Of a stretch of 64,000 nucleotides of DNA, positions 1 to 64,000 are shown in pieces. The stretch spans positions 2,418,001 to 2,482,000 of the forward strand of contig JACGCM010000560.1 of the NCBI GenBank assembly GCA_014058105.1, read 5' to 3'. The DNA comes from Kingdonia uniflora. Lineage: Eukaryota; Streptophyta; Magnoliopsida; Ranunculales; Circaeasteraceae. The notes below the pieces were generated by a model. The model searched no databases and had not been told where the DNA came from. It worked only from the letters and a program-made list of their open reading frames with translations. Position 1 is the stretch's first letter; the number at the start of each line of letters is the position of its first letter. The position numbers and the translations under genes are program-made.

Positions 1-598
1 TATAATATGACCGTTTGATGGCCATTAATATTCTTAATGATAGACGTTACAAAATATAAGCTTGATATTCTTTGGCCAGATTTTATAACGGGTTGACTCT
101 GCTTGTTCTTGTAATGGCTTTATTGATGATGCTGTGTTTGTTGACTCAAACTGTTGATGTAGAGGTCGAATAGCTATAACTCGAACTCAGGGATACTAAA
201 TATATCTTAAGTAATACTTCATTTATCCTAATGAGTTCGAAGATGAGGTATGAGTCCGAGATGCGAAATAAGCTTATTACAAGACGAATCTCTACCAAGA
301 ACGCGAGTAGTATCATGAGCGAGTGGTGTTGGTTAAGAAACTTATGTTTTACCTTACACTGTTGGTTTATCCTCGCATGGTGTTTTGGGAAATTACTGTC
401 ACATCATCTTGTTTGCTAAATCATCACTTTAAATTATCTTGAAATAGCTGTGTAAGGTAAAACATAAGTGATAGAGTAGTATCATGAACTTCGTTTTCTA
501 TGCTAAATCATCTTGTTAGCTACTACTTACTGTTCTTGTGCATTCTAAACACATATGGTGTAAAGGCTAAGTCCAAATCTCAGAATTAGGCTATTGCA
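1..598 (+). repeat. Element A: LTR fragment, cut by the window start
   Basis: The segment ends in ctattgca, two bases before a primer-binding site, so it reads as the 3' part of a 5' LTR. Its last 50 bases (gtgtaaaggctaag...ttaggctattgca) resemble the ends of the LTRs of B at 1181 and 4787, so A and B are related families. The left end lies outside the window. It contains a perfect 19-bp inverted repeat (341-359 and 450-468). The short reading frames here are not supported as genes. Confidence 0.55.
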
Positions 599-600
599 TT

Positions 601-618
601 TGGCGCCGTCTGTGGGAA
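601..618 (+). other. Primer-binding site of element A
   Basis: TGGCGCCGTCTGTGGGAA follows the LTR end after a two-base spacer. The same site, with one C-to-T or equivalent change, occurs in B (1184) and, reversed, in G (49983). I associate it with Tat/Ogre-type plant Ty3/gypsy elements. The priming tRNA was not determined. Confidence 0.75.
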
Positions 619-704
619 CAAAGTTCTCAAGCTCATTGTCTTAGTAACTGCTGATTATCATTTCTCAGGATGGCACTTCCAGATCAGATCACACCGGTTA
701 CTAA
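619..704 (+). other. Element A leader and first gag codons, broken by B
   Basis: The bases after the PBS (aagttctcaa.ctcatt.tcttag) match those after the PBS of B, so both copies share a leader. An ATG at 670 opens MALPDQITPVTN, then the frame runs into the LTR of B at 705. The rest of A is not found on the far side of B, so this junction is not a simple nested insertion. Confidence 0.4.
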
Positions 705-1181
705 TGTAAGGATCTTATTCAGCATCTTGGGCTCAAGCTTTATCTTCGACCATCAAACGACCACTCGATCTCGTCAACATACACGTGACACATTTATGGA
801 AGATACATTATGGAGCAGTAGTTACTCAAGCCGTTACACAATTATTATGAAGACTCATCAAAACCATATACTGTAACGTTCATCATTAAAATAGATAACG
901 GCCATATTATAAAACCTATATATAGGCCCATAAAACTATAGAGAAAGGATAGACTTTTCCAATCAAGAAAGTCTCTACAAAATGCTCAGAGCATTCTTTG
1001 TAATAACTAGCAACTATCAATAATATCCCTCTTTCTATATCCTCAAGAGAAGTCGTGGTTTTTAACCTATTCAAAGGCTTTCCACACTAAACTTTGAGCT
1101 AGTAGTTACTTTTTGTTCATAATCGCTCTGATTATCTTTAGTGTAAATGTTAAGTTTAAAATACAAAATTTGGCTATTACA
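705..1181 (+). repeat. Element B 5' LTR (477 bp)
   Basis: It aligns along its whole length with 4311-4787, from tgtaaggatcttatt to ggctattaca. A TATA-like cctatatatagg lies at 915-926. It starts TG and ends CA. Confidence 0.85.
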
Positions 1182-1183
1182 TT

Positions 1184-1201
1184 TGGCACCGTCTGTGGGA
1201 A
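1184..1201 (+). other. Primer-binding site of element B
   Basis: TGGCACCGTCTGTGGGAA lies two bases after the 5' LTR and differs from the site of A by one base (G to A at a CpG). It is identical to the site of G read on the other strand. Confidence 0.8.
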
Positions 1202-1299
1202 CGAAGTTCTCAAACTCATTATCTTAGAAAATAACTGATTATCTCTTGCTTTCACTATTATAATTTGAGAACGTGAAAGAGAGCCACAAATGTACTTCA

Positions 1300-1620
1300 A
1301 ACTCCTCCTCTCAAGATTGGAATTGCAGACAAACCTCTCCCCCTCTCTCTTCTCTAAACCAAAAAATCAAAATTACAAAACCCTCGAAGTCTGAATAAAA
1401 ATCAAGATCACATTCGGGTTCATCTCCCAAACCCTCACCCTCTTCTTCTCTTTATACATTCTCTCTCTCTGCAACTCTCCCTGTTTTCGTTCAATTCATT
1501 CAAAGCCCTAACGTGTTCGATCTCCATTTTCAATCTCGATCCATCAAACAACACCTCTCCACATTTCTCAATCTCATCTCAACTCTATCATAGTATAAAC
1601 ATATTACATATTAGAAATTA
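1300..1620 (+). other. C/T-rich UTR-like stretch inside B
   Basis: The stretch is dense in ctctctc, accctc and ccctaac runs, like the 5' UTR of a plant housekeeping gene. It precedes the coding-like piece at 1642. It may be a captured gene leader or ordinary retroelement leader; no splice or start site decides this. Confidence 0.3.
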
Positions 1621-1641
1621 CAAATATCTGGTGTTCTTCAA

Positions 1642-1923
1642 TTGCAATCCGAATTGCTCTCTTTTGATCTTCTGTCGCGAACTTGTGATAGTGTTGTTGC
1701 GAATTGTGGTGGCTGACAAGGTGATCTTCTCAAGGATATCATCATGAAAGTGAAGGATTTTCCTTTGATTTCTAAAGGTGAAAATAACCAAAAAAATGTG
1801 CCCATGGAGTTTCTGGAAGAGTAAAAAGATTCTTGGTCGACAGATGGGAATGATGGTTGTAGTAACATTAATGGAGATTCTTGGTTGGTCGATGAAAATG
1901 TCGTCGCTCGATCGAACTCTTAG
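1642..1923 (+). pseudogene. Unrecognised coding-like fragment inside B
   Basis: One frame stays open for 94 codons apart from two internal stops, with normal-looking composition (for example LLSFDLLSRTCDSVVANCGG and DIIMKVKDFPLISKG). I do not recognise a retroelement domain or a plant family. It lies between the UTR-like stretch and the HSP70 fragment, so it may be another captured host exon. It could also be a relic of gag too diverged to identify. Confidence 0.3.
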
Positions 1924-2596
1924 TAATTGTTCACTCGAGCTTCAGCACAGAGAGTTCATTCATCTGATTTAAATCGAGCTTTGGAGCTTTGGATTCTCGT
2001 AAACGAGTTTGATCGAACTCTGAATAATTGCTTACTCGAGCTCCAACGAATAATGGTCGATGAATGACAGGTCTCTCTCTCTCTGAATCGAGCTCGGTCT
2101 TCATTCGACCTCATCAATGGCAGGTCTTTGGTCGACCTTCACAATAGTAGGTCACTATGCTCCTGAAACTACAATCCTCAAAGTTGAGTACCACATTTTC
2201 ATACCCATAATTCAAAAAATGTCTTTGAATTGAGTTTGAGTTTTGCTCGATCTCAACAATGACAGGTGCATGGGGTTCTAGATACTTAACTGGTTTTGAT
2301 TACTTTAATTCACTCAAGTCAAAATTAAAGATCTGCCAACCTCTATGTTTTACCCCCATTTCTACAAGATGATGATGCTTGAATATTTGGCAATGCCAAT
2401 TCTGATATTGGATGCATGAACCTTAGGTCAAGATCCATGTTTCTCGTAGTTTCTTTCGTACAATGGTGATTGGTGAATTTCATCAAATATGTAAATATAT
2501 GCCTAATACAAGGGGTGTTATTGAAGTGGATCCAAAGGTGCACAAGGATTCTGTTGGTTCCAAAAATACCAGCTTCTGTTTCTGTTACGGCACTGG
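1924..2596. other. Element B interior with short tcga-rich repeats, no gene
   Basis: Short diverged direct repeats occur, for example tcgaactct.a.taattg.t.actcgagct at about 1912 and 2012, and ggtcgac.t..caata blocks near 2120-2160. No coherent reading frame of a known family is visible. Confidence 0.4.
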
Positions 2597-2727
2597 AGCT
2601 TGATAATATTGCTTAAAATCAGGTCGCAATAAATTCCATCAACACTGTCTTTGATGTTAAAAGATTGATTGGAAGGAGATATAGGGATGCTTCTGTCCAG
2701 AGTGACATTAAGCTATGCCCTTTCGAG
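2597..2727 (+). pseudogene. HSP70 gene fragment captured in B
   Basis: The frame reads [20 protein letters not shown] and then [13 protein letters not shown]. This matches the N-terminal ATPase region of cytosolic and ER HSP70 chaperones, where NQVAxNPxNTVFDxKRLIGR is nearly invariant. About 40 codons are present. An in-frame TAA stands where the family has a lysine just before NQVA, and homology stops soon after the KLxPF motif. Upstream bases resemble the preceding LIGDAAK codons. There is no intact HSP70 gene here; the piece lies inside a retroelement with LTRs on both sides and is not expected to make a chaperone. Confidence 0.8.
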
Positions 2728-3470
2728 CTCCTCTCTATGTTACATTATGCCCGACTACGATATTCTGTCATTGGCTTCTCAGAAATGTAGACCTCAGAGA
2801 TAACCTCGTAAGATTCGTACCTACAGGATTCCGTGGAGATTGACGGCCATTGCCTCCCTCAGAATTTCAATGTTAATGAGCTTCCATAGACCTCCAAGAT
2901 TTTCTTTGTAATCTTTAGGAACCTCTACAAAGTCTAATTATCTTCAAAATAATCATGAACATCTCAAATAAGTCTTGTGGCAACAAAGTCGAATAATTTT
3001 CATTTGATTTCTTCGCCGTCTTAGCTCTACTGGTACTGATCTATCTGAGGCTTTAGTATCTGCTGTAAATTATGATTTAGGCTCGGTGTTCTGATCGAGT
3101 TCTTCAATGACATTCTCTACGAATACAAGTTTATTCACCTCTGGCCCTAGTGCTATTACTAGCTTATTTATTTTCAATTCTCCATCCCCTACATCATCTA
3201 TACTTGGTTTTGGACTCGATTCATCTATTCTTGTGATTATAGGTTCTTCATCAAGGTCCATGTTTTTTATTTAAATTTAGCATCTGCGACGCCGTCTTTG
3301 GCCTCTTTTCTCTCAAGCTGGTTCTTTGTTTGGAACAACAATGAAACCTTTCGGTTCGACCATCCTAAGTAACGATCAGATGGACATTGAAGGCAGCATG
3401 GCTGAGGATATAGTACAAGCATCTATTTTAAATATTTGGTAACAGAGAACTTGGGGGTGAGCTTGACCAG
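2728..3470. other. Element B interior, no recognised gene
   Basis: This 0.7 kb carries no known domain. An open frame of 63 codons on the - strand (3070-3261) is acidic and unlike any family I know; it is short enough to be chance. Confidence 0.4.
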
Positions 3471-3474
3471 TATA

Positions 3475-4130
3475 TTACAGGTCGGTTATTGGTTTGTCCA
3501 ATTTGACCAACAAATTACATAATCTATTACAGATCAGTTATTGGTTTGTCCAATTTGACCAAACAGATTACATATTATAGGTCACTTATTGGTTCATCCC
3601 AATTCGACCACCCATCTAATACATTACAGGTCGGTTATTGGTTCGTCCAATTCAACCAAACAGATTGCATATTATAGGTCACTTATTGGTTAATCCCAAT
3701 TCGACCTACCCATCTAATATATTACAGGTCGGTTATTGGTTCGTCCAATTTGACCAAATAGATTAGATACTACAGGTTACTTATTGGATCATCCCAATTC
3801 GACCACCCATCTAATACATTACAGGTCGCTTATTGGTTCATCTCAATTCGACCAACTCATCTAGTACATTATAGGTCGGTTATTGGTTCGTCTAATTCGA
3901 CCAAGCAGATTACATATTATAGGTCAGTTATTGGTTCGCCCAATTCGACTAATCCATCTAATACATTACAGGTCGATAATTGGTTCATCTAATTTAACCA
4001 AACATATTTCATATTTCAGGTCCACAATTGGTTCATCCAATGCGACCAACGCATCTACTATATTATAACACATTTTCATGTCAACAATAGGTTCATTCAA
4101 ATTGGCCAAATAAATTACAAGTCAATCGAC
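3475..4130 (+). repeat. 49-bp tandem array in the 3' region of B
   Basis: About 13 copies of a 48-50 bp unit built on ggtcggttattggttcgtcc and aattcgacca. Copies start near 3480, 3532, 3580, 3629, 3677, 3727, 3775, 3824, 3874, 3922, 3971 and 4019. Two variants alternate (one with gattacatattata, one with catctaatacatta), giving a higher-order unit of about 98 bp. The array lies a short way upstream of the 3' LTR. Confidence 0.9.
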
Positions 4131-4310
4131 TTAAATCGTACTCAGAAGGACCACAAAGCCTCAAATTCCCGAAAGAAAGCATTAACAACATCGTTAATAA
4201 ACTGTATCAAAATTAAGATAACAACGTCAGGTAACGAATTTAGAATGAATTTCTCATCCAACACCACTCGGCCATGATGCTTCTCGTGCTATTAGCTGAG
4301 AGCCATATAA

Positions 4311-4787
4311 TATAAGGAGCTTATTCCGCATCTCGGACTCAAGCTCCATCTTCGACCATCATACGACCACTCGACCTCGTCAACATACACGTGGCATATT
4401 TGTGGAAGATACATTATGGAGTAGGAGTTACTCAAGCCGTTACATAATCATTATCAAGACTCATCAAAACCATATACTATAACGTTCATCATTAAAACAG
4501 ATAGCTATCATATTATAAGACCTATAAATAGGTCCATAGAACTACAAAGAAAGGACAGACCTTTCCTATCGAGAAAGTCTCTACAAAATACTCAGAGCAT
4601 TCTTTGTAATAACTAACAACTATCAATAATGTCTTTCTTTCTAAATCCTCAAGATAGGTCATGATTTTTAACCTATTTAATGGTTTTCCATGCTAAACTT
4701 TGTACTAGTAGTTACTTTTTGTTCATAATCGCTCTGATTATCTTTGGTGTAAAGGCTAAGTTCGAAATACAAAATTAGGCTATTACA
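4311..4787 (+). repeat. Element B 3' LTR (477 bp)
   Basis: It is the partner of 705-1181 with scattered substitutions and no net length change. Its first dinucleotide is TA instead of TG. Reading ends at ttaca, directly against copia C. Confidence 0.85.
4523..4530 (+). promoter_or_regulatory. TATA box candidate in the B 3' LTR
   Basis: TATAAATA within cctataaatagg, at the position matching cctatatatagg in the 5' LTR. It is the best promoter candidate of this family. Confidence 0.5.
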
Positions 4788-5040
4788 GTAGCAGTAACAC
4801 GTGTTACCATAGTGTGATGACACATGGTAGTACTATGCAGTGACACGTGTCAGTACTGTTGCCTGGCACGTGTCAAACCGAGTCGAACTGGTCCAGACCA
4901 GTCAACTAAGTCCAGGCCTTAACCCAGACCAAGCCAGACCAGTTCAGACTATAAAATGATTAGGAATGATTTATTTTATGTTATTCTAAGTACTATGATC
5001 TGTCAATAATGCATTTGAAATATTTATTTTTGTATAATAG
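4788..5040 (+). other. Leader of C with G-box-like CACGTG motifs
   Basis: Three cacgtg cores occur in the first 80 bases, followed by a ccagaccagtcaac/ccagaccagttcagac stretch that also occurs in the leader of D (near 55930-56000, reversed). Confidence 0.55.
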
Positions 5041-5880
5041 ATGTCTGCGAAACCACGTTATGTTGATTACGAACCATTGCGGCTTGATGGTTCCAACTTC
5101 CTTTCTTGGTGTATGGACATAAAACTCCATCTGAAAACAATAAACGTCTCAAAGTTGACTGTTGCTGATAACACCATCTCTGAACCACTCAAAGCACTGG
5201 CCATGATTGTTTTTTGCACTCACCTTCAGCTGAAGTTAAAATTTGAGCATCTATATTATGGAGATCCATATGAGTTACAGAGAAGCTTAAAGCAATGCTT
5301 TGGTCTCTAGTAGATCCTAAGCAAGTCTACGAACCGCAACCGCTGGAACAACATGAGGTTATGTGACTTCAAGACTGCAGCAGACTATAATTCAGTACTA
5401 CAAAAAATTGTATCGATGATGAGGCTCAATAATGATTAAGATATTGCATTAGACTCTCTCCATATTTCCATATTCATCATAGGCTATTCTCAGGAATGAA
5501 TATGCAAAATTAAAATTTAGTAGTCAAGCAAGTCTGATCCAACTCTTGCTTACTACAAAAAAGGAGGAAAAAAAAATTGTTAAGAAAAATAAGAAACATC
5601 CCCCTAGGAGGAAGACACCTGTTGCACGAAAAACCTTACCTAATGAATAAGACAACTAAGAATAGTATTCTGGAAGTGGAAATGTGACTGAAAGCAGGAA
5701 TCGGGTACTCCTGGGCCCTTAGAATTGTAACAGGCTTAAAAAGGTTGGTAAACTACAAAAATCAATGATGATCAAGAAGCCAAATTACGAATTTCCTTGC
5801 TTGAGATGTGGAGCAACTGGACAGTAGGTACGAGACTGCAGGGTTCCTAAAGTTAGCAAAGTCCAAGCTAACCACATCAC
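5041..5880 (+). pseudogene. Element C gag pseudogene
   Basis: The ATG at 5041 opens 89 codons (MSAKPRYVDYEPLRLDGSNF, then LSWCMDIKLHL), the N-terminal pattern of plant copia capsid proteins. A frameshift and several stops follow. A CCHC zinc knuckle remains at 5798-5839 as CLRCGATGQ...RDC, with Q in place of the metal-binding histidine and a stop inside it. Gag would package the RNA. From 5881 to 6243 only broken frame remains. Confidence 0.75.
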
Positions 5881-6243
5881 CATTGACATAACTTCAATGG
5901 CTATAAAGTTTGCAGCGTCAGATTTTTTCGACGATACTAATCCGACATGGATCAATATATGGAGTAATCAGTAGTGATATCTCAGTAGATGTGTGATGCC
6001 ACAGTAGAGAACACTAGTAGTTTCTTTTCTTGCGAAGACTTAATTTACTCTTTGTTAACATTCTTTTTGATTATGTTAAGAACATATCACTTATGTTTCA
6101 ATAAAGTACTCATGACACACATTCAGTATTAATTTGTGAGATTTTCTTTTTGTTCAAAATTGTGATTATACAAATTATTACTTAGAATAGTAGTTAATTT
6201 GTTATATATATAATTCTTAATATACTATATATAAAGGTAGCCC

Positions 6244-7440
6244 ATGGGTCTTTTTGCCCATAGAGCACTAATTGATAATAGGACGAGTCACGACACATGT
6301 CTTGTTAACAGTAGTATCGCACATTCGATCCTTCAAGATAAAAGGTATTTCTCGGACTTGACTGCGTATGTTATGGACATTCAAACTGTTACTGAGTCAG
6401 CCAGTATCATAAAGGGCTCGGAGAGTGCTACATTATTACTCTATAACGATACAATACTGAATATCAAGACCGCATTTTTTGCTAGTAAATCTCCTAAGAA
6501 TTTATTAAGTTTTAGGGACATACACGATAATAGTTATCAAGTCAAAATGATAGGAAATGATGGGATTCAAATTCTATGCATCACCTATTCGCCTGACGGC
6601 CAAGAACTTATATTGGAGCACTATCTAATGTATTCCTCAGGGTTTTATTCCACTACCTTTAGGCATGAATTTAAGATTTGGTATGACCATTTTGGACATC
6701 CTAGATAACGAATAATGAGGAAAATTATCAATAGTACCTCTGAACATTCACTCACGAGAGAGAAGATCTAAATTTTGTAAGATTACCCAGTGTAACACCT
6801 ACCCTCAGGGAAAGCTTATAGTCCAACCTTGTAAGACCAAGGAGGAGTTGGAGAATCTTGCCTTTCTCTAACGTATCCATTGAGACATATGTGGATCTAT
6901 CCATCCACATAGTGGTCCGTTCAATTACTATATGATCTTAATTGATGCATCTATCAGATGGTTAGTAATTTACCTATAATCATCTAAGAATATAACATTT
7001 CCACGGTTGTTTGCCCAAATTACCCAATCAAATCTATAAAATTTGATAGCGCTGACGAGTTTACCTCAAAGGATTTTGTTGATTATTGTATGGCTAATGG
7101 GATAGATGTCGAACATCTTGTCCCCATGTCCATAATTAATATAGGATGACAGATAATCTAATCAAGCGATTATAGCTTATTGCTAGGCCACTGCTACTAC
7201 GATCTTAACTTCCAGTCACTGCTTGAGGACATACAATTCTGTATGTTGCCATCCTAATTATAATTCATCCAACAACAAATAATTAATAGTCCTCATTATA
7301 CCTAGTAATTGGGTCAGATCTCGATGTTGCCCATCTACGAACATTTGGATGTTCCGTACATGTGCCAATTGTACTACTACAACGTGCAAAGATGGGACCC
7401 CAACGTCAGCTCGGTATCTATTTGGGTTACAATTCGCCAT
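6244..7440 (+). pseudogene. Element C protease, pre-integrase and integrase pseudogene
   Basis: The first 154 codons are open. They include SPKNLLSFRDIHDNSYQVK and WYDHFGHPR, the protease-to-GAG-pre-integrase region of copia polyproteins. Integrase follows in broken frames: HIVVRSITI-type text near 6900 (the Asp segment of the catalytic core) and LPIYEHLDVPYMCQLYYYN near 7325, the block after the catalytic core. Stops and frameshifts are frequent. The frame then jumps straight to RNase H. Confidence 0.7.
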
Positions 7441-7968
7441 TTATTATTCGATACTTGGAATAATATCAAGAACATTATGAGATATCACATTAACACAAAA
7501 GAATGGGGTCTGTTTTATCCAAAAAATGGCAAACAAAAAATTATAGGATACACCGATGCAGAGTATTTATCAAATCTGCATAAAGGCCGATCATAATCGG
7601 GTTATGAGTTATTGTATGGAGATACAATGATTTCATGGAGATCGGTAAAGTAGACGATGGTTATTATATCCTTTAACCACGTAGAGATTATTGTACTTCA
7701 TGAAGCTTATAGATAATGTTTTTAGTTGCGGTCAATGATCAATCACAACAACGGAAGTTACAGTCTAAGCTCTATCCAAGATAAACTAACCACTCTGGAT
7801 GAAGACAACGCATCTTGCATCATTCAAGTCAAAGGGAGATTTATTAAAGGTAACATAACAAAGTATATTTTACCCAAATTCTTTCACGTACACGAGTTGC
7901 AAAAGACGAATAAGATTGACGTCCTTCAATTGGTACTTATTTTCATGATAGTACAATTTATATCTTAA
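7441..7968 (+). pseudogene. Element C RNase H pseudogene
   Basis: MRYHINTKEWGLFYPKN, IGYTDAEYLSNLHKGRS, then TLDEDNASCIIQVKGRFIKG and KYILPKFFHVHELQK mark the copia RNase H. GYTDAEY holds a catalytic Asp and DEDNASC a second acidic site. Three frame breaks separate these blocks. RNase H would degrade the RNA strand during reverse transcription. Confidence 0.75.
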
Positions 7969-8137
7969 GAGGTTTTACTAACTAGAGGTTTTGATGAGGC
8001 AACCTATACGCGTCCACAACCCATACGAGAAATAGGTTAGTACTTTTCCCTTGTACAACTTTTTGTCTAAAGGGGTTTTTCTAGGCAGAGATTTTGATGA
8101 GGCAAGTCGTCCTAGTATGGAACACCCCAAGGGGGAG

Positions 8138-8373
8138 TATTAGGAGTTAGGTCTGGTCTAAGGTAGGGTACCCAACTGGGCAGGGGTGTTCTACTGGACT
8201 CCTAACAAGCCCATATACTATTAGAATTTATGGGGAAAGTATGAGTGAAAGTATATAACCAAATAAAGGGTTTAGTCTTTGTAACCATAGAGATACAAAT
8301 CAATCAATAATATATTTACTATTCTCTCATATCTGTGTTATGATTATCTAGTAGAATAGTGTATTATCCAACA
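8138..8373 (+). repeat. Element C 3' LTR with polypurine tract
   Basis: The polypurine tract aagggggag (8129-8137) precedes TATTAGGAGTTAG. The LTR ends at ccaaca. It is related to the D LTR (56829-57091, reversed), which begins tgttaggagttggg. The initial TG has become TA. Confidence 0.75.
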
Positions 8374-8688
8374 CAATTCTTTTTCCTTCGCGAAAACTTA
8401 CATAAAATTTGAAAGTATATTTTGTGTATTTTACTCAATACATCAAGACCGACCGCAAGAGGCGAAAAGACTTTGCTAACGTCAGTTACATCTGTCAAAA
8501 TTTTAAATTAACAAAAATACCCTTCTACTTTAATGTTTAAAAGTTAATATATTCGTCAAGATCGACGAAAGGAGGTAAAATTACATTGCTGATGTTAGCT
8601 ACGTCTGCCCAAATTTTTAATCGACAAAAATAACCTTTTACTTTAAAGTTTAAAAGTTTTTTGCAAAAGGAAAATTTGTGATTTTTTA
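8374..8688. other. Spacer with a diverged 113-bp direct repeat
   Basis: No gene. tcaaga.cga...aggcgaaaa at 8443 recurs at 8556 as tcaagatcgacgaaaggaggtaaaa, and the similarity continues for about 110 bp (ending tttaaaagtt). This is older sequence into which K inserted. Confidence 0.55.
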
Positions 8689-8693
8689 TTTCC
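8689..8693. other. Target-site duplication of K
   Basis: tttcc precedes the 5' LTR of K and recurs directly after its 3' LTR at 18443-18447. It is a perfect 5-bp duplication and fixes both element ends. Confidence 0.95.
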
Positions 8694-11138
8694 TGTAGTG
8701 TCCCATGAATTTCCGTTATATATTCATTTATATTCTTTCATTTTCATTCATCTGCATCCATACATTATGCATCCATATCATTGGCACCCTCATCTCATTT
8801 TCTTGTATTAGGACTTAGTATTCTTCTTTCTGTGGCTTGGGTGGTTTTGTGGTTTCTGGGTTTATTGCCTGGTGGTGGTTGTGTTCTATTTTGGGGAGCT
8901 TATGGTTAGCTAGGTATTGCTGTTGTTGTTTTTGGCTTGTGCGTGTTGAGTTATTTTGGCTTGAGGGTGATTGTGTGGATCTGAGCAGATTTAGGAATAT
9001 TCCAGTAGTCGTTCGGACGACATACATATTCGTTCGGACGACATAGATATTCGTTCGAACGAGTCGACTTGACTCCTGGAATTTGGCTCAAGATCTCCAA
9101 GTCGTTCGAACGACTTTTGTGTCCATTCGGACGACTGTGTCAATTCGCACAACCTCTTTTTCATTCGAGCGACCTTTTGAACGAAGTGACATAACCCCAG
9201 GAGTGTTGGGCCAAGGAAATGTTTTCGCTCGAATGACCATTCGAATAGTTGCTTTTTTGCTGTTAGTCGTTCGAACGACAATCGTATTCCTTGTTTGCTT
9301 TTATCTTTCCTCTCCTTTTATTTTTGGTTAGTTCTTTTGAGAGATAGTATTGGAGAGAGCTTAGAGATAGAGTATTGGTGAGAGTTGTTGGAGAGACAGT
9401 CTAGAGAAAGAATTTCACCTTCATCTCCTTCCTTCATCAGCATTTCCGATTTTGGTAAGTTTTCCCTTTTCCCTTAACCCTAGTTTTCCTGATTCTCTTT
9501 ATTGGTGGCTTGGTTTCTATTGGTTTGGTTGTGTTGTTGCTAGGATAGCATTGATTGATTGTTATTGTGATTATCTTATTCAGTAGTTTTCTGGGTTCCG
9601 GTTGCCAGGATTCGAGCTTTATATCAGGCGAGTGGTCCTTCACTATTAAATTCCTATAGTAGTTAACCTGTGTTAATTAGAATTGTGCTTTGGCACTGAG
9701 GTGTTTGTGATTTAGTTAACGTAAAATTGTTTATTTTGTCGTGGTTGTTGTATTTGGTTTCTATTGCATCGATTCCTAATATTAGGCGCTAGAGTTGTGC
9801 CTCTCGGGTATCTTTTAGGAAGTCATGCATTAGTGGGGTATTCATGTAGCCGTGTTCATGAGTTTGGTGTTTCAACCTTTAGAGGCTGATGGGTTGGGTT
9901 ACCTTATTTCAGTCCTGAGACACTGATGGGTTTGGATATTTTGACTGGAGGTCACTGTTCATTTGTGGTAGGATTGTTTACCATCCTTTTAGGCAGATGG
10001 TTTTCCTATGTGTGTGCTGGCCATAGTTGGGGCTATGCGTTGGGATTGTGTACCCTTTCTCAGGCAGGGGTTATCCTAAGTGTGTTGGCCGTGTCGGCGG
10101 CCTTTGTGTTTTAATCCTTGGGATCTGCTTGCGGCGTGATTTTTATATTCTATTAACTTAACGGGATCGGATACATAAAGTCACTCCAAATCGGCCGGCC
10201 CCGGAAAGGTTAGGAGGATTCCTAGCTCGGACTGAAATAGTATAGTGAGTTCTGGCTAAGATACTATCATACCTGAATACCATCCTAGAGTATGGAATGG
10301 TATGAGATAGTTCTCCTCTTGTACCGGCACTATCCTGAGAAGTTGAAATACCTTAGAATTCGAATAATATGAGGGCGATGGTTCCTCGAGTTGAAACCTG
10401 TATTCACTCTGATCAAGTGGTAATATCCTAGCCGGGTCGAGCTTGAAACAAATCAAACCCATTGTATCCATCTGAGGTCTCTTTAAGGTTATATTGAATT
10501 AGTGGTTGATCTGTCCAATACTCTTATTTTTAGAGCCTAGTTCTTGACTTCATGATAGTATAAACATTCACTTTAGGACCACTTTAGAATCATATCATAT
10601 TTCATCGCATCATATCAAATTACATCATCATATCTCGATTCCTTTTCCTCTTCCCCTGTAGGTCCTCCCACTATATTCTTTAACTTATATATATCGCAGT
10701 GCCTTTTACATTTCTGATCTCATGCACCTCTTCTTCTTTCTCTGTACTAGTTCTATTAGTATGTTGTTTAACACTGTTGGGTTATTAGTGAGCCGTGGTT
10801 TTGCTCACTCTCGTATTTTCCCCCCTTTCAGAGGCAGGGTAGTATCTGGTTCTTGCTAAGGGTTTTCAGCTGTGTTGGAGAGTATTCTTGTAGGTTCTCA
10901 GCCTTGGACGCTGTTTTGTATTCGAGTTATGGTATTTACATTTTGGTGATGTATATATATCTTTTGCTTCCGCTTCTTTTCCTTTTTCTCTGATGATATT
11001 GCTATAATCAATGACTGAGCCTGAACTTTTTTATGGCTTGCCTATTTGTAGGGGTGAATCAGTTGGGTTCCCCGACCTGCACATTCCGAATGATAGTTAT
11101 TGGTCTACCTACCGATTATTAGATTTTGGCATGTGACA
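8694..11138 (+). repeat. Element K 5' LTR (2445 bp)
   Basis: It starts tgtagtgtccc and ends atgtgaca and matches 15913-18442 throughout. Open frames within it occur on both strands and are not conserved as proteins between the two LTRs. It carries the palindrome cluster at 9008-9279. Confidence 0.95.
9008..9279. promoter_or_regulatory. TTCGAA palindrome cluster in the K 5' LTR
   Basis: Perfect GTCGTTCGAACGAC at 9101-9114 and 9266-9279, with near copies at 9008, 9029, 9050, 9123 and 9165. An aatttggctcaagatctcc block lies just before 9101. No function is known to me; a binding site or a structural role is inference. Confidence 0.5.
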
Positions 11139-11142
11139 GACT

Positions 11143-11160
11143 TGGTATCAGAGCCGTAGG
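11143..11160 (+). other. Primer-binding site of K (initiator tRNA-Met type)
   Basis: TGGTATCAGAGCCGTAGG lies four bases after the LTR. It begins with the classic TGGTATCAGAGC complement of the initiator tRNA-Met 3' end used by most plant chromoviruses and copia elements. Confidence 0.9.
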
Positions 11161-11291
11161 TTAATCCCTATCTCTGGTCTAGCAATCATATGGCGAGTAA
11201 TTCTTTCTAGATGGAGTTAGGATCGATTACTTTCGGTTTTACGTATTTTATCATCTTTTCATCTTTCCTAAGGTGCACATCTGTTGTGTAG

Positions 11292-12500
11292 ATGGCTAGC
11301 GGTGACAGAGGTAGAGGTGACAGATGTGGCAGAGGCAGAGGCCATACAGTTGGCCATGGCCACAGAGGTTTTTGCAGTGGTGTACTTACCGACAAGCCTA
11401 TGCTTAGTTAGGAGAGTTTGGGGTCAGTCCCGATTGATCAAGGTGTTCCTTCAGCTCCAGTAGTTCCAGAGCAGCCTGTCGTTTTTCCTACCCCAGCTAT
11501 TCCTAGTATTTCAGCATAGATGAGGCAGTTTATGGAAAGCTTCACGGCTCATTTTCAGCAGGCCAGGTGCCCAGCGGCTAGAGAATATAGTTACCTCGGG
11601 CTGGTCCAGAAATACAAGCATCCGACATTTTCTGACACAACAGTTCCATCTGAGGCAGAGACTTGGTTCAAGTCCATAGAGAAGACTTTGAATTCTATGA
11701 AGTGTCCATAGGATCAGAGGGTGACACTTGCCACCTATCTATTGCAGGGTGAGGCAGATCATTGGTGGGATACCGCCAAGAGGACGATTGCGGAGACTCA
11801 AATACTTTGGGCATTCTTTCAGGACCGATTCTTCGAGCAATATTTTCCGCAGAGTTATAGAGACTCCTACAACTTTGAGTTCTATATGCTTGAGCAGGGT
11901 GATATGAGTATCTCTCATTACGACCAGTGATTTAGCAAGCTCTCCCGTTATGTTTCGTTTATTGTTTAGGATGAGGGATAGCGTAAGATGGAATTTTTGA
12001 AGGGTCTTCGTCCGTACTTTAGGAACTTCTTGTTTGCTTTAGGTGCTAGTTCTTACAGAGAGGTTTTGTCTAAAGCCTTGGCTATATAGCAGAACGACAT
12101 TGAGGATCGCAAATCTAGAGACGTGAGGAACCAGGGGAGGCATGATCAGAGGCCTGATAAAGGTAAGATAGTTGAGGCGCTGTTTCAGAACTGGGGTCCC
12201 AAGAGGCAGAGGTTTGGTACTATAGAGAATGTGTCAGCTAGAGTTACTGCTGGGCAACAATCAGATAGACCACTGCTTAGTTCCGGTCAGTGCTAGAACA
12301 ACGGGGAGAAGGGACATGCTAAGAGGTTTTATCCTAAACTTGTCAGAGGTCCACAACCATTGAGACAGTTTTAGGGCCCAGTTAGTCACCAGCCACGACC
12401 ACAGTAGCTTCAACAGTTTTAGCAGAGATAGTTTCAGGGTCCGCAGAATAGGCAGATTCTTTTGTGTCCTTAGGGCGGTCAGAGGCAGATTATTCCAGGT
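11292..12500 (+). pseudogene. Element K gag pseudogene
   Basis: The ATG at 11292 starts a G/R-rich tail (RGRGDR...RGRG), then the retrotransposon gag domain: SEAETWFKSIEKTLNSM and YLLQGEADHWWDTAKR near 11660-11790. A degenerate zinc knuckle (GEKGHAKRF) lies near 12310, with two of its cysteines lost. All is in one frame with the downstream protease. About a dozen stops interrupt it, nearly all TAG where the family has Gln (CAG), for example at 11409, 11517 and 11709. Confidence 0.85.
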
Positions 12501-14567
12501 CTTCCGAATGGACAGAGGCCGTTGTATCCTAGTCAGCAGCAGGGCCATGGACAGAGTAGGATGTACGCAGCTAGGAGGCGAGATGCTCGCGCTGTTCCAC
12601 CTGTAATAGAAGGTACGATTCACATTTCTTTTTCGCCTGCTCGTGTTCTTTTCGATTCTAGTGCATCGCATTCATTCATATCATATGCATTCCTCTGCAC
12701 TATTGGTTTTGAGTCTTCCTTATTGCATGATGAGATTTCTGTGGGTACTCCTCTCGATTCTTTGATTTTTATTTCCCATATTTGTAGAGATTGCCCGATA
12801 GTTATGTGTAGTTGCGTTCTTTCAGCAGACTTGTTGGTACTACCGATGCATGAGTTTGACATTATCTTGGGTATGGATTAGTTGTCGACGCATCGAGTTA
12901 CCTTGGATTGTTTTGAGAAGACAGCTACTTTCAGTATTCTTGGTGAGAAGCAGTTTGTGTTCATTGTCAATACTATCCCGATGGTGTGTGATTTTTCAGA
13001 TGTTTTCCAGCAGATACCTAGTTTGCCGCCGACTAGAAAGATTGATTTTAGTATAGACCTTTTACCTGGTACAGCTCTGATTTCGAAGGCTCCGTATCGC
13101 ATGGCACCTGTCAAACTGAAAGAGTTATATGATCAGATTTATGAGTTGATGGAGCTGAAATTCATCCGGCCAAGTACTTCACCGTGCGGAGCTTCAGTAT
13201 TATTTGCGAAGAAGAAGGACGGGTCTATGCACCTATGTATTGATTACCGCGAGTTAAACAAAGTCACAATTAAGAATAAGTATCCCTTACCTAGGATCGA
13301 GGACTTGTTTGACCAGCTTCGGGGAGCACAATTCTTTTCGAAGATTGATCTTAGATTAGATTACCATTAGTTGAGGATCAAGAAGGAGGATGTTTTGAAG
13401 ACATCATTTCGGACTCGTTACGGACACTATGATTTTAAGGTTATGTCGTTTGGTTTGACAAACGCGCCCGCAGCTTTTATGGATTTGATGAACTGAGTTT
13501 TCTGACCTTATCTCAACCGATTCGTTATTGTATTCGCGGACGACATTTTGATCTATTCAATGACCGAGGCTGAACACGAGGAACACTTGAAGATTGCATT
13601 ACAGACTTTGAGGGAGAATACATTATTTGCAAAATTTGAGAAGTGCGACTTTTGGCACAAAGAGGTGAAATTCATAGGGCATGTTGTGTCCAAGGATAGA
13701 ATTGTAGTAGATCCATCTAAGGTTGAGGCCATTAAAGATTGGGTTCAGCCGACGAACGTTACAGAGATTCGTAGCTTTTTGGGATAGGCCGGCTATTATC
13801 GCAGATTCATCAAGGGCTTTTCACGGATTGCAGCTCCTTTGACTCGCTTGACGTAGAATTATGTTCGATTAATTTGGGATGGCAGATGCGATTCAGCTTT
13901 CGTAGAGTTAAAGAAGAGATTGACTACAACACCTGTTCTTATTGTTCCATCCAGTGGGCAGAAGTACATGGTTTACAACGAGGCTTTGCTCAATGGGCTG
14001 GGTTGTGTTCTGATGCAGGAGGGAAAGGTAGTGGCTTATGCTTCAAGATAACTTAAGGTGCACGAGAGGAACTATCCTACTCATGACCTCGAGTTGGCAG
14101 CTGTGGTATTTACTTTGAAGATTTGGCGTCATTATCTTTAGGGGGAGAGGTTCGAGCTCTTTTCGGATCATAAGAGTTTAAAATACCTTTTCTCACAGAA
14201 AGAGCTAAACATGAGACAACGCCGGTGGATGGAATTCTTGAAGGATTATGATGTTGATTTACAGTATCACCCAGGGAAGGTGAATGTGGTGGCTGACGCT
14301 TTGAGCCGTTTGCCTAGGAAAATTCTTGTACGTCTGATGATTCATGAGTGGTTGATGCTTCGTGATGTGGTAGATTTTGGGTTGAGTTTGTGTTCACGGG
14401 GTACGGGTAGTTTTATTGCTAATTTGGGAGTTCAGCCTTTATTGATCTCTCGGATTATAGAAGCACAACAACAGGATGCTAGGTTGCAGTCTTGGGCATC
14501 AGATAATAGCAGACCAGATTAAACAGTTAGCTCAAATTGCAGCATCAGATTCAGGGGCAGATTATGC
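12501..14567 (+). pseudogene. Element K protease, reverse transcriptase and RNase H pseudogene
   Basis: The protease reads VLFDSSASHSFIS (12645-12685); the active-site DSG has become DSS. HEFDIILGMD closes the domain. RT begins near 13050 ([16 protein letters not shown]), with [34 protein letters not shown] and the catalytic box FADDILIYS near 13540. RNase H follows with YNEALLNGLGCVLMQ, HDLELAAVVFTLKIWRHYL and [14 protein letters not shown] (14265-14310). The frame is that of gag. Stops include TAG at 12879 (family Trp) and 13368 (family Gln) and two TGA near 13495-13505 (family Arg). Confidence 0.9.
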
Positions 14568-15864
14568 ATGCCAGACTCAGAGGTGATGAAGCGTAAGATT
14601 TTTAGCGAGGCTCATGGTTCGAGGTACACTAATCATCCAGGCTGTACTAAGATGTATCAGGACTTGGAAGATACATTACTGGTGGGACAACATAAAGCGA
14701 GAGATAGCCAAGTTTGTTTCTAGGTGTCTTACATGTCAACAGGTGAAAGCCGAACACCAGAAACTGGCGGGGAAGCTTAAACCTTTGCAGATTCCAGAGT
14801 GGAAGTGGGTGCATGTGATGATGGATTTCATTTCGGGATTGCCGTAGACGAAGAAGAACCATGATTCTATTTGGGTGATTGTAGACCGATTGACTAAATC
14901 AGCACATTTCATTCCGATTCGTAAGACTCTGGTGGTTGACGAGCTTAGGAGATTATATGTGAAAGATATAGTACGTCTATACGGGGCTCCGGTGTCTAAA
15001 ATGTTAGATCAAGATGTCAGATTTACCGGTAACTTTTGGAAGAGCTTCCAACGAGCTTTGGATATCAGATTAGATTTCAGCACAACATTTTACCCCCAGA
15101 CCGACGGTCAGACAAAGAGAGTGAACCATATTCTTGAGGATATGCTTAGGGATTGTGTTTTGGACTTCAAGGGTAGCTGGGACGAGTACTTACCTTGGGC
15201 AAAATTTACATGCAACAACAGCTTTCAGTCGAGCATCGGTATGGCACCTTATGAGGCTTTATATGGTAGACCATGCAGATCACTGCTGAGTTTGGCAGAG
15301 GTTGGCGAGCAGAATTTACTGGGGCCAGACTTGGTTCGTGAGACTACTGAGGCAGTTACTATTATCAGAGATCGATTACGTACAACTCAAAGACGACAGA
15401 AGAGTTATGTCGACATCCGCAGGAGATCTCTAGAGTTTGAAATCGGTGATCATGTTTTGCTGAAGGTTTCTCCGATGAAGGGCGTGATGCGTTTCAGTAA
15501 GAAAGGAAAGTTGGCTCCGAGGTTTATTGGACCTTTTGAGATTCTTGCCAGTGTTGGAGAGTTGGCTTACCGTTTGGCATTGCCGGCACAACTGAGTCGA
15601 GGTCACAATGTATTTTATGTATTGATGCTTAGGAAGTATGGACGGGATCCTACTCATGTGATTGATTGGGAGCACCTAGAGGTTTAGGAAGATGCCTCGT
15701 ACATAGAACATCCGGTGTATATTTTGGACCGTGAGGAGAAGATTTTTTGCAGTAAGGTTAATCCTTTTGTGAAGGTTCAGTGGACTCACCATGATCCAAA
15801 TGAGGCATCTTGGGAATTAGGGGTGGATGTGAGTGGCCACTATCCTCATTTATTCTCGAGCTGA
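14568..15864 (+). pseudogene. Element K integrase with chromodomain-like tail
   Basis: The zinc domain reads EAHGSRYTNHPG and CLTCQQVKAEH (HHCC), with a +1 frameshift between them near 14680. The catalytic core has MMDFISGLP and DQDVRFTGNFW, but the third acidic residue is lost: QTDGQTKRVNHI has Lys where the family has Glu. A GPFEILASVGELAYRLALP block (the C-terminal GPY/F module) is followed by VYILDREEKI...VKVQWTHHDPNEASWEL, a chromodomain-like tail. TAG stops lie at 14845 and 15688; the native stop is TGA at 15862. The purine-rich tract aggagggcagaa precedes the 3' LTR. Confidence 0.9.
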
Positions 15865-15912
15865 GGTATGTGAAGAAATTTTAGGGAAAAATTTTCTTTA
15901 AGGAGGGCAGAA

Positions 15913-18442
15913 TGTAGTGTCCCGTGAATTTCTGTTATTTATTCATTTCTATTCCTTCATTTTCATTTATCTGCATCCATACATTATGCATCCATATCAT
16001 TGGCACCCCATTCTCATTTTCTAGTATCAGGTATTAGTATTCTTCTTTCTGTGGTTTGGGTGGTTTTGTGGTTTCTGGGTTGGTTGCCTGGTGGTGGTTG
16101 TGTTCTATTTTGGGGAGTCTGTTGTTGGCTAGGTATTGTTGTTGTTGTTTTTGGCTAGTGCGCGTTGAGTTGTTTTGGCTTGAGGGCGATCGTGTGGACC
16201 TGAGAAAATTAGGGAATTTTTTAGTAGTTGCTTGTCAGTAGTCGTTCGAACGACATACATATTTGTTCGAACGAGTCGACTTATCTTCTGAAATTTGGCC
16301 CAAGATCTCCAAGTCATTCGAGCGACTTCTGTGTCCATTCAAACGACTGTATCCATTCGCACGACCTCTTTTTTATTCGAATGACCATTCAAACAAAGTG
16401 AGAAATCCCCTGGAGTGTTGGCCCAAGGAAATGCTTACGTTCTAACGACCATTCGAATAGTTGCCTTTTTTCCGTTAGTCGTTCGAAAGACTTGGTATTC
16501 GTTCGAACGACAATCGTATTCCTTGTTTGCTTTTATCTTTCATCTCCTTTCATTTTGGGTTAGTTCTTTTGAGAAAGAGTGTTAGAGAGAGCTTTGAGAG
16601 AGAGTGTTGGTGAGAGTTGTTGGAGAGAGAGTCTAGAGATAGGATTTCACCTTCATCTCCTTCCTTCGTCAGCATTTCCGATTTTGGTATGTTTCCCCTT
16701 TTCCCTTAACCTTAGTATTCCTGATTCTCTTAATTGGTGGCTTGGTTTCGATTGGTTTGGTTGAGTTGTTGTTAGGATAACATTGATTGATTATTGTTGT
16801 GATTGTCTGATTAAGTAGTTTCTGGGTTTCTGTTGCCGAGGGGTGGAACTAGGTTTTGGAGTGCGAATCGTGATTTTTGCCAGGATTCGAGCTTTATATC
16901 AGGGTAGTGTCCCTTCACTATTAAATTCCTATACTAGTTAACCTGAGTTAGTTAGAATTGTGCTTTGGCACTGAGGTGTTTATGATTTAGTTAACTTATA
17001 ATTGTTCATTTTGTCGTGGTTGCTGTATTTGTTTTCTTTTGCATCGATTCCTATTATTAGGCATTAGAGTTGTGCCTCTCGGGTGTCTTTTAGGAAGTCA
17101 TTCATTAGTGGGGTATCTTTGTAGCCTTGTTCATGAGTTCGGTATTTTTGCCTTTAGAGGCCGATGGGTTGGGCTGCTGTGTTTCAGCCCTGAGAGACTG
17201 ATGGGTTTGGATGTTGTGACTGGGGGTCACTGTTGATCTGTGGCAAGATTGTTAACCATCCTCTGAGGCAGATGGTTTTCCTATGTGTGTGCTGGTCATA
17301 GTTAGGGTTGTGCGTTAGGATTGTGTACCCTTTCTCAGGCAGGTGTAATCCTAAGTGTGCTGGCCGCGTCGGCGGCCTTGTGTTATGATCCTTGGGATCT
17401 GTTTACGGTGTGAGTTTTATATTCTTTTAACTTAACGGGATCGGATTCATAAAATCACTCCAAATCGGCCGGCCCCGATAGGTTAGAAGGATTCCTAGCT
17501 TGGGCTGAAATAGTATGATGAGTTCTGGCTGAGATACTATCATACCTGAATACCATCCTGGAGTTTGGAATGGTATGTGATAGTTCCCCTCTGGTGCCAA
17601 CACTATCCTGAGAGGTTGAAATACCTTGGAATTCGAATAGTATGAGGGCGATGGCTCCTCGGGTTGAAACCCCTATTCACTCTGATCACGTGGTAATATC
17701 CTAGTCGGGTCGAGCTTGAAACAAATCAAACCCATTGTATCCATCTGAGGTCTCTTTAAGGTTATATTACATTAGTGGCTGATCATCCCATACTCTGAAT
17801 TTTAGGGCCTAGTTCTTGACTTCATGATAGCATAAACATTCACTTTAGGACCATTTTAGAATTATATCATATTTCATCGCATCATATCACATCACATCAG
17901 CATATCTCGATTCCTTTTCCTCTTCCCCTGTAGGTCCTTCTACTCTATTCTTTAACTTATATTTATCGCAGTGCATTTTACATTCCTTATCTCATGCACC
18001 TCTTCTTCTTTCTCTGCACTAGTTTTATTAGTATGTTGTTTAACACTGTTGGGTTATTAGTGAGCCGTGGTTTTGCTCACTCTCGTATTTTCCCCCCTTT
18101 CAGAGGCAGGGTAGTAGCTGGTTCTTGCTGAGGGTTTTTAGCTGTGCTGCTGACGATTTTGGTTACTGCTGAGCGGTGTTGGAGAGTATTCTTGTAGGTT
18201 CCTAACTTTGGACGTTGTTCTGTATTCGAGTTATTGTATTTACATTTTGGTGATGTATATATATCTTTTGCTTCGGCTTCTTTTCCTTTTACTCTGAGTA
18301 TATTTCTATAGTCAATGACCGGGCCTGAACTTGTCTATGGCTTGGTTGTTTGTGGGGGTAAATCGGTTGGATTCTCTGACCTGCACATTCTGAATGATAG
18401 TAATTGGTCTTGTTACCTATTATTAGATTTTGGGGTGTGACA
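15913..18442 (+). repeat. Element K 3' LTR (2530 bp)
   Basis: It is the partner of the 5' LTR, starting tgtagtgtccc and ending gtgtgaca. It is 85 bp longer because of segments absent from the 5' copy, for example near 16840 and 18145. Palindromes are at 16241-16511. Confidence 0.95.
16241..16511. promoter_or_regulatory. TTCGAA palindrome cluster in the K 3' LTR
   Basis: Perfect GTCGTTCGAACGAC at 16241-16254 and TTCGTTCGAACGAC ending at 16511, with decayed copies between (16264, 16313, 16481). The aatttggcccaagatctcc block lies at about 16291. Confidence 0.5.
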
Positions 18443-18624
18443 TTTCCTCTCTCTCTCTCGATCTCTCCAGTCTTACGTTCTCTCCTTTCACTACTTCGAA
18501 GATAATTTGTCATTGCTCTCTATATGATTCTCATTCTCTTTGATTCTCAATAATATCATTGGCGATGGAGGATGATTTTAGGTTTTCGAATCGGGTCAGG
18601 GGAAGAGATTTGATGGGTGGAGGA
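18443..18624 (+). other. Island between K and I, possible host 5' UTR and start
   Basis: A C/T-rich stretch (ctctctctctctcgatctctcc) is followed by ATG at 18565, which opens 20 codons (MEDDFRFSNRVRGRD...) before the LTR of I. It may be the start of a host gene split by I, but no domain is recognisable and the link to the PPR pieces after I is not shown. Confidence 0.25.
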
Positions 18625-19569
18625 TGAAATTTTGAACTAATTTAGATTAACCAATTTTGAAAAATTGAGGTCAAAGTTGAAAGGTGCGATACTCCTTGAA
18701 ACTAATTATTTAGTTTTAACCAAGCTCAAGTCGATATGATAAGCAATAAGGACTCAAAAACATAATAATAAGCAATTTTAACCCTTTGGGAAACACTTCT
18801 CAAGAAAAAAAACCCACAGGTCACTTTTGAATCGCCCGACAACTAATAATTCACTATTAAAACAAAATTACAATAATTCAATTACTTACAAACTCGATAA
18901 GCACATCCCGTGGTTACCTATCTTCTAATTGAACTCCTCACAATCAATTCCCCATTTTTGTAATGCCCATCATTTTCGCAATGCCTCGCTTCGATTCCCC
19001 GTCAAAGCATGCAAACTTGAAACTCACAAGCTTTTTAAATCAAGATTAGGTTTCCTAAATCTTTGATTGATTCAATTTTAGTTTAACTTCGCATCAAATC
19101 GCTCGCTAAAATCTCTTCTCTCTAAGATATTATGCCCTTGAAAAGTTTCTTTTAGAAGAGGTAAAAAAAATAAAATAAGAAAGGATGTCTTTTATCAAAA
19201 AACTATAAACCCAAACATTGTTCGAACTGATATATAATCCGTTCGAACAAACAAGGTTCTATTCGAACAGAACCAAAGATCTAATTCAAAGAAACAGTGG
19301 TTTGAGTGAAATTTTTGAACAGAAAGAAAAAGTTTGTTCGAACATAAGCCTATTTCCTTAAAAATAAAACATGATTCCTTTTTTTAACCTGTTGTATAAT
19401 ACTAATGGCTTGTACTTTTATAGTGAAGAGGTACAAACCCATGCACCTGTTCATTGTCAGTCCAGTTGTAGTCATTCTACACACACTTTATGACGGCGAA
19501 GAACCACAAGGTAGTGCTGACACCTATTCTAGACACGAAATGACGCAAATTTCAAATATGGATGTTTCA
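18625..19569 (-). repeat. Element I 3' LTR (left)
   Basis: It aligns with 27079-28012 from tgaaattttgaactaattt to atggatgtttca. It holds gttcgaac-type motifs at about 19215-19345, a diverged form of the palindrome seen in K. Confidence 0.85.
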
Positions 19570-20129
19570 ATCTCCCCCTGTAGTTCAATTCGTGACAAAA
19601 CTACAACTATAAGAAATAAACAAAATAACTCGATGGACTGACTTAATCACTGAACAACCGCACTTAAAGCTACTCTTTCGTCTTATTGCAAATATACTAG
19701 AATCCCTGCGCACTAAACAAGATGCATCACGTAACCGTTCAAAAAGAAGGGATCCAGTAAAAAAAATATTACTTACCTGGCTTACCTGTTAAAATCATCT
19801 TTACCTGGCTTACTTGTTAGGATCATCTCTCCCCCTTTTTGTCACATATGAACAAAGGGTAAATAATATATAATAGTAGATAAAAGGAGAAACAGACAGT
19901 AGAGAGAAAACACTCAACCTCCAAATAACAAACTAAACACGAATACCTCAATTCTCAAACAATAAAACCCAGTGCAATAAACAAACCCAACAATCAATCA
20001 CAACAACCACAAAAATCCCAATAAAAGATAGAAAAAGCCCGCCACAACAATCAATCGCAACAATCAATCAATCACAACACTCAACCTCTTCGCCTAAGTC
20101 ACTGTTACTAAATTATTTGTAGAGATATG
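19570..20129. other. Polypurine tract of I and repeat-rich spacer
   Basis: Immediately after the LTR, atctccccctg is the reverse of a polypurine tract (cagggggagat). A second one, tctcccccttttt, lies at about 19826. From 19920 to 20095 the sequence is A/C-rich with recurrent caatcaatcacaacaa. No gene is visible apart from short chance frames. Confidence 0.5.
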
Positions 20130-20640
20130 TTCCTTGCATGCATTGATATGATACTCCATCCCATCCTTCACAAGGTGATACTTGCAAGCTCTACGGTAAA
20201 GGATTACATCTCACTCCCAAAGATAAGGGCTACCCAAGATGACTTGATACACGTCCAACGAAACCGCCTCACATGTCACTTTGTCAATAAACTTCTTAGT
20301 AATCACAAACTTGAACGTACATTGCTTAGTGATCTTCAACTCTGTATCTTTTTAAATCTAACCCAAACCGGATGGCTTAAGGTGAGCCACAGTAGCCAAA
20401 CCTATCTTCTTCTCTACTGCCTCAGAAAATAAATTCTTCTGACTACCCGAATCAATGATGGCCTTGACTACGCTCTGCTTTACTTGAATGCTGACATAAA
20501 AAAGTTCTTCACAACTCGCTTCGTCGATAGTAGTAGGTTGCTTGAACATTAGAGAAAGCTTAGGATTTGGTTTATCTAAATCCGGAAGATTCACAATTGT
20601 TGCGGCTAATGCACGTTTCTCTTTCTTGCCCCTCTCCTCC
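20130..20640 (-). pseudogene. Element J protease pseudogene
   Basis: The frame 20358-20594 reads VSIQVKQSVVKAIIDSGSQ followed by KNLFSEAVEKKIGLAT. This is a retropepsin-like domain with the IDSGS active site, of the type with KNLxS after the Asp. It breaks at 20358, then a related frame continues with STFKF..KKFIDKV and LDVYQVILGSPYLW. Truncated before RT. Confidence 0.75.
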
Positions 20641-21704
20641 TTCGGCCGTAGCTCCGGATGAAGTTTCCAGCATTTATCTGAAATGTACCCATTAGCCTTA
20701 CAAGAATTATAGATATTCCCCTTGCATGAAGATCCCTCTCCTTTGGACTCCCCTTTCTAATCATACTTCTAAGTAGACTTGTACCCCGACTTGCTCTTGT
20801 CGTTTTCATGTACCCCTTCAAGTACTTGCCTTCAATAGAAATTGCTTTTAACGGTAGTAGCCTTGATATTTTCCACATTAAAGAGCTTTAATTCTCTTCT
20901 AATGGACTCCGAAAAACCTCACGCATATTTCATGAACACCTCGTACTCATCTACATCAATATCCAAAGCCAACGCTTTGTTATAAAACTCCGTAGTGAAC
21001 CGTTGAACGGTTTGCCCAATCCTTTGGCACAAATTGTACCATTTGTACCATCGCTCCTGTTCATACCCAATTGGATAGAATTACTTCCTTACCAAAACCT
21101 TAAATTCTTTCCAACTCAAACTTCCTATATCGTGGCATTTCTGATAGGATTTCCACCACGTTAGTGAATAACTTACAAATTTTAACGTAAAGAAACAAAT
21201 TTTTTGAGCGTTAAAATATTTATAAATGGAAAAATAGGTCTCTAACCTATCTAACCAATTATCCTACTTCTTGGCATCGACTAAACCATTGAATACCAAA
21301 AATTTAATTTTAAAGTCAATACGAAGATTACGCATAGAATTCATTGACTTACCAAAACCCGAGCGCTGTTTGACAGATTCGGCATCACTAGAATCACTAT
21401 CGATCTCTGCATTATCCACGTCTCTATCCACTTCTAGAATCCCTTTCATCTTCTAGTGGCCTCGCCGTATCACCGAAGCAGAAGCCTTCGCGAGGTTCGT
21501 GAGACACAGTTGTTCTTCTAACTCCCCTTCAGTAGAAGTTAGGTTAGAAACTATCATTTCTAAAGTCGTTAGTCGATCGTTGGAATCGTTCATCTCCAAA
21601 TTGTCATTTTTCTTTGAATTAGGTTTTCGATGAATCTTTAACGGACTCACTAGCTTCTCCTTCGTTTGCATGAAACGGTCACGTGTAGAGACCATAAACC
21701 ACAA
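20641..21704 (-). pseudogene. Element J gag pseudogene
   Basis: It starts at 21704 (MWFMVSTRDRFMQTKEK). A coiled or acidic linker (LEMIVSNLTSTEGELEEQL, DRDVDNAEIDSDSSDAESV) is followed by gag text FKIKFLVFNGLVDAKK...NWLDRLETYFSIYK and FVSYSLTWWKSYQ near 21150-21260. Remnants of a zinc region (SDKCWKLHPELRPK) lie near 20660. At least four stops and several frameshifts are present. Confidence 0.7.
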
Positions 21705-21712
21705 TCAACCCC

Positions 21713-22364
21713 TGAGAATAGTAACTGGAAAACTTATTCCACTTAATCTACAATACGAATAGAGAAACCCTAGTTAGCAAAAAAGTATGAAGAACACCAA
21801 ATCGGTTTGAAAAAAATCCTTTAAGAGCTTCAATTGCTTAAACGAAGTTAATTACAATAGAATTACTCTAAACCCTAAGCTTCTCCCTCATAACATTAAT
21901 TGAACTAACATAAGCTAACAAAAAAAACCTAACTCCCCTTTATATACTAGGGAACTAAAAAAACCAGTAGATCGGATCTCGAGGCAAACCCACATCTTAG
22001 AATAATAACCTACGCTAAGCTCGTTCGAACGACATACAAACCCGTTCGAACGACGTCACGCTAATTGGTCTTGAACCCTAGAAACATGACAACTCATTCG
22101 AATGGCATCCAAGCTCGTTCAAACGAAATTTGTCTATGGGCCAAAATTCCAGGAAATTGAACATTCGTCGTTCGAACGAAAATAAAGAGTCGTTCGAACG
22201 ACTTCGGTTCCTATGCCAAATTCCAGGGAGTTGGAAAAGGATCGTTCGAATAACTCTAAACCTCATTCGAATGACTTTACGATAATTCCATTCTTAACAT
22301 ACGAGTTCCCTCAAAACGTCCCTAGATCTTCCTCGATCACTATCGGTTTTCTTCATACATAACA
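21713..22364 (-). repeat. Element J 5' LTR candidate
   Basis: The segment runs TGTTATG...TCTCA when read on the - strand, immediately upstream of gag. A TATA candidate (rc of ctttatata) lies near 21939. No second copy is in the window and no PBS could be assigned, so the ends are provisional. Confidence 0.5.
22020..22202. promoter_or_regulatory. TTCGAA palindrome cluster in the J LTR
   Basis: GTCGTTCGAACGAC is perfect at 22189-22202 and one base short at 22167-22180. CTCGTTCGAACGAC and CCCGTTCGAACGAC occur at about 22020 and 22041. A gccaaattccaggg block (reverse of the K block) follows at about 22218, with a second gccaaaattccagg at about 22141. Confidence 0.5.
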
Positions 22365-22399
22365 TCTTATAAATATTTTTGGCCCGATGAGAAAAAAAA

Positions 22400-23352
22400 A
22401 TTAAGTTTCTGCTGAGAGCAAACTAAATCAAGCTTGGACTTATCAAGTTCGTCCAAATTTGATTTTATTTTCTCCCTAGCATCATGAATTTCATTTTCTA
22501 TAATGATAAATGTCTTATGGAGACCTTTTTTCTCAAATTTAAGCTATTTTATCCCATGACTTGTATTATCGACCTTTTCCTTAAGTTCAGGCTTCAGTGT
22601 GTTAACTTGATTTTTCAATACCTTGTTTATTTTCCCAAGTTTAACAAACTTCACAAATATCCGAGCATATTAATCTTTAAGATTGGGGTCCTCGAACTTT
22701 CTATTTTTATGATTACTCTGACTTTCAACATGGTTTTCTAGCTCAAATGGGTCAAAATGATCATTCATAGAGTTTATTCTAGCAGGATACACACAATAGT
22801 TGTTATTTTTATTTTCTTAGGAATGGTCATTATTATCATCCCAAGTAGCAGTAATATTCATAGACTTATTATTACAACCAAATTTTTTAATGGGGCAACT
22901 ATGTGCATAGTGACCAAACTTATGATACTTATAACATTCAACTTGACTTAGGTCAGTGTCAAGGTTGGTCTATTGATTACTTGATTTAGTGTGATCATGG
23001 GTTCGTGACATATAATTTACTGATTGCCCTTGTTTTTGAAATTGATATTTTTTCACAAGGTTTTTAAGCTGGTTGCTTATAGAGGCAATCTGTGAATTCA
23101 TATCGAACCCATCATTATCATCTGAATCACATGAGTTGTCAGTTTCTTTGGTACCAGACGAAGAGGCAGAAGAAGACTTAAAAGCAACACTCTTATTCTT
23201 CTAAAGGTTTTTATATGCATCTCATGTTCAAATGTTCATAATTTTCCAGCAAGTGTGTGTAATTTCATTTTTATAAGATCTTCAGTTTCATCTATAACAT
23301 CACGCCAAGATTTAATACTCTTGGGAAGATACCTCAAAACTTTGTGAACAAT
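22400..23352 (-). pseudogene. Element I gag, C-terminal part
   Basis: Reading on the - strand from the CACTA junction: VHKVLRYLPKSIKSWRDVI and EDLIKMKLHTLAGKL, the conserved C-terminal part of copia gag (VRKVLRSLP type). A nucleocapsid knuckle follows near 22900 as CYKYHKFGHYAHSC, with His in place of the second Cys. Several frameshifts and stops are present. Confidence 0.65.
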
Positions 23353-23573
23353 ATTAGGGACATCTTTAGGGATGGCAAAAAAGTATCCCAAAAGGCTACT
23401 AATCCGTCTCTACAGCTATTAGGGACATCTTTAGGGATGGTTAAGTGTTGCCCCTTTAGGGTGGCATCCCAAATATAGTAGGGATGGACATATTTGTTTC
23501 TAATACTATTTAGGACGGCTTTTGAGACACCAAAAATTCATCTCTAAAGGTCTTTATTTTTCAATTCCTTTGG

Positions 23574-23860
23574 GGACGGAGTACAACCGTCCCTAATACA
23601 TAATATTAAAGACAAATTTATTTGTCTTTAAATGTATGGTGCCAAATTTTCCCGCCAGTGCCAATATTATTGGGGACGGATTATTCTGCCTCTAATACAT
23701 AATATTTAAGATGGATTTGTTTGTCTCTAAAAGTATGGCACCAAATTTTCCCGCCAGCACCAATATTATTGGGGGCAGATTATTCTGTCTCTAATACACA
23801 ATATTTTAGAAAAATTTATTTGTCTCAAAAAGTATGGCACCAATATTAATGGAGACAGAA
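23574..23860. repeat. Subterminal repeats of the CACTA element
   Basis: Three units of about 100 bp share ttggggacggattattctg.ctctaatacataatatt and aaagtatggcaccaaattttcccgcca. Such arrays near the ends are typical transposase-binding regions in this superfamily. Confidence 0.7.
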
Positions 23861-26140
23861 TAAATCGTTCCTAAAGAAGGTAATGCTAAATGTAGTATTT
23901 TTGCAATTTAAATTACACCCCTGTTAGATTGTACAAATCATTCATCAGCCACAAGTTTATTTAAAATAGAGAAAGATTTATTTACAAGGTTCCACAAACA
24001 CTAATTTCATATAAATAAATAAGGTCTCAATCTAATTAGAACATTAAAAATTATTGTTCAATTACTAAATACAACTTGAGCATTCAAATTAATTATCCAA
24101 CCTCATACGCACTAAACATGAACCCATCAACATACGAACAATATCTCTACCTATAATAACTACTTGCTTATATCGCTCCCATAATTGCGAAGAAATTACC
24201 TAAAACAAAAAAAATCAAATTATTACAACCTCAACTACAACATATAAAAATAATTACAAACCAAAAGATAATAAAACAAAAAAAATCAAATTATTACGAC
24301 CTCAACCTCAATGAATGTAGACTGAAACTCAAATCCTAACTTTGGGGTTCAATAATGTTGTACAGAACTTGATCGTATTTAACTAGCTTATTATCTCCAC
24401 TATAACCACCCCCAAAGAGGTGATGTGGGCTTTACCTCAAAAGACATTAATGTCAAGTAGAGTATAAACCCATAATATGAATCTCACTCTGAAGTTTGGA
24501 CGAGAGCCTAGTTGATGTGAGACTAATCTCTGCTTAACCATCACCTCTGCAACCACAATATTAGGCAGCTTTCCAGTACACCCGCTCGAGGTATCATAAT
24601 AAACTAGTAGGGGAAAAAGTCCTCTAGATTACATACTAACCTAATTTACTCTGATAAATGTTTGTCAGCTTTGTCTATTGACATATATGCAAACTCATGT
24701 TCTTCTATTGGTTACTTAACAACTTAAAGGCAATTAAAAACAATGTCTTCACATGTATACCTTCATGTTACTACTTTTAGTCCCTAACTCACCCATCTAC
24801 TATGTACTTATTATGAGTGCATTTCCTTGCTTTGGTTAAGGTTTCAACTCCGAATCTCGACCTTTGAATTAAGATAATTCTTAATTCTAAAATATTCACT
24901 TGAGAAAAGTTTTATTGTATTTAATAAAGAAAATAGAGTGCCTTGTAATTTTTGTGTACTCTGGCAAGCTGCTAGGTTAATAATATAATCTCTCACTATG
25001 AATAGGAAACTAATCAAACAGTGTTTATCCAATCAAAATGCTCACCGTCTAATAATTTAAAGTGGCAAGGTAGAGAAACAAACTGGAGTAGATATATTGT
25101 TGTCAAATGGTCAGATGGCTTCCACTTTTAAACACTTGAGGCCTTCTAGATAACACATACAGAGCGATGGTTGTCCAATGTTCTTTGTAAATTCCACTAA
25201 CCCAGGGTACTGTTGTACAATAAATAAAGCCACATTTAGAATATATGAAAAGTGAAACAACGTTAATAAATTTAGGTTATGTTCTATAAGCTGTTATTGA
25301 AGTTATGTAATCCCACAGCTGCTAACACCAAATAATTTGAGATGAAATTTGGGAACTTCTTACTCTGGAATTTCGTTGTTTCATCAAAGAATATAAAAAA
25401 TAACTAAAAACACAATAGATATTTTTGAACTCACCATTTAAACATTCCAAATAACCCCTACAATTAAACTTTATAGATTCACTCATGACCCAAATAGTGA
25501 TAATTTCATCTACTCAAACCGAATTCCACTTAAAGTGATGGTGCCATTTTCTCCAAATTTTATACCACAATCCTCAAAATTGTTATATTTTTCATATAAT
25601 TATGGCCCAACCAGTGATAATTTCAAAGCTAAATATCTTCAATCAAACCTAATAGTTTCACTCAAATGTATCAAAACCTAAGAAAAAACTTTAGAGATAT
25701 TGTAGAAACCATACCTCACCGTGAAACAATGCTATCAGTTTCTCTAACCATGTAGGTGATCTAAAAATTCATCACAGATAGAATTATCGATCAAAACCCA
25801 ACCCAAGAAATTTAAATTTATGAAAACTTAGAGAGAGAACAAAAAATGAAAGAGGGTTTCAGTTCCATAGTTAGAAACATCAATCAAAACCTTACCTTAA
25901 TACTGAAGGATGAGCTGGATTCTACCACAACTTAGAGAGAAAGAGAAGGTTTAGTTCCACAGAGAATTGAGGGCCTTATTATTATATTAAGGATGGTATT
26001 GAAGAGATGAGAAAAGAGATGGCGTTTTATGTTTGGCGGTCCAGCAGTCCTAAATACAATTAGGGACGACAATGTCCAATAAGTCCCTAAAACTTTACAA
26101 TTAAGGGTTGGGTGATTATTTTTGCTCCTAAAACATAAAT
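23861..26140. other. CACTA interior, no gene recognised
   Basis: 2.3 kb of A/T-rich sequence with no frame of a known family. Short open frames here (up to 62 codons) are not supported. The last 150 bases return to agggac-type subterminal sequence. Confidence 0.5.
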
Positions 26141-26740
26141 ATAAGGGACTGAATCCAAGCCATCCCAAATGTTTTATTATTAGAGACAAATTTTAGTCAG
26201 TCCATATTAATTGGTCCCTAATAATAACTTTTTTTGTAGTGAATGCCACTTAGTCTCGCATAGAACTCATCAAAGGGTTCATTCTCATCCATTTAAATAT
26301 TCTCAAATTGTGAGGTGAGAATTTACAATTTGCTTTCCTTAACTGTATCATCGCCTTTGTAAGTTTGAATTAATATGTCCCAAGCTTCTTTCAAAGTGGT
26401 ATAAGCAGATATGTGTTAAAACTCACTTGGGCTTACAGCCATAAGGGACTGAATCCTAGCCATCCCAAATGTTTTATTATTAGAGACAAATTTTAGTCAG
26501 TCCATATTAATTGGTCTCTAATAATAACTTTTTTTGTAGTGAATGCCACTTAGTCTCGCATAGAACTCATCAAAGGGTTCATTCTCATCCATTTAAATAT
26601 TCTCAAATTGTGAGGTGAGCATTTACAATTTGCTTTCCTTAACTGTATCATCGCCTTTGTAAGTTTGAATTAATATGTCCCAAGCTTCTTTCAAAGTGGT
26701 ATAAGCAGATATGTGTTAAAACTCACTTGGGCTTACAGCC
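26141..26740. repeat. Exact 300-bp tandem duplication across the CACTA end
   Basis: 26141-26440 and 26441-26740 are nearly identical (I see three or four differences). Each unit holds about 100 bp of CACTA end and 200 bp of copia gag. The second copy therefore carries a second CACTA terminus near 26541. Confidence 0.95.
26213..26241 (-). repeat. Right terminal inverted repeat of the CACTA element
   Basis: On the - strand it begins CACTACAAAAAAAG and continues into ttattattagggacc. The bases aat follow outside; aat also lies next to the left end at 23350-23352, but the missing gag there makes that match possibly accidental. Confidence 0.8.
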
Positions 26741-27056
26741 ATAATAACATTGCGACCCTTATTATTGTAGCAAGCAACATCCTTTTTATCCTTAGACCAT
26801 TAATTCCTAGACTTAAGGACCTCTTCAGCTTAATCACCCATTTCATTCATCATAGTAGGGTGCATCCATCTATCCTCGATCGCAATCCAGACATCTTCTT
26901 CAAATAATTATAATAATGCAACCACTCAGACTTTCTAATAAGGATAGTTTTTTCCATTGAAGAGGGACCGACGATTTATGGAACCTCAAATCTTTCAAAA
27001 TCTATTAATCTCAAATAATCAAGTTAGGATCCACGCTCATGTTGTTAAGCCCTGGA
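26242..27056 (-). pseudogene. Element I gag, N-terminal part
   Basis: Reading on the - strand from the PBS, broken frames give a copia gag of the UBN2 type: KKLGTY.FKLTKAMIQ and KLQMLTSQFENI, then MDENEPFDEFYARLSG at the junction with CACTA. The last 200 bp are duplicated (26441-26740). Frameshifts and stops rule out function. Confidence 0.65.
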
Positions 27057-27058
27057 GC

Positions 27059-27076
27059 ACAACTGCTTTGATACCA
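27059..27076 (-). other. Primer-binding site of I
   Basis: On the - strand TGGTATCAAAGCAGTTGT, the initiator tRNA-Met type with one change (AAAGC for AGAGC). It lies two bases from the right LTR and fixes the orientation of I. Confidence 0.8.
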
Positions 27077-27078
27077 AT

Positions 27079-28012
27079 TTAAATTTATAACTAATTGAGA
27101 TTAACCAATTTCGAGTAATTTAGGTCAAAATTGAAATGGGCGATAATTCTTAAAACTAATTGTCCAGTTCTTACCTAGCTCAAGTCATATCATAATCATT
27201 AAGGAATCAAAAGTATAATAATAAACAATTTTAATCCTGTAGAAAACCTTTCTCGGGAGAATAATATACAGATCGCTGTTGAATTGCCCGACAACTAAAA
27301 ATTCACTATTGAAACAAAATTACAAGAATTTAATTACTTATAGACTCGATAAATACATCTTGTGGTTACCTTTCTTCTAATTAAACTCTTTGCAATCAAT
27401 TATTCATTCTCACAACACCATTCATTCTCGTAACGCTTCGCTTCGATCTCTCGCAAAGCATCCAAGCTTGAAACTCACAACCTTTTCAAATCAAGATTAG
27501 GATTTCTAAATCTCAGATTGATTTAACTTGAGTTTTACATCGCATTGAATCGCTCATTAAAATCTCTCTTGTCTCAAAATATCAAGCCTTAGAAAATAAA
27601 TTAGATGAGGTAAAAACAAAAAAAATAAAGGATGTCTTTTATAGAAAAAAATAAAAACCCAAACTCAAGTCGAATAGAGAAATAGTTTGTTTTAACAGAC
27701 AAGGTTCTATTCGAACAGAACCAAAGATCTTATTTGAAGAAACAGTGGTATGAGTAAAATATTCAAACAGAGGAAAAGTCTGCTTAAACAGAAACCTATT
27801 TTCTTCAAAAAAAAACATGATTAATTTTTTTGACCTTTTGTAAACTAATGACTTAAGTTTTTAGAGTAAAGAGGTACAAACCCACATGCCTGTTCAGTGT
27901 CTGTCCAGCTGTAGTCATTCCACGTACACTCTTTAGCGACGAATATCCATAAAGTAGTACTGACACCTATTCTAGACACAAAATGTGACAAACTTCAAAT
28001 ATGGATGCTTCA
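27079..28012 (-). repeat. Element I 5' LTR (right)
   Basis: It is the partner of 18625-19569 and ends gatgcttca. A TATA candidate (tataaaag on the - strand, 27636-27643) fits the orientation. It contains attcgaacag-type motifs near 27710. Confidence 0.85.
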
Positions 28013-28779
28013 AAGGAGATTCAGGGGTTTGTTGTTGGTTGCTTTGGTTTCAAAGAAGGATTCGAGTGAATTGGGGTTGAGTTTTTTTTTTGGTTTGTTT
28101 GTTTATGATATAAATGGTGTGTTTTGGATGTTTATGATTACTGAGCATATTCATAATGGTGATCCCCATGAAGGGTTGATGATATTTAAGAAATTTTTGA
28201 GTGATGAAGAATGGGTTATTTATTCCATTGCGATGGCTTTAGTTTGGTCAGCGTGTTCTCGAGATTCTAATAAAGGGATTACATAAGGAATTCATGGGTT
28301 TCTAATATAAAAAGAGGATTTAAGGGAGATTTGGGTGTTGGGAATACTTTATTAGATGCTTATGCAAAATGTGGCAATTTGGATATTTTTAGTTTTAAAG
28401 AAATTGTTTGATGAGTGACTATGAGAAATGTAATTACTTAAAACTTTATGAGTGCAAGGATTGTCGACAGAGGAGTAAGAGATTTTCAATCAAATGCTGA
28501 TCTATAAAGATGTTAGTTGTAATAATGACTACGCTCTCGACTGTATTCATGGAATGTACACACTCAAGAGCTTTGTTGTTAGGAAGATGTATACGTAATC
28601 ATGTTCTCAAATACCCCACATCGAATAGTATGCCTAACCCTTTAAGTTAAATTGTGCTAAGTTTCCAGTAAAATTGTTATGTTTCTTAGGTGATCAATGG
28701 TCTCAAGGATAATAAAATTATGTGTACATAGATAATTGACATGTACTATAAATATGGTATAGGGGAAATGGTAAGGAAA
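28013..28779 (+). pseudogene. PPR protein pseudogene piece, copy 1
   Basis: Frames give YDINGVFW.FMITEHIHNGD, EGLMIFKKFLSDEEWV, then after a +1 shift [20 protein letters not shown] and [26 protein letters not shown] and IIDMYxKxG are hallmarks of plant pentatricopeptide-repeat proteins, which bind organelle RNA. The piece starts at the LTR of I and ends where an LTR fragment of F begins. At least four disruptions. The same insertion point is seen in copy 2. Confidence 0.8.
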
Positions 28780-29193
28780 TGTTAGGCCGCGCCGTGGAAG
28801 CCAAACTCTGATCGATTCGATTAAGGCTCAAATAAGCAAATAGGAATATACAACCAACAACCAACAACCAACAACAAGGATTTAAGATGGTTCGGCAATT
28901 GCCTATATCTACACAAAATAAAGATTGAGTTTATTCCATGACCAAGGTTATAATCTTTATAAACAATTGAAGTTTCTCTCACAAGAATTCCTCCCACAAA
29001 AGACCTTCCCAAAGGTGGCTTCTAAAAAACCTAACTTTCCCTTATATACTTGGGAGAGCCAAATACAATCTCTGGGATATCGAGGCAAACAGGAAGCTTC
29101 AAATAAATCTCACAAAATTAACCTCCGCATTGTCGTTCGAACGACTATGAGTCTTGTTTGAATGACATCAAGAAACTCAACACGCTGGTTAAG
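28780..29193 (-). repeat. F-type LTR fragment, duplicated
   Basis: It matches the first 410 bp of the LTR at 30010 (tgttaggccgcgccg...aacacgctgg) and then stops. A perfect GTCGTTCGAACGAC lies at 29132-29145. It came with the PPR piece in a tandem duplication of about 1.23 kb. Confidence 0.8.
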
Positions 29194-29236
29194 TTTTTTT
29201 TTCTTATTATAAATAAGTAACTTTATTTATGGAGGA

Positions 29237-30009
29237 AAAATGATTTCCTTTTAGAATGTAGTCTTTTGTCAAAGAAGGATCTGAGTCAATTGAGGTTTAG
29301 TTGTTTTTTTTTGGTTTGTTTGTTTATGATATAAATGTTGTGTTTTGGATATCTATGATTACTGAGTATGTTGATAATGGTGATCCCCATGAAGAGTAGA
29401 TGATATTTAAGAAGTTTTTGAGTGATGTTTATTCCGTTGTGATGGCTTCAGTTTGGTCAACGCGTTCTCGGGTGTCTAATAAAGGGATTACACGCGTTCT
29501 CGGGTGTCTAATAAAGGGATTACAAAAGTAATTCATGGAATTTTAATATAAAATGAGGATTTGAGAGAGATTTGGGTATTGAGAATACTTTGTTAGATGC
29601 TTATGCAAAATGTGGCGATTTGAATGTTTTTAGTTTCAAGGAAACTATTTGATGAGTAACTATGAGAGATGTAATTACTTGGAACTTTATGAGCGCAAGG
29701 ATTGTCGATGGAGGAGTAAGAGATTTTCAATCGAATGCTGATGTATAAAGATGTTAGTTATAATAATGATTTTATGCTCTCGACTGTGTTCTTGGAATGT
29801 ACACACTCAGGAGCTTTGCTGTTAGGATGATGTATGCGTGATCATGCACATCGAATAGTACGCCTAACCCTTTATGTTAAATTAAGCTAAGTTTCAAGAA
29901 AAATAGTTATGTCTCTTAGGTTATCAATGGTCCCGAGGATAATAAAATTATGGGTACGCAGATTATTGACATGTACTGTAAATATGGTAAAGTGGAAATG
30001 GCAAGGAAA
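29237..30009 (+). pseudogene. PPR protein pseudogene piece, copy 2
   Basis: It repeats copy 1 from about 29264 (tcaaagaaggatctgag...) to the F LTR, with [12 protein letters not shown] and MRDVITWNFMSARIVDGG. A further 32-bp tandem duplication (acgcgttctcgggtgtc...) lies at 29460-29523. It ends in codons for KYGKVEMARK directly at the LTR of F; the PPR text resumes at 50785. Confidence 0.8.
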
Positions 30010-30571
30010 TGTTAGGCCGCGCCGCGGATACCGAACTCTGATTGATTTGATTAGGGCACAAATAAACAAATAGGAATACATAATTAGCTACCAACAACAA
30101 GGATTTAAGGTGGTTCGGCAATTACCAACATCCACACATAATTAGAGAAAGAGTTTATTCCATGAGCAAGGTTACAATCTTTACAAACAATTGAGGTTTC
30201 TCTCACAAGAATTCCTCCCACAAATGATCTTCCCAAAGGTGGCTTCTAAAAAACCTAACTCCCCCTTATATACTTGGGATAGCCAAATACAATCACTCGG
30301 ATTACGAGGCAAACATGTAGCTTTAAAAAAATCTCTTAAAACTAACCTCCACATTGTTATTCGTATGACTATGAGTCTTGTTTGAATGACATCAAGCAGC
30401 TCAACACGCTGGATCTGTTTTTAGGCAAAAATGATTTTCGTTTGAAGGACTATCTGCCTCGTTCGAATGAATTTGAGTCTTCAAATATGATGAGGAAGAT
30501 TTGAGCCAAAATTCGAGGCTCGTTCGAAAGGCTATGAAGCCCATTTGATCAAACATAATAACAGTCTCATA
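30010..30571 (-). repeat. Element F 3' LTR (left)
   Basis: It begins tgttaggccgcgccg and aligns with the split right LTR. A TATA candidate (tatataagg on the - strand) is at 30264-30272. The block aagatttgagccaaaattcg with TTCGAA-type motifs lies at 30495-30530; this block is absent from the right LTR. Confidence 0.85.
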
Positions 30572-30940
30572 ATTCTCTACCTCGCTGATGACTTGCCCAA
30601 ATCTGAGCCAAATTTTGCCACCAACCAAATCAAACCCAAAATGAAACCCTCTTTCACCAAATGTTCCCAAGGACTCAACCAAACAAACGTCCTAAAGAAC
30701 ACAAATAAATAAGCGTCCCAAGGGACCAAAATCGACCAAATATCCCAAATGACCAAATCGAACAAAGCGTCCAAAAGACCAAATCCAAACAAACATCCCA
30801 AAGGACCCAGACCAAACAACATCTCAAAGGACTAAATTGACTATACCAAATCAATGGTTGCCTATGTACCGTGGATCAAGTTTCCCATAGTTCCCAGAAT
30901 CCATGTGAGGGGCCAAATCAATCCAAAGGATAAAGATGCA
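30572..30940 (-). other. F spacer with short degenerate repeats
   Basis: Recurrent caaa.gacca/ccaaaggacc units between 30650 and 30830 form a loose tandem pattern. A weak purine tract (reverse of attctctacctc) touches the LTR. No gene. Confidence 0.4.
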
Positions 30941-31943
30941 TCGTTCCCTTCTCACTATCTATATTAATCTCCCTACCAGGATTCCATTTGTACCATTATC
31001 TGGTAGACTTATTCAAACCTTATAACGATCAATTTATAAATTGACACATATAGTCTTCCTTTCTAGCAACTTTAAACCTACTCGGCTGAGTCATATAGAT
31101 CTCTTCCTTCAACTTCCTATGTAAGAACGCCATCTTAACATTGAGTTGTTACAACTCCAATTCAAATTCACTACCAATGCCAAAAGGATACGAATGGAGG
31201 ATTATTTTACCACTGGACTTTCTTTAAAGGGTAACATCATCTTGAGATCCTCTCATCCCGACATACTTACAAGAATGAATCACCAGTATACTACCCACCA
31301 TTATCCAAACGGTACAACTTGATCTTTCTGCCAGCTTGAGCCTCTATCAACTTCTTCCACCTTATGAAAATTTATAGGATTTCATTCTTCATCCTCATGG
31401 TATATACCCATACACGCCTAGAAAAGTCATCCACAAAAGATACAAAGTAATGTTACCCCCAAGTGATACATTCCTTAAAGGTCCCCAAACATCTGAGTTA
31501 ACATAATTATGGGTTTTACGAGTACGGTGGATAGCAGTGCCAAACTTTACCCTTATCTGCTTGCCCAGAACACAATGTTCACAGAAGTTTAATTTGCGCA
31601 CCTTAACACCTTTCAATATATCTTGGTTCGGGAGAACTCTCAAGAACTTTCCTCCGTATGCACGAAATGCATATGCCATAGCCGAGTGGTATCTCTTGAA
31701 GTGATCTCCCCATTTCCCGCGGTAGCAATATTACCAAGAATAGCGGTACCATCCAAATAGTACAAGTTATTACTTCTTCTTTGGCCGTTTAGCACAACCA
31801 TGACTCCCTTAAGAACCATCTTCACCCCATTCTCAGACACAACCTTATAGCCTTTCACCTCAAGTAAACTTGTTGAGATAGTATTCTTCTTCATCGTCAG
31901 GATATACCAAACTTCCTCAATCTCTTTTGTAATGGCCAAATTC
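30941..31943 (-). pseudogene. Element F protease to RT remnant
   Basis: On the - strand: KNTISTSLLEVKGYKVVSENG and RLWHMHFVH (pre-integrase), then CEHCVLGKQIRVKFG (integrase zinc part), THNYVNSDVWGPLRNVSLGG (first catalytic Asp in SDVWGP), then a jump to LNVKMAFLHRKLKEEIYMTQ, a copia RT motif. Most of the integrase core and RT is lost. The part before 31944 in element order lies beyond H. Confidence 0.8.
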
Positions 31944-31988
31944 TGTAAGCTTATAATGGCTTGAAATTTGCTATTACACCAATGAGCC

Positions 31989-32530
31989 TGTAATAATATT
32001 CTAATGGAAAGTAAGAAATGACACAGGTAATTTTAGCATGGAAAACCTCTGAATAGATAAAAAACCACGACCTTGAGTATAGGATTTTAATAAAAGTATC
32101 TTTATTGTTTTTGGCATATATCTTATTACAAGTGATCTCTAGATATAGAAATGTTTTAACCATGTAACTAAGAAGTTTGAATGGTACTGAGAATCTAGAA
32201 TAAGTAGTTTCTTGATGATCTCTTGTGTAATTTTATGTTCCATGTCTCTTTTAGAACTTTTCCTTTATATAGGCCTTCTCTGTAGCTCTTTATCGTGCTG
32301 GAGCATGTTTTCCAAATAATGTGGTTTGTGGCGGTTGACTAAGTAACTTACGAGTTCGTGAGAGACAGGTGTCTTTGAATGGATAAGGTTTTTCAGTTTA
32401 AGTTCGGCCCACGTTCTTAACAAGTTTACGGGGTAGGTTGGAATGTTGACAGGGGAAGTTATGTTAAAAATATGGGAGTCTGAGATGGAGGTGATTTGAA
32501 CTGATGACAGCTCATCTTTTGGTGAGATAA
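31989..32530 (-). repeat. Element H left LTR
   Basis: 32297-32530 matches 37036-37271 (ttctaaataatg.ggtt.gtggcggttgact ... ggtgagat). The left part has no partner here. The start TGTAATAATATTC was chosen by likeness to the LTR start of G. Confidence 0.6.
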
Positions 32531-32850
32531 GTTGAAAAAATTTATGTGTTGTTGAAAGTATGATAAGTCTGCATATTAGAAATGTGGTAGATAAAAATTG
32601 TAGGAAATCTGTAATGCAAAAAATTGAGCTAATAGAGGTCGATAGAATAATAAATCTTGAAAAAACAAGATCGACTTGAAAAATAATGTAACGTATGCGT
32701 TCGAGGGAAGAGATAACTTCAAATAGTCTATCTCAAGATTTTTTAGGTTTTTGTAACGAGATAAAAGGTCAAAATCATGTTTTGAAGGGAATGTGTTGTA
32801 CAAATGTATAAATAAAGTTAGAATTTATTTTTGAATATGGAGATGAGATT

Positions 32851-34460
32851 ATGATGGTGCGGACTCGATCTCGGAGAATTCGTCATGCCGCTGAAGGGCA
32901 ATTGGCCATAAAGATCGTTGTAGTGCGGGAGAGGATTTTTAGATTGTTTGGTTATGATGCTGAGTTACCAGTAAGGGAGTGCCAGCTCGACGGACTGGAT
33001 ATAAGGGGAAGGGAAGTTGAGTATGCCCAATATTTCTATGAGGTATACTTTCATGAATTGGTGAGGGGTTCTACAGATTGAGAAGAAGTGATTGGATTGG
33101 TTGCTAAGGTGGAGATCAAATTTGAAGATAGGATGATCGATGAAGGAGACCTGTTTGGATGTGGTCGCCCAGGTCATCAAGGTTGTTTTAGATATAATTA
33201 TATGTAAAGTGCTATTATAAATAAATGTAAGGTTGTTGAATTTAACAGAAAAGTTAGAAGTCAATTTGATCCTCTATAGTTGCAAATGTCGTTTGAGACT
33301 GTTTTGACAAACAAATTTTGAATAACTTTAAAAAATTATTAGCTTTGAAAATGACTTTACTAGTACTATAAGTATAAGGAACAAGAACAAAAAAAATGCA
33401 GGAGCTTCTAGTTTTGTTTTTTAAGTTAAGCTGTTAAAATCTAATATCGTGGAGTGTGAGTCATCATGAGTGTGGGAAGGTCAGATAAAGATATGGTAAC
33501 AGAAGATAAAATAGATTAAAATATGAGGGGAGGGGTAATAATAGAATGACGGTTTTATTAAGAATGTACAAAACGTCTGACATGGATAGTGGAAAGGACG
33601 CCTCAGTTCCAAAACTGAGAACGGGTCGTACGAGGCACAATAACTACCAACTGTTAGAGAGAAAAATAATAAATAGTGCTTTATCTTTATCATTCAAACA
33701 TTTTTCTACTTCTGAAAATTTGGAGAGTACAGAGAGAGAAGTGCAAAAAAATTACGATTGGAACAATTTTTCAACTCTGGTCAGACGGTAGAGTCTGATA
33801 GTGAGGTTGAAGTACGATTGGAACAATTTCTAGGTTTTCCTGGCAAATTGGTTGCCTATCCCTCTTATTCAGATGTATTTAAAGAGTTTTGTAAAACCAA
33901 GGCTGCCATAGGAGGGAAATGGGGTAACTGTGTAGAATACGCTCGTAGGCTGTTTAGGGGGTATATTGTAGTGATGAGGAGGAGTATTTTTATTTGTTGG
34001 CCAGCTTGGAAGAGGAAAATTGAGGTAAGGGTTTAAATGAATCGATCTCATTAGAATATTTTGATAAGAGTGTTCGGAGTGACCTTTTAGAGGGTTTCTT
34101 GTGTTACCTATCTCAATTAGAGTATAGGTTGAGTCTTCCCCTCACCAATTTGGCTAAGGGGATTATGAATACGATTGGGGTATATCCTGCTTAATTGAAC
34201 AGGAACATGGGGGAGGTAACTGAATAAAAAATGGGAGAATAAGGGGAAAGTGAGGAGGTTATCCCCTGAGGACGTATTACAATTTTATGGGGTGAAGAAT
34301 TATTACGCCAGTGGTGGGGCATATTTCTATGCGAGTGCAAATCGGCATCACTTTTTAGATATGAATTTAGCAGGTCGAGCCTGGAATGACAACGTAATAT
34401 ATCTGAGGGGTAATTATCTTCAGAGAGAAGATGAAGAACCTTTGGATCTTCTGCTTTGAG
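32851..34460 (+). pseudogene. Extra + strand gene in H, N-terminal part
   Basis: Frames 32851-33081 (basic start MMVRTRSRRIRH), 33546-34036 and 34250-34459 lie antisense to the expected pol. YYASGGAYFYASANRHHFLD and GRAWNDNVIYLRGNYLQ near 34310-34420 resemble the conserved middle of the plant gypsy-type transposon protein family (Transposase_28, PF04195-like). Frame changes near introns or mutations separate them. Known Tat elements carry such extra genes; a role is unknown. Confidence 0.45.
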
Positions 34461-34526
34461 CTGGAAAATAAAGTATGTATAATAATGCATAGATTATAAT
34501 ATTAATATGTTCGAACTGATGAATTT

Positions 34527-37062
34527 TTGTTGATAATGCAAATACTGTGCATTGCAGGCCCGAAGTCCCGAGTGGAGAGGAAAGATTCATTGTTGGATGA
34601 AATTGTGGAGAAAGAGGTTGAGTTTGAATTTATGTTGGAAAGACTTGGCCTTAGCAGAAAGAAGAGGGTTGGGAGCAAGTCGAAAAAGGTTCAAAAATTT
34701 CAATCGACCAGGCTGATGGCGGGTGTTGATGATGGGAAGAAGAGAGAAACTGGTGGGGAAGGTCAAACTAATGTGGCCAAGACCCCTATAATTGACAGTT
34801 CGGTTCATCCAGAGTCTATTACGTCGAGAAAATTTGCTCGGATGTTTCCAAAAAAATAGATGTTAAAGTATCCGTCGGCCTCTGGTACTACTGGAAGTGG
34901 TGAGATCAACGGAAAAGACAAAAGGAGAAGGATAGAACCTTCGGGGAGGTCAGGAGAAAAGGTCGTTGAAGAGAGACCTGCAGCTGAGGACGATCTTAAA
35001 GTAGTGGAGGAAAGGACCAGGCTGGCAGCTCTTCATGGAGAGGAGGACATGAGCAAGATGGTATGTATTTATGTTTGATCATGTAAAATATTTACTTATT
35101 ATGCTTCAAACTCACGCTGAGGTTGATTTGTTTTATGCAGGTTGCTCGTTTGGTGAATGGGATTTGGCTCGGAGTGGAAGAAGAAAAATCTGAGCTGATG
35201 AAGGTGAAGGTCGAGCTTGAAAAGAAGGTAGCTCGAGCGAAAGCTGATGCCCTCATGGAAGCAAAGAAGTTCGAGACCCCGAAGGCTTCCCATGCAGTGG
35301 TAATTGGCCATCTACAAGTGGAGGAGAGGGTAAATCTGGAGGAGGTAGAGGCAGAGCGCGAAAGGCTTGGGCACCACCTGATATTGAAAGGATATTCTGA
35401 GGATGAGGTAGAGGCCATTAAGGCAGACACTTATGTTGAGGAGGGTGAGGATGAAGATGTGGAAGAGGAGGCGGTGGGAGTTGTTGATGGGCTTGGCGGT
35501 GTCTCCTGTCAGACGGTGCTAGACAATCAAGGGGATGATAACGAACTCCCGGAGGGCGAGAATGAGAAGGTAGGATAGAGAAATGACTTGTATGAGTATT
35601 TTGAAACTGACCTGTAAATTGATAGATTTGTGCGTATTGAATAGACTTATATAGGTTGAGCCCTTTTTTTGTAACCCTCTTATAAGCACTTAGAGAAATG
35701 AGTTTCAGAATAAAATATCTAGAGACCGAGCTTGCCGGGGAGAGAGAGATCTTCACAGCCTTGCTGTCTTCAGAAGCCGAGCTGTTGGTTTGATTGGAAT
35801 AGGTCTTCTGACTTGTATGTTATATTGGAATAAAGCTATCAAGTAAATAAGATAACATAAAGTGTAGAGGTAGACCAAAAACTTGCTATCAGTTTTAGGA
35901 AAATAATACTAATATAGTGCATAGAAAAATTCAAAGGATGTAGATAAAGTAGCATATAGAAAACATGCACCTTAGACTTCAAAATAAATGTCATGGAGCA
36001 CCTATCTGAGATTGTGCCTTGACCTTAAGTTTAAAAGTAGTTGCGCACAGTAGATGCTAGAAATCAAATATCTTTTTAGAAATGAGATATATATCATGTT
36101 GATGGGTGTTCTGAATCAAGCTGTATATAATGTATCTATTATTGTGTAGGTTAAATTGGATTCAGTTCGCTCACGCGAAGATGTGGCGCTCCAATGTAAC
36201 CGAGAATTTGTGGAGGAGTTGGATAAGGTGAGGGAGGCGAATAAGAACAGAGAAGACCATCATGTAAAGGTATATTTTAAATTTGTTGAGGCATTCCAGA
36301 GTGTTGTCAACCTCACTCGAAAGATCGAGGAGAAGGATGCCAAAATTGGAAAGGGACTAAAAGAGCTTCCAGAGATAAAAGAACACACCGCGAAGATTCA
36401 AAGTCAGATTGACATGTTGATGGCTAAGGTATGCAAGCTGAAATGGCTCAATACCATATTCAATCACTAGAAAGATTAGAGGGACAATCTCAAGCTGATC
36501 TTCAGAATTATAGAAGTGAACTGGAACGACTAAAATAAAAAATTATTGAAAAAGATAATGAGCTGAAGGTGGCTCAAGAAAATCTATCGGCCTCGGAAGC
36601 CGCAACCAAACATTTGCAAATAACTCTACCCGCCAAGGATATGGAATTTCAGGCGATGCAACGGAGGTGTGACGAGTTAAATGAGAGAGTGGCATGATTG
36701 AAGATTGAATTGGCATAAGCCAACGCGCGTATCAAGAAAGCTGAGGATAGAGAGTGCTCGAGAGGGAGTATAAATAATGTTAAAGTTCCTATAGTCCAAG
36801 GGGATGTAGTTAGCCTGTTAAGTCAAATTAGAGATTTGGAAGGTGACGTAGTTCGAATACAGGGGAAGTTGCCAAAAGGGAACATAAACTTAAGGGAATG
36901 CCAGCACAAGTTGGATGTTGCTCTTGTCAGGGTGAAGGTCTTGGAAGGGGAAATCAGGGTGAAGGAAATTCTGATGAAGAAAAAAGATGACTTGTTAAGA
37001 ATTTTGAGCCATCAAGCGGGCATCAGCTCTTCATCGTACTGGAACACATTTTCTAAATAATG
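34527..37062 (+). pseudogene. Extra + strand gene in H, coiled-coil part
   Basis: A chain of Lys/Glu-rich frames: 34527-34859, 34860-35078, 35123-35578, 36156-36470 and 36836-37060. Likely introns separate them: donor gtatgt after 35060 with acceptor ttttatgcag before 35142, and donor gtagg at 35570 with acceptor tgtgtag before 36150. Heptad-like stretches (KSELMKVKVELEKKVARAKA, NLTRKIEEKDAKIGKGLKE) suggest a long coiled coil. Stops at 36472 and later show decay. G has a gene of similar layout. Confidence 0.5.
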
Positions 37063-37271
37063 CGGTTAGTGGCGGTTGACTGAGTAACTGACGAGTTTAT
37101 GAGAGATAGGTATCTTTGATTGGATAAAGCTTTTCAGTTTATGTTCAACCCACGTTCTTAACCAGTTTGTGGGGTAGGTTAGAATGTTGACTATGGAAGT
37201 TATGTTAAAAATGCGTGAGTCCGAGATGGAGGTGATTTGAACTGGCGACAACTTGTCTTTAGGTGAGATCA
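37026..37271 (-). repeat. Element H right LTR piece
   Basis: Only the outer 245 bp match the left LTR. The homology starts abruptly within the sequence following the coiled-coil frame, so a deletion joined the extra gene to the middle of this LTR. Confidence 0.7.
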
Positions 37272-38340
37272 AGGGATAGGTCCCTACATCTTTAGCCTGC
37301 CCATTGTGTTACTTTAGATGATAGTACCTATCCCACTTTTGAGTCAACAACACATGCACTCGATAATATAGTTAAAGAATACTCAAAATCATTACCTCCA
37401 CTTGTCATGTCTTGAGCAACATTTACCAAAGTGCTTGATTCCTTACATTTCTTCTTCTTAAGAAACACGAGACATTCATTTTTCTAATGACCCGTCTCTC
37501 TACAAAATGCATATTAGTCTTTTCCCAAGTTGTTACTATTTACACCACGATTTTTTTGAATTCAATTAAAAGTTATTACCACTATACTTCCCTTTGTCCG
37601 AAGACCTCCCTCTAGTCATCAATATCTCAAATATTGACTCCTAAGACTTACATTTTTTCATCCTCCAGTACCCATTGTTCACCACCGTCGTAGTCACATC
37701 TAAGTATTACAATGAACTCTTCCCGAACGTTATCATTCTAATGAAATGTTCGAACTCTTCGGGAAGCAATTTTAAGAACAAAAGTACTTTTTCTTCATCG
37801 CCAACAATTTTCTCTAGATTCGCCAAGTCGGCTAATCACTTGGTAAAATTATTTAAGTAGTCTGACATAAAAATCCCTTGTCTTGTCGTGAAGCGATAAA
37901 ACTTCCTCTTCAAATCGAGTCAATTTTGGATGTTTTTCACCAAATACTTCTCCTCAAGAATTCTCCAAAAAAATTTGTTGAGGTTTCATTCATTATAAGG
38001 TATTTTATATCTCGAGCAAGACATAAGCAAATTTGACCACAAACCCTCTTGCTGATCTTCTTTCAAGCACTCTCATCTGCCTGATCATCCGGTTTGTCTT
38101 CCAGTACCTCATCTAAGTCTTGTTAACTTAGCAAATTAATAACCTCGTATCGCCACATGCCAAAGTTGTTGGTGTCGTTGAATTTCTCAACTTTTATATT
38201 TACATTGTTAAATATCACCATTATATTTCATTTAGGCACCGAGGAACTACGTTCATCACCTTCTACCATGGTTCCCCTAATTTTTATACATTAACCAAAA
38301 TCAAAAATCCGAATAAATTCAAGATAAGTTGACGTTACCA
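37272..38340 (-). pseudogene. Element F gag remnant
   Basis: On the - strand the order from the PBS is a copia gag without a clean frame. Recognisable text includes the Ser/Leu-rich middle near 37700-37960 (rc of ...ttccaagtgattagccgacttggcgaatct), a Cys/His knuckle area near 37480 (rc of gtctctctacaaaatgc) and the LDSG-type protease start near 37330 (HMCC.LKSGIG). Heavily mutated. Confidence 0.45.
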
Positions 38341-38365
38341 CAATTTTGAGCACCACCGAGGAAAC

Positions 38366-38383
38366 AACCTCGCTCTGATACCA
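38366..38383 (-). other. Primer-binding site of F
   Basis: On the - strand TGGTATCAGAGCGAGGTT, initiator tRNA-Met type, next to the right LTR of F. Confidence 0.9.
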
Positions 38384-38384
38384 A

Positions 38385-38599
38385 TGGTTGAGCCTTGCCG
38401 TGAAAGCCAAACTTTTATCGATAAGATTAAGGTACAAACAGGCAAATAGGAATAGATAATCAACAACCAACAATAAGGTTTAAAGGTTATTCAGCAATTG
38501 CCTACATCCACACAAAATAGAGAGAGTTTATTCCAAGACTAAGGTTACAATTTTTACAAACGATTAAAGTTGCTCTTTAAAGAATTCCTCCCACTAAAG
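38385..38599 (-). repeat. Element F 5' LTR, inner part
   Basis: It matches the start of the left LTR (ggcaaataggaata, caacaaccaacaa.aagg, gagtttattcca, gaattcctccca) and is cut at the G insertion. Confidence 0.85.
38595..38599. other. Target-site duplication of G
   Basis: taaag before TGTAG at 38600 and taaag after CTACA at 50487-50491. Perfect; it shows G inserted into the F LTR as one event. Confidence 0.95.
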
Positions 38600-39083
38600 T
38601 GTAGTGGCGTATTTTCTGGAAGGAAAATCTTCACCAATACTTATTCGTAAAGAGAATGTAATATAGCTAGATAAAACATGATTTTATGTGAAAAACTCAG
38701 TAAAGGCTGAGAAAAACCATGTCCTTTAAGAGAATTTTTAGGTAAAATCCAGTAAGATGCTAGTTATTACACATTTTAGAGTGATGTTGGGTTATAGAAG
38801 TAAGAATAGCAAGAGATTGCAGTCCTGTAGAATCTATTATCTGCCTGTATTTATAGTCATACATGCAATTTTACAAAAATAAAGAAATAGTCTCCTATTC
38901 TGGGAGAGTGGGCAAACTTTGTGGATCTCTAACAGTTCTTTCTTGACCAAGCTTCAACGGCTACTTTTGGCAAGTTGAGGACTTATAGTAACTTCTCGAA
39001 AGATGGACTTCGATCATGTATGGCTGTCTTCGACTACACTATGCTGGCTTACTCTTGTCGAATCTGGGGAATATGCTACTACA
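38600..39083 (-). repeat. Element G 3' LTR (left)
   Basis: Begins TGTAGTGGCG, ends CTACTACA; 484 bp, same length as the right copy. TATA candidate (TATAAATA on the - strand) at 38848-38855. Confidence 0.95.
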
Positions 39084-40960
39084 ATTGCCCCATTCTCGAC
39101 AGAAGCACATGTAGCTATGTCGAAATGAAGTTGGAAGCTAAAGAGGTTGCTGAATGAGAAGATGAGTCATCTGTGTTATTTCCGAGGTCAAAGTAACTGT
39201 ATTTGGTGAAGTCATTCTCGAGGTGTAATTAATGCGGTACAGTAAATCTGGCGGAGTTACATTGGGTATAAATAGGAGGTTATTGAGGGTGGAATGGTGG
39301 TGGTTTTAGAAAGATGCCGCCCCAAGTGTGGTCTAATAAGTTGTTTGAGGCAGAAGACGGTGAACAGCCTGAGAGAAAAATCATGCACAAACTGATTGGT
39401 GACACTTCGTTATGTGATCGTGTCACGATGTTGGGCTGGAAGAGAGGTCAAGAGAGAGAAGATGCGCATCTGCTAGAAATAATTGTATCATCATGCGGTG
39501 TTGAAGGTAATGAAGTGCATCAGTTTGGGGTAAAAAGGGTAACTGTTTGTACTGATGATGAAGATTTGAAGTTTAGATGGGCGTCCAGGGATCTTGCCGA
39601 ACGTAGGAGGTTTCTTACAATTTTTTGCATCCTTCATCTGGGGAAGTAGCCTTTAGAAGTTCAGTGTCTTGAGATTCATTAAGGTTCTTTGCACTGGAAA
39701 GAGGCTTTAATGTCCGATTCTGGTAAAAAGAAAATACAGAGTAATCAGTCCTGTAAGTCAAATATAAAAATAGATGTAGCTTGATGCAATATAATCGAAG
39801 GAAGTAGTCACGAATGTTATATGCAGCAAAATCTAAGAGATAAAGTTTGTCGAATATGAATTATAACTTATTCATAATAATAAATAAAGTTAATATCGTC
39901 GATATTCTATTCATGTGTATTTTAATTATCAATTGTAGTTTTTAATAATCGAAGGTAAAATGTCGAATGTGAGTGCACATAAAATGTTGATGGGTTATTA
40001 TAACATCTCGAATGTATTTGACTGAGTGGGTCCCAGAATAGATTTTAAGGTTGATTGATTTGACTTTGAAATTGTAGAGTTCCAAGGCAGAGTAAATGTA
40101 GGTGAGTTGAACCAGGACTGGAGGGGGTATATATAAGTCTTGTTGCTTCAGATGCGAGGCATTCATGCAAGATGGTGAAGATGCGAGGTCTGGCCCGCGA
40201 TGGTGTATTCAGACGTGTTCAAGCGATGTACTAGGTGTTGTACTTTGGATCTCAGAACTGTGATATGCATATGGAAGATTTAGAGGAGCCTAATTACGAA
40301 GGGATGAGCAAGGCTTCTGCAAAGGAGGTGGATGAGGACTTTGAGTTTCTTGTCAATTTATAGTTTTGGACTCCTCCTGAACGATGTGCTGGTATGTGGA
40401 CTCGAGCAGCATTGTTGGTGATGAGGGAAGATGAAGCTGCAGTTAGGGGTTTATGAAATTGTAATGTTTAGTAGGAGTAGGTCATTGTAAGGATTGGTTA
40501 TGGTCAATGAAATGTAATGAAAATAATCGCGTAAAATGTTTTGACGATGGAAGTAATTTGTTGTTATTTTGTCGAATGGATAATGTACTTGTTGAAATTT
40601 GGTATTGGAAAATAGCTTTAAGCAAGTTTATGGTAGAATGTCGAATATAATGATATTATAGATACGGTCGCATGTGGACCCAAAAATATAGGATTGTGCA
40701 GGTAAAATAGAAGTGGGGGAACTATCAAGAATAATGATTATGGCCAGATGTGTTCCTTTAGGTGAAAGTGTGAAATATAAGGAAGATGATGTTAATCGTC
40801 TATGTGACAATATTGGTTGTGCTTTGTTGTACATGAATATAGCTGAAGAAGTTCGTCGAGATATTAAAGTATTAGAGTGGGAGTGTAAGCGTTTATTGGC
40901 TCTGAGAAGATTAACTATCAAAGTAGCTAGGAAAAGAAGTATAAGGCATTACATTTGAGG
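39084..40960 (+). pseudogene. Antisense region of G, first open frames
   Basis: Three + strand pieces: 39314-39649 (111 codons, MPPQVWSNKLFEAEDGEQPE start), 40171-40456 (MVKMRGLARDGVFRRVQAM start, two stops) and 40713-40958 (81 codons, basic, LEWECKRLLALRRLTIKVAR). They lie between the 3' LTR and the Transposase_28-like part. I recognise no domain. They may be exons of a small regulatory-type protein or chance; the first is the best candidate. Confidence 0.35.
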
Positions 40961-42137
40961 AGTTAAACAGTCGCGAAGTGGTACGATGAACAGTCACGTG
41001 GGGTCTATAAATACCTCTGAAGTGGGCGACATTTTGCACTTTGCAAACACAAAAAAAAAATATTTAGTGCGAATTACTTGTGTTCGTCGTTGGATTGGTT
41101 GTCTACGATTGCGAAGGAGGAGATTAGCATTCTGATTGAAAGAGCTAAGCGAGCAAAGGAGAGGGATACAGAAGTAGCGCGTAAACAAGGTTAGTGATTC
41201 GGGCTTTTATGTTTTATTACTGTGATTGATTAAGTTATAAACGAATATAATTAAGTAAAATGATTGCTGTTGTATGTTGAATTGAATTGAAAGTGAATGA
41301 TTTGTAAGATAACTGTATTAGGGTTTGACAGAGGAGTTTTAGTAAATTTTGTTTTGGGTGTGATTTGTTGGATGTCAAGGTGGAAGAAATGGAGTCGCAG
41401 GGGTTTTATGGATGGTTTCTGGTATGAAAAATGGGTAGAGATAAGCGGAGAGGGTGATTGGTTAGTGGCGCTGGGGTTACGGTGTGATTGTAGAGATGAG
41501 TGGAAATGTCATTTTGATACAAGAAAGATTGTCGGGGATATTATTTTTGTGTTGGGATTTGGCCGAATTTTGTGCCGGAGAAGGGGAATTAGCAATTTTT
41601 AAATAATGGTATTTTTGGGAGAAACAGGTGAAGTGTGTTCGAGAAGCTATCGAGTTTCGTATAATTTGACAAAAAGTAAACCAGATTAACAAGTTATCGA
41701 TGTTAAAAAATATAAAGGCATCGAAAACTGAGTAGATGTGTCACTTTAATGAAAGATAGGAATATGAATAAAATGATATGAATTATATCGAGAACTGTGG
41801 TAATAAGTATAAAGGTAAAATGATAGTAGCAGATAATAAAGCGAATGATGTGTAAGAGAGTAAGATCGACAACGATATCTTTATGAATATATTAACTTAT
41901 GAACATATATATGTATCACATATTATAAATTCTAGCTATGTAAATATTATGGAATCAATTGTACAAGTTCGATTTAAAATGGCATAACCAATTCAAAATG
42001 ATGAAAAGGACATATACGGGAGTCTGAAAGACGTAACGCCTCTGATGATTAATGTGAGGACTTGTGCACAACAATTGGGAGGGAGATATAGGGTAGGGTC
42101 GAGTAGTACAGATTTAGGTAGCGTGGAATAGTTTAGG
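40961..42137. other. Antisense region of G, no supported gene
   Basis: A possible promoter-like zone: ggtctataaatacctctgaag (TATAAATA at about 41005) precedes the + strand gene. A 101-codon frame at 41297-41602 is W/G-rich and low in support. Confidence 0.35.
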
Positions 42138-42660
42138 GTGACACCTAATGTTATTAAAAATGTTGAGGAGAAGGATATAGAAATGGATGTAGATCACGAC
42201 CCTCAAGCGAGTGATCGAGAAGGTAGTGGGGATGGGGAAGAAGATATGGAGGAAGGCGAGGAGGCATGTTATGGAGAGGGTCCAGACACCAAAGAAATAT
42301 TAAGCTTCAAGAAAAAGTATGGTATTCCTGGGGATATAAGGTTAGAGGAATACCAGTATGAAATGATCAACCAGGAAATACCTTTGAATGGTATCTGGTG
42401 TATGAGAACAAATAAAGAAGGGATTGAAGCTTCCCCTTAAAGCGGACCAAAAGAAATTAATAAACTTCTCGATGTGGCACCGGGGCAGTTCAATCCGAAT
42501 GTGTATAATCTGTTCAGGGTTTGTGGGGCAATAGATAACTATTGATGATTTATGTATGTACTATACACTCAAGATGAACTCGCAGAAGTTAGGTTACTGA
42601 AAAGACCATTATTTTATGATATGGTGTCAACTGTGGTTAGGTAATTGTAATTCTCGATGT
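42138..42660 (+). pseudogene. Extra + strand gene of G: Transposase_28-like domain
   Basis: An acidic start (VDHDPQASDREGSGDGEEDM) leads to FKKKYGIPGDIRLEEYQYEM, then, after a stop, [19 protein letters not shown] KYxIPxDVxL box followed by APGQLxPN is the pattern of the plant gypsy-type transposon protein family (PF04195-like), known as an extra gene in plant Ty3/gypsy elements. It lies antisense to pol. Stops at 42440 and 42543 break it. Confidence 0.6.
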
Positions 42661-42719
42661 TTGAATTGTGTGAATGATATGTAAGTGTTTCTAACTTGTT
42701 TATGTTGTTTGCAATGTTA

Positions 42720-44040
42720 AAAGAAGTCAAGAAGAAGTCAGAACTAAAGGAAGAGTTGTATAAGGTGAGGAGAGATTTCTTTAGTAAGATCGATAACCTG
42801 GTTATCGATCAAGATCTTATGAGCACTCTATTCCAAGAAGCTGGTTAAAAGAGATCGAGGGTAAAAGGGTCAGAAGTGCCTGTTATCGACAGAAAAATGT
42901 CGGTGAGGAATAAGAGAGTCGCAGATGTTAGCTTACCACTTGAAAATCGCTCCTTAGTTGGGTACATCACTAACATAGAGATTGATGCTATGCTAAGAGA
43001 TTCTCTGGGAAGGAATAAAAAGAAAAGGGTGGCGAGTTCTGATGTTCCTCCATAATCGACAACAGAGGAGGTGGCTGGTACTATTAGCTCAGGAGTTACT
43101 GTGGATATACGTCCTCTACGGGGTTCTGTGAGTATGGTCCCAAAGAAGACTAGTGGCGAGGCGTCAAAGAAAAAATATTTTAAAGAATTTGAGATGGAAG
43201 TCCAGAAGACTATGAATGCCTATACGTCTGGGACGGAGGAGCTGAAGACGGAGCTGGAAGATTATTTGGTGGGGATTGATAGTTTGAATACATTTTTCAG
43301 CGAGGGTCAGAGGAATTTGACAAAGGTGAGAAATTTTAATGTATTTTTACAAATGAAAAAATTGGTAGGTCCCTCGAATATTTATTATATCACTTTGATG
43401 CAGATTAAGAAGTTGGTAACTGAAGCTATGGGTCGCGTTGTGGGCAGTGGAGAGCTGGCAAATCAGATTATTTCCTACAAAAACATAGAGAAGGACTTGA
43501 TCGCGGAGAAGGCGGAATTGAATGCAACATTGAATAGGTATTAGCGCAATGCCAAGAAGACGAAGGAAGTTGCGCTAGGTGAAGCGAAGAAAGTGGCAGA
43601 GAAAGAGAAAAAGGAGGCGTTGGCATTGCAAATGGCCACCTATGAAAAAGATGCAAGGGATTAAGTTACCGATGCTCATAAAGCAATGGAGCAAGAGCAG
43701 GACAAGCTGCTCGATGAAGTGAGGGCGAAGATGAATGAGGAGAAACTAGCAAAATGCATGGAAGCGAGGACGCATTTTTTAGAACAATATGACGATTTGG
43801 ATGAGAGGAAAAAATTATGCAAGGGACTTGAAAAAGCTTGTGATGCTATTTTTGCTGATAGCTCGGACGGCGAAGTACCCTAGACTCTTGATGTTCTTGG
43901 GGCAATTAATATTATCAAAAATAATGTGATGGTGGAGGCTGACGGTGCTCATCCTGGTGAGGTAGCAGATGTACAGATTCCCGAAGGTACCCCAAATTTG
44001 AATGAAGAAAAATCTTCCTCTGAAATGTTAAACCTCGTGT
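42720..44040 (+). pseudogene. Extra + strand gene of G: coiled-coil C-terminal part
   Basis: Continues the gene with [20 protein letters not shown], then 43071-43544 and 43686-43883. Lys/Glu-rich heptads (EMEVQKTMNAYTSGTEELKT, KEVALGEAKKVAEKEKKEAL) suggest a long coiled coil. A likely intron has donor gtgagaaat at 43327 and acceptor ttgatgcag at 43402 and is itself open. TAG stops at 43542 and near 43660 and TAG at 43881 interrupt it. Domain order matches the gene in H. Confidence 0.5.
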
Positions 44041-44460
44041 AGACTGTGTTTATTTGAGGAAGGATATAAAAATGGTCAGTGGGACCGAAACAATTTAATT
44101 CGCAGTATTGTGGTTAAACAATTTGGTGCTGCTACAAAACTTTTTTACTCGTGAAATAATTATGTGCACTTGTTTTGTAAATAGTTCTAAGTAGCAGATT
44201 GGATAAAATAATTTTGATTGAATGTGACTATAGATCGAGCAGATAAGTGAGGAACACTTGCTTCCGTGATATGTGAAAGATGGCCATAAAATGGCAAGTA
44301 ATGAGAATGAGTACTAGATGTATATCTTTAGATGGGTATCTAGATTTAGAATTGAGAAGAACAAGAGCCCTCTTAGAGGTTGTTCAATAAGTAAAGAGCG
44401 CAAAGTAGAATATCTTATAATTGGATATTGTTCGTATAAAATTTGAATGATAGGCTTTAG

Positions 44461-44937
44461 GTATACTTGTTAAGTAGTGACAAAAACAAATCAAGATAAT
44501 AAGCATTTTGTTTGTCTGATGTATGCTTATTAAGTATGGGTCGAGATCAAAGAAAATAGTAAGAATGATGTTTGTCTGACGTATACTTGACAAGTATAGA
44601 GCGAGAGCAAATCAAATAGTAAAGATATTGTTTGTCTGATGTATACTTGGCAAGTATAGATCGAGATCAAATCAAATAGAAAATATATTGTTTGTTTGAT
44701 GTATACTTGACAAGTATAGATCAAGATCAAATCAAATAGCAGGGATATTGTTTGTCTGACGTATACTTGACAAGTATAGATTGAGAGCAAATCAAATATT
44801 AAAGATATTATTTGTTTGATATATACTTGACAAGCATAGATCGAGATCAAATCAAATAGTAAAGATATTATTTGTCTGTTGTATACTTGATAAGTATAGA
44901 TCGAGATCAAATCAAATAGTAAGGACCAAATTGATAA
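44461..44937 (-). repeat. 60-bp minisatellite in the 3' region of G
   Basis: Eight units of exactly 60 bp with gtatacttgacaagtatag and atcaaatcaaatag cores. Inner five to six units are close to identical; the outer two are diverged. The period is a multiple of three, so a frame passes through the whole array. Confidence 0.95.
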
Positions 44938-45114
44938 CAAAATATGTTTATTTAAATCGATCAAAACTGTTATAGTGTCACATCTGTAAAACAGTTTCAG
45001 TTGAGCCGTGTTCCATGGATATTCAAGCTGTATTTCATCTTCAGTCATCAGCCAATAAGTCCCGTTATATGTTTTGTTGCTGACAATGTATGGCCCTTCA
45101 CAATTTTCTGACAA
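44530..45114 (-). pseudogene. Integrase C-terminus of G fused to 20-residue repeats
   Basis: The frame starts in the integrase tail (ENCEGPYIVSNKTYNGTYWL and PWNTAQLKLFYR, the usual end of Tat polyproteins) and, instead of stopping, reads on through the minisatellite. This gives about seven repeats of a 20-residue unit such as SLLFDLISIYTCQVYIRQTI: hydrophobic, with Tyr and Cys. It is the longest open frame in G (194 codons). Expression is doubtful because upstream pol is broken. Confidence 0.6.
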
Positions 45115-45760
45115 TTTTCTAGAATTTTTAGGCCGAGCACTATCCTGGATCCGTCGTAAGACAAGGTCTCCAATACCAAATTTCCGTTCTCAAACTTTTT
45201 TGTTGTATGCTTTTTTTAAGGTATTATGGTATCGTCCTAAATTTGCAATGGCCTTGTCTCTAGTTTCATCTATCCAATTGAGGTTGCAAAGGAGACCGAG
45301 TTCATTTTCTTCGTCTGGAATTTTTTGTTGAGTACTGGGTAAATCGAGGTCCAAGGGTATGACTGCTTTAATGCCAAAAGCCATCATGAATGGAGTGTAG
45401 CCTGTCGAAACTCGAGGTGTGGTCCAGTAGGCTCAGAGAAAACTGAGTAGTTTGTCAACCCTCGGACCTGAGCTTGTTTCTGAGATATGCATTCAATAAG
45501 TGGTCCCCCTCTAATGAGTTGATATAAGATGTGATCTTGGACAGTAAATCTGAGGCCTTTGGCCAGAAGTGATCGATCTTCATCTTTGTTACTTGGGAGG
45601 ATGTTGGAGTGAGGTATGTATAAAATGTTCTTCTCCAATCTTCAGTATCATCGTCTTCAGCAATGGTAATCTGGAGTGCTGAGAGTATATCGAGGCTGGA
45701 ATGCTTGATGATTTCAATTTCTAAAGATCTTTTTTCTCTGCCTCCCAGCATTGCAGCGAT
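45115..45760 (-). pseudogene. Element G integrase, core deleted
   Basis: On the - strand: TAYIAAMLGGREKRSLEIEI, then KGLRFTVQDHILYQLIRGGP (start of the zinc domain), a breakpoint after KQAQ, then TPRVSTGYTPFMMAFGIKAV and IDETRDKAIANLGRYHNTLK. The segment that carries the catalytic D, D and E is missing. A 10-base repeat (gaaaattgtca) lies near 45110. Confidence 0.75.
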
Positions 45761-47477
45761 GTAAGCTAAAGTACCGCCATATCAATTTTCCTGTCGGGGC
45801 AAGTAAGAAATTGTTGCATGTTTGAATCTCTGCATCTTTTCTTCAACCAGAGTTACATAATCAACTATTTTTCTCGTTGTTTTGAAAGTTTTGTTGTAAT
45901 GATTTACCACGAGCAAAGAGTCGACGTAGACTGCTAAATCTTCTGCTCTGAGAGTGAGTGCGAGTTCGAGACCGTGGAAAATTCCTTCATATTCGGTCTC
46001 ATCGTTAGTGGCATAGAAGTTTAGTTTGATAGCCTTTTCGATTCGATGATTGGAAGGTGTGACGGGGACGTTGTAAATCCCCGATCCATGTGGTCCTGTT
46101 GATCCGTCTGTAAAAAGTTGCCAACCAAAACTGCTATTAAGTCATTTGTGAAGATTTCATCGAGTTATTCCCAATCGGGGCCTTCGATGGGAAAGTTTGC
46201 CAAAAAGTCAGCCACTGCTTGTCCCTTGACTGATATTTAGTGTTTAAAGGAAATGTCGCATTCTCCAAGGAAAATAGACCATTATTAGATTCTTCAAGAT
46301 TTTTCTATTTTGGAGAGTACTAGATTGAGGGGGTATTTGGTGATGACTTTGACGGAATGAGTTCGAAAGTAGGGATGAAGTTTTTGAAAATTATAGACCA
46401 GAATGAGTAGCTGCTTTTCCAATGTCGTGTACCATTTTTTAGCAGGCGTAAGTGTCTTGCTGTTGAAATAGATTGGTTTTTCTACTCTGCCATCTTCTCG
46501 AATAAGGACGGAACTGATTGAATCTTCGGTTGTGGATAAGTACATTGTAAGAGATTCGCCATCAATTGGAGTACTCATTAAAGGAGGACACCCCAAGTAT
46601 CGTTTAAGATCTTGGAAAGCCATCTCACAGTCAGGAGTTCAAATGACTTTATTTTGTTGTTTGTTGAAAGAGGAGTGAGGTTGCCATGAAGAAGGGGATA
46701 AAAGAGTTTGTATCGATCAGATGACTTTGAGATGAATCTATGAAGAACAACGATTTTGCCTGTAAATTTTTTAACATCATTTTTTGTTCGAGGGGATGGC
46801 ATTGCCATAAGTGGTTTGATTTTTGTAGGATCAATTTCTATCACTCTTTTGCTGACAAGATCTCCCAGGAATTTACCAAATACGACTCTGAATTGACATT
46901 TCTCTGGGTTAAGTTTCATTTGGTACTTGCGAAGGATATCAAAAATGGTTTGGAGGTTGCTGGAGTGGTTATCTTGTTTCTGGCTTTAACAAATCATATC
47001 ATCGATGTATACTTCCATAATTGTGCCGAGATGATCTTTGAACATTTGAGGCGCAAGTCTTTGGTAAGTAGCGCCTACATTTTTTAAACCGAAAGGCATT
47101 ACCATGTAATAATAGAGACCTTTGCTGGTGGCGAAGGTTGTTTTTTCCTGATCTTCTTCGGCTAGTAAAGCCTAGTTATAACCAATGGCTGCATCCATCA
47201 TAGAATGAAGTTCATGTCCTACGACTGAGTTAAAAAGTTGCAGAATTAGTATTAGCGGAAAGTTGTCTTTAGGTGTGAACTTGTTAGGTTCTGTGAAGTC
47301 AACACAAACCCAGATTTTGCCATTTTTCTTTGGAACCGCTGCGATATTAGAAACCCACTTTGGATATTTTGCTTTCCGAATAAATCTTACCCGAAGGAGC
47401 TTATCAATTTCTTCGTTTACTGTATCGTAGAGTCGGGGGGATAGATTCTATCATTTTTGAATGATAGCTTTGCTATC
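45761..47477 (-). pseudogene. Element G reverse transcriptase and RNase H
   Basis: RT text on the - strand: VSNIAAVPKKNGKIWVCVDF, MMDAAIGYN, TTFATSKGLYYYMV...MPFGLKN, and the catalytic box VYIDDM near 47000. Then LNPEKCQFRVVFGKFLGDLV, the palm end, and DLKRYLGCPPLMSTP with YLSTTEDSISSVL and KQLLILVYNFQKLHPYF (RNase H-like connection). A second RNase H near 46000 keeps the LNFYATN-type site in decayed form. Several stops. Confidence 0.85.
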
Positions 47478-48250
47478 TGGAAGGAGGTTGAGTCAATGAC
47501 AAGCGATTGAAGGATTGATGCCAGCATTTCATGAAAAGTCCAGGCAAAAATGTTGATGTTCTTCTTAAGTAGCTGTATCATGGCCACTTTTTTGTCTATT
47601 GATAACTTGAAGCCAATGAAGATTGTGCGCCCTGGGCCATCGAGTTTAACAGATTCGATTATCTCGGTGTCATGTTATTCAAATGTTGTTGACTCTTCTT
47701 GTTGTAGTTGCTATGCTTTGAGAAGTTTGGGTGTATGAGGGTTGGTTGTAGTATTTTTGCACATTCGTGCAACTACTTGGCTGCCTTTGATTTTGTAAAT
47801 TCCATGATCTGTTGGAAAATGCATCGCTAAATGATAAGTAGAAGGCACTGCTTTGATTGATTGTAACCAACTTCATCCTAAATTCCCCAAATATTTAGAC
47901 TTTGCTTCGATGACAGGAAACTTGACAAACGTAGTTTCGGAACCTGCCTGAACTGGTAGAGAGATTTCTCTTGTAGCCGATTCTTTCAAACCATTGAAGC
48001 CCGTGATTGTTGTTGTCGAAGCTTTTACCGAATCTGCAAGGCCTAGGAATTCAATTGCTCTTCTAAACAATACATCTGTAGCGCTTCCAGTATCGATGAG
48101 AAGTGTATGAAAATAGTCTTGTCCGACATTGAGCACAATGACGAGGGGGTCATCGTGAGGGTATTTGGCGTGGCTTGTATCGCAGTCTTCGAAGGTGATT
48201 TGGTAAGGACGTATCAATTTGTTTATTCTGGGGAGCAGTTTTACTGATTT
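47478..48250 (-). pseudogene. Element G aspartic protease
   Basis: HPHDDPLVIVLNVGQDYFHT is followed by LLIDTGSATDVLF, the intact D-T-G active site near 48085-48110. ITGFNGLKESATREISLPVQ and FPVIEAKSKYLGNLG complete the domain. It is in frame from 48385 to 47873. Past that the linker to RT is broken (stops). Confidence 0.9.
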
Positions 48251-49700
48251 GTCCGAGGAGGTCATTTTACAGCAAGACGTAATCTGATCGTCTTGCTTTC
48301 TTTTTTTCCCTTTTTCAATCTCAATACAGGTGGAGAGCTTGTCCTTGGGCCTGATTTTGCTCCACTTCTTTATTTTTTGCTTCATTCTCTAGGAATTTTT
48401 TTATGTCGATGACATAATTGTAGATTCTTCCTGCTAATAGGATACGATGGAAGATTCGTATGAGGGAGTAATAGGTGTCAGTCTCATGGTTATGCACATT
48501 GTGATACTGACATAGTGGTTGGTTGGGAAGATCAAGAATTGTCTGTGGTACGCGATAACACTCATCTCCTTTTATCATTAACATGATATCAGAGAGAGAT
48601 CTTGTCATTGGCAGAAAAACTGGGACAGGTCTGTCTGGTCTGCCGTCCCTTCTTCTATTATTTTTGATGTTTCTGTCGCATTGTTTGGGCGCTTCAGGAG
48701 TAAATGTTCGCTGAGATGGGGCCAAAGTTGTTTCTCGAGATTGGATTACAGATGAGCTTTTCATCTTAACTATCTTTGATTGCTCCAGTTCGATGTAGTT
48801 ATTAACCACATCAATTATTTCAGTGACCGTGCGCGTCTTGTGTAGTAAGTTATTCTCAAACTTTTGAGTCATTGTGCAGAGCGGAGGTGAATGCTGGATC
48901 GACGATCTTAGGTTCTAAGTTCCTTATTTTCCTTGTTTTCTGCAGGAAGAGTTTATAAAAGTTTGCCAGGGTCCCTTTCGTGCCTTGCTCGAAGTAAAAT
49001 AAGGAGTTGACAGCGATCTCTCGCTCTTTGGCATGAGCGTAATTGGATTTGAAAAGATGCTGTAACTGGCTGAACGCATTGATGGAAGAGGCCTCTTAAA
49101 TAGTATGGAACTAACGGAGCAGTTCTTCTTTTAGGCTCATGTTGAAGAGTCTACATAACATATGGTCGAGTTTGGAATATAACCCGACTACGACTTTGAA
49201 GTGACGAACATGTGTAAGTGGGTCAGTCAGGCCTGCATACTGAATAAATTTGAGCATATAGAAATTGTCCGAAATGGGCATAACTTTGAGATGAGGGGAG
49301 ATGGGGTTTATCACGATTCTATCAAGTGCGGATCTTCGGCCCCGAATGTCAGAATTTATGGCTTGGATCCTGTTGTTGAGGTCTTCCATGGTGACAAATT
49401 ATTGCGGTGGGAATGGTAAGGCTACAACTTGAGGAACAAAATCTCCCTGTCCTTCTGGTTCTAACCGATCCCTGATCGGTCTTCCCCTGGGCGGGAAAAT
49501 TTGAAATCGAGTGCGTCAACTTCCTTGAGTTGTCGATGCAGCCAAAATGTTGAGAGGCTTTGTTTAGGTTTCCAGATCTGTATCGAGAAACATGGAGCTC
49601 ATCTTCCCTTGGTGGATCACCACGTTGAATTCCTCTTGATCTATACTCGCTTCGAGCGAGTGGAGGGGGCATTTTGATGATCGGTAAGTCGATCATGCGT
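48251..49700 (-). pseudogene. Element G gag
   Basis: Three frames: 49696-49349, 49389-49111 and 48872-48321. MEDLNNRIQAINSDIRGRRS, FIQYAGLTDPLTHVRHFKV and FENNLLHKTRTVTEIIDVVN are the capsid pattern of Tat-type gag (YxGxTDPxxHxxxF). A basic/Pro-rich tail (RRRDGRPDRPVPVF) and CQYHNVHNHETDTYYSLIRI, a CxxHxxxxHxTxxC-like zinc region, lead to the protease. Frameshifts at 49111 and 48870. Confidence 0.85.
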
Positions 49701-49982
49701 TGCCCTCATTCGTTCCATTTCTTTCTGATGTGTTTAACTCTATTAATCTAAGGCTTTTTGCAGTTCGTCTCTCTCCATTTGAAGAGCTTGAGCGTGGACA
49801 CGCTGATCATCCATTCTTTGGGCTTTTTCTGCGGCCATTTGTTGCTAAAGCTCTAGTACAGCACCGTGGAGATCAATAGTTCCTGGTATTTCCTGATCTG
49901 TGACAGTACTAGAATTGCTTCTCAGGTTCATGTTTGTCATCAGGCGGTATTAAGATCAGTGATGGTATAATAAGTGTGGTAT

Positions 49983-50000
49983 TTCCCACAGACGGTGCCA
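49983..50000 (-). other. Primer-binding site of G
   Basis: On the - strand TGGCACCGTCTGTGGGAA, two bases from the right LTR and identical to the site of B. It sets the element orientation. The 49701-49982 stretch between it and gag is leader without a gene. Confidence 0.9.
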
Positions 50001-50002
50001 AT

Positions 50003-50486
50003 TGTAGATGCTTATTTTCTGAAAGGAGAATCTTTGCCAATACTTATTCATAAAGAGAATACAATAAAGCAAGATAAAACAAGATTTCACATGGAAAACT
50101 TAGTAAAGGCAGAGAAAAACCATAACCTCGAGGAAGATTTTAATGTAAAATTCAATAAGATGTTAGTTATTACACGTTTTGGAATGATGTTGGGTTATCT
50201 AAGTAAGAATAGTAAGAGATTGCAGTCCTGAAGAATTTATTCTCTGCCTATATTTATAATCATACAGGCAGTTTTACAAAAGAAAAAAAATAGTCTCTTA
50301 TTCTGGGGGAGTGGGCGAACTTTGCAGATCTCTGGCATTTCTTTTTTTGCGAGGCTTCAACGGCTACTTTTGGCAAGTCAAGGACTTTTAGTAACTTCTC
50401 GAATGATGGCCTTCGATCATGTGTGGCTATCTTCGACTACACTTTGTTGGCTTACATCTGTCGAATCTGGGGAATATGTTACTACA
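50003..50486 (-). repeat. Element G 5' LTR (right)
   Basis: Begins TGTAGATGC, ends ACTACA, 484 bp. TATA candidate (TATAAATA on the - strand) at 50251-50258. It matches the left LTR throughout. Confidence 0.95.
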
Positions 50487-50491
50487 TAAAG

Positions 50492-50784
50492 ATCTCCCTA
50501 ATTGTGGCATCTAAAGGACCTAACTCTCCCTTATATACTTGGAGAGCCAAATACAATCACTCGGATCTCGAGGCAAACAAGAGGCTTCAAAAAAATCTTA
50601 CCAAACTAACATTTACATTGCCGTTTGAGCGACTATGAGTCTCGTTCAAATGCCATCAAGCAACTTAGCACGATGGATCTGTTTTTAAGAAAAAAATTAA
50701 TTGACATTCGAACGTCTATCAGTCTCGTTCGAATGATGTTGAGTCTATAAAGCCCATTCGATCGAACATAAGAATAGTCCCACA
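50492..50784 (-). repeat. Element F 5' LTR, outer part
   Basis: Resumes the F LTR after G (gatctccc...ttatatacttgg, atctcgaggcaaacaagagg) and ends cccaca. Diverged TTCGAA motifs occur at about 50705 and 50728. The aagatttgagccaaaattcg block of the left LTR is absent. Confidence 0.85.
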
Positions 50785-51060
50785 GAAAGGTCTTTTGACA
50801 ACATAAGTAAAAACAACATTAGTCATGGACTGCAATGGTAGCTGGTATGGCATGCATTGACATGCCAAAAAGACTCTTGGAGTATTTTACAAAAGAAATT
50901 TGAAAAGTGGTTCATGAGTTCAGCACTATAGTTACATTATTGATCTTCTAGATTGAGCTGGTCTTACATTTGATCAAGGGAATGAAGGTGAAACATGATT
51001 TTATGGTGCGAGGTTCCCTTTATGATGCCTATATGCTACATATAAATGTGGAGATTGTAA
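50785..51060 (+). pseudogene. PPR pseudogene, continuation after F
   Basis: Directly after F the sequence reads, in broken frame, WTAMVAG, a motif that follows the ...KVEMARK text at the left edge of F in many plant PPR proteins. KRLLEYFTKEI and MKVKHDFMVRGSLYDAYM follow. It shows where F inserted. A clear end is not visible. Confidence 0.65.
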
Positions 51061-51129
51061 AAATCTTCGTTAAAAAATTAGAGGAGATTTAGGGGTTTTG
51101 GTTTGTTGTTGCTATGGAGTGGTATTGAG

Positions 51130-51740
51130 ATGCAGAGTTGAAAGAAGCATTGTTTGGGGTGCCCGATTCTAACAATGATATGAACGTCTTGTATCAAGGG
51201 TGGCTTTTTAACAACTTGTCCAATAGAGTTACACTGCCATGCAATTACAATATAGGCACGGTCTCGCACACTTTGGGGTATTATTTAGCAGATGAAGTCT
51301 ATCCAAAATGGTAAATAATTCTTCAAACCATAAGTAATCTGTCCAACGATACTGAAACATATTTTGCAAAGATGCAAGAAGTTTGATGGAAAGACGTAGA
51401 GCATGCTTTCGGGGTATTACAAGCTTGGTTCGAAATATTAGTACACGAAACGCGATTTTGGAAACCTAGTGATCTTACAAATCTTATGTATGCATGTATA
51501 ATTATCCATAACATGATTGTCGAAGATGAACACCATACTTACATCCGACAAGTGGATATTGATCCCGAGTTTAAAAAAACTGTGGATACTTAGAAGGAGA
51601 CATTAAATCCAAGACGCGCGATCAATACTATGACACAGTAAATTGAGAAGATTTATGAAATTAGAAATGAAGGTACTCATTTCCAATTACGAAAGAAACT
51701 TGTCGTGCATTTATGGAATAAAGAAAGGGCAAAGTAATGT
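51130..51740 (+). pseudogene. PIF/Harbinger transposase, C-terminal half
   Basis: Frames give GVPDSNNDMNVLYQGWLFNN, YNIGTVSHTLGYYLADEVYP, FAKMQEV and DVEHAFGVLQAWFEILVHET, then MYACIIIHNMIVEDE. SNNDxNVL and VExAFGVLQ hold the second Asp and the Glu of the DDE triad; the first Asp region is missing. Stops at 51302, 51389 and 51591 are visible. The normal C-terminus follows (FQLRKKLVVHLWNKERAK). It would cut and move the element DNA. Confidence 0.8.
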
Positions 51741-51889
51741 ATTTTGTTTCGAAGTTTGTAGTTTTATGTGGAAGTTGTAATGTATTTTCTCTACTTGAAT
51801 GAAGTATGTTTTGTGGAATACTTATGATTGATAATAATTTATTCAAATAATGAAATGACATAGAACTTAAGAACTACTATTAACGCTAA

Positions 51890-52143
51890 GAATTACATCA
51901 ATCTTCATCACTAGAAACGTCGTCATCACTTGGACACTACACCTTTAACTTCTTGGAATAAAGTTTAATTTGCTTCTTCATCCAACGTCTTTGTACCGGC
52001 AGTAGGTTAGTTGTGTCCATTGCCATCACCTTACCCAAATGCACATCTTCAATGGCTTTATTTATAGCTAGCTCCGCTTCATGCCTAATTTGAATCCTAA
52101 ACGATCCTATGATGTGCTTATTACAGACTTTTAATAGATCGAG
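51890..52143 (-). pseudogene. Possible PIF/Harbinger accessory ORF1 end (NAM-associated type)
   Basis: On the - strand an 80-codon frame reads HEAELAINKAIEDVHLGKVM, AMDTTNLLPVQRRWMKKQ, then an acidic end CPSDDDVSSDED. The MxMDTxxMxPxQxxWxxxQ pattern resembles the C-terminus of plant NAM-associated proteins that accompany PIF/Harbinger transposases. One TAG lies before the acidic tail. It converges with the transposase. Confidence 0.4.
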
Positions 52144-52539
52144 ATCTTATTATTATCATGCATGTATGTGCCACGCCGGGCTAGTCTCGTAATGCATCAA
52201 CTGGTCGCATAGCTACTAGTGCCTCCTCGATTGGTGGTTCGATCCTCGATGAACCGACTACACCATTAGTCATGTTTTTCCTTTATTCTGCAGCTCCCCA
52301 ACTAATAATACTTTCTTCCAATGGTACTCTACGCTAAGCGCGCGCCTCAAATTTGTTTGCGGTACAAAATCCCCTGGATTGTTATGTTACGATACTAGTT
52401 ACCCCAGAATGTTCTACTGTGTAGGTGTATTACTTGAAGGTACATACACTTACGGTACTGTAATAGTGCCTATGAATGCGTCTAACAAATCATTTGCAAC
52501 CTATTGGAGGTTTCTAATCTATTGAACCTTATTATCACC

Positions 52540-53900
52540 TAACTTATGTATAGGGATCTAGATCAGAAACTAATGGTGTTTTCCAGGACCTCTTGGAAAC
52601 ATCCTCAGCATTGACTGTCATATCTCCCCCCAATGCTGGGAATATCGTCTTATCAAAGTGATAATTATCTGCCCTACAGTATATACGTCTCCAGTGGGTC
52701 AAAATATCCAGTAATAAATGCGAATCATAACCCACATAATACCAGGCCGATGTTGAGGGTCCCATCTTCGTACAATATAGTGCGATTGGCACTTGAACAG
52801 AACATCCAAATGTTCATCGATGGGCAACACCGGGCTCTGACCCAGTTACAAGTCACTTTTGGGAAAAAATAATGTGATAATTTGCTAAGGGATGAACCCT
52901 AATCAGTGTGTGGGAGCAAGAAAACATATCTCTCACACTAGCCGGATGCTGTGATAGTAATAATAGTGGCCTAGCAATTATCCTAAATTACTTTATTAGG
53001 ATCTGCACCAATCCCGAGATGGGTATGGTATGGGGTACTCATGATGCTCAATCATCTATCCCATTTAGCGATAAAATAATCATCAAAATCCTCAAAGTCC
53101 AACTTTCAAGCCCCCGTCAACTCGCATCGATCGACTGTAATCGGTTAATCCAGGAACTGGGCCTGCGATTGAATGATCTAAGTAAAAAGTTGTGCTAGCA
53201 TTGTATTCCTAGATTTGATGAGTAGGCAAACGCAATACTATCTCCTAAATGCTCCTTTTTATGACCATAAATATTCAAGTGGGCCACTATGTTGATGGAA
53301 AGGTTCACATGTGTCTCCATGGATGCGCTTAGAGCAAAGGATGAAGATCTCACTCTACCTTGGTCATACTAGGAAGATATACTAGACTTTCCTTGAAAGT
53401 AATCGTTACACGTATACTCTCTGGATCTTCTTTTCTTTTAAGGAAAGTTGAGATGTAATTTCGATAATTCTCGTTACTATTCGAGCCCTGGGAGTGTATT
53501 GGAAACCGTTTTAATAGCATGTTCTAACCTTTAGACATGAAGTGAATGCACAGAACCCTTTCTCTCATTTTCTCTAATAGTCATTACGCGATAAGTATTA
53601 TCATGTATATCCCTAAACTCTATAAAATCTCGCTGGATTTACTAGTATATAAAGTGGACTAGATATCCTATATCGTACCATGAAAGAGTAATAGCATGAC
53701 CCACTTAGTGTATTTTATTATGTTGGCCATGCCAATGATATTCGTGCCATCCCTAATGCACAAGGTTAGACAAGAAATATATGCATATCTCAAAAGGATC
53801 AAGTGCGTGGTACTAATGTATCTCAGACATGTGTTGCCACTCTTCCAATTTTTGGTCATGCTCAATGAGTAGATAAATCCATAGACGGGTTGCATTTAGT
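52540..53900 (-). pseudogene. Element D protease and integrase relics
   Basis: 52544-52792 reads CTKMGPSTSAWYYVGYDSHL and DNYHFDKTIFPALGGDM, the block after the copia integrase core that C also has. Upstream, MRDGTNIIGMANII-type frames (53668-53895) and TSKSSE.L.SLGIYMI hold the pre-integrase region in broken form. Catalytic residues are not recognisable. Confidence 0.6.
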
Positions 53901-54229
53901 AGATCAACTATTATACATGGAATTTAACTACTTCCCAAGCAATAAATTCACAAAATAAAATCAAAGAACAATCTCAGATAGATGGGATACCAAACCAGTG
54001 CATGTCACAAACATTTTATTAAACTAAACACTGAAGAGTTCCTAACTCAATCAATGATAGAACTAATAAAGCAAAACTACTACTTCTACAACTAAAGTTA
54101 CTACTTGGCAATGCTCTCTAGGTGAAATCATTCATCTATTGAGAATTTACTACTATTCATTCTTAGAACATGATCCAATGTTGCATTGGTATCATGGGAG
54201 GAATCAAAAGTTGTAGACTCTGCCGTAGC

Positions 54230-54925
54230 ATAGTTTGTGCTAGCTGCGATCAAGTGATAAGTCTAGGGCTGATCTCTATGGATCATCCAGGGTGCCTTGC
54301 AATCTCGTATATCTCCTATCCATTTTAGAATTTTTCCTATTCCATTTTGGTCAATTGGTAAACTTCTTGTTCCCCTTGCCTCAGGTTACTGATGACTGGA
54401 ATTAAATCCTACCGTTGTTACCACCTCTCGTTAATCCATGGTTGCGACCCTGTTTGTAACTTCCCCTGTCACTAGACCCAACATTGTGTGACCTTGTCAC
54501 ATGCTTACTTTTAGTAGGCATAAACTTGAGGTTCGTAACTAGTAGCTCATTATTTTACCCATAAATGAGGAAAACGTGAATTAGGTCCGCATGCACAGTG
54601 ATCTATTAAATATTGCCTCGGAAGTACAATATTTGAAGTGTAGAAAGTGTAATAGAATATTCCCAATATCTCTATTTATCTCATCTATTTCTCCATGTGA
54701 GATTATAGTAGAGTTACACTGCCGAATAAAATTTTTGCCGCAGTCGCATAATACTATCATAGTATAAGTTAATTCATTATCAGGCCTCCTGAATATGGAG
54801 GCGAGGGTGCCAAACAAAGCTTCTACTTTGTTAGTTAGAGACTCATTGTTCTCAACAATAGTTTTTTCCATATTCTGCAATAGCTGATGAATTTCAGTAT
54901 CCATACAGGTCAAGTTTATTGGCAC
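54230..54925 (-). pseudogene. Element D gag relic
   Basis: A 114-codon frame (54581-54925, MPINLTCMDTEIHQLLQNME start, then ALFGTLASIFRRPDNELTYT) lies where gag should be; I cannot match it to a family beyond position. Downstream, WIGDIRDCKAP near 54290 looks like the end of a zinc knuckle. Confidence 0.35.
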
Positions 54926-55900
54926 CTAAAATAGAAATTGCAATATGGGAAGTACATAATTTTCTGAGTGTTACCAACATCTATTATGCATGTAGATCAA
55001 TACCAGTAGGAGTACTTGATAAACATATCAATTGCATTAAAGACATATCATAGTACTTAGAATAAAGATAAATAACTGATTCCTAATCATGTTATTGTTG
55101 AACTCTATTCATATTCTAAAGCTCATGAAATTCATTTTAAATAATTAAATCCCAAATTTTACCTTGTAAAAATGACGATCTTAATCTTAGGTATGTTTTT
55201 TAATAAAATCTTAGCCAAAATTGCTATTCAAAACCACTAGATGTATATTATCCTTATTTTGAGAACTATGGTGTTCTAAGCCTTATAGTTCTATAAAGGT
55301 CAGTATATTCTAGCCAAATGACCTTATTTACTATGAATCTGAGGAGTATTAGGTGTTTAGTTGACAAGTGGTCTCATCCTGAAGTCTGCTGGGTTCACAA
55401 GATAGGTTGATTATGCCTGCCTTTAAACTAACATTCTAGGGTACTATAGGTTGCTATTAATGCATATATGCCTCTAAATGCTATCTTGTTACATCTAATT
55501 GCACCTAGATATGAAAAATTGACTCCTCAGACACCAAGTTTTAGAAATAATACTAAGTCAATTCCCAATTAAGCTCTAGTTATTTGTCCGCGATAATTAA
55601 CTACTGTGATTTAGATATGACTCACAATCGTATGCTAAATTAGTTTTGGTTTCGTATTATTTCTGATCCCTGATCATTATAATTAGTATCCTAGGGGAAT
55701 ACCAGTAATATCATATTAGCTATCGTAACATACTTAAATAAGTATTATACAATTTACTTATATCACATAGAAGTGAGCCAATGATCATATACGAGGCACC
55801 AATTCCTAAAAAAAATTAAAAATATTTTGCATAAAAAACCCAAAATAGGTCCCCCCACAGGGTAGGTCCAGTCAATATAAATTTTTCAAAAAAAATTGGG
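54926..55900 (-). other. Element D interior, no gene recognised
   Basis: A/T-rich sequence with many stops on both strands. Position suggests the N-terminal half of gag, mutated beyond recognition. Confidence 0.35.
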
Positions 55901-56810
55901 CTCCATTTCACCAAAAATTGGGCTATTTATAGCCATTTTAGTGTCTGGACCGGTCTGGGTCAAGGGTTGGACCGGGTTGACTGGTCTAAACCGGTCTGCA
56001 CATGCCACGCACGCACGATCGCACGTGCCACATGCACGAGATATACACATGCCATACATACGTGTCCCACACACGGACTACACACGTGCCACCCGCGTGT
56101 CCGCCATGTCATTACTCCGGTGCCACGAGCATGTTTGCCATGTCACTGCTCTGGTGACATCCGGAGAATTTTCTGGTGACCGTCCAGGGAATATTCCAGC
56201 CAATATTTTGGCAAATTTCTGACGTCCAGCCGGTCTCCGGTGACCGGCGGCGACTACCACGTGATAGGCATGTCATACGTGTCACTTACGCGTCATACCA
56301 CGTCAGCATGCCGTGTGTCCATGACACGTGTCACTGCTGATGTCATAGTGGATAATGATGATGTCATATAGGATAATTATAGATAATAAAAAAAAAATTA
56401 ATATCTTGTTGACGTCATCGACCAAAAAACGCCGTTTTTGCTCGTGAAACTACCTAGTTTTAATGTGCTATTTCCGGTGATTGGTACATCTTCTAGAGAT
56501 GTGCCATATACTGTTGGAAAGCTCTCGGAGTAGGCTATCCAGCCAAAGTTGTCTTACATCTATCCAATGTTTACAGAGGAAAATAAATAAGTTTGAATAC
56601 AGCCCTTTATCATGGGTAAAAATCACCAAAAACCCTAATTTTTTAATCCAAAAAAAATAGGGAAAAATATGTTTTTGAATCATCATTACTATCATATAAT
56701 ATAGATCTGAAATATGTATTCAAAAAAATTGTAAAATACCTCTTCTTCTGATCGCTTGATTTCCGTGAAAACTCTTATATAAGATAATTTATGTTCTCCT
56801 CGTTCCTAGA
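55901..56810 (-). other. Leader of D, G/C-rich with CACGTG repeats
   Basis: Between 55930 and 56345 the sequence is unusually G/C-rich with cacgtg at about 56022, 56084, 56260 and 56324 and repeated ccatgtc/catgcc. It corresponds to the leader of C. Open frames on both strands here are by-products of composition, not genes. Confidence 0.5.
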
Positions 56811-56828
56811 GCTTGCATACTGATAACA
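56811..56828 (-). other. Primer-binding site of D
   Basis: On the - strand TGTTATCAGTATGCAAGC, a diverged initiator tRNA-Met site (TGGTATCAGAGC), next to the LTR. Confidence 0.7.
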
Positions 56829-57091
56829 TGTTGAAAGATGATAAATCTAGAGAAATGTAATACTTTAGCTTATGAAAAAAATGAGAGAGAGAAAGAGAAA
56901 TTTATTGATTCATCATAATTGTGTTCTCTGTACCTAATACAAAGTTATATATAGATAACCCTAGCATAAGTTACCTAATCTACTCAAACTTTCCCCATAA
57001 CCCTATCGGGCCTATGGGCTTGCTAGGAGTCCATATAAGATACCCCAACTCTGTTGGGTTCCTAGCTTGGGCTTGGACCCAACTCCTAACA
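56829..57091 (-). repeat. Element D 5' LTR (263 bp)
   Basis: On the - strand it starts tgttaggagttggg and ends tttcaaca. It resembles the C LTR in its first third (ggactcctagcaagcccata) and in its end. Its partner is not in the window. Confidence 0.75.
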
Positions 57092-57522
57092 GACATCATT
57101 TTGTGAAACAATGACATTTCAGCAAATGAAGTCTATCATCTTACTTATAATTTTGTAACCAATTCCATTTTAACCCTAGCTGACAATCGATCAATAAATT
57201 ATTTATGTAGCTGCTTTATTTGCCCATAGACATGACAAACTGCTACTAAACAATTTACCTAAAGAGCATATCATTCTTCTTAGGAAGAAATGTCATTGTA
57301 TGCTTACAGCAGTACTTCTTAATTTCTAAAAGAAGATTGGACAATGGAATGGCTTTGATTATGACGAGAAACTGTGTCCATGTACACGCCGTCATTTTCT
57401 TTCCAATTTCTGTGATGTGTAACATTTTCATTTTGTCACAAGTTTCTAGTTAGTGCTACTTTATTTTAATTGATATAAAATATATCCTCCTGTAAAACTT
57501 GTAAACAACAACATACATATTT
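57092..57522. other. Spacer between D and L, with L target duplication
   Basis: No gene or repeat recognised in 430 bp. Its last five bases, tattt (57518-57522), recur at 62576-62580 as the TSD of L. Confidence 0.6.
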
Positions 57523-57869
57523 TGATGTGGCACATCCCACATAGGGTCGTCTACCCACCATGTGACCTATGCTTTATATTTTGCTTTAGCTTAAGCTCTG
57601 TTGGAGAGGTCCAATGGAAGTCATTAGAAATTTCCCAATTTAAGTAGAATTTTATTTTCAATTAGAATTAGGGTTCCTAATTCTAACTCCCTTGTGTTCT
57701 ATAAAAGGGTGGTCTAGGTTATTAGTTTCTTAGTTAGTTAATTCAGTCAAAGTTGTCTTGTTCAGAATAAGGTTAATTAATAAAATTAGGGTTCCTCACG
57801 AACCTAATTCCTTTAGTTAAAACTAGTGTTTTTCTTGATTATTGGCTTTCGCGTAATTAGTTTACATCA
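57523..57869 (+). repeat. Element L 5' LTR
   Basis: Starts tgatgtggcaca, ends gtttacatca. The end was set with the TSD: the 3' copy ends gtttacatta followed by tattt. A clear TATA box follows ttct at 57710. Confidence 0.9.
57710..57717 (+). promoter_or_regulatory. TATA box in the L LTR
   Basis: TATAAAAG within ttctataaaagggt, conserved in the 3' LTR at 62408-62415. It is the best conserved promoter motif in the window. Confidence 0.7.
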
Positions 57870-57872
57870 AAG

Positions 57873-57890
57873 TGGCATCTGAGCGAGGTT
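57873..57890 (+). other. Primer-binding site of L
   Basis: TGGCATCTGAGCGAGGTT, three bases after the LTR. It is the initiator tRNA-Met type with two changes in the first twelve bases. Confidence 0.75.
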
Positions 57891-57934
57891 ATAATCCTTC
57901 GATTCGACTAGATGAATGCAACACATGAGTTTTT

Positions 57935-58603
57935 TTAGAACTTGTGAGAGCTCAATCCGAGTTGTTACAATCAATCATACATGTTTATGAAGATGGAGAT
58001 AAGCACGTTCAGACCAAGTCAAACCACGCCGTCAAAGAGTTCCCTGACATCCCTAGCGTTATGGATTAACGCGAATCACGTGAGCACATTACAGCCACGA
58101 TGGCTCAAAATCCAAGAAGGTTACCGCCGTTATATGGTTTAGTTAATACCCTCATAAAGTCTGAATCGAGTACTGAGACAGGTACGATTCTGACTATCGA
58201 AGAGGAAACCAAAAGCCCGAAAAAAATTGTCCCCAATGTAGGTCTGTTTAGGAAAGAGAATGGCTACCCATGGATTCCCTTCAACCCACATGAGGTGGCC
58301 CCCAACCCAACTCGTTTGCGCCAGGCCCAAACTCGAGCTGCTGGACCTAATCAAACCCTAACTCTCCATCGGACCAACGTCCAAAATAATAACGCCCAGC
58401 AGAGAGAGACAATTGCTACAGAAGATGCAAGCCCAACCCAATCGTGTCAGGCCCAAACTCAAGCTGCTGATTCCAAACCGGTCCAAACAACAACTGTTGG
58501 ACTAAATCAACAGGCCCACGCCCTAAACAATTGCATGCACCAAAAGAACCCAACTATTATTAACAAGACTGCGGGCCCAAATCTTATAGAAATAAACCCA
58601 TAA
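57935..58603 (+). pseudogene. Element L gag position: unusual Gln/Pro/Asn-rich frame
   Basis: The frame starts with ELLQSIIHVYEDGDKHVQTK, a plausible gag N-terminus, then TAA at 58066, then 167 open codons (MAQNPRRLPPLYG...). From about 58190 the text is rich in Gln, Asn, Thr and Pro (AQTRAAGPNQTLTLHRTN) with no gag capsid domain and no zinc knuckle. It looks as if gag core was replaced by foreign or expanded sequence. Confidence 0.45.
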
Positions 58604-58608
58604 AAAAA

Positions 58609-59240
58609 ATGGAGGCATCGAGTTCCAGAGTTCCTGACACAAGAGGAGAGCCTCCACCGAGCCAACCTCTTGCCGAAACACGAATTATGGGACTTCGGAA
58701 AACTGCCCCGCCAACGCAGCCAGTCATACCAACGGTACCATAGCAAGACAAGCTCGATAGCGCTACCCAAAGAGAGACCGATCTGCACAACAACATCCAC
58801 ACACTGCCTTTATGTGCCTCAGTAAATAGAACATTAACGTTCAACCCAAGTAACCCAAATTTGTGGCTCTCTATCAACATCTTCCGCACACGGTACATTT
58901 CAAATGGGAGGCTCTGTGAAGTTATTCTTGATTGTGGGTCGACGGAAAATCGAGTAGCTAAGGAGCTAGTTGAAAGACTCAAGTTAAAAATGTTCCTAAG
59001 TACTGAAAAATTTGACCTTACATGGCTCTCTCCAGGGGAAGGAAAGCGTTTAGAAGACGAGAGCATATTGACATTCACGATGGGTGACACCTATGAAGAT
59101 ACCATCCACGCCTCAATAGTCGATATGGATATTTTCCATATTCTACTTGGGAGGCCTTGAATGTTTTACAGGAAGATCCATTATGATGGGGAGGCAAATA
59201 CGTTTAGCTTCCTATGAGGGAATGGAAAAGTCGTCCTAGA
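58609..59240 (+). pseudogene. Element L protease
   Basis: The ATG at 58609 opens a Pro/Ser-rich linker (EASSSRVPDTRGEPPPSQPL) with one TAG at 58741. Then CEVILDCGSTENRVAKELVE near 58915-58975 is a retropepsin active site of the D-x-GSTEN type. DMDIFHILLGRP closes the domain, followed by TGA where the family has Trp. Confidence 0.8.
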
Positions 59241-60150
59241 ACCGATGCCTCCACCGATACTTATCGCAGCCGTCCGGCGGGAACGTATCAGCTTCATCTC
59301 AGATGCTCGATCTCACGTTAGGGCATACGCCCTTGTCAGTACATATTCCTCATCTCCTACACCTGTCCCTTCTTGTTTACAGTCCATTATTACAGAGTTC
59401 AGTGATATTTATGATGAAAACACAGATAGTGTTTTACCTTCATTACGTGATATCCACCATGCTATTGATTTTGTTCCGGGGTCCCCATTCCCGAATTTAC
59501 CTCATTATCGAATGGCGCCGGCAGAGCACGCAGAGCTGCAACGACAAGTCTCTGAGTTATGTACCAAGGGCCTGGTTAGAGGGAGTATGTCACCAGGTGC
59601 AGTACCCGCCCTTCTGATCCCTAAGAAAGATGGTAGTTGGTAGATATTTGTTGATAGTAGAGTTATCAACAAAATTATGGTTAAGTACCGTTACCCAATT
59701 CCACGATTGGAGGATATGATTGACAGCTTGCACGACCCCAAGGTGTTTTCCAAACTTGATCTTCGCAGTGGGTACCACCAGATTCGTATGCGACCAGGTA
59801 ATGAATGGAAGACGGCATTCAAGACAAAAGATAGACTATTCGAGTGGATGGTCATGCCTTTCAGCCTTTCTAATGCACCGTCAACATTTATGAGGTTGAC
59901 GACGAAGGCATTACACAAGTATATCAACAAGTTTGTTGTCGTATACTTCGATGATATTCTAATCTATAGTAAGACCAAGGAAGAACACTTATAGCATATC
60001 ACCACTATTTTTAGAGTCCTCTAGGATAACAAACTATTTCTTCAGCTAAAGAAGTGTTCTTTCATGGTTGATTCTGTACAGATTTTAGGATTTGTGGTGT
60101 CCGCTGATGGCATACGAGTTGAGGACGATAAGGTTCAGGCTATCAGGGAT
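59241..60150 (+). pseudogene. Element L reverse transcriptase
   Basis: [80 protein letters not shown] and the catalytic box [12 protein letters not shown] (59936-59972). The core is close to consensus. Stops: TAG at 59641 and 59992, another TAG at about 60022. All in the protease frame. Confidence 0.9.
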
Positions 60151-61400
60151 TGACCAGTTCCTACTTCGACTTCACAGGTTTGGATTTTTCATGGGTTGGC
60201 CACATTTTATAGGAGGTTTATTTAAGGCTTCAGCACGATCATGGCACCACTGACTGACCTGATGCATGACGTTCCATTTGTTTGGGGACTAGAGGTAGTG
60301 GCGGCTCTTACAATAATTAAGGATTGGTTTATGTTAGCTCCTGTTCTAGTACTACTTGACTTTGCACAGTTGTTCCATGTACATACAGATGCGTGCAAAA
60401 CCGGTATTGAGGTAGCTCTTTCTCAAGGGGGGAAGCCAGCTGTATATTTCGCTCAGAAGCTTTTGTGTCCACAATTACGATATTCCACTTATAATATTGA
60501 GCTACTAGCAGTAGTCCATTCACTAACTCATTGGAGGCACTATTTGGTATACAGAGAGTTTATTCTTCACACTGATCACGATGCTTTACGACATATGCAC
60601 AGTCAGCAGCGGGTTACTTCTGATAGACAAGCGAAGTGGTTTAACTTTTTCCAAGATTATACATTCAACACTCAACACGTCAAAGGAAAGGAGAACATGG
60701 TCGCAGATGATCTGAGTAGACATAAAGAGGTTTGTGTTACTCTTCCCGCTTCAGTATTTGGGTTCGAGACATTACGTGATCTTTATGCTACAAATGAGTT
60801 CTTCGGCCCTGTTTTTGGCGATTGTCTTGCACAGGGAGGTGTGAGGAGTGGTAAGTACTCTATACATGACGGTTATTTATTCCGTGAGACTACATTATGG
60901 ATCCCTATATTATCCATTCGTGACAGTGTTATAGCTGAGACACATAGTACGGGATTTGGTGGTTATTTTGGGGTGGCCAAGACGATGTCGTCTTTGCGAG
61001 AAAGATATTTTTGGCATAGCATGTGGCATGATGTTAACCAGTTCATTCAACGGTGCTACACTTGTCAGACAGCTAAGGGGACCCAGCAAAACACTGGCCT
61101 CTACATACCCTTACCCATTCCTGAGGTACCATGACGAGATGTCTCTATGGATTTTGTGACAGGGTTACCAGTGATAGCAAAAGGTTTAGATTCAGTTTTT
61201 GTTATCGCCGACAGGTTCTCTGAGATGGCACATTTTATTCCATGTTCTCGAACAAACGACGCTTCTCATGTTGCTTCTTTATATTTTTGAGAGATTGTTC
61301 GTCTACATGGTATCCCACGATCCATCACATCAGATAGAGACGTCAGGTTCATAAGGCACTTTGGCGGTCATTATGGGGCTATTTACATTGCAAATTACAG
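60151..61400 (+). pseudogene. Element L RNase H and integrase N-terminal half
   Basis: 297 open codons from 60241: FHVHTDACKTGIEVALSQ (RNase H Asp), YSTYNIELLAVVHSLTHWRH, LHTDHDALRHM and HVKGKENMVADDLSRH, then the integrase zinc domain ETHSTGFGGYFGVAKT and [21 protein letters not shown] and SDRDVRF hold the first two catalytic Asp residues. TGA at 61132 (family Trp) and a TGA at about 61288 (family Arg). A frameshift near 61400 follows. Confidence 0.9.
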
Positions 61401-62153
61401 TCCTCTACAACATTTTATCTTCAGACAGATAGGCAGACAAAGGTTGTTAATAAAAGTTTGGGTAACCTATTACGAGCGACAATTGGGGATAGTCCAGAGG
61501 ATTGGGTATTTTCTTTTACTCAGGCAGAATTCACTTTTAACAACTCTGTCAACAGGTCTACGGGATTGTCTCCTTTCATGATTGTCCAGGGACGTTCGCC
61601 GGATACAGTCTTAGATTTGACACCTATACCCCCGACGGTTCCAGTTTTGTCCTCGGTTGTAGAGTTTGCCAGTTCAATATAGCATATCCATGAGAGCGTA
61701 CGAACATGTTTAGCAGAGACCTATGCCTCCTATAAGGCACAGGCTGATTCATATCGTCGGCAGGTCAGTTTTTAACCCGGTGATTTGGTTATGCTGTATA
61801 TTGAGAAGGAACGTCGTTCTGAGGTACGATCAAAATTAGCCCTTCTGCGAACGTGTCCTTTCCATATTATCCAGCGCATTAGGGAGAATGCTTACGAGCT
61901 TGACCTCTCAAGGCATATGCGACGTTCTCACGTTGTTAATGTGAGTCTCTTGTCTCCTATTATTGATAATCATGTACCACCCATTTCATTACCGATTCAT
62001 CTTCCGCAGCAATACGAGTTTGACCGCATTGACACCGTCCTAGAGCGGAGTACAAATGAGATACCAAAGAGGGGTGTTTATCATATGTACAAGGTGCATT
62101 GGGTGGGAAAGCCCGATTCAGAGGACTCATGGATTTCAGACGCATATTTTTGA
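61401..62153 (+). pseudogene. Element L integrase C-terminal half and chromodomain
   Basis: The frame changes by one. QTDRQTKVVNKSLGN has Lys at the catalytic Glu position, as K does. FTFNNSVNRSTGLSPFMIVQ and PGDLVMLYIEKERR follow. The chromodomain reads DRIDTVLERSTNEIPKRGVY and HMYKVHWVGKPDSEDSWISD (62013-62150), with the aromatic residues that hold methyl-lysine in this family (Tyr, Trp). The domain likely guided insertion to methylated histone sites. Confidence 0.85.
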
Positions 62154-62230
62154 CAGAGAGACCCGATCCTATTTTCCGATTACACCGACCGGTTGAATTC
62201 ATGGTCGGATTCTTCTGCAGACGGAGGGTT

Positions 62231-62575
62231 TGATGTCACACACCCCACATAGGGTCGTCTACCCACCGTGTGGCATATGTTTTATATTTTTCTTTAGCTT
62301 AAGCTCTGTTGGAGAGGTCCAACGGAGCTTATTAGCAATTTCCTAATTTAAGTAGAATTCTATTTTCAATTAGAATTAGGGTTCTTAATTCTAACCCCCT
62401 TGTGTTCTATAAAAGGGTTGTCTAGGTTATTAGTTTCTTAGTTAGTTAATTCAGTTAAAGTTGTCTTGTTTAGAACAAGGTAATTAATAAAATTAGGGTT
62501 CCTCACGAACCTAATTCCTTTAGTTAAAACTGGTGTTTTCTTAATTATTGGCTTCCGCGTAATCAGTTTACATTA
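62231..62575 (+). repeat. Element L 3' LTR
   Basis: It follows a purine-rich acggagggtt and starts tgatgtcacacacc. It ends gtttacatta (CA changed to TA), then tattt. Confidence 0.9.
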
Positions 62576-62580
62576 TATTT

Positions 62581-62809
62581 AGTCTGTGTTTTTAGCTTGT
62601 TATTTTTCCTTTTATTTTATATTTTGAATAGACTCTATTCTTTGCTATTTGGCGTGGGAGAACATCTCTTACATTTTATTATTAAATGTGGGTGTGACAT
62701 TTAGCCATAGTTTGTTTATGCCCCTAAGCTATGGTTTGATATTAATATTTAGAATTTCTTCGCTAGGTTAACTGCATCCTATAAGATGTTAAATTCACGG
62801 ACCAACAGC
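62581..62809. other. Right flank of L, no gene
   Basis: A/T-rich sequence, no recognisable feature. Confidence 0.5.
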
Positions 62810-63105
62810 GCTTTAAGCAATTTGTTTCCCAAAGCAAAGCAAAGCAAGAATGGAGGAACCTATCGAAATCCATGCAAATTAGAGGTGTTTAGGATCTTAA
62901 CTTCTTACTCTAGGTATTTCTTTTATAAAATTGATGTTTGTCTATAGAGCCGTTTAAGAGGCAGCAGTCATGGTATTGCTGCTGAAAGGATCGATGCAGA
63001 GTTAAATATTGCTGGATGGATTGCGGAACAAATTGGCGGTCTTAACTTATTTCTACTGTTTCAGAGTAAATTGACTCGTAATCTTGTTTCTATTCCTAAT
63101 TAGTT
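62810..63105 (+). other. Two possible host exons
   Basis: 62812-62886 reads SALSNLFPKAKQSKNGGTYR and continues to CKLE, then gtgttt (possible donor). After cttttataaaattg...gtctatag (possible acceptor at 62947) a frame reads SRLRGSSHGIAAERIDAELN and IAGWIAEQIGGL to a TAG at 63103. Both are in phase 0. No family recognised. This may be a real low-copy gene end, a pseudogene, or chance. Confidence 0.3.
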
Positions 63106-64000
63106 ATTTAGTGAATTACTGCTGGATACGTTAAATTATCATTGCAGTAGGGATTTTAAACAAGCTTATATTAAGTCTTTTCGCTTGGATTAATGGGATT
63201 TGCAGATGCTTGGTTACAGATATCATCCTATGATTTGCATTTGACCAATTCCCAACCAGATTTTTACTGCATTTTTAGTGATTCTCAATCTCTAAATTGG
63301 AGTAGATCTTGATTCATCACTAGATGCACCTGGATATAAGGTATCAAGGTCAAGCTTTACAGGCCTTCCGAACTCCATGATCAATATAACTTTAAAATCT
63401 ACTATTTTGTTTGGTCTATAAATGGACTTGTGTCTAGGAATGGTTGGAAGAGTAAGCATGCATTTGGATCTGGTTTGGACAAGAAACTTGAGATCAAATC
63501 TTCACACTTGCATAGATATTGGTCTGGCCGATTTTATTCCCTTAGTGTCCAAAACAATACATCCATTATCCACTTCATTCCATCTCCAATTCCTACCCTT
63601 TGTCCTTAATCTTGTATCTTGGCCTAACCAGTTTTAGATAGATTCCCCAAAATTTTCCTACCCTTTGTACTAATGGGAACTTTACATACGAAATGCATGA
63701 TCATTCAAGAAGATGCTTAATTTAGTAAATAAGTAATTAATGAAGATGTACTTATTTATTGTTGTTGGTCTCCGTTAGTAAAGTTTACTGAAATCTCGGT
63801 TAAGAGCTGCTTTCACGCCAACTAACCTGTGTGTATAAACTGTTGTTAGCCTGTGTTCAAAAATTGGCATAATCAAAAACAAGTTAAGGAGATTAGAAAG
63901 AGATCAAAACACTTATCGGGATATGATCGAGTCTAGTGCATGCATACTATCTCCTTAAGACAGATTCACCCCTGCGACAGTACTTTGCAGGATATAATCG
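63106..64000. other. Window end, no gene recognised
   Basis: About 0.9 kb. A 71-codon frame at 63422-63637 has no known domain and no support. No repeat shared with the rest of the window is seen. Confidence 0.4.

Follow-up and report, generated by a model that had tools for sequence, protein, structure and literature searches.

How did one 14-bp palindrome, GTCGTTCGAACGAC, come to stand in the LTRs of retrotransposons that belong to different superfamilies? The question is raised by a stretch of 64,000 nucleotides of Kingdonia uniflora DNA (the window, to which all coordinates refer). A sequence-only reading of the window had placed the palindrome in the LTRs of three elements, K, J, and F, and had proposed a shared regulatory site, a shared binding protein, or the exchange of LTR pieces. 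We examined these proposals computationally.

The palindrome-bearing elements

Element K is assigned to Ty3 by its protein remnants and its primer-binding site. Self-alignment delimited a 5' LTR at 8694-11138 (+), which starts with TGTAGTGTCCC and ends with TGTGACA, and a 3' LTR at 15913-18442 (+), giving LTR lengths of about 2.45-2.5 kb. A sequence match to a primer-binding site, TGGTATCAGAGCC, which we take to be of the initiator-Met type, lies at 11143-11155 (+). The protein fragments at 12474-15687 (+) were analyzed with hmmscan and matched retroviral protease (RVP_2, E = 2e-28), RNase H (RT_RNaseH, 3.5e-8), the Tf2-1-type SH3 domain (SH3_Tf2-1, 5e-24), and, weakly and below cut-off, reverse transcriptase (RVT_1, 1.6e-4). 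Membership in Ty3 is thus indicated by the protease, the RNase H, the integrase C-terminal domain, the LTR pair, and the primer-binding site. When the K integrase was used as a query, none of the organism-labelled proteins among the matches listed (120 of 7897) came from Kingdonia, and no relative was found in the viral collection IMG/VR.

Element F, on the minus strand, is assigned to Ty1/copia on the same two kinds of evidence. A leader and copia-type gag remnant occupies 37280-38370 (-), and fragments of GAG-pre-integrase, the start of integrase (by eye), and copia reverse transcriptase occupy 30980-32232 (-). The profile matches (Retrotran_gag_2, 5e-5; gag_pre-integrs, 1e-4; RVT_2, 2e-5) were all three below the curated cut-offs, the fragments being short and broken and two of them typed from frames. 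The LTR end at 38385 is directly followed by the primer-binding site TTGGTATCAGAGC (38372-38384, -). A nested element at 38597-50486 divides the 5' LTR, F3, into a first part at 50484-50790 (-) and a second part at 38385-38599 (-). We read the segment at 30010-30600 (-) as the 3' LTR, F2, the outer limit of its U3 being uncertain. Self-alignment revealed a truncated second copy of the F LTR, F1, at 28780-29198 (-), which we read as a copy of the LTR tail accompanied by about 0.7 kb of flank. The tandem duplication of LTR tail and flank (28050-28780/29269-30010) measures about 1.2 kb at about 84% identity; on the plus strand the flank looks by eye like a fragment of what is presumably a pentatricopeptide-repeat gene. 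Beside F3, 50900-51800 resembles by eye a PIF/Harbinger transposase remnant.

Element J is truncated and probably belongs to Ty3, as suggested by gag and protease fragments at 20358-21704 (-) whose matches to Ty3_capsid (1e-3) and Asp_protease (4.5e-5) both fall below the curated cut-offs. At E<=0.001, a search of 5.8 billion proteins with the gag-protease segment 20358-20756 gave four homologues; each came from Kingdonia uniflora, at 65-75% identity over 33-81% of the query. The U3 of J was placed at 21947-22299 (-), its start being set at a TG that comes after sequence taken by eye for copia-like gag. The earlier placement of the palindrome-bearing elements in different superfamilies therefore stands for K (Ty3) versus F (Ty1/copia), while the Ty3 placement of J is only probable.

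Other repeats were seen in the window. A tandem array at 3469-4067, rich in dyads and built of 97-, 147-, and 195-bp units on GGTCGGTTATTGGTTCGTCCAATTCGACC, lies between the 702 and 4308 repeats. A seven-copy 60-bp tandem repeat at 44396-44982, most of which reads through as an open frame on the minus strand, follows a stretch that resembles by eye the end of an integrase. At 26141-26744 a 300-bp unit is present in two tandem copies, which are 99% identical and apparently younger than the surrounding elements.

Distribution of the palindrome

Exact copies of GTCGTTCGAACGAC were recovered at 9101, 9266, 16241, 22189, and 29132, the five positions given previously. At up to two mismatches the window holds 14 copies versus 0.04 expected from dinucleotide shuffles, a number reached in none of 100 shuffles, which bears out the prior view that recurrence of such a 14-mer within 64 kb by chance is improbable. 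Among the 12- and 14-bp palindromes of the window, GTCGTTCGAACGAC alone has more than two copies.

These 14 copies fall in the K LTRs (nine), the J U3 (four), and the F LTR pieces (one); there are none in the LTRs of a further family, I, none in four additional repeat pairs treated as LTRs, and none in the remaining 52,105 bp. Within the window the palindrome thus occurs at this level only in LTR stretches belonging to K, J, and F, and the contrary case, in which the motif would be equally common outside LTRs, does not hold there. Counted at 0, 1, 2, 3, and 4 mismatches, the K LTRs (4977 bp) have 3, 3, 3, 4, and 5 copies, the J U3 (352 bp) 1, 2, 1, 3, and 1, and the F LTR pieces (1572 bp) 1, 0, 0, 6, and 4; the two LTRs of K are non-independent evidence. 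The I LTRs (1877 bp) have a single copy, with four mismatches, the 702/4308 repeat pair has two with four mismatches, and the other three repeat pairs have none at up to four. In the remaining 52,105 bp we found one copy with three mismatches and five with four. A Markov model predicted about 1.2 copies with three mismatches and 9.5 with four for the window, and the copies outside LTRs are therefore attributed to chance; for the same reason, four-mismatch copies within LTRs count by their position only. Near copies had been said to cluster around each exact site, which is so for K and J; those of F are more decayed, with three to four mismatches in every copy except that at 29132.

Paired spacing and promoter context

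The palindromes of K, J, and F come as pairs about 21 bp apart. The array of the K 5' LTR, which is the span 9008-9279 (+) singled out by the sequence-only reading, has copies with up to four mismatches at 9008, 9029, 9050, 9101, 9122, 9160, 9224, and 9266, two of them exact, and includes the pairs 9029/9050 and 9101/9122. The array of the K 3' LTR (16241-16511, +) has copies at 16241, 16262, 16313, 16334, 16352, 16372, 16436, 16478, and 16498. The J array (22020-22275, -) consists of four pairs with internal spacings of 21, 21, 22, and 21 bp and a pair-to-pair period of 73-74 bp. F1 carries the single pair 29132/29153 (29132-29166, -), whose first member is exact and whose second has four mismatches; F2 (30356-30532, -) carries the pairs 30356/30377 and 30437/30458 and a further copy at 30519, all with three to four mismatches; and F3 carries the pairs 50620/50641 and 50703/50724.

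The palindrome core TTCGAA has 42 sites, which form eight pairs at 20-22 bp versus a mean of 0.075 under random placement, with at most two pairs in any of 2000 placements, and each of 15 other six-base palindromes in the window formed none. By a hand comparison of whole-array helical phasing, the J array fits multiples of 10.5 bp and the K and F arrays do not, and phasing of whole arrays is not claimed.

In J, 73 bp separate the end of the array from the downstream TATA box, TATATAAA (21939-21946), which lies within a core promoter block at 21922-21989 (-). In F1, F2, and F3 the arrays end 82-83 bp before the TATA box TATATAAG, located at 29041-29048 in F1; the corresponding core promoter blocks lie at 29024-29090 (-) in F1 and 30248-30314 (-) in F2, and the TATA block of F3 lies at 50518-50578 (-). 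In K, unlike J and F, the nearest TATAT is more than 300 bp after the array.

Family I had been credited with variants of the core. One I LTR indeed carries four GTTCGAA[C/T] cores within 19220-19343 (-), three of them at 20-21-bp steps: GTTCGAAC at 19220, 19241, and 19336, and GTTCGAAT at 19261. The other I LTR keeps only a single core, GTTCGAAT at 27709. The last core of the first LTR lies 23 bp before GATAAAAG, and the same spot in the other LTR reads TATAAAAG. The family I interior (22310-23537) resembles by eye a Sirevirus-type copia gag; three interior pieces lacked Pfam support, and one gag-like piece lacked a homologue.

Among the earlier proposals, a shared regulatory site is favored by the position of the palindromes, which in J and F, as in I, precede TATA boxes, and the spaced dyads are best read, from their arrangement in the DNA, as sites for a dimeric host factor. 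Capture by several LTRs of a satellite or minisatellite having no regulatory role seems very improbable to us. Tandem 21-bp units do occur at 9009-9062, and the number of units is unequal in the two LTRs of K, but no array was found outside LTR stretches in 52 kb, and chance capture would not be expected to place the arrays of J, F, and I ahead of a TATA box. The two LTRs of an element such as K are presumably identical at insertion; its 5' and 3' arrays now differ by whole 20-21-bp units at both array ends.

A second motif between the pairs

Between palindrome pairs in K, in J, and in one F LTR, F2, stands a further shared motif, CCTGGAATTT(T)GGCYCA (the second motif). In the K 5' LTR it reads CCTGGAATTTGGCTCAAG at 9075-9092 (+), between palindrome pairs, with a weaker copy (four mismatches) at 9197-9215 (+). 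Consensus scanning and alignment placed it also at 16287-16304 (+) and 16409-16427 (+) in the K 3' LTR, at 22210-22227 (-) and 22135-22153 (-) in J, and at 30500-30518 (-) in F2, where it reads CCTCGAATTTTGGCTCAAA and stands nearer the palindrome than do the K and J copies.

Of 33 cross-family spacer comparisons, a set that includes both K LTRs and is to that extent mutually non-independent, shuffling gave p<=0.01 for nine and p<=0.05 for 13. Five of the strongest, repeated with 20,000 shuffles, had p values of 5e-5 to 1.5e-4. A scan with two consensus forms at up to four mismatches yielded nine matches, eight of them at seven array places and one elsewhere (15194), against 0.25 and 0.55 expected per window; the forms were built from the same sequences and are not independent of them. 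The motif was missing from three of the ten spacers examined (J3, F2b, and F3b). A short spacer match between J and K noticed by eye, ACATACA, holds only with the elements in opposite orientation and was dropped.

Blocks shared between families

When the whole window was used as the target, J 22167-22227 (-) aligned with K 9075-9135 over 62 columns at 81% identity (E = 8e-9), and J 21922-21989 aligned with F2 30248-30314 over 68 columns at 78% (E = 8e-9). The J-K block contains two palindromes and one second motif. The J-F block is the TATA block and contains no palindrome, and the J-F similarity persisted when palindromes were masked, with scores of 51-62 versus a null maximum of 30 (30 shuffles each). 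With palindromes masked, neither K-J nor K-F similarity rose above 30 shuffles in about 1 kb around the arrays. K therefore shares only short pieces, which speaks against one long shared insertion having carried the motif into these elements. Masked similarities of J with I3 (37, null maximum 29), outside the J array, and of K3 with I3 (34, null maximum 31), just beyond the K array, were of AT-rich DNA and were not used.

The exchange of LTR pieces proposed previously gains support from J, whose K-like and F-like blocks are separate. J is thus a mosaic that combines an array unit like that of K with a core promoter like that of F, a structure that, to judge from the alignments, is poorly explained by independent gain of binding sites.

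Repeated independent gain is nonetheless the main rival. It holds that each family acquired sites for the same abundant host factor on its own, through duplication of chance half-sites, with no exchange of DNA. In keeping with it, the K core promoter lacks similarity to that of J or F, family I has only the GTTCGAAC core at similar spacing, and the COPIA heat elements offer a precedent (PMC5059998). The 68-bp J-F core block, by comparison, far exceeds one binding site, and the second motif is common to K, J, and F2. We regard such convergence as rather unlikely, if worth serious weight.

The mosaic also depends on what J is. Its promoter could be a copia-type, F-like LTR lying beside a Ty3 gag, in which case J and F would be related by descent within one superfamily and only the K-J match would cross superfamilies. 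The leader between the TATA box and gag holds no primer-binding site resembling TGGTATCAGAGC, self-alignment found no second J LTR in the window, and the Ty3 matches are weak. Set against this, the array, TATA box, and gag share a strand, about 250 bp separating the TATA box from the gag downstream, and the K-J match links a Ty3 LTR with another family either way. We consider this composite origin of J unlikely.

Decay of the copies and RNA folding

Among 36 palindrome copies with up to four mismatches, 34 of the 46 inner mismatches were CpG-type transitions; the proportion was 13 of 22 in copies with up to three mismatches and one of five in those with up to two. Comparison of the two K LTRs showed differences at 18 of 110 positions within palindromes and at 48 of 457 elsewhere, and there is therefore no sign of selection after insertion. 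A half-site asymmetry was set aside, since exclusion of the K3 and F1 copies left 12 versus 5 of 25 (p = 0.14).

The palindromes might instead work at the RNA level, forming hairpins or dimerization loops close to the 3' end of the element transcript, rather than as DNA sites for a protein. Folded as RNA, the J array was far more stable than its shuffles (z = -5.6, 0/200), though palindrome arrays are bound to fold well. Hairpin selection is opposed by the lack of mirrored change beyond chance in the 36 copies: none of the seven position pairs showed significant co-change. Positions 4 and 11 depart from the palindrome in 17 and seven copies, with paired changes in four (p = 0.43). The location upstream of TATA boxes and the spacing of about 21 bp also argue against a role in RNA, which we hold to be the least probable of the explanations considered.

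A model for the arrays

We favor the reading that the arrays make up a modular enhancer in U3 that serves a single host factor and has moved from one LTR family to another in part through recombination, and would put the probability of this reading at roughly 0.6. The palindrome would be the repeated unit of an enhancer upstream in the U3 of LTR promoters, each copy bound by one putative host DNA-binding protein, probably a dimer. At 21 bp, about two helical turns, neighboring dimers would lie on the same face of the DNA and could together raise transcription from the downstream TATA box, with a putative partner protein on the second motif between pairs. CPP/TCX, NAC, or MYB proteins are conceivable candidates for the palindrome-binding factor, and none is claimed.

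Recombination, such as template switching between co-expressed RNAs, may account in part for the spread of the module to K (Ty3), J (probably Ty3), and F (Ty1/copia). Such switching among co-packaged RNAs is a mechanism of recombination, and it is a plausible route of exchange here by analogy with the recombination of ONSEN members (PMC5668417) and the homogenization of regulatory sequences in pararetroviruses (PMC5491270). Later, the copy number of the arrays would have changed in 20-21-bp steps, followed by decay, largely through CpG mutation.

More tentatively, and somewhat short of an even chance in our estimation, a host-specific composite enhancer cassette, comprising pairs at about 21 bp and the second motif, with or without a core promoter, may circulate between Ty3 and Ty1/copia elements by recombination, placing unrelated families of a single plant genome under one host factor. 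If so, the transcriptional control of LTR retrotransposons would be tradable between groups as deeply divided as Ty3 and Ty1, several families could be released together by a single host factor, and LTR phylogenies drawn from regulatory regions would mislead. The palindrome itself provides a handle for identifying the factor by pull-down or DAP-seq.

Comparison with known systems

Literature searches with the strings GTTCGAAC plus retrotransposon and CGTTCGAACG plus motif or promoter returned only unrelated titles and abstract openings, and on the subjects of LTR motifs, U3 repeats, and recombination, none of the listed titles and abstract openings describes the motif. A search of IMG/VR for the paired palindrome pattern returned three contigs. 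One (L002) looks like a phage by its listed ORFs, as judged by eye, and the other two (L001 and L003), viewed over 601 bp each, bear no resemblance to these LTRs; all three were rejected as outside copies.

Heat-responsive elements occur in the LTRs of ONSEN and other COPIA families and were gained repeatedly in Brassicaceae (PMC5059998). Like the arrays here, these are short repeated sites for one factor in several LTR families, those of ONSEN arising by duplication. As defined there, a heat-responsive element has three or more adjacent nGAAn units (PMC5059998). The palindrome was rejected as such an element: its single TTC and single GAA are directly adjacent, lacking the two intervening bases of nTTCnnGAAn, and the next core is about 15 bp away. 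In further contrast to the COPIA elements, the module here spans Ty3 and Ty1 and is accompanied by a second motif and by promoter pieces common to families. LTR promoters such as that of Tnt1 also have tandem repeats in their U3, and in the portion of that account available to us these are not described as a palindrome common to superfamilies (PMC3601003).

Two systems bear on exchange. Partner plant pararetroviruses show concerted evolution of non-coding regulatory sequences (PMC5491270) and, as proposed here, recombine regulatory DNA between distinct reverse-transcribing elements in one plant host; in the pararetroviruses whole regions are highly similar, whereas here only pieces of 60-70 bp are, at about 80%. 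Members of ONSEN recombine during transposition bursts (PMC5668417), which indicates that co-expressed elements can recombine in transposition, as our reading of K, J, and F would have it; in ONSEN the exchange is within one family, whereas here it would be between superfamilies.
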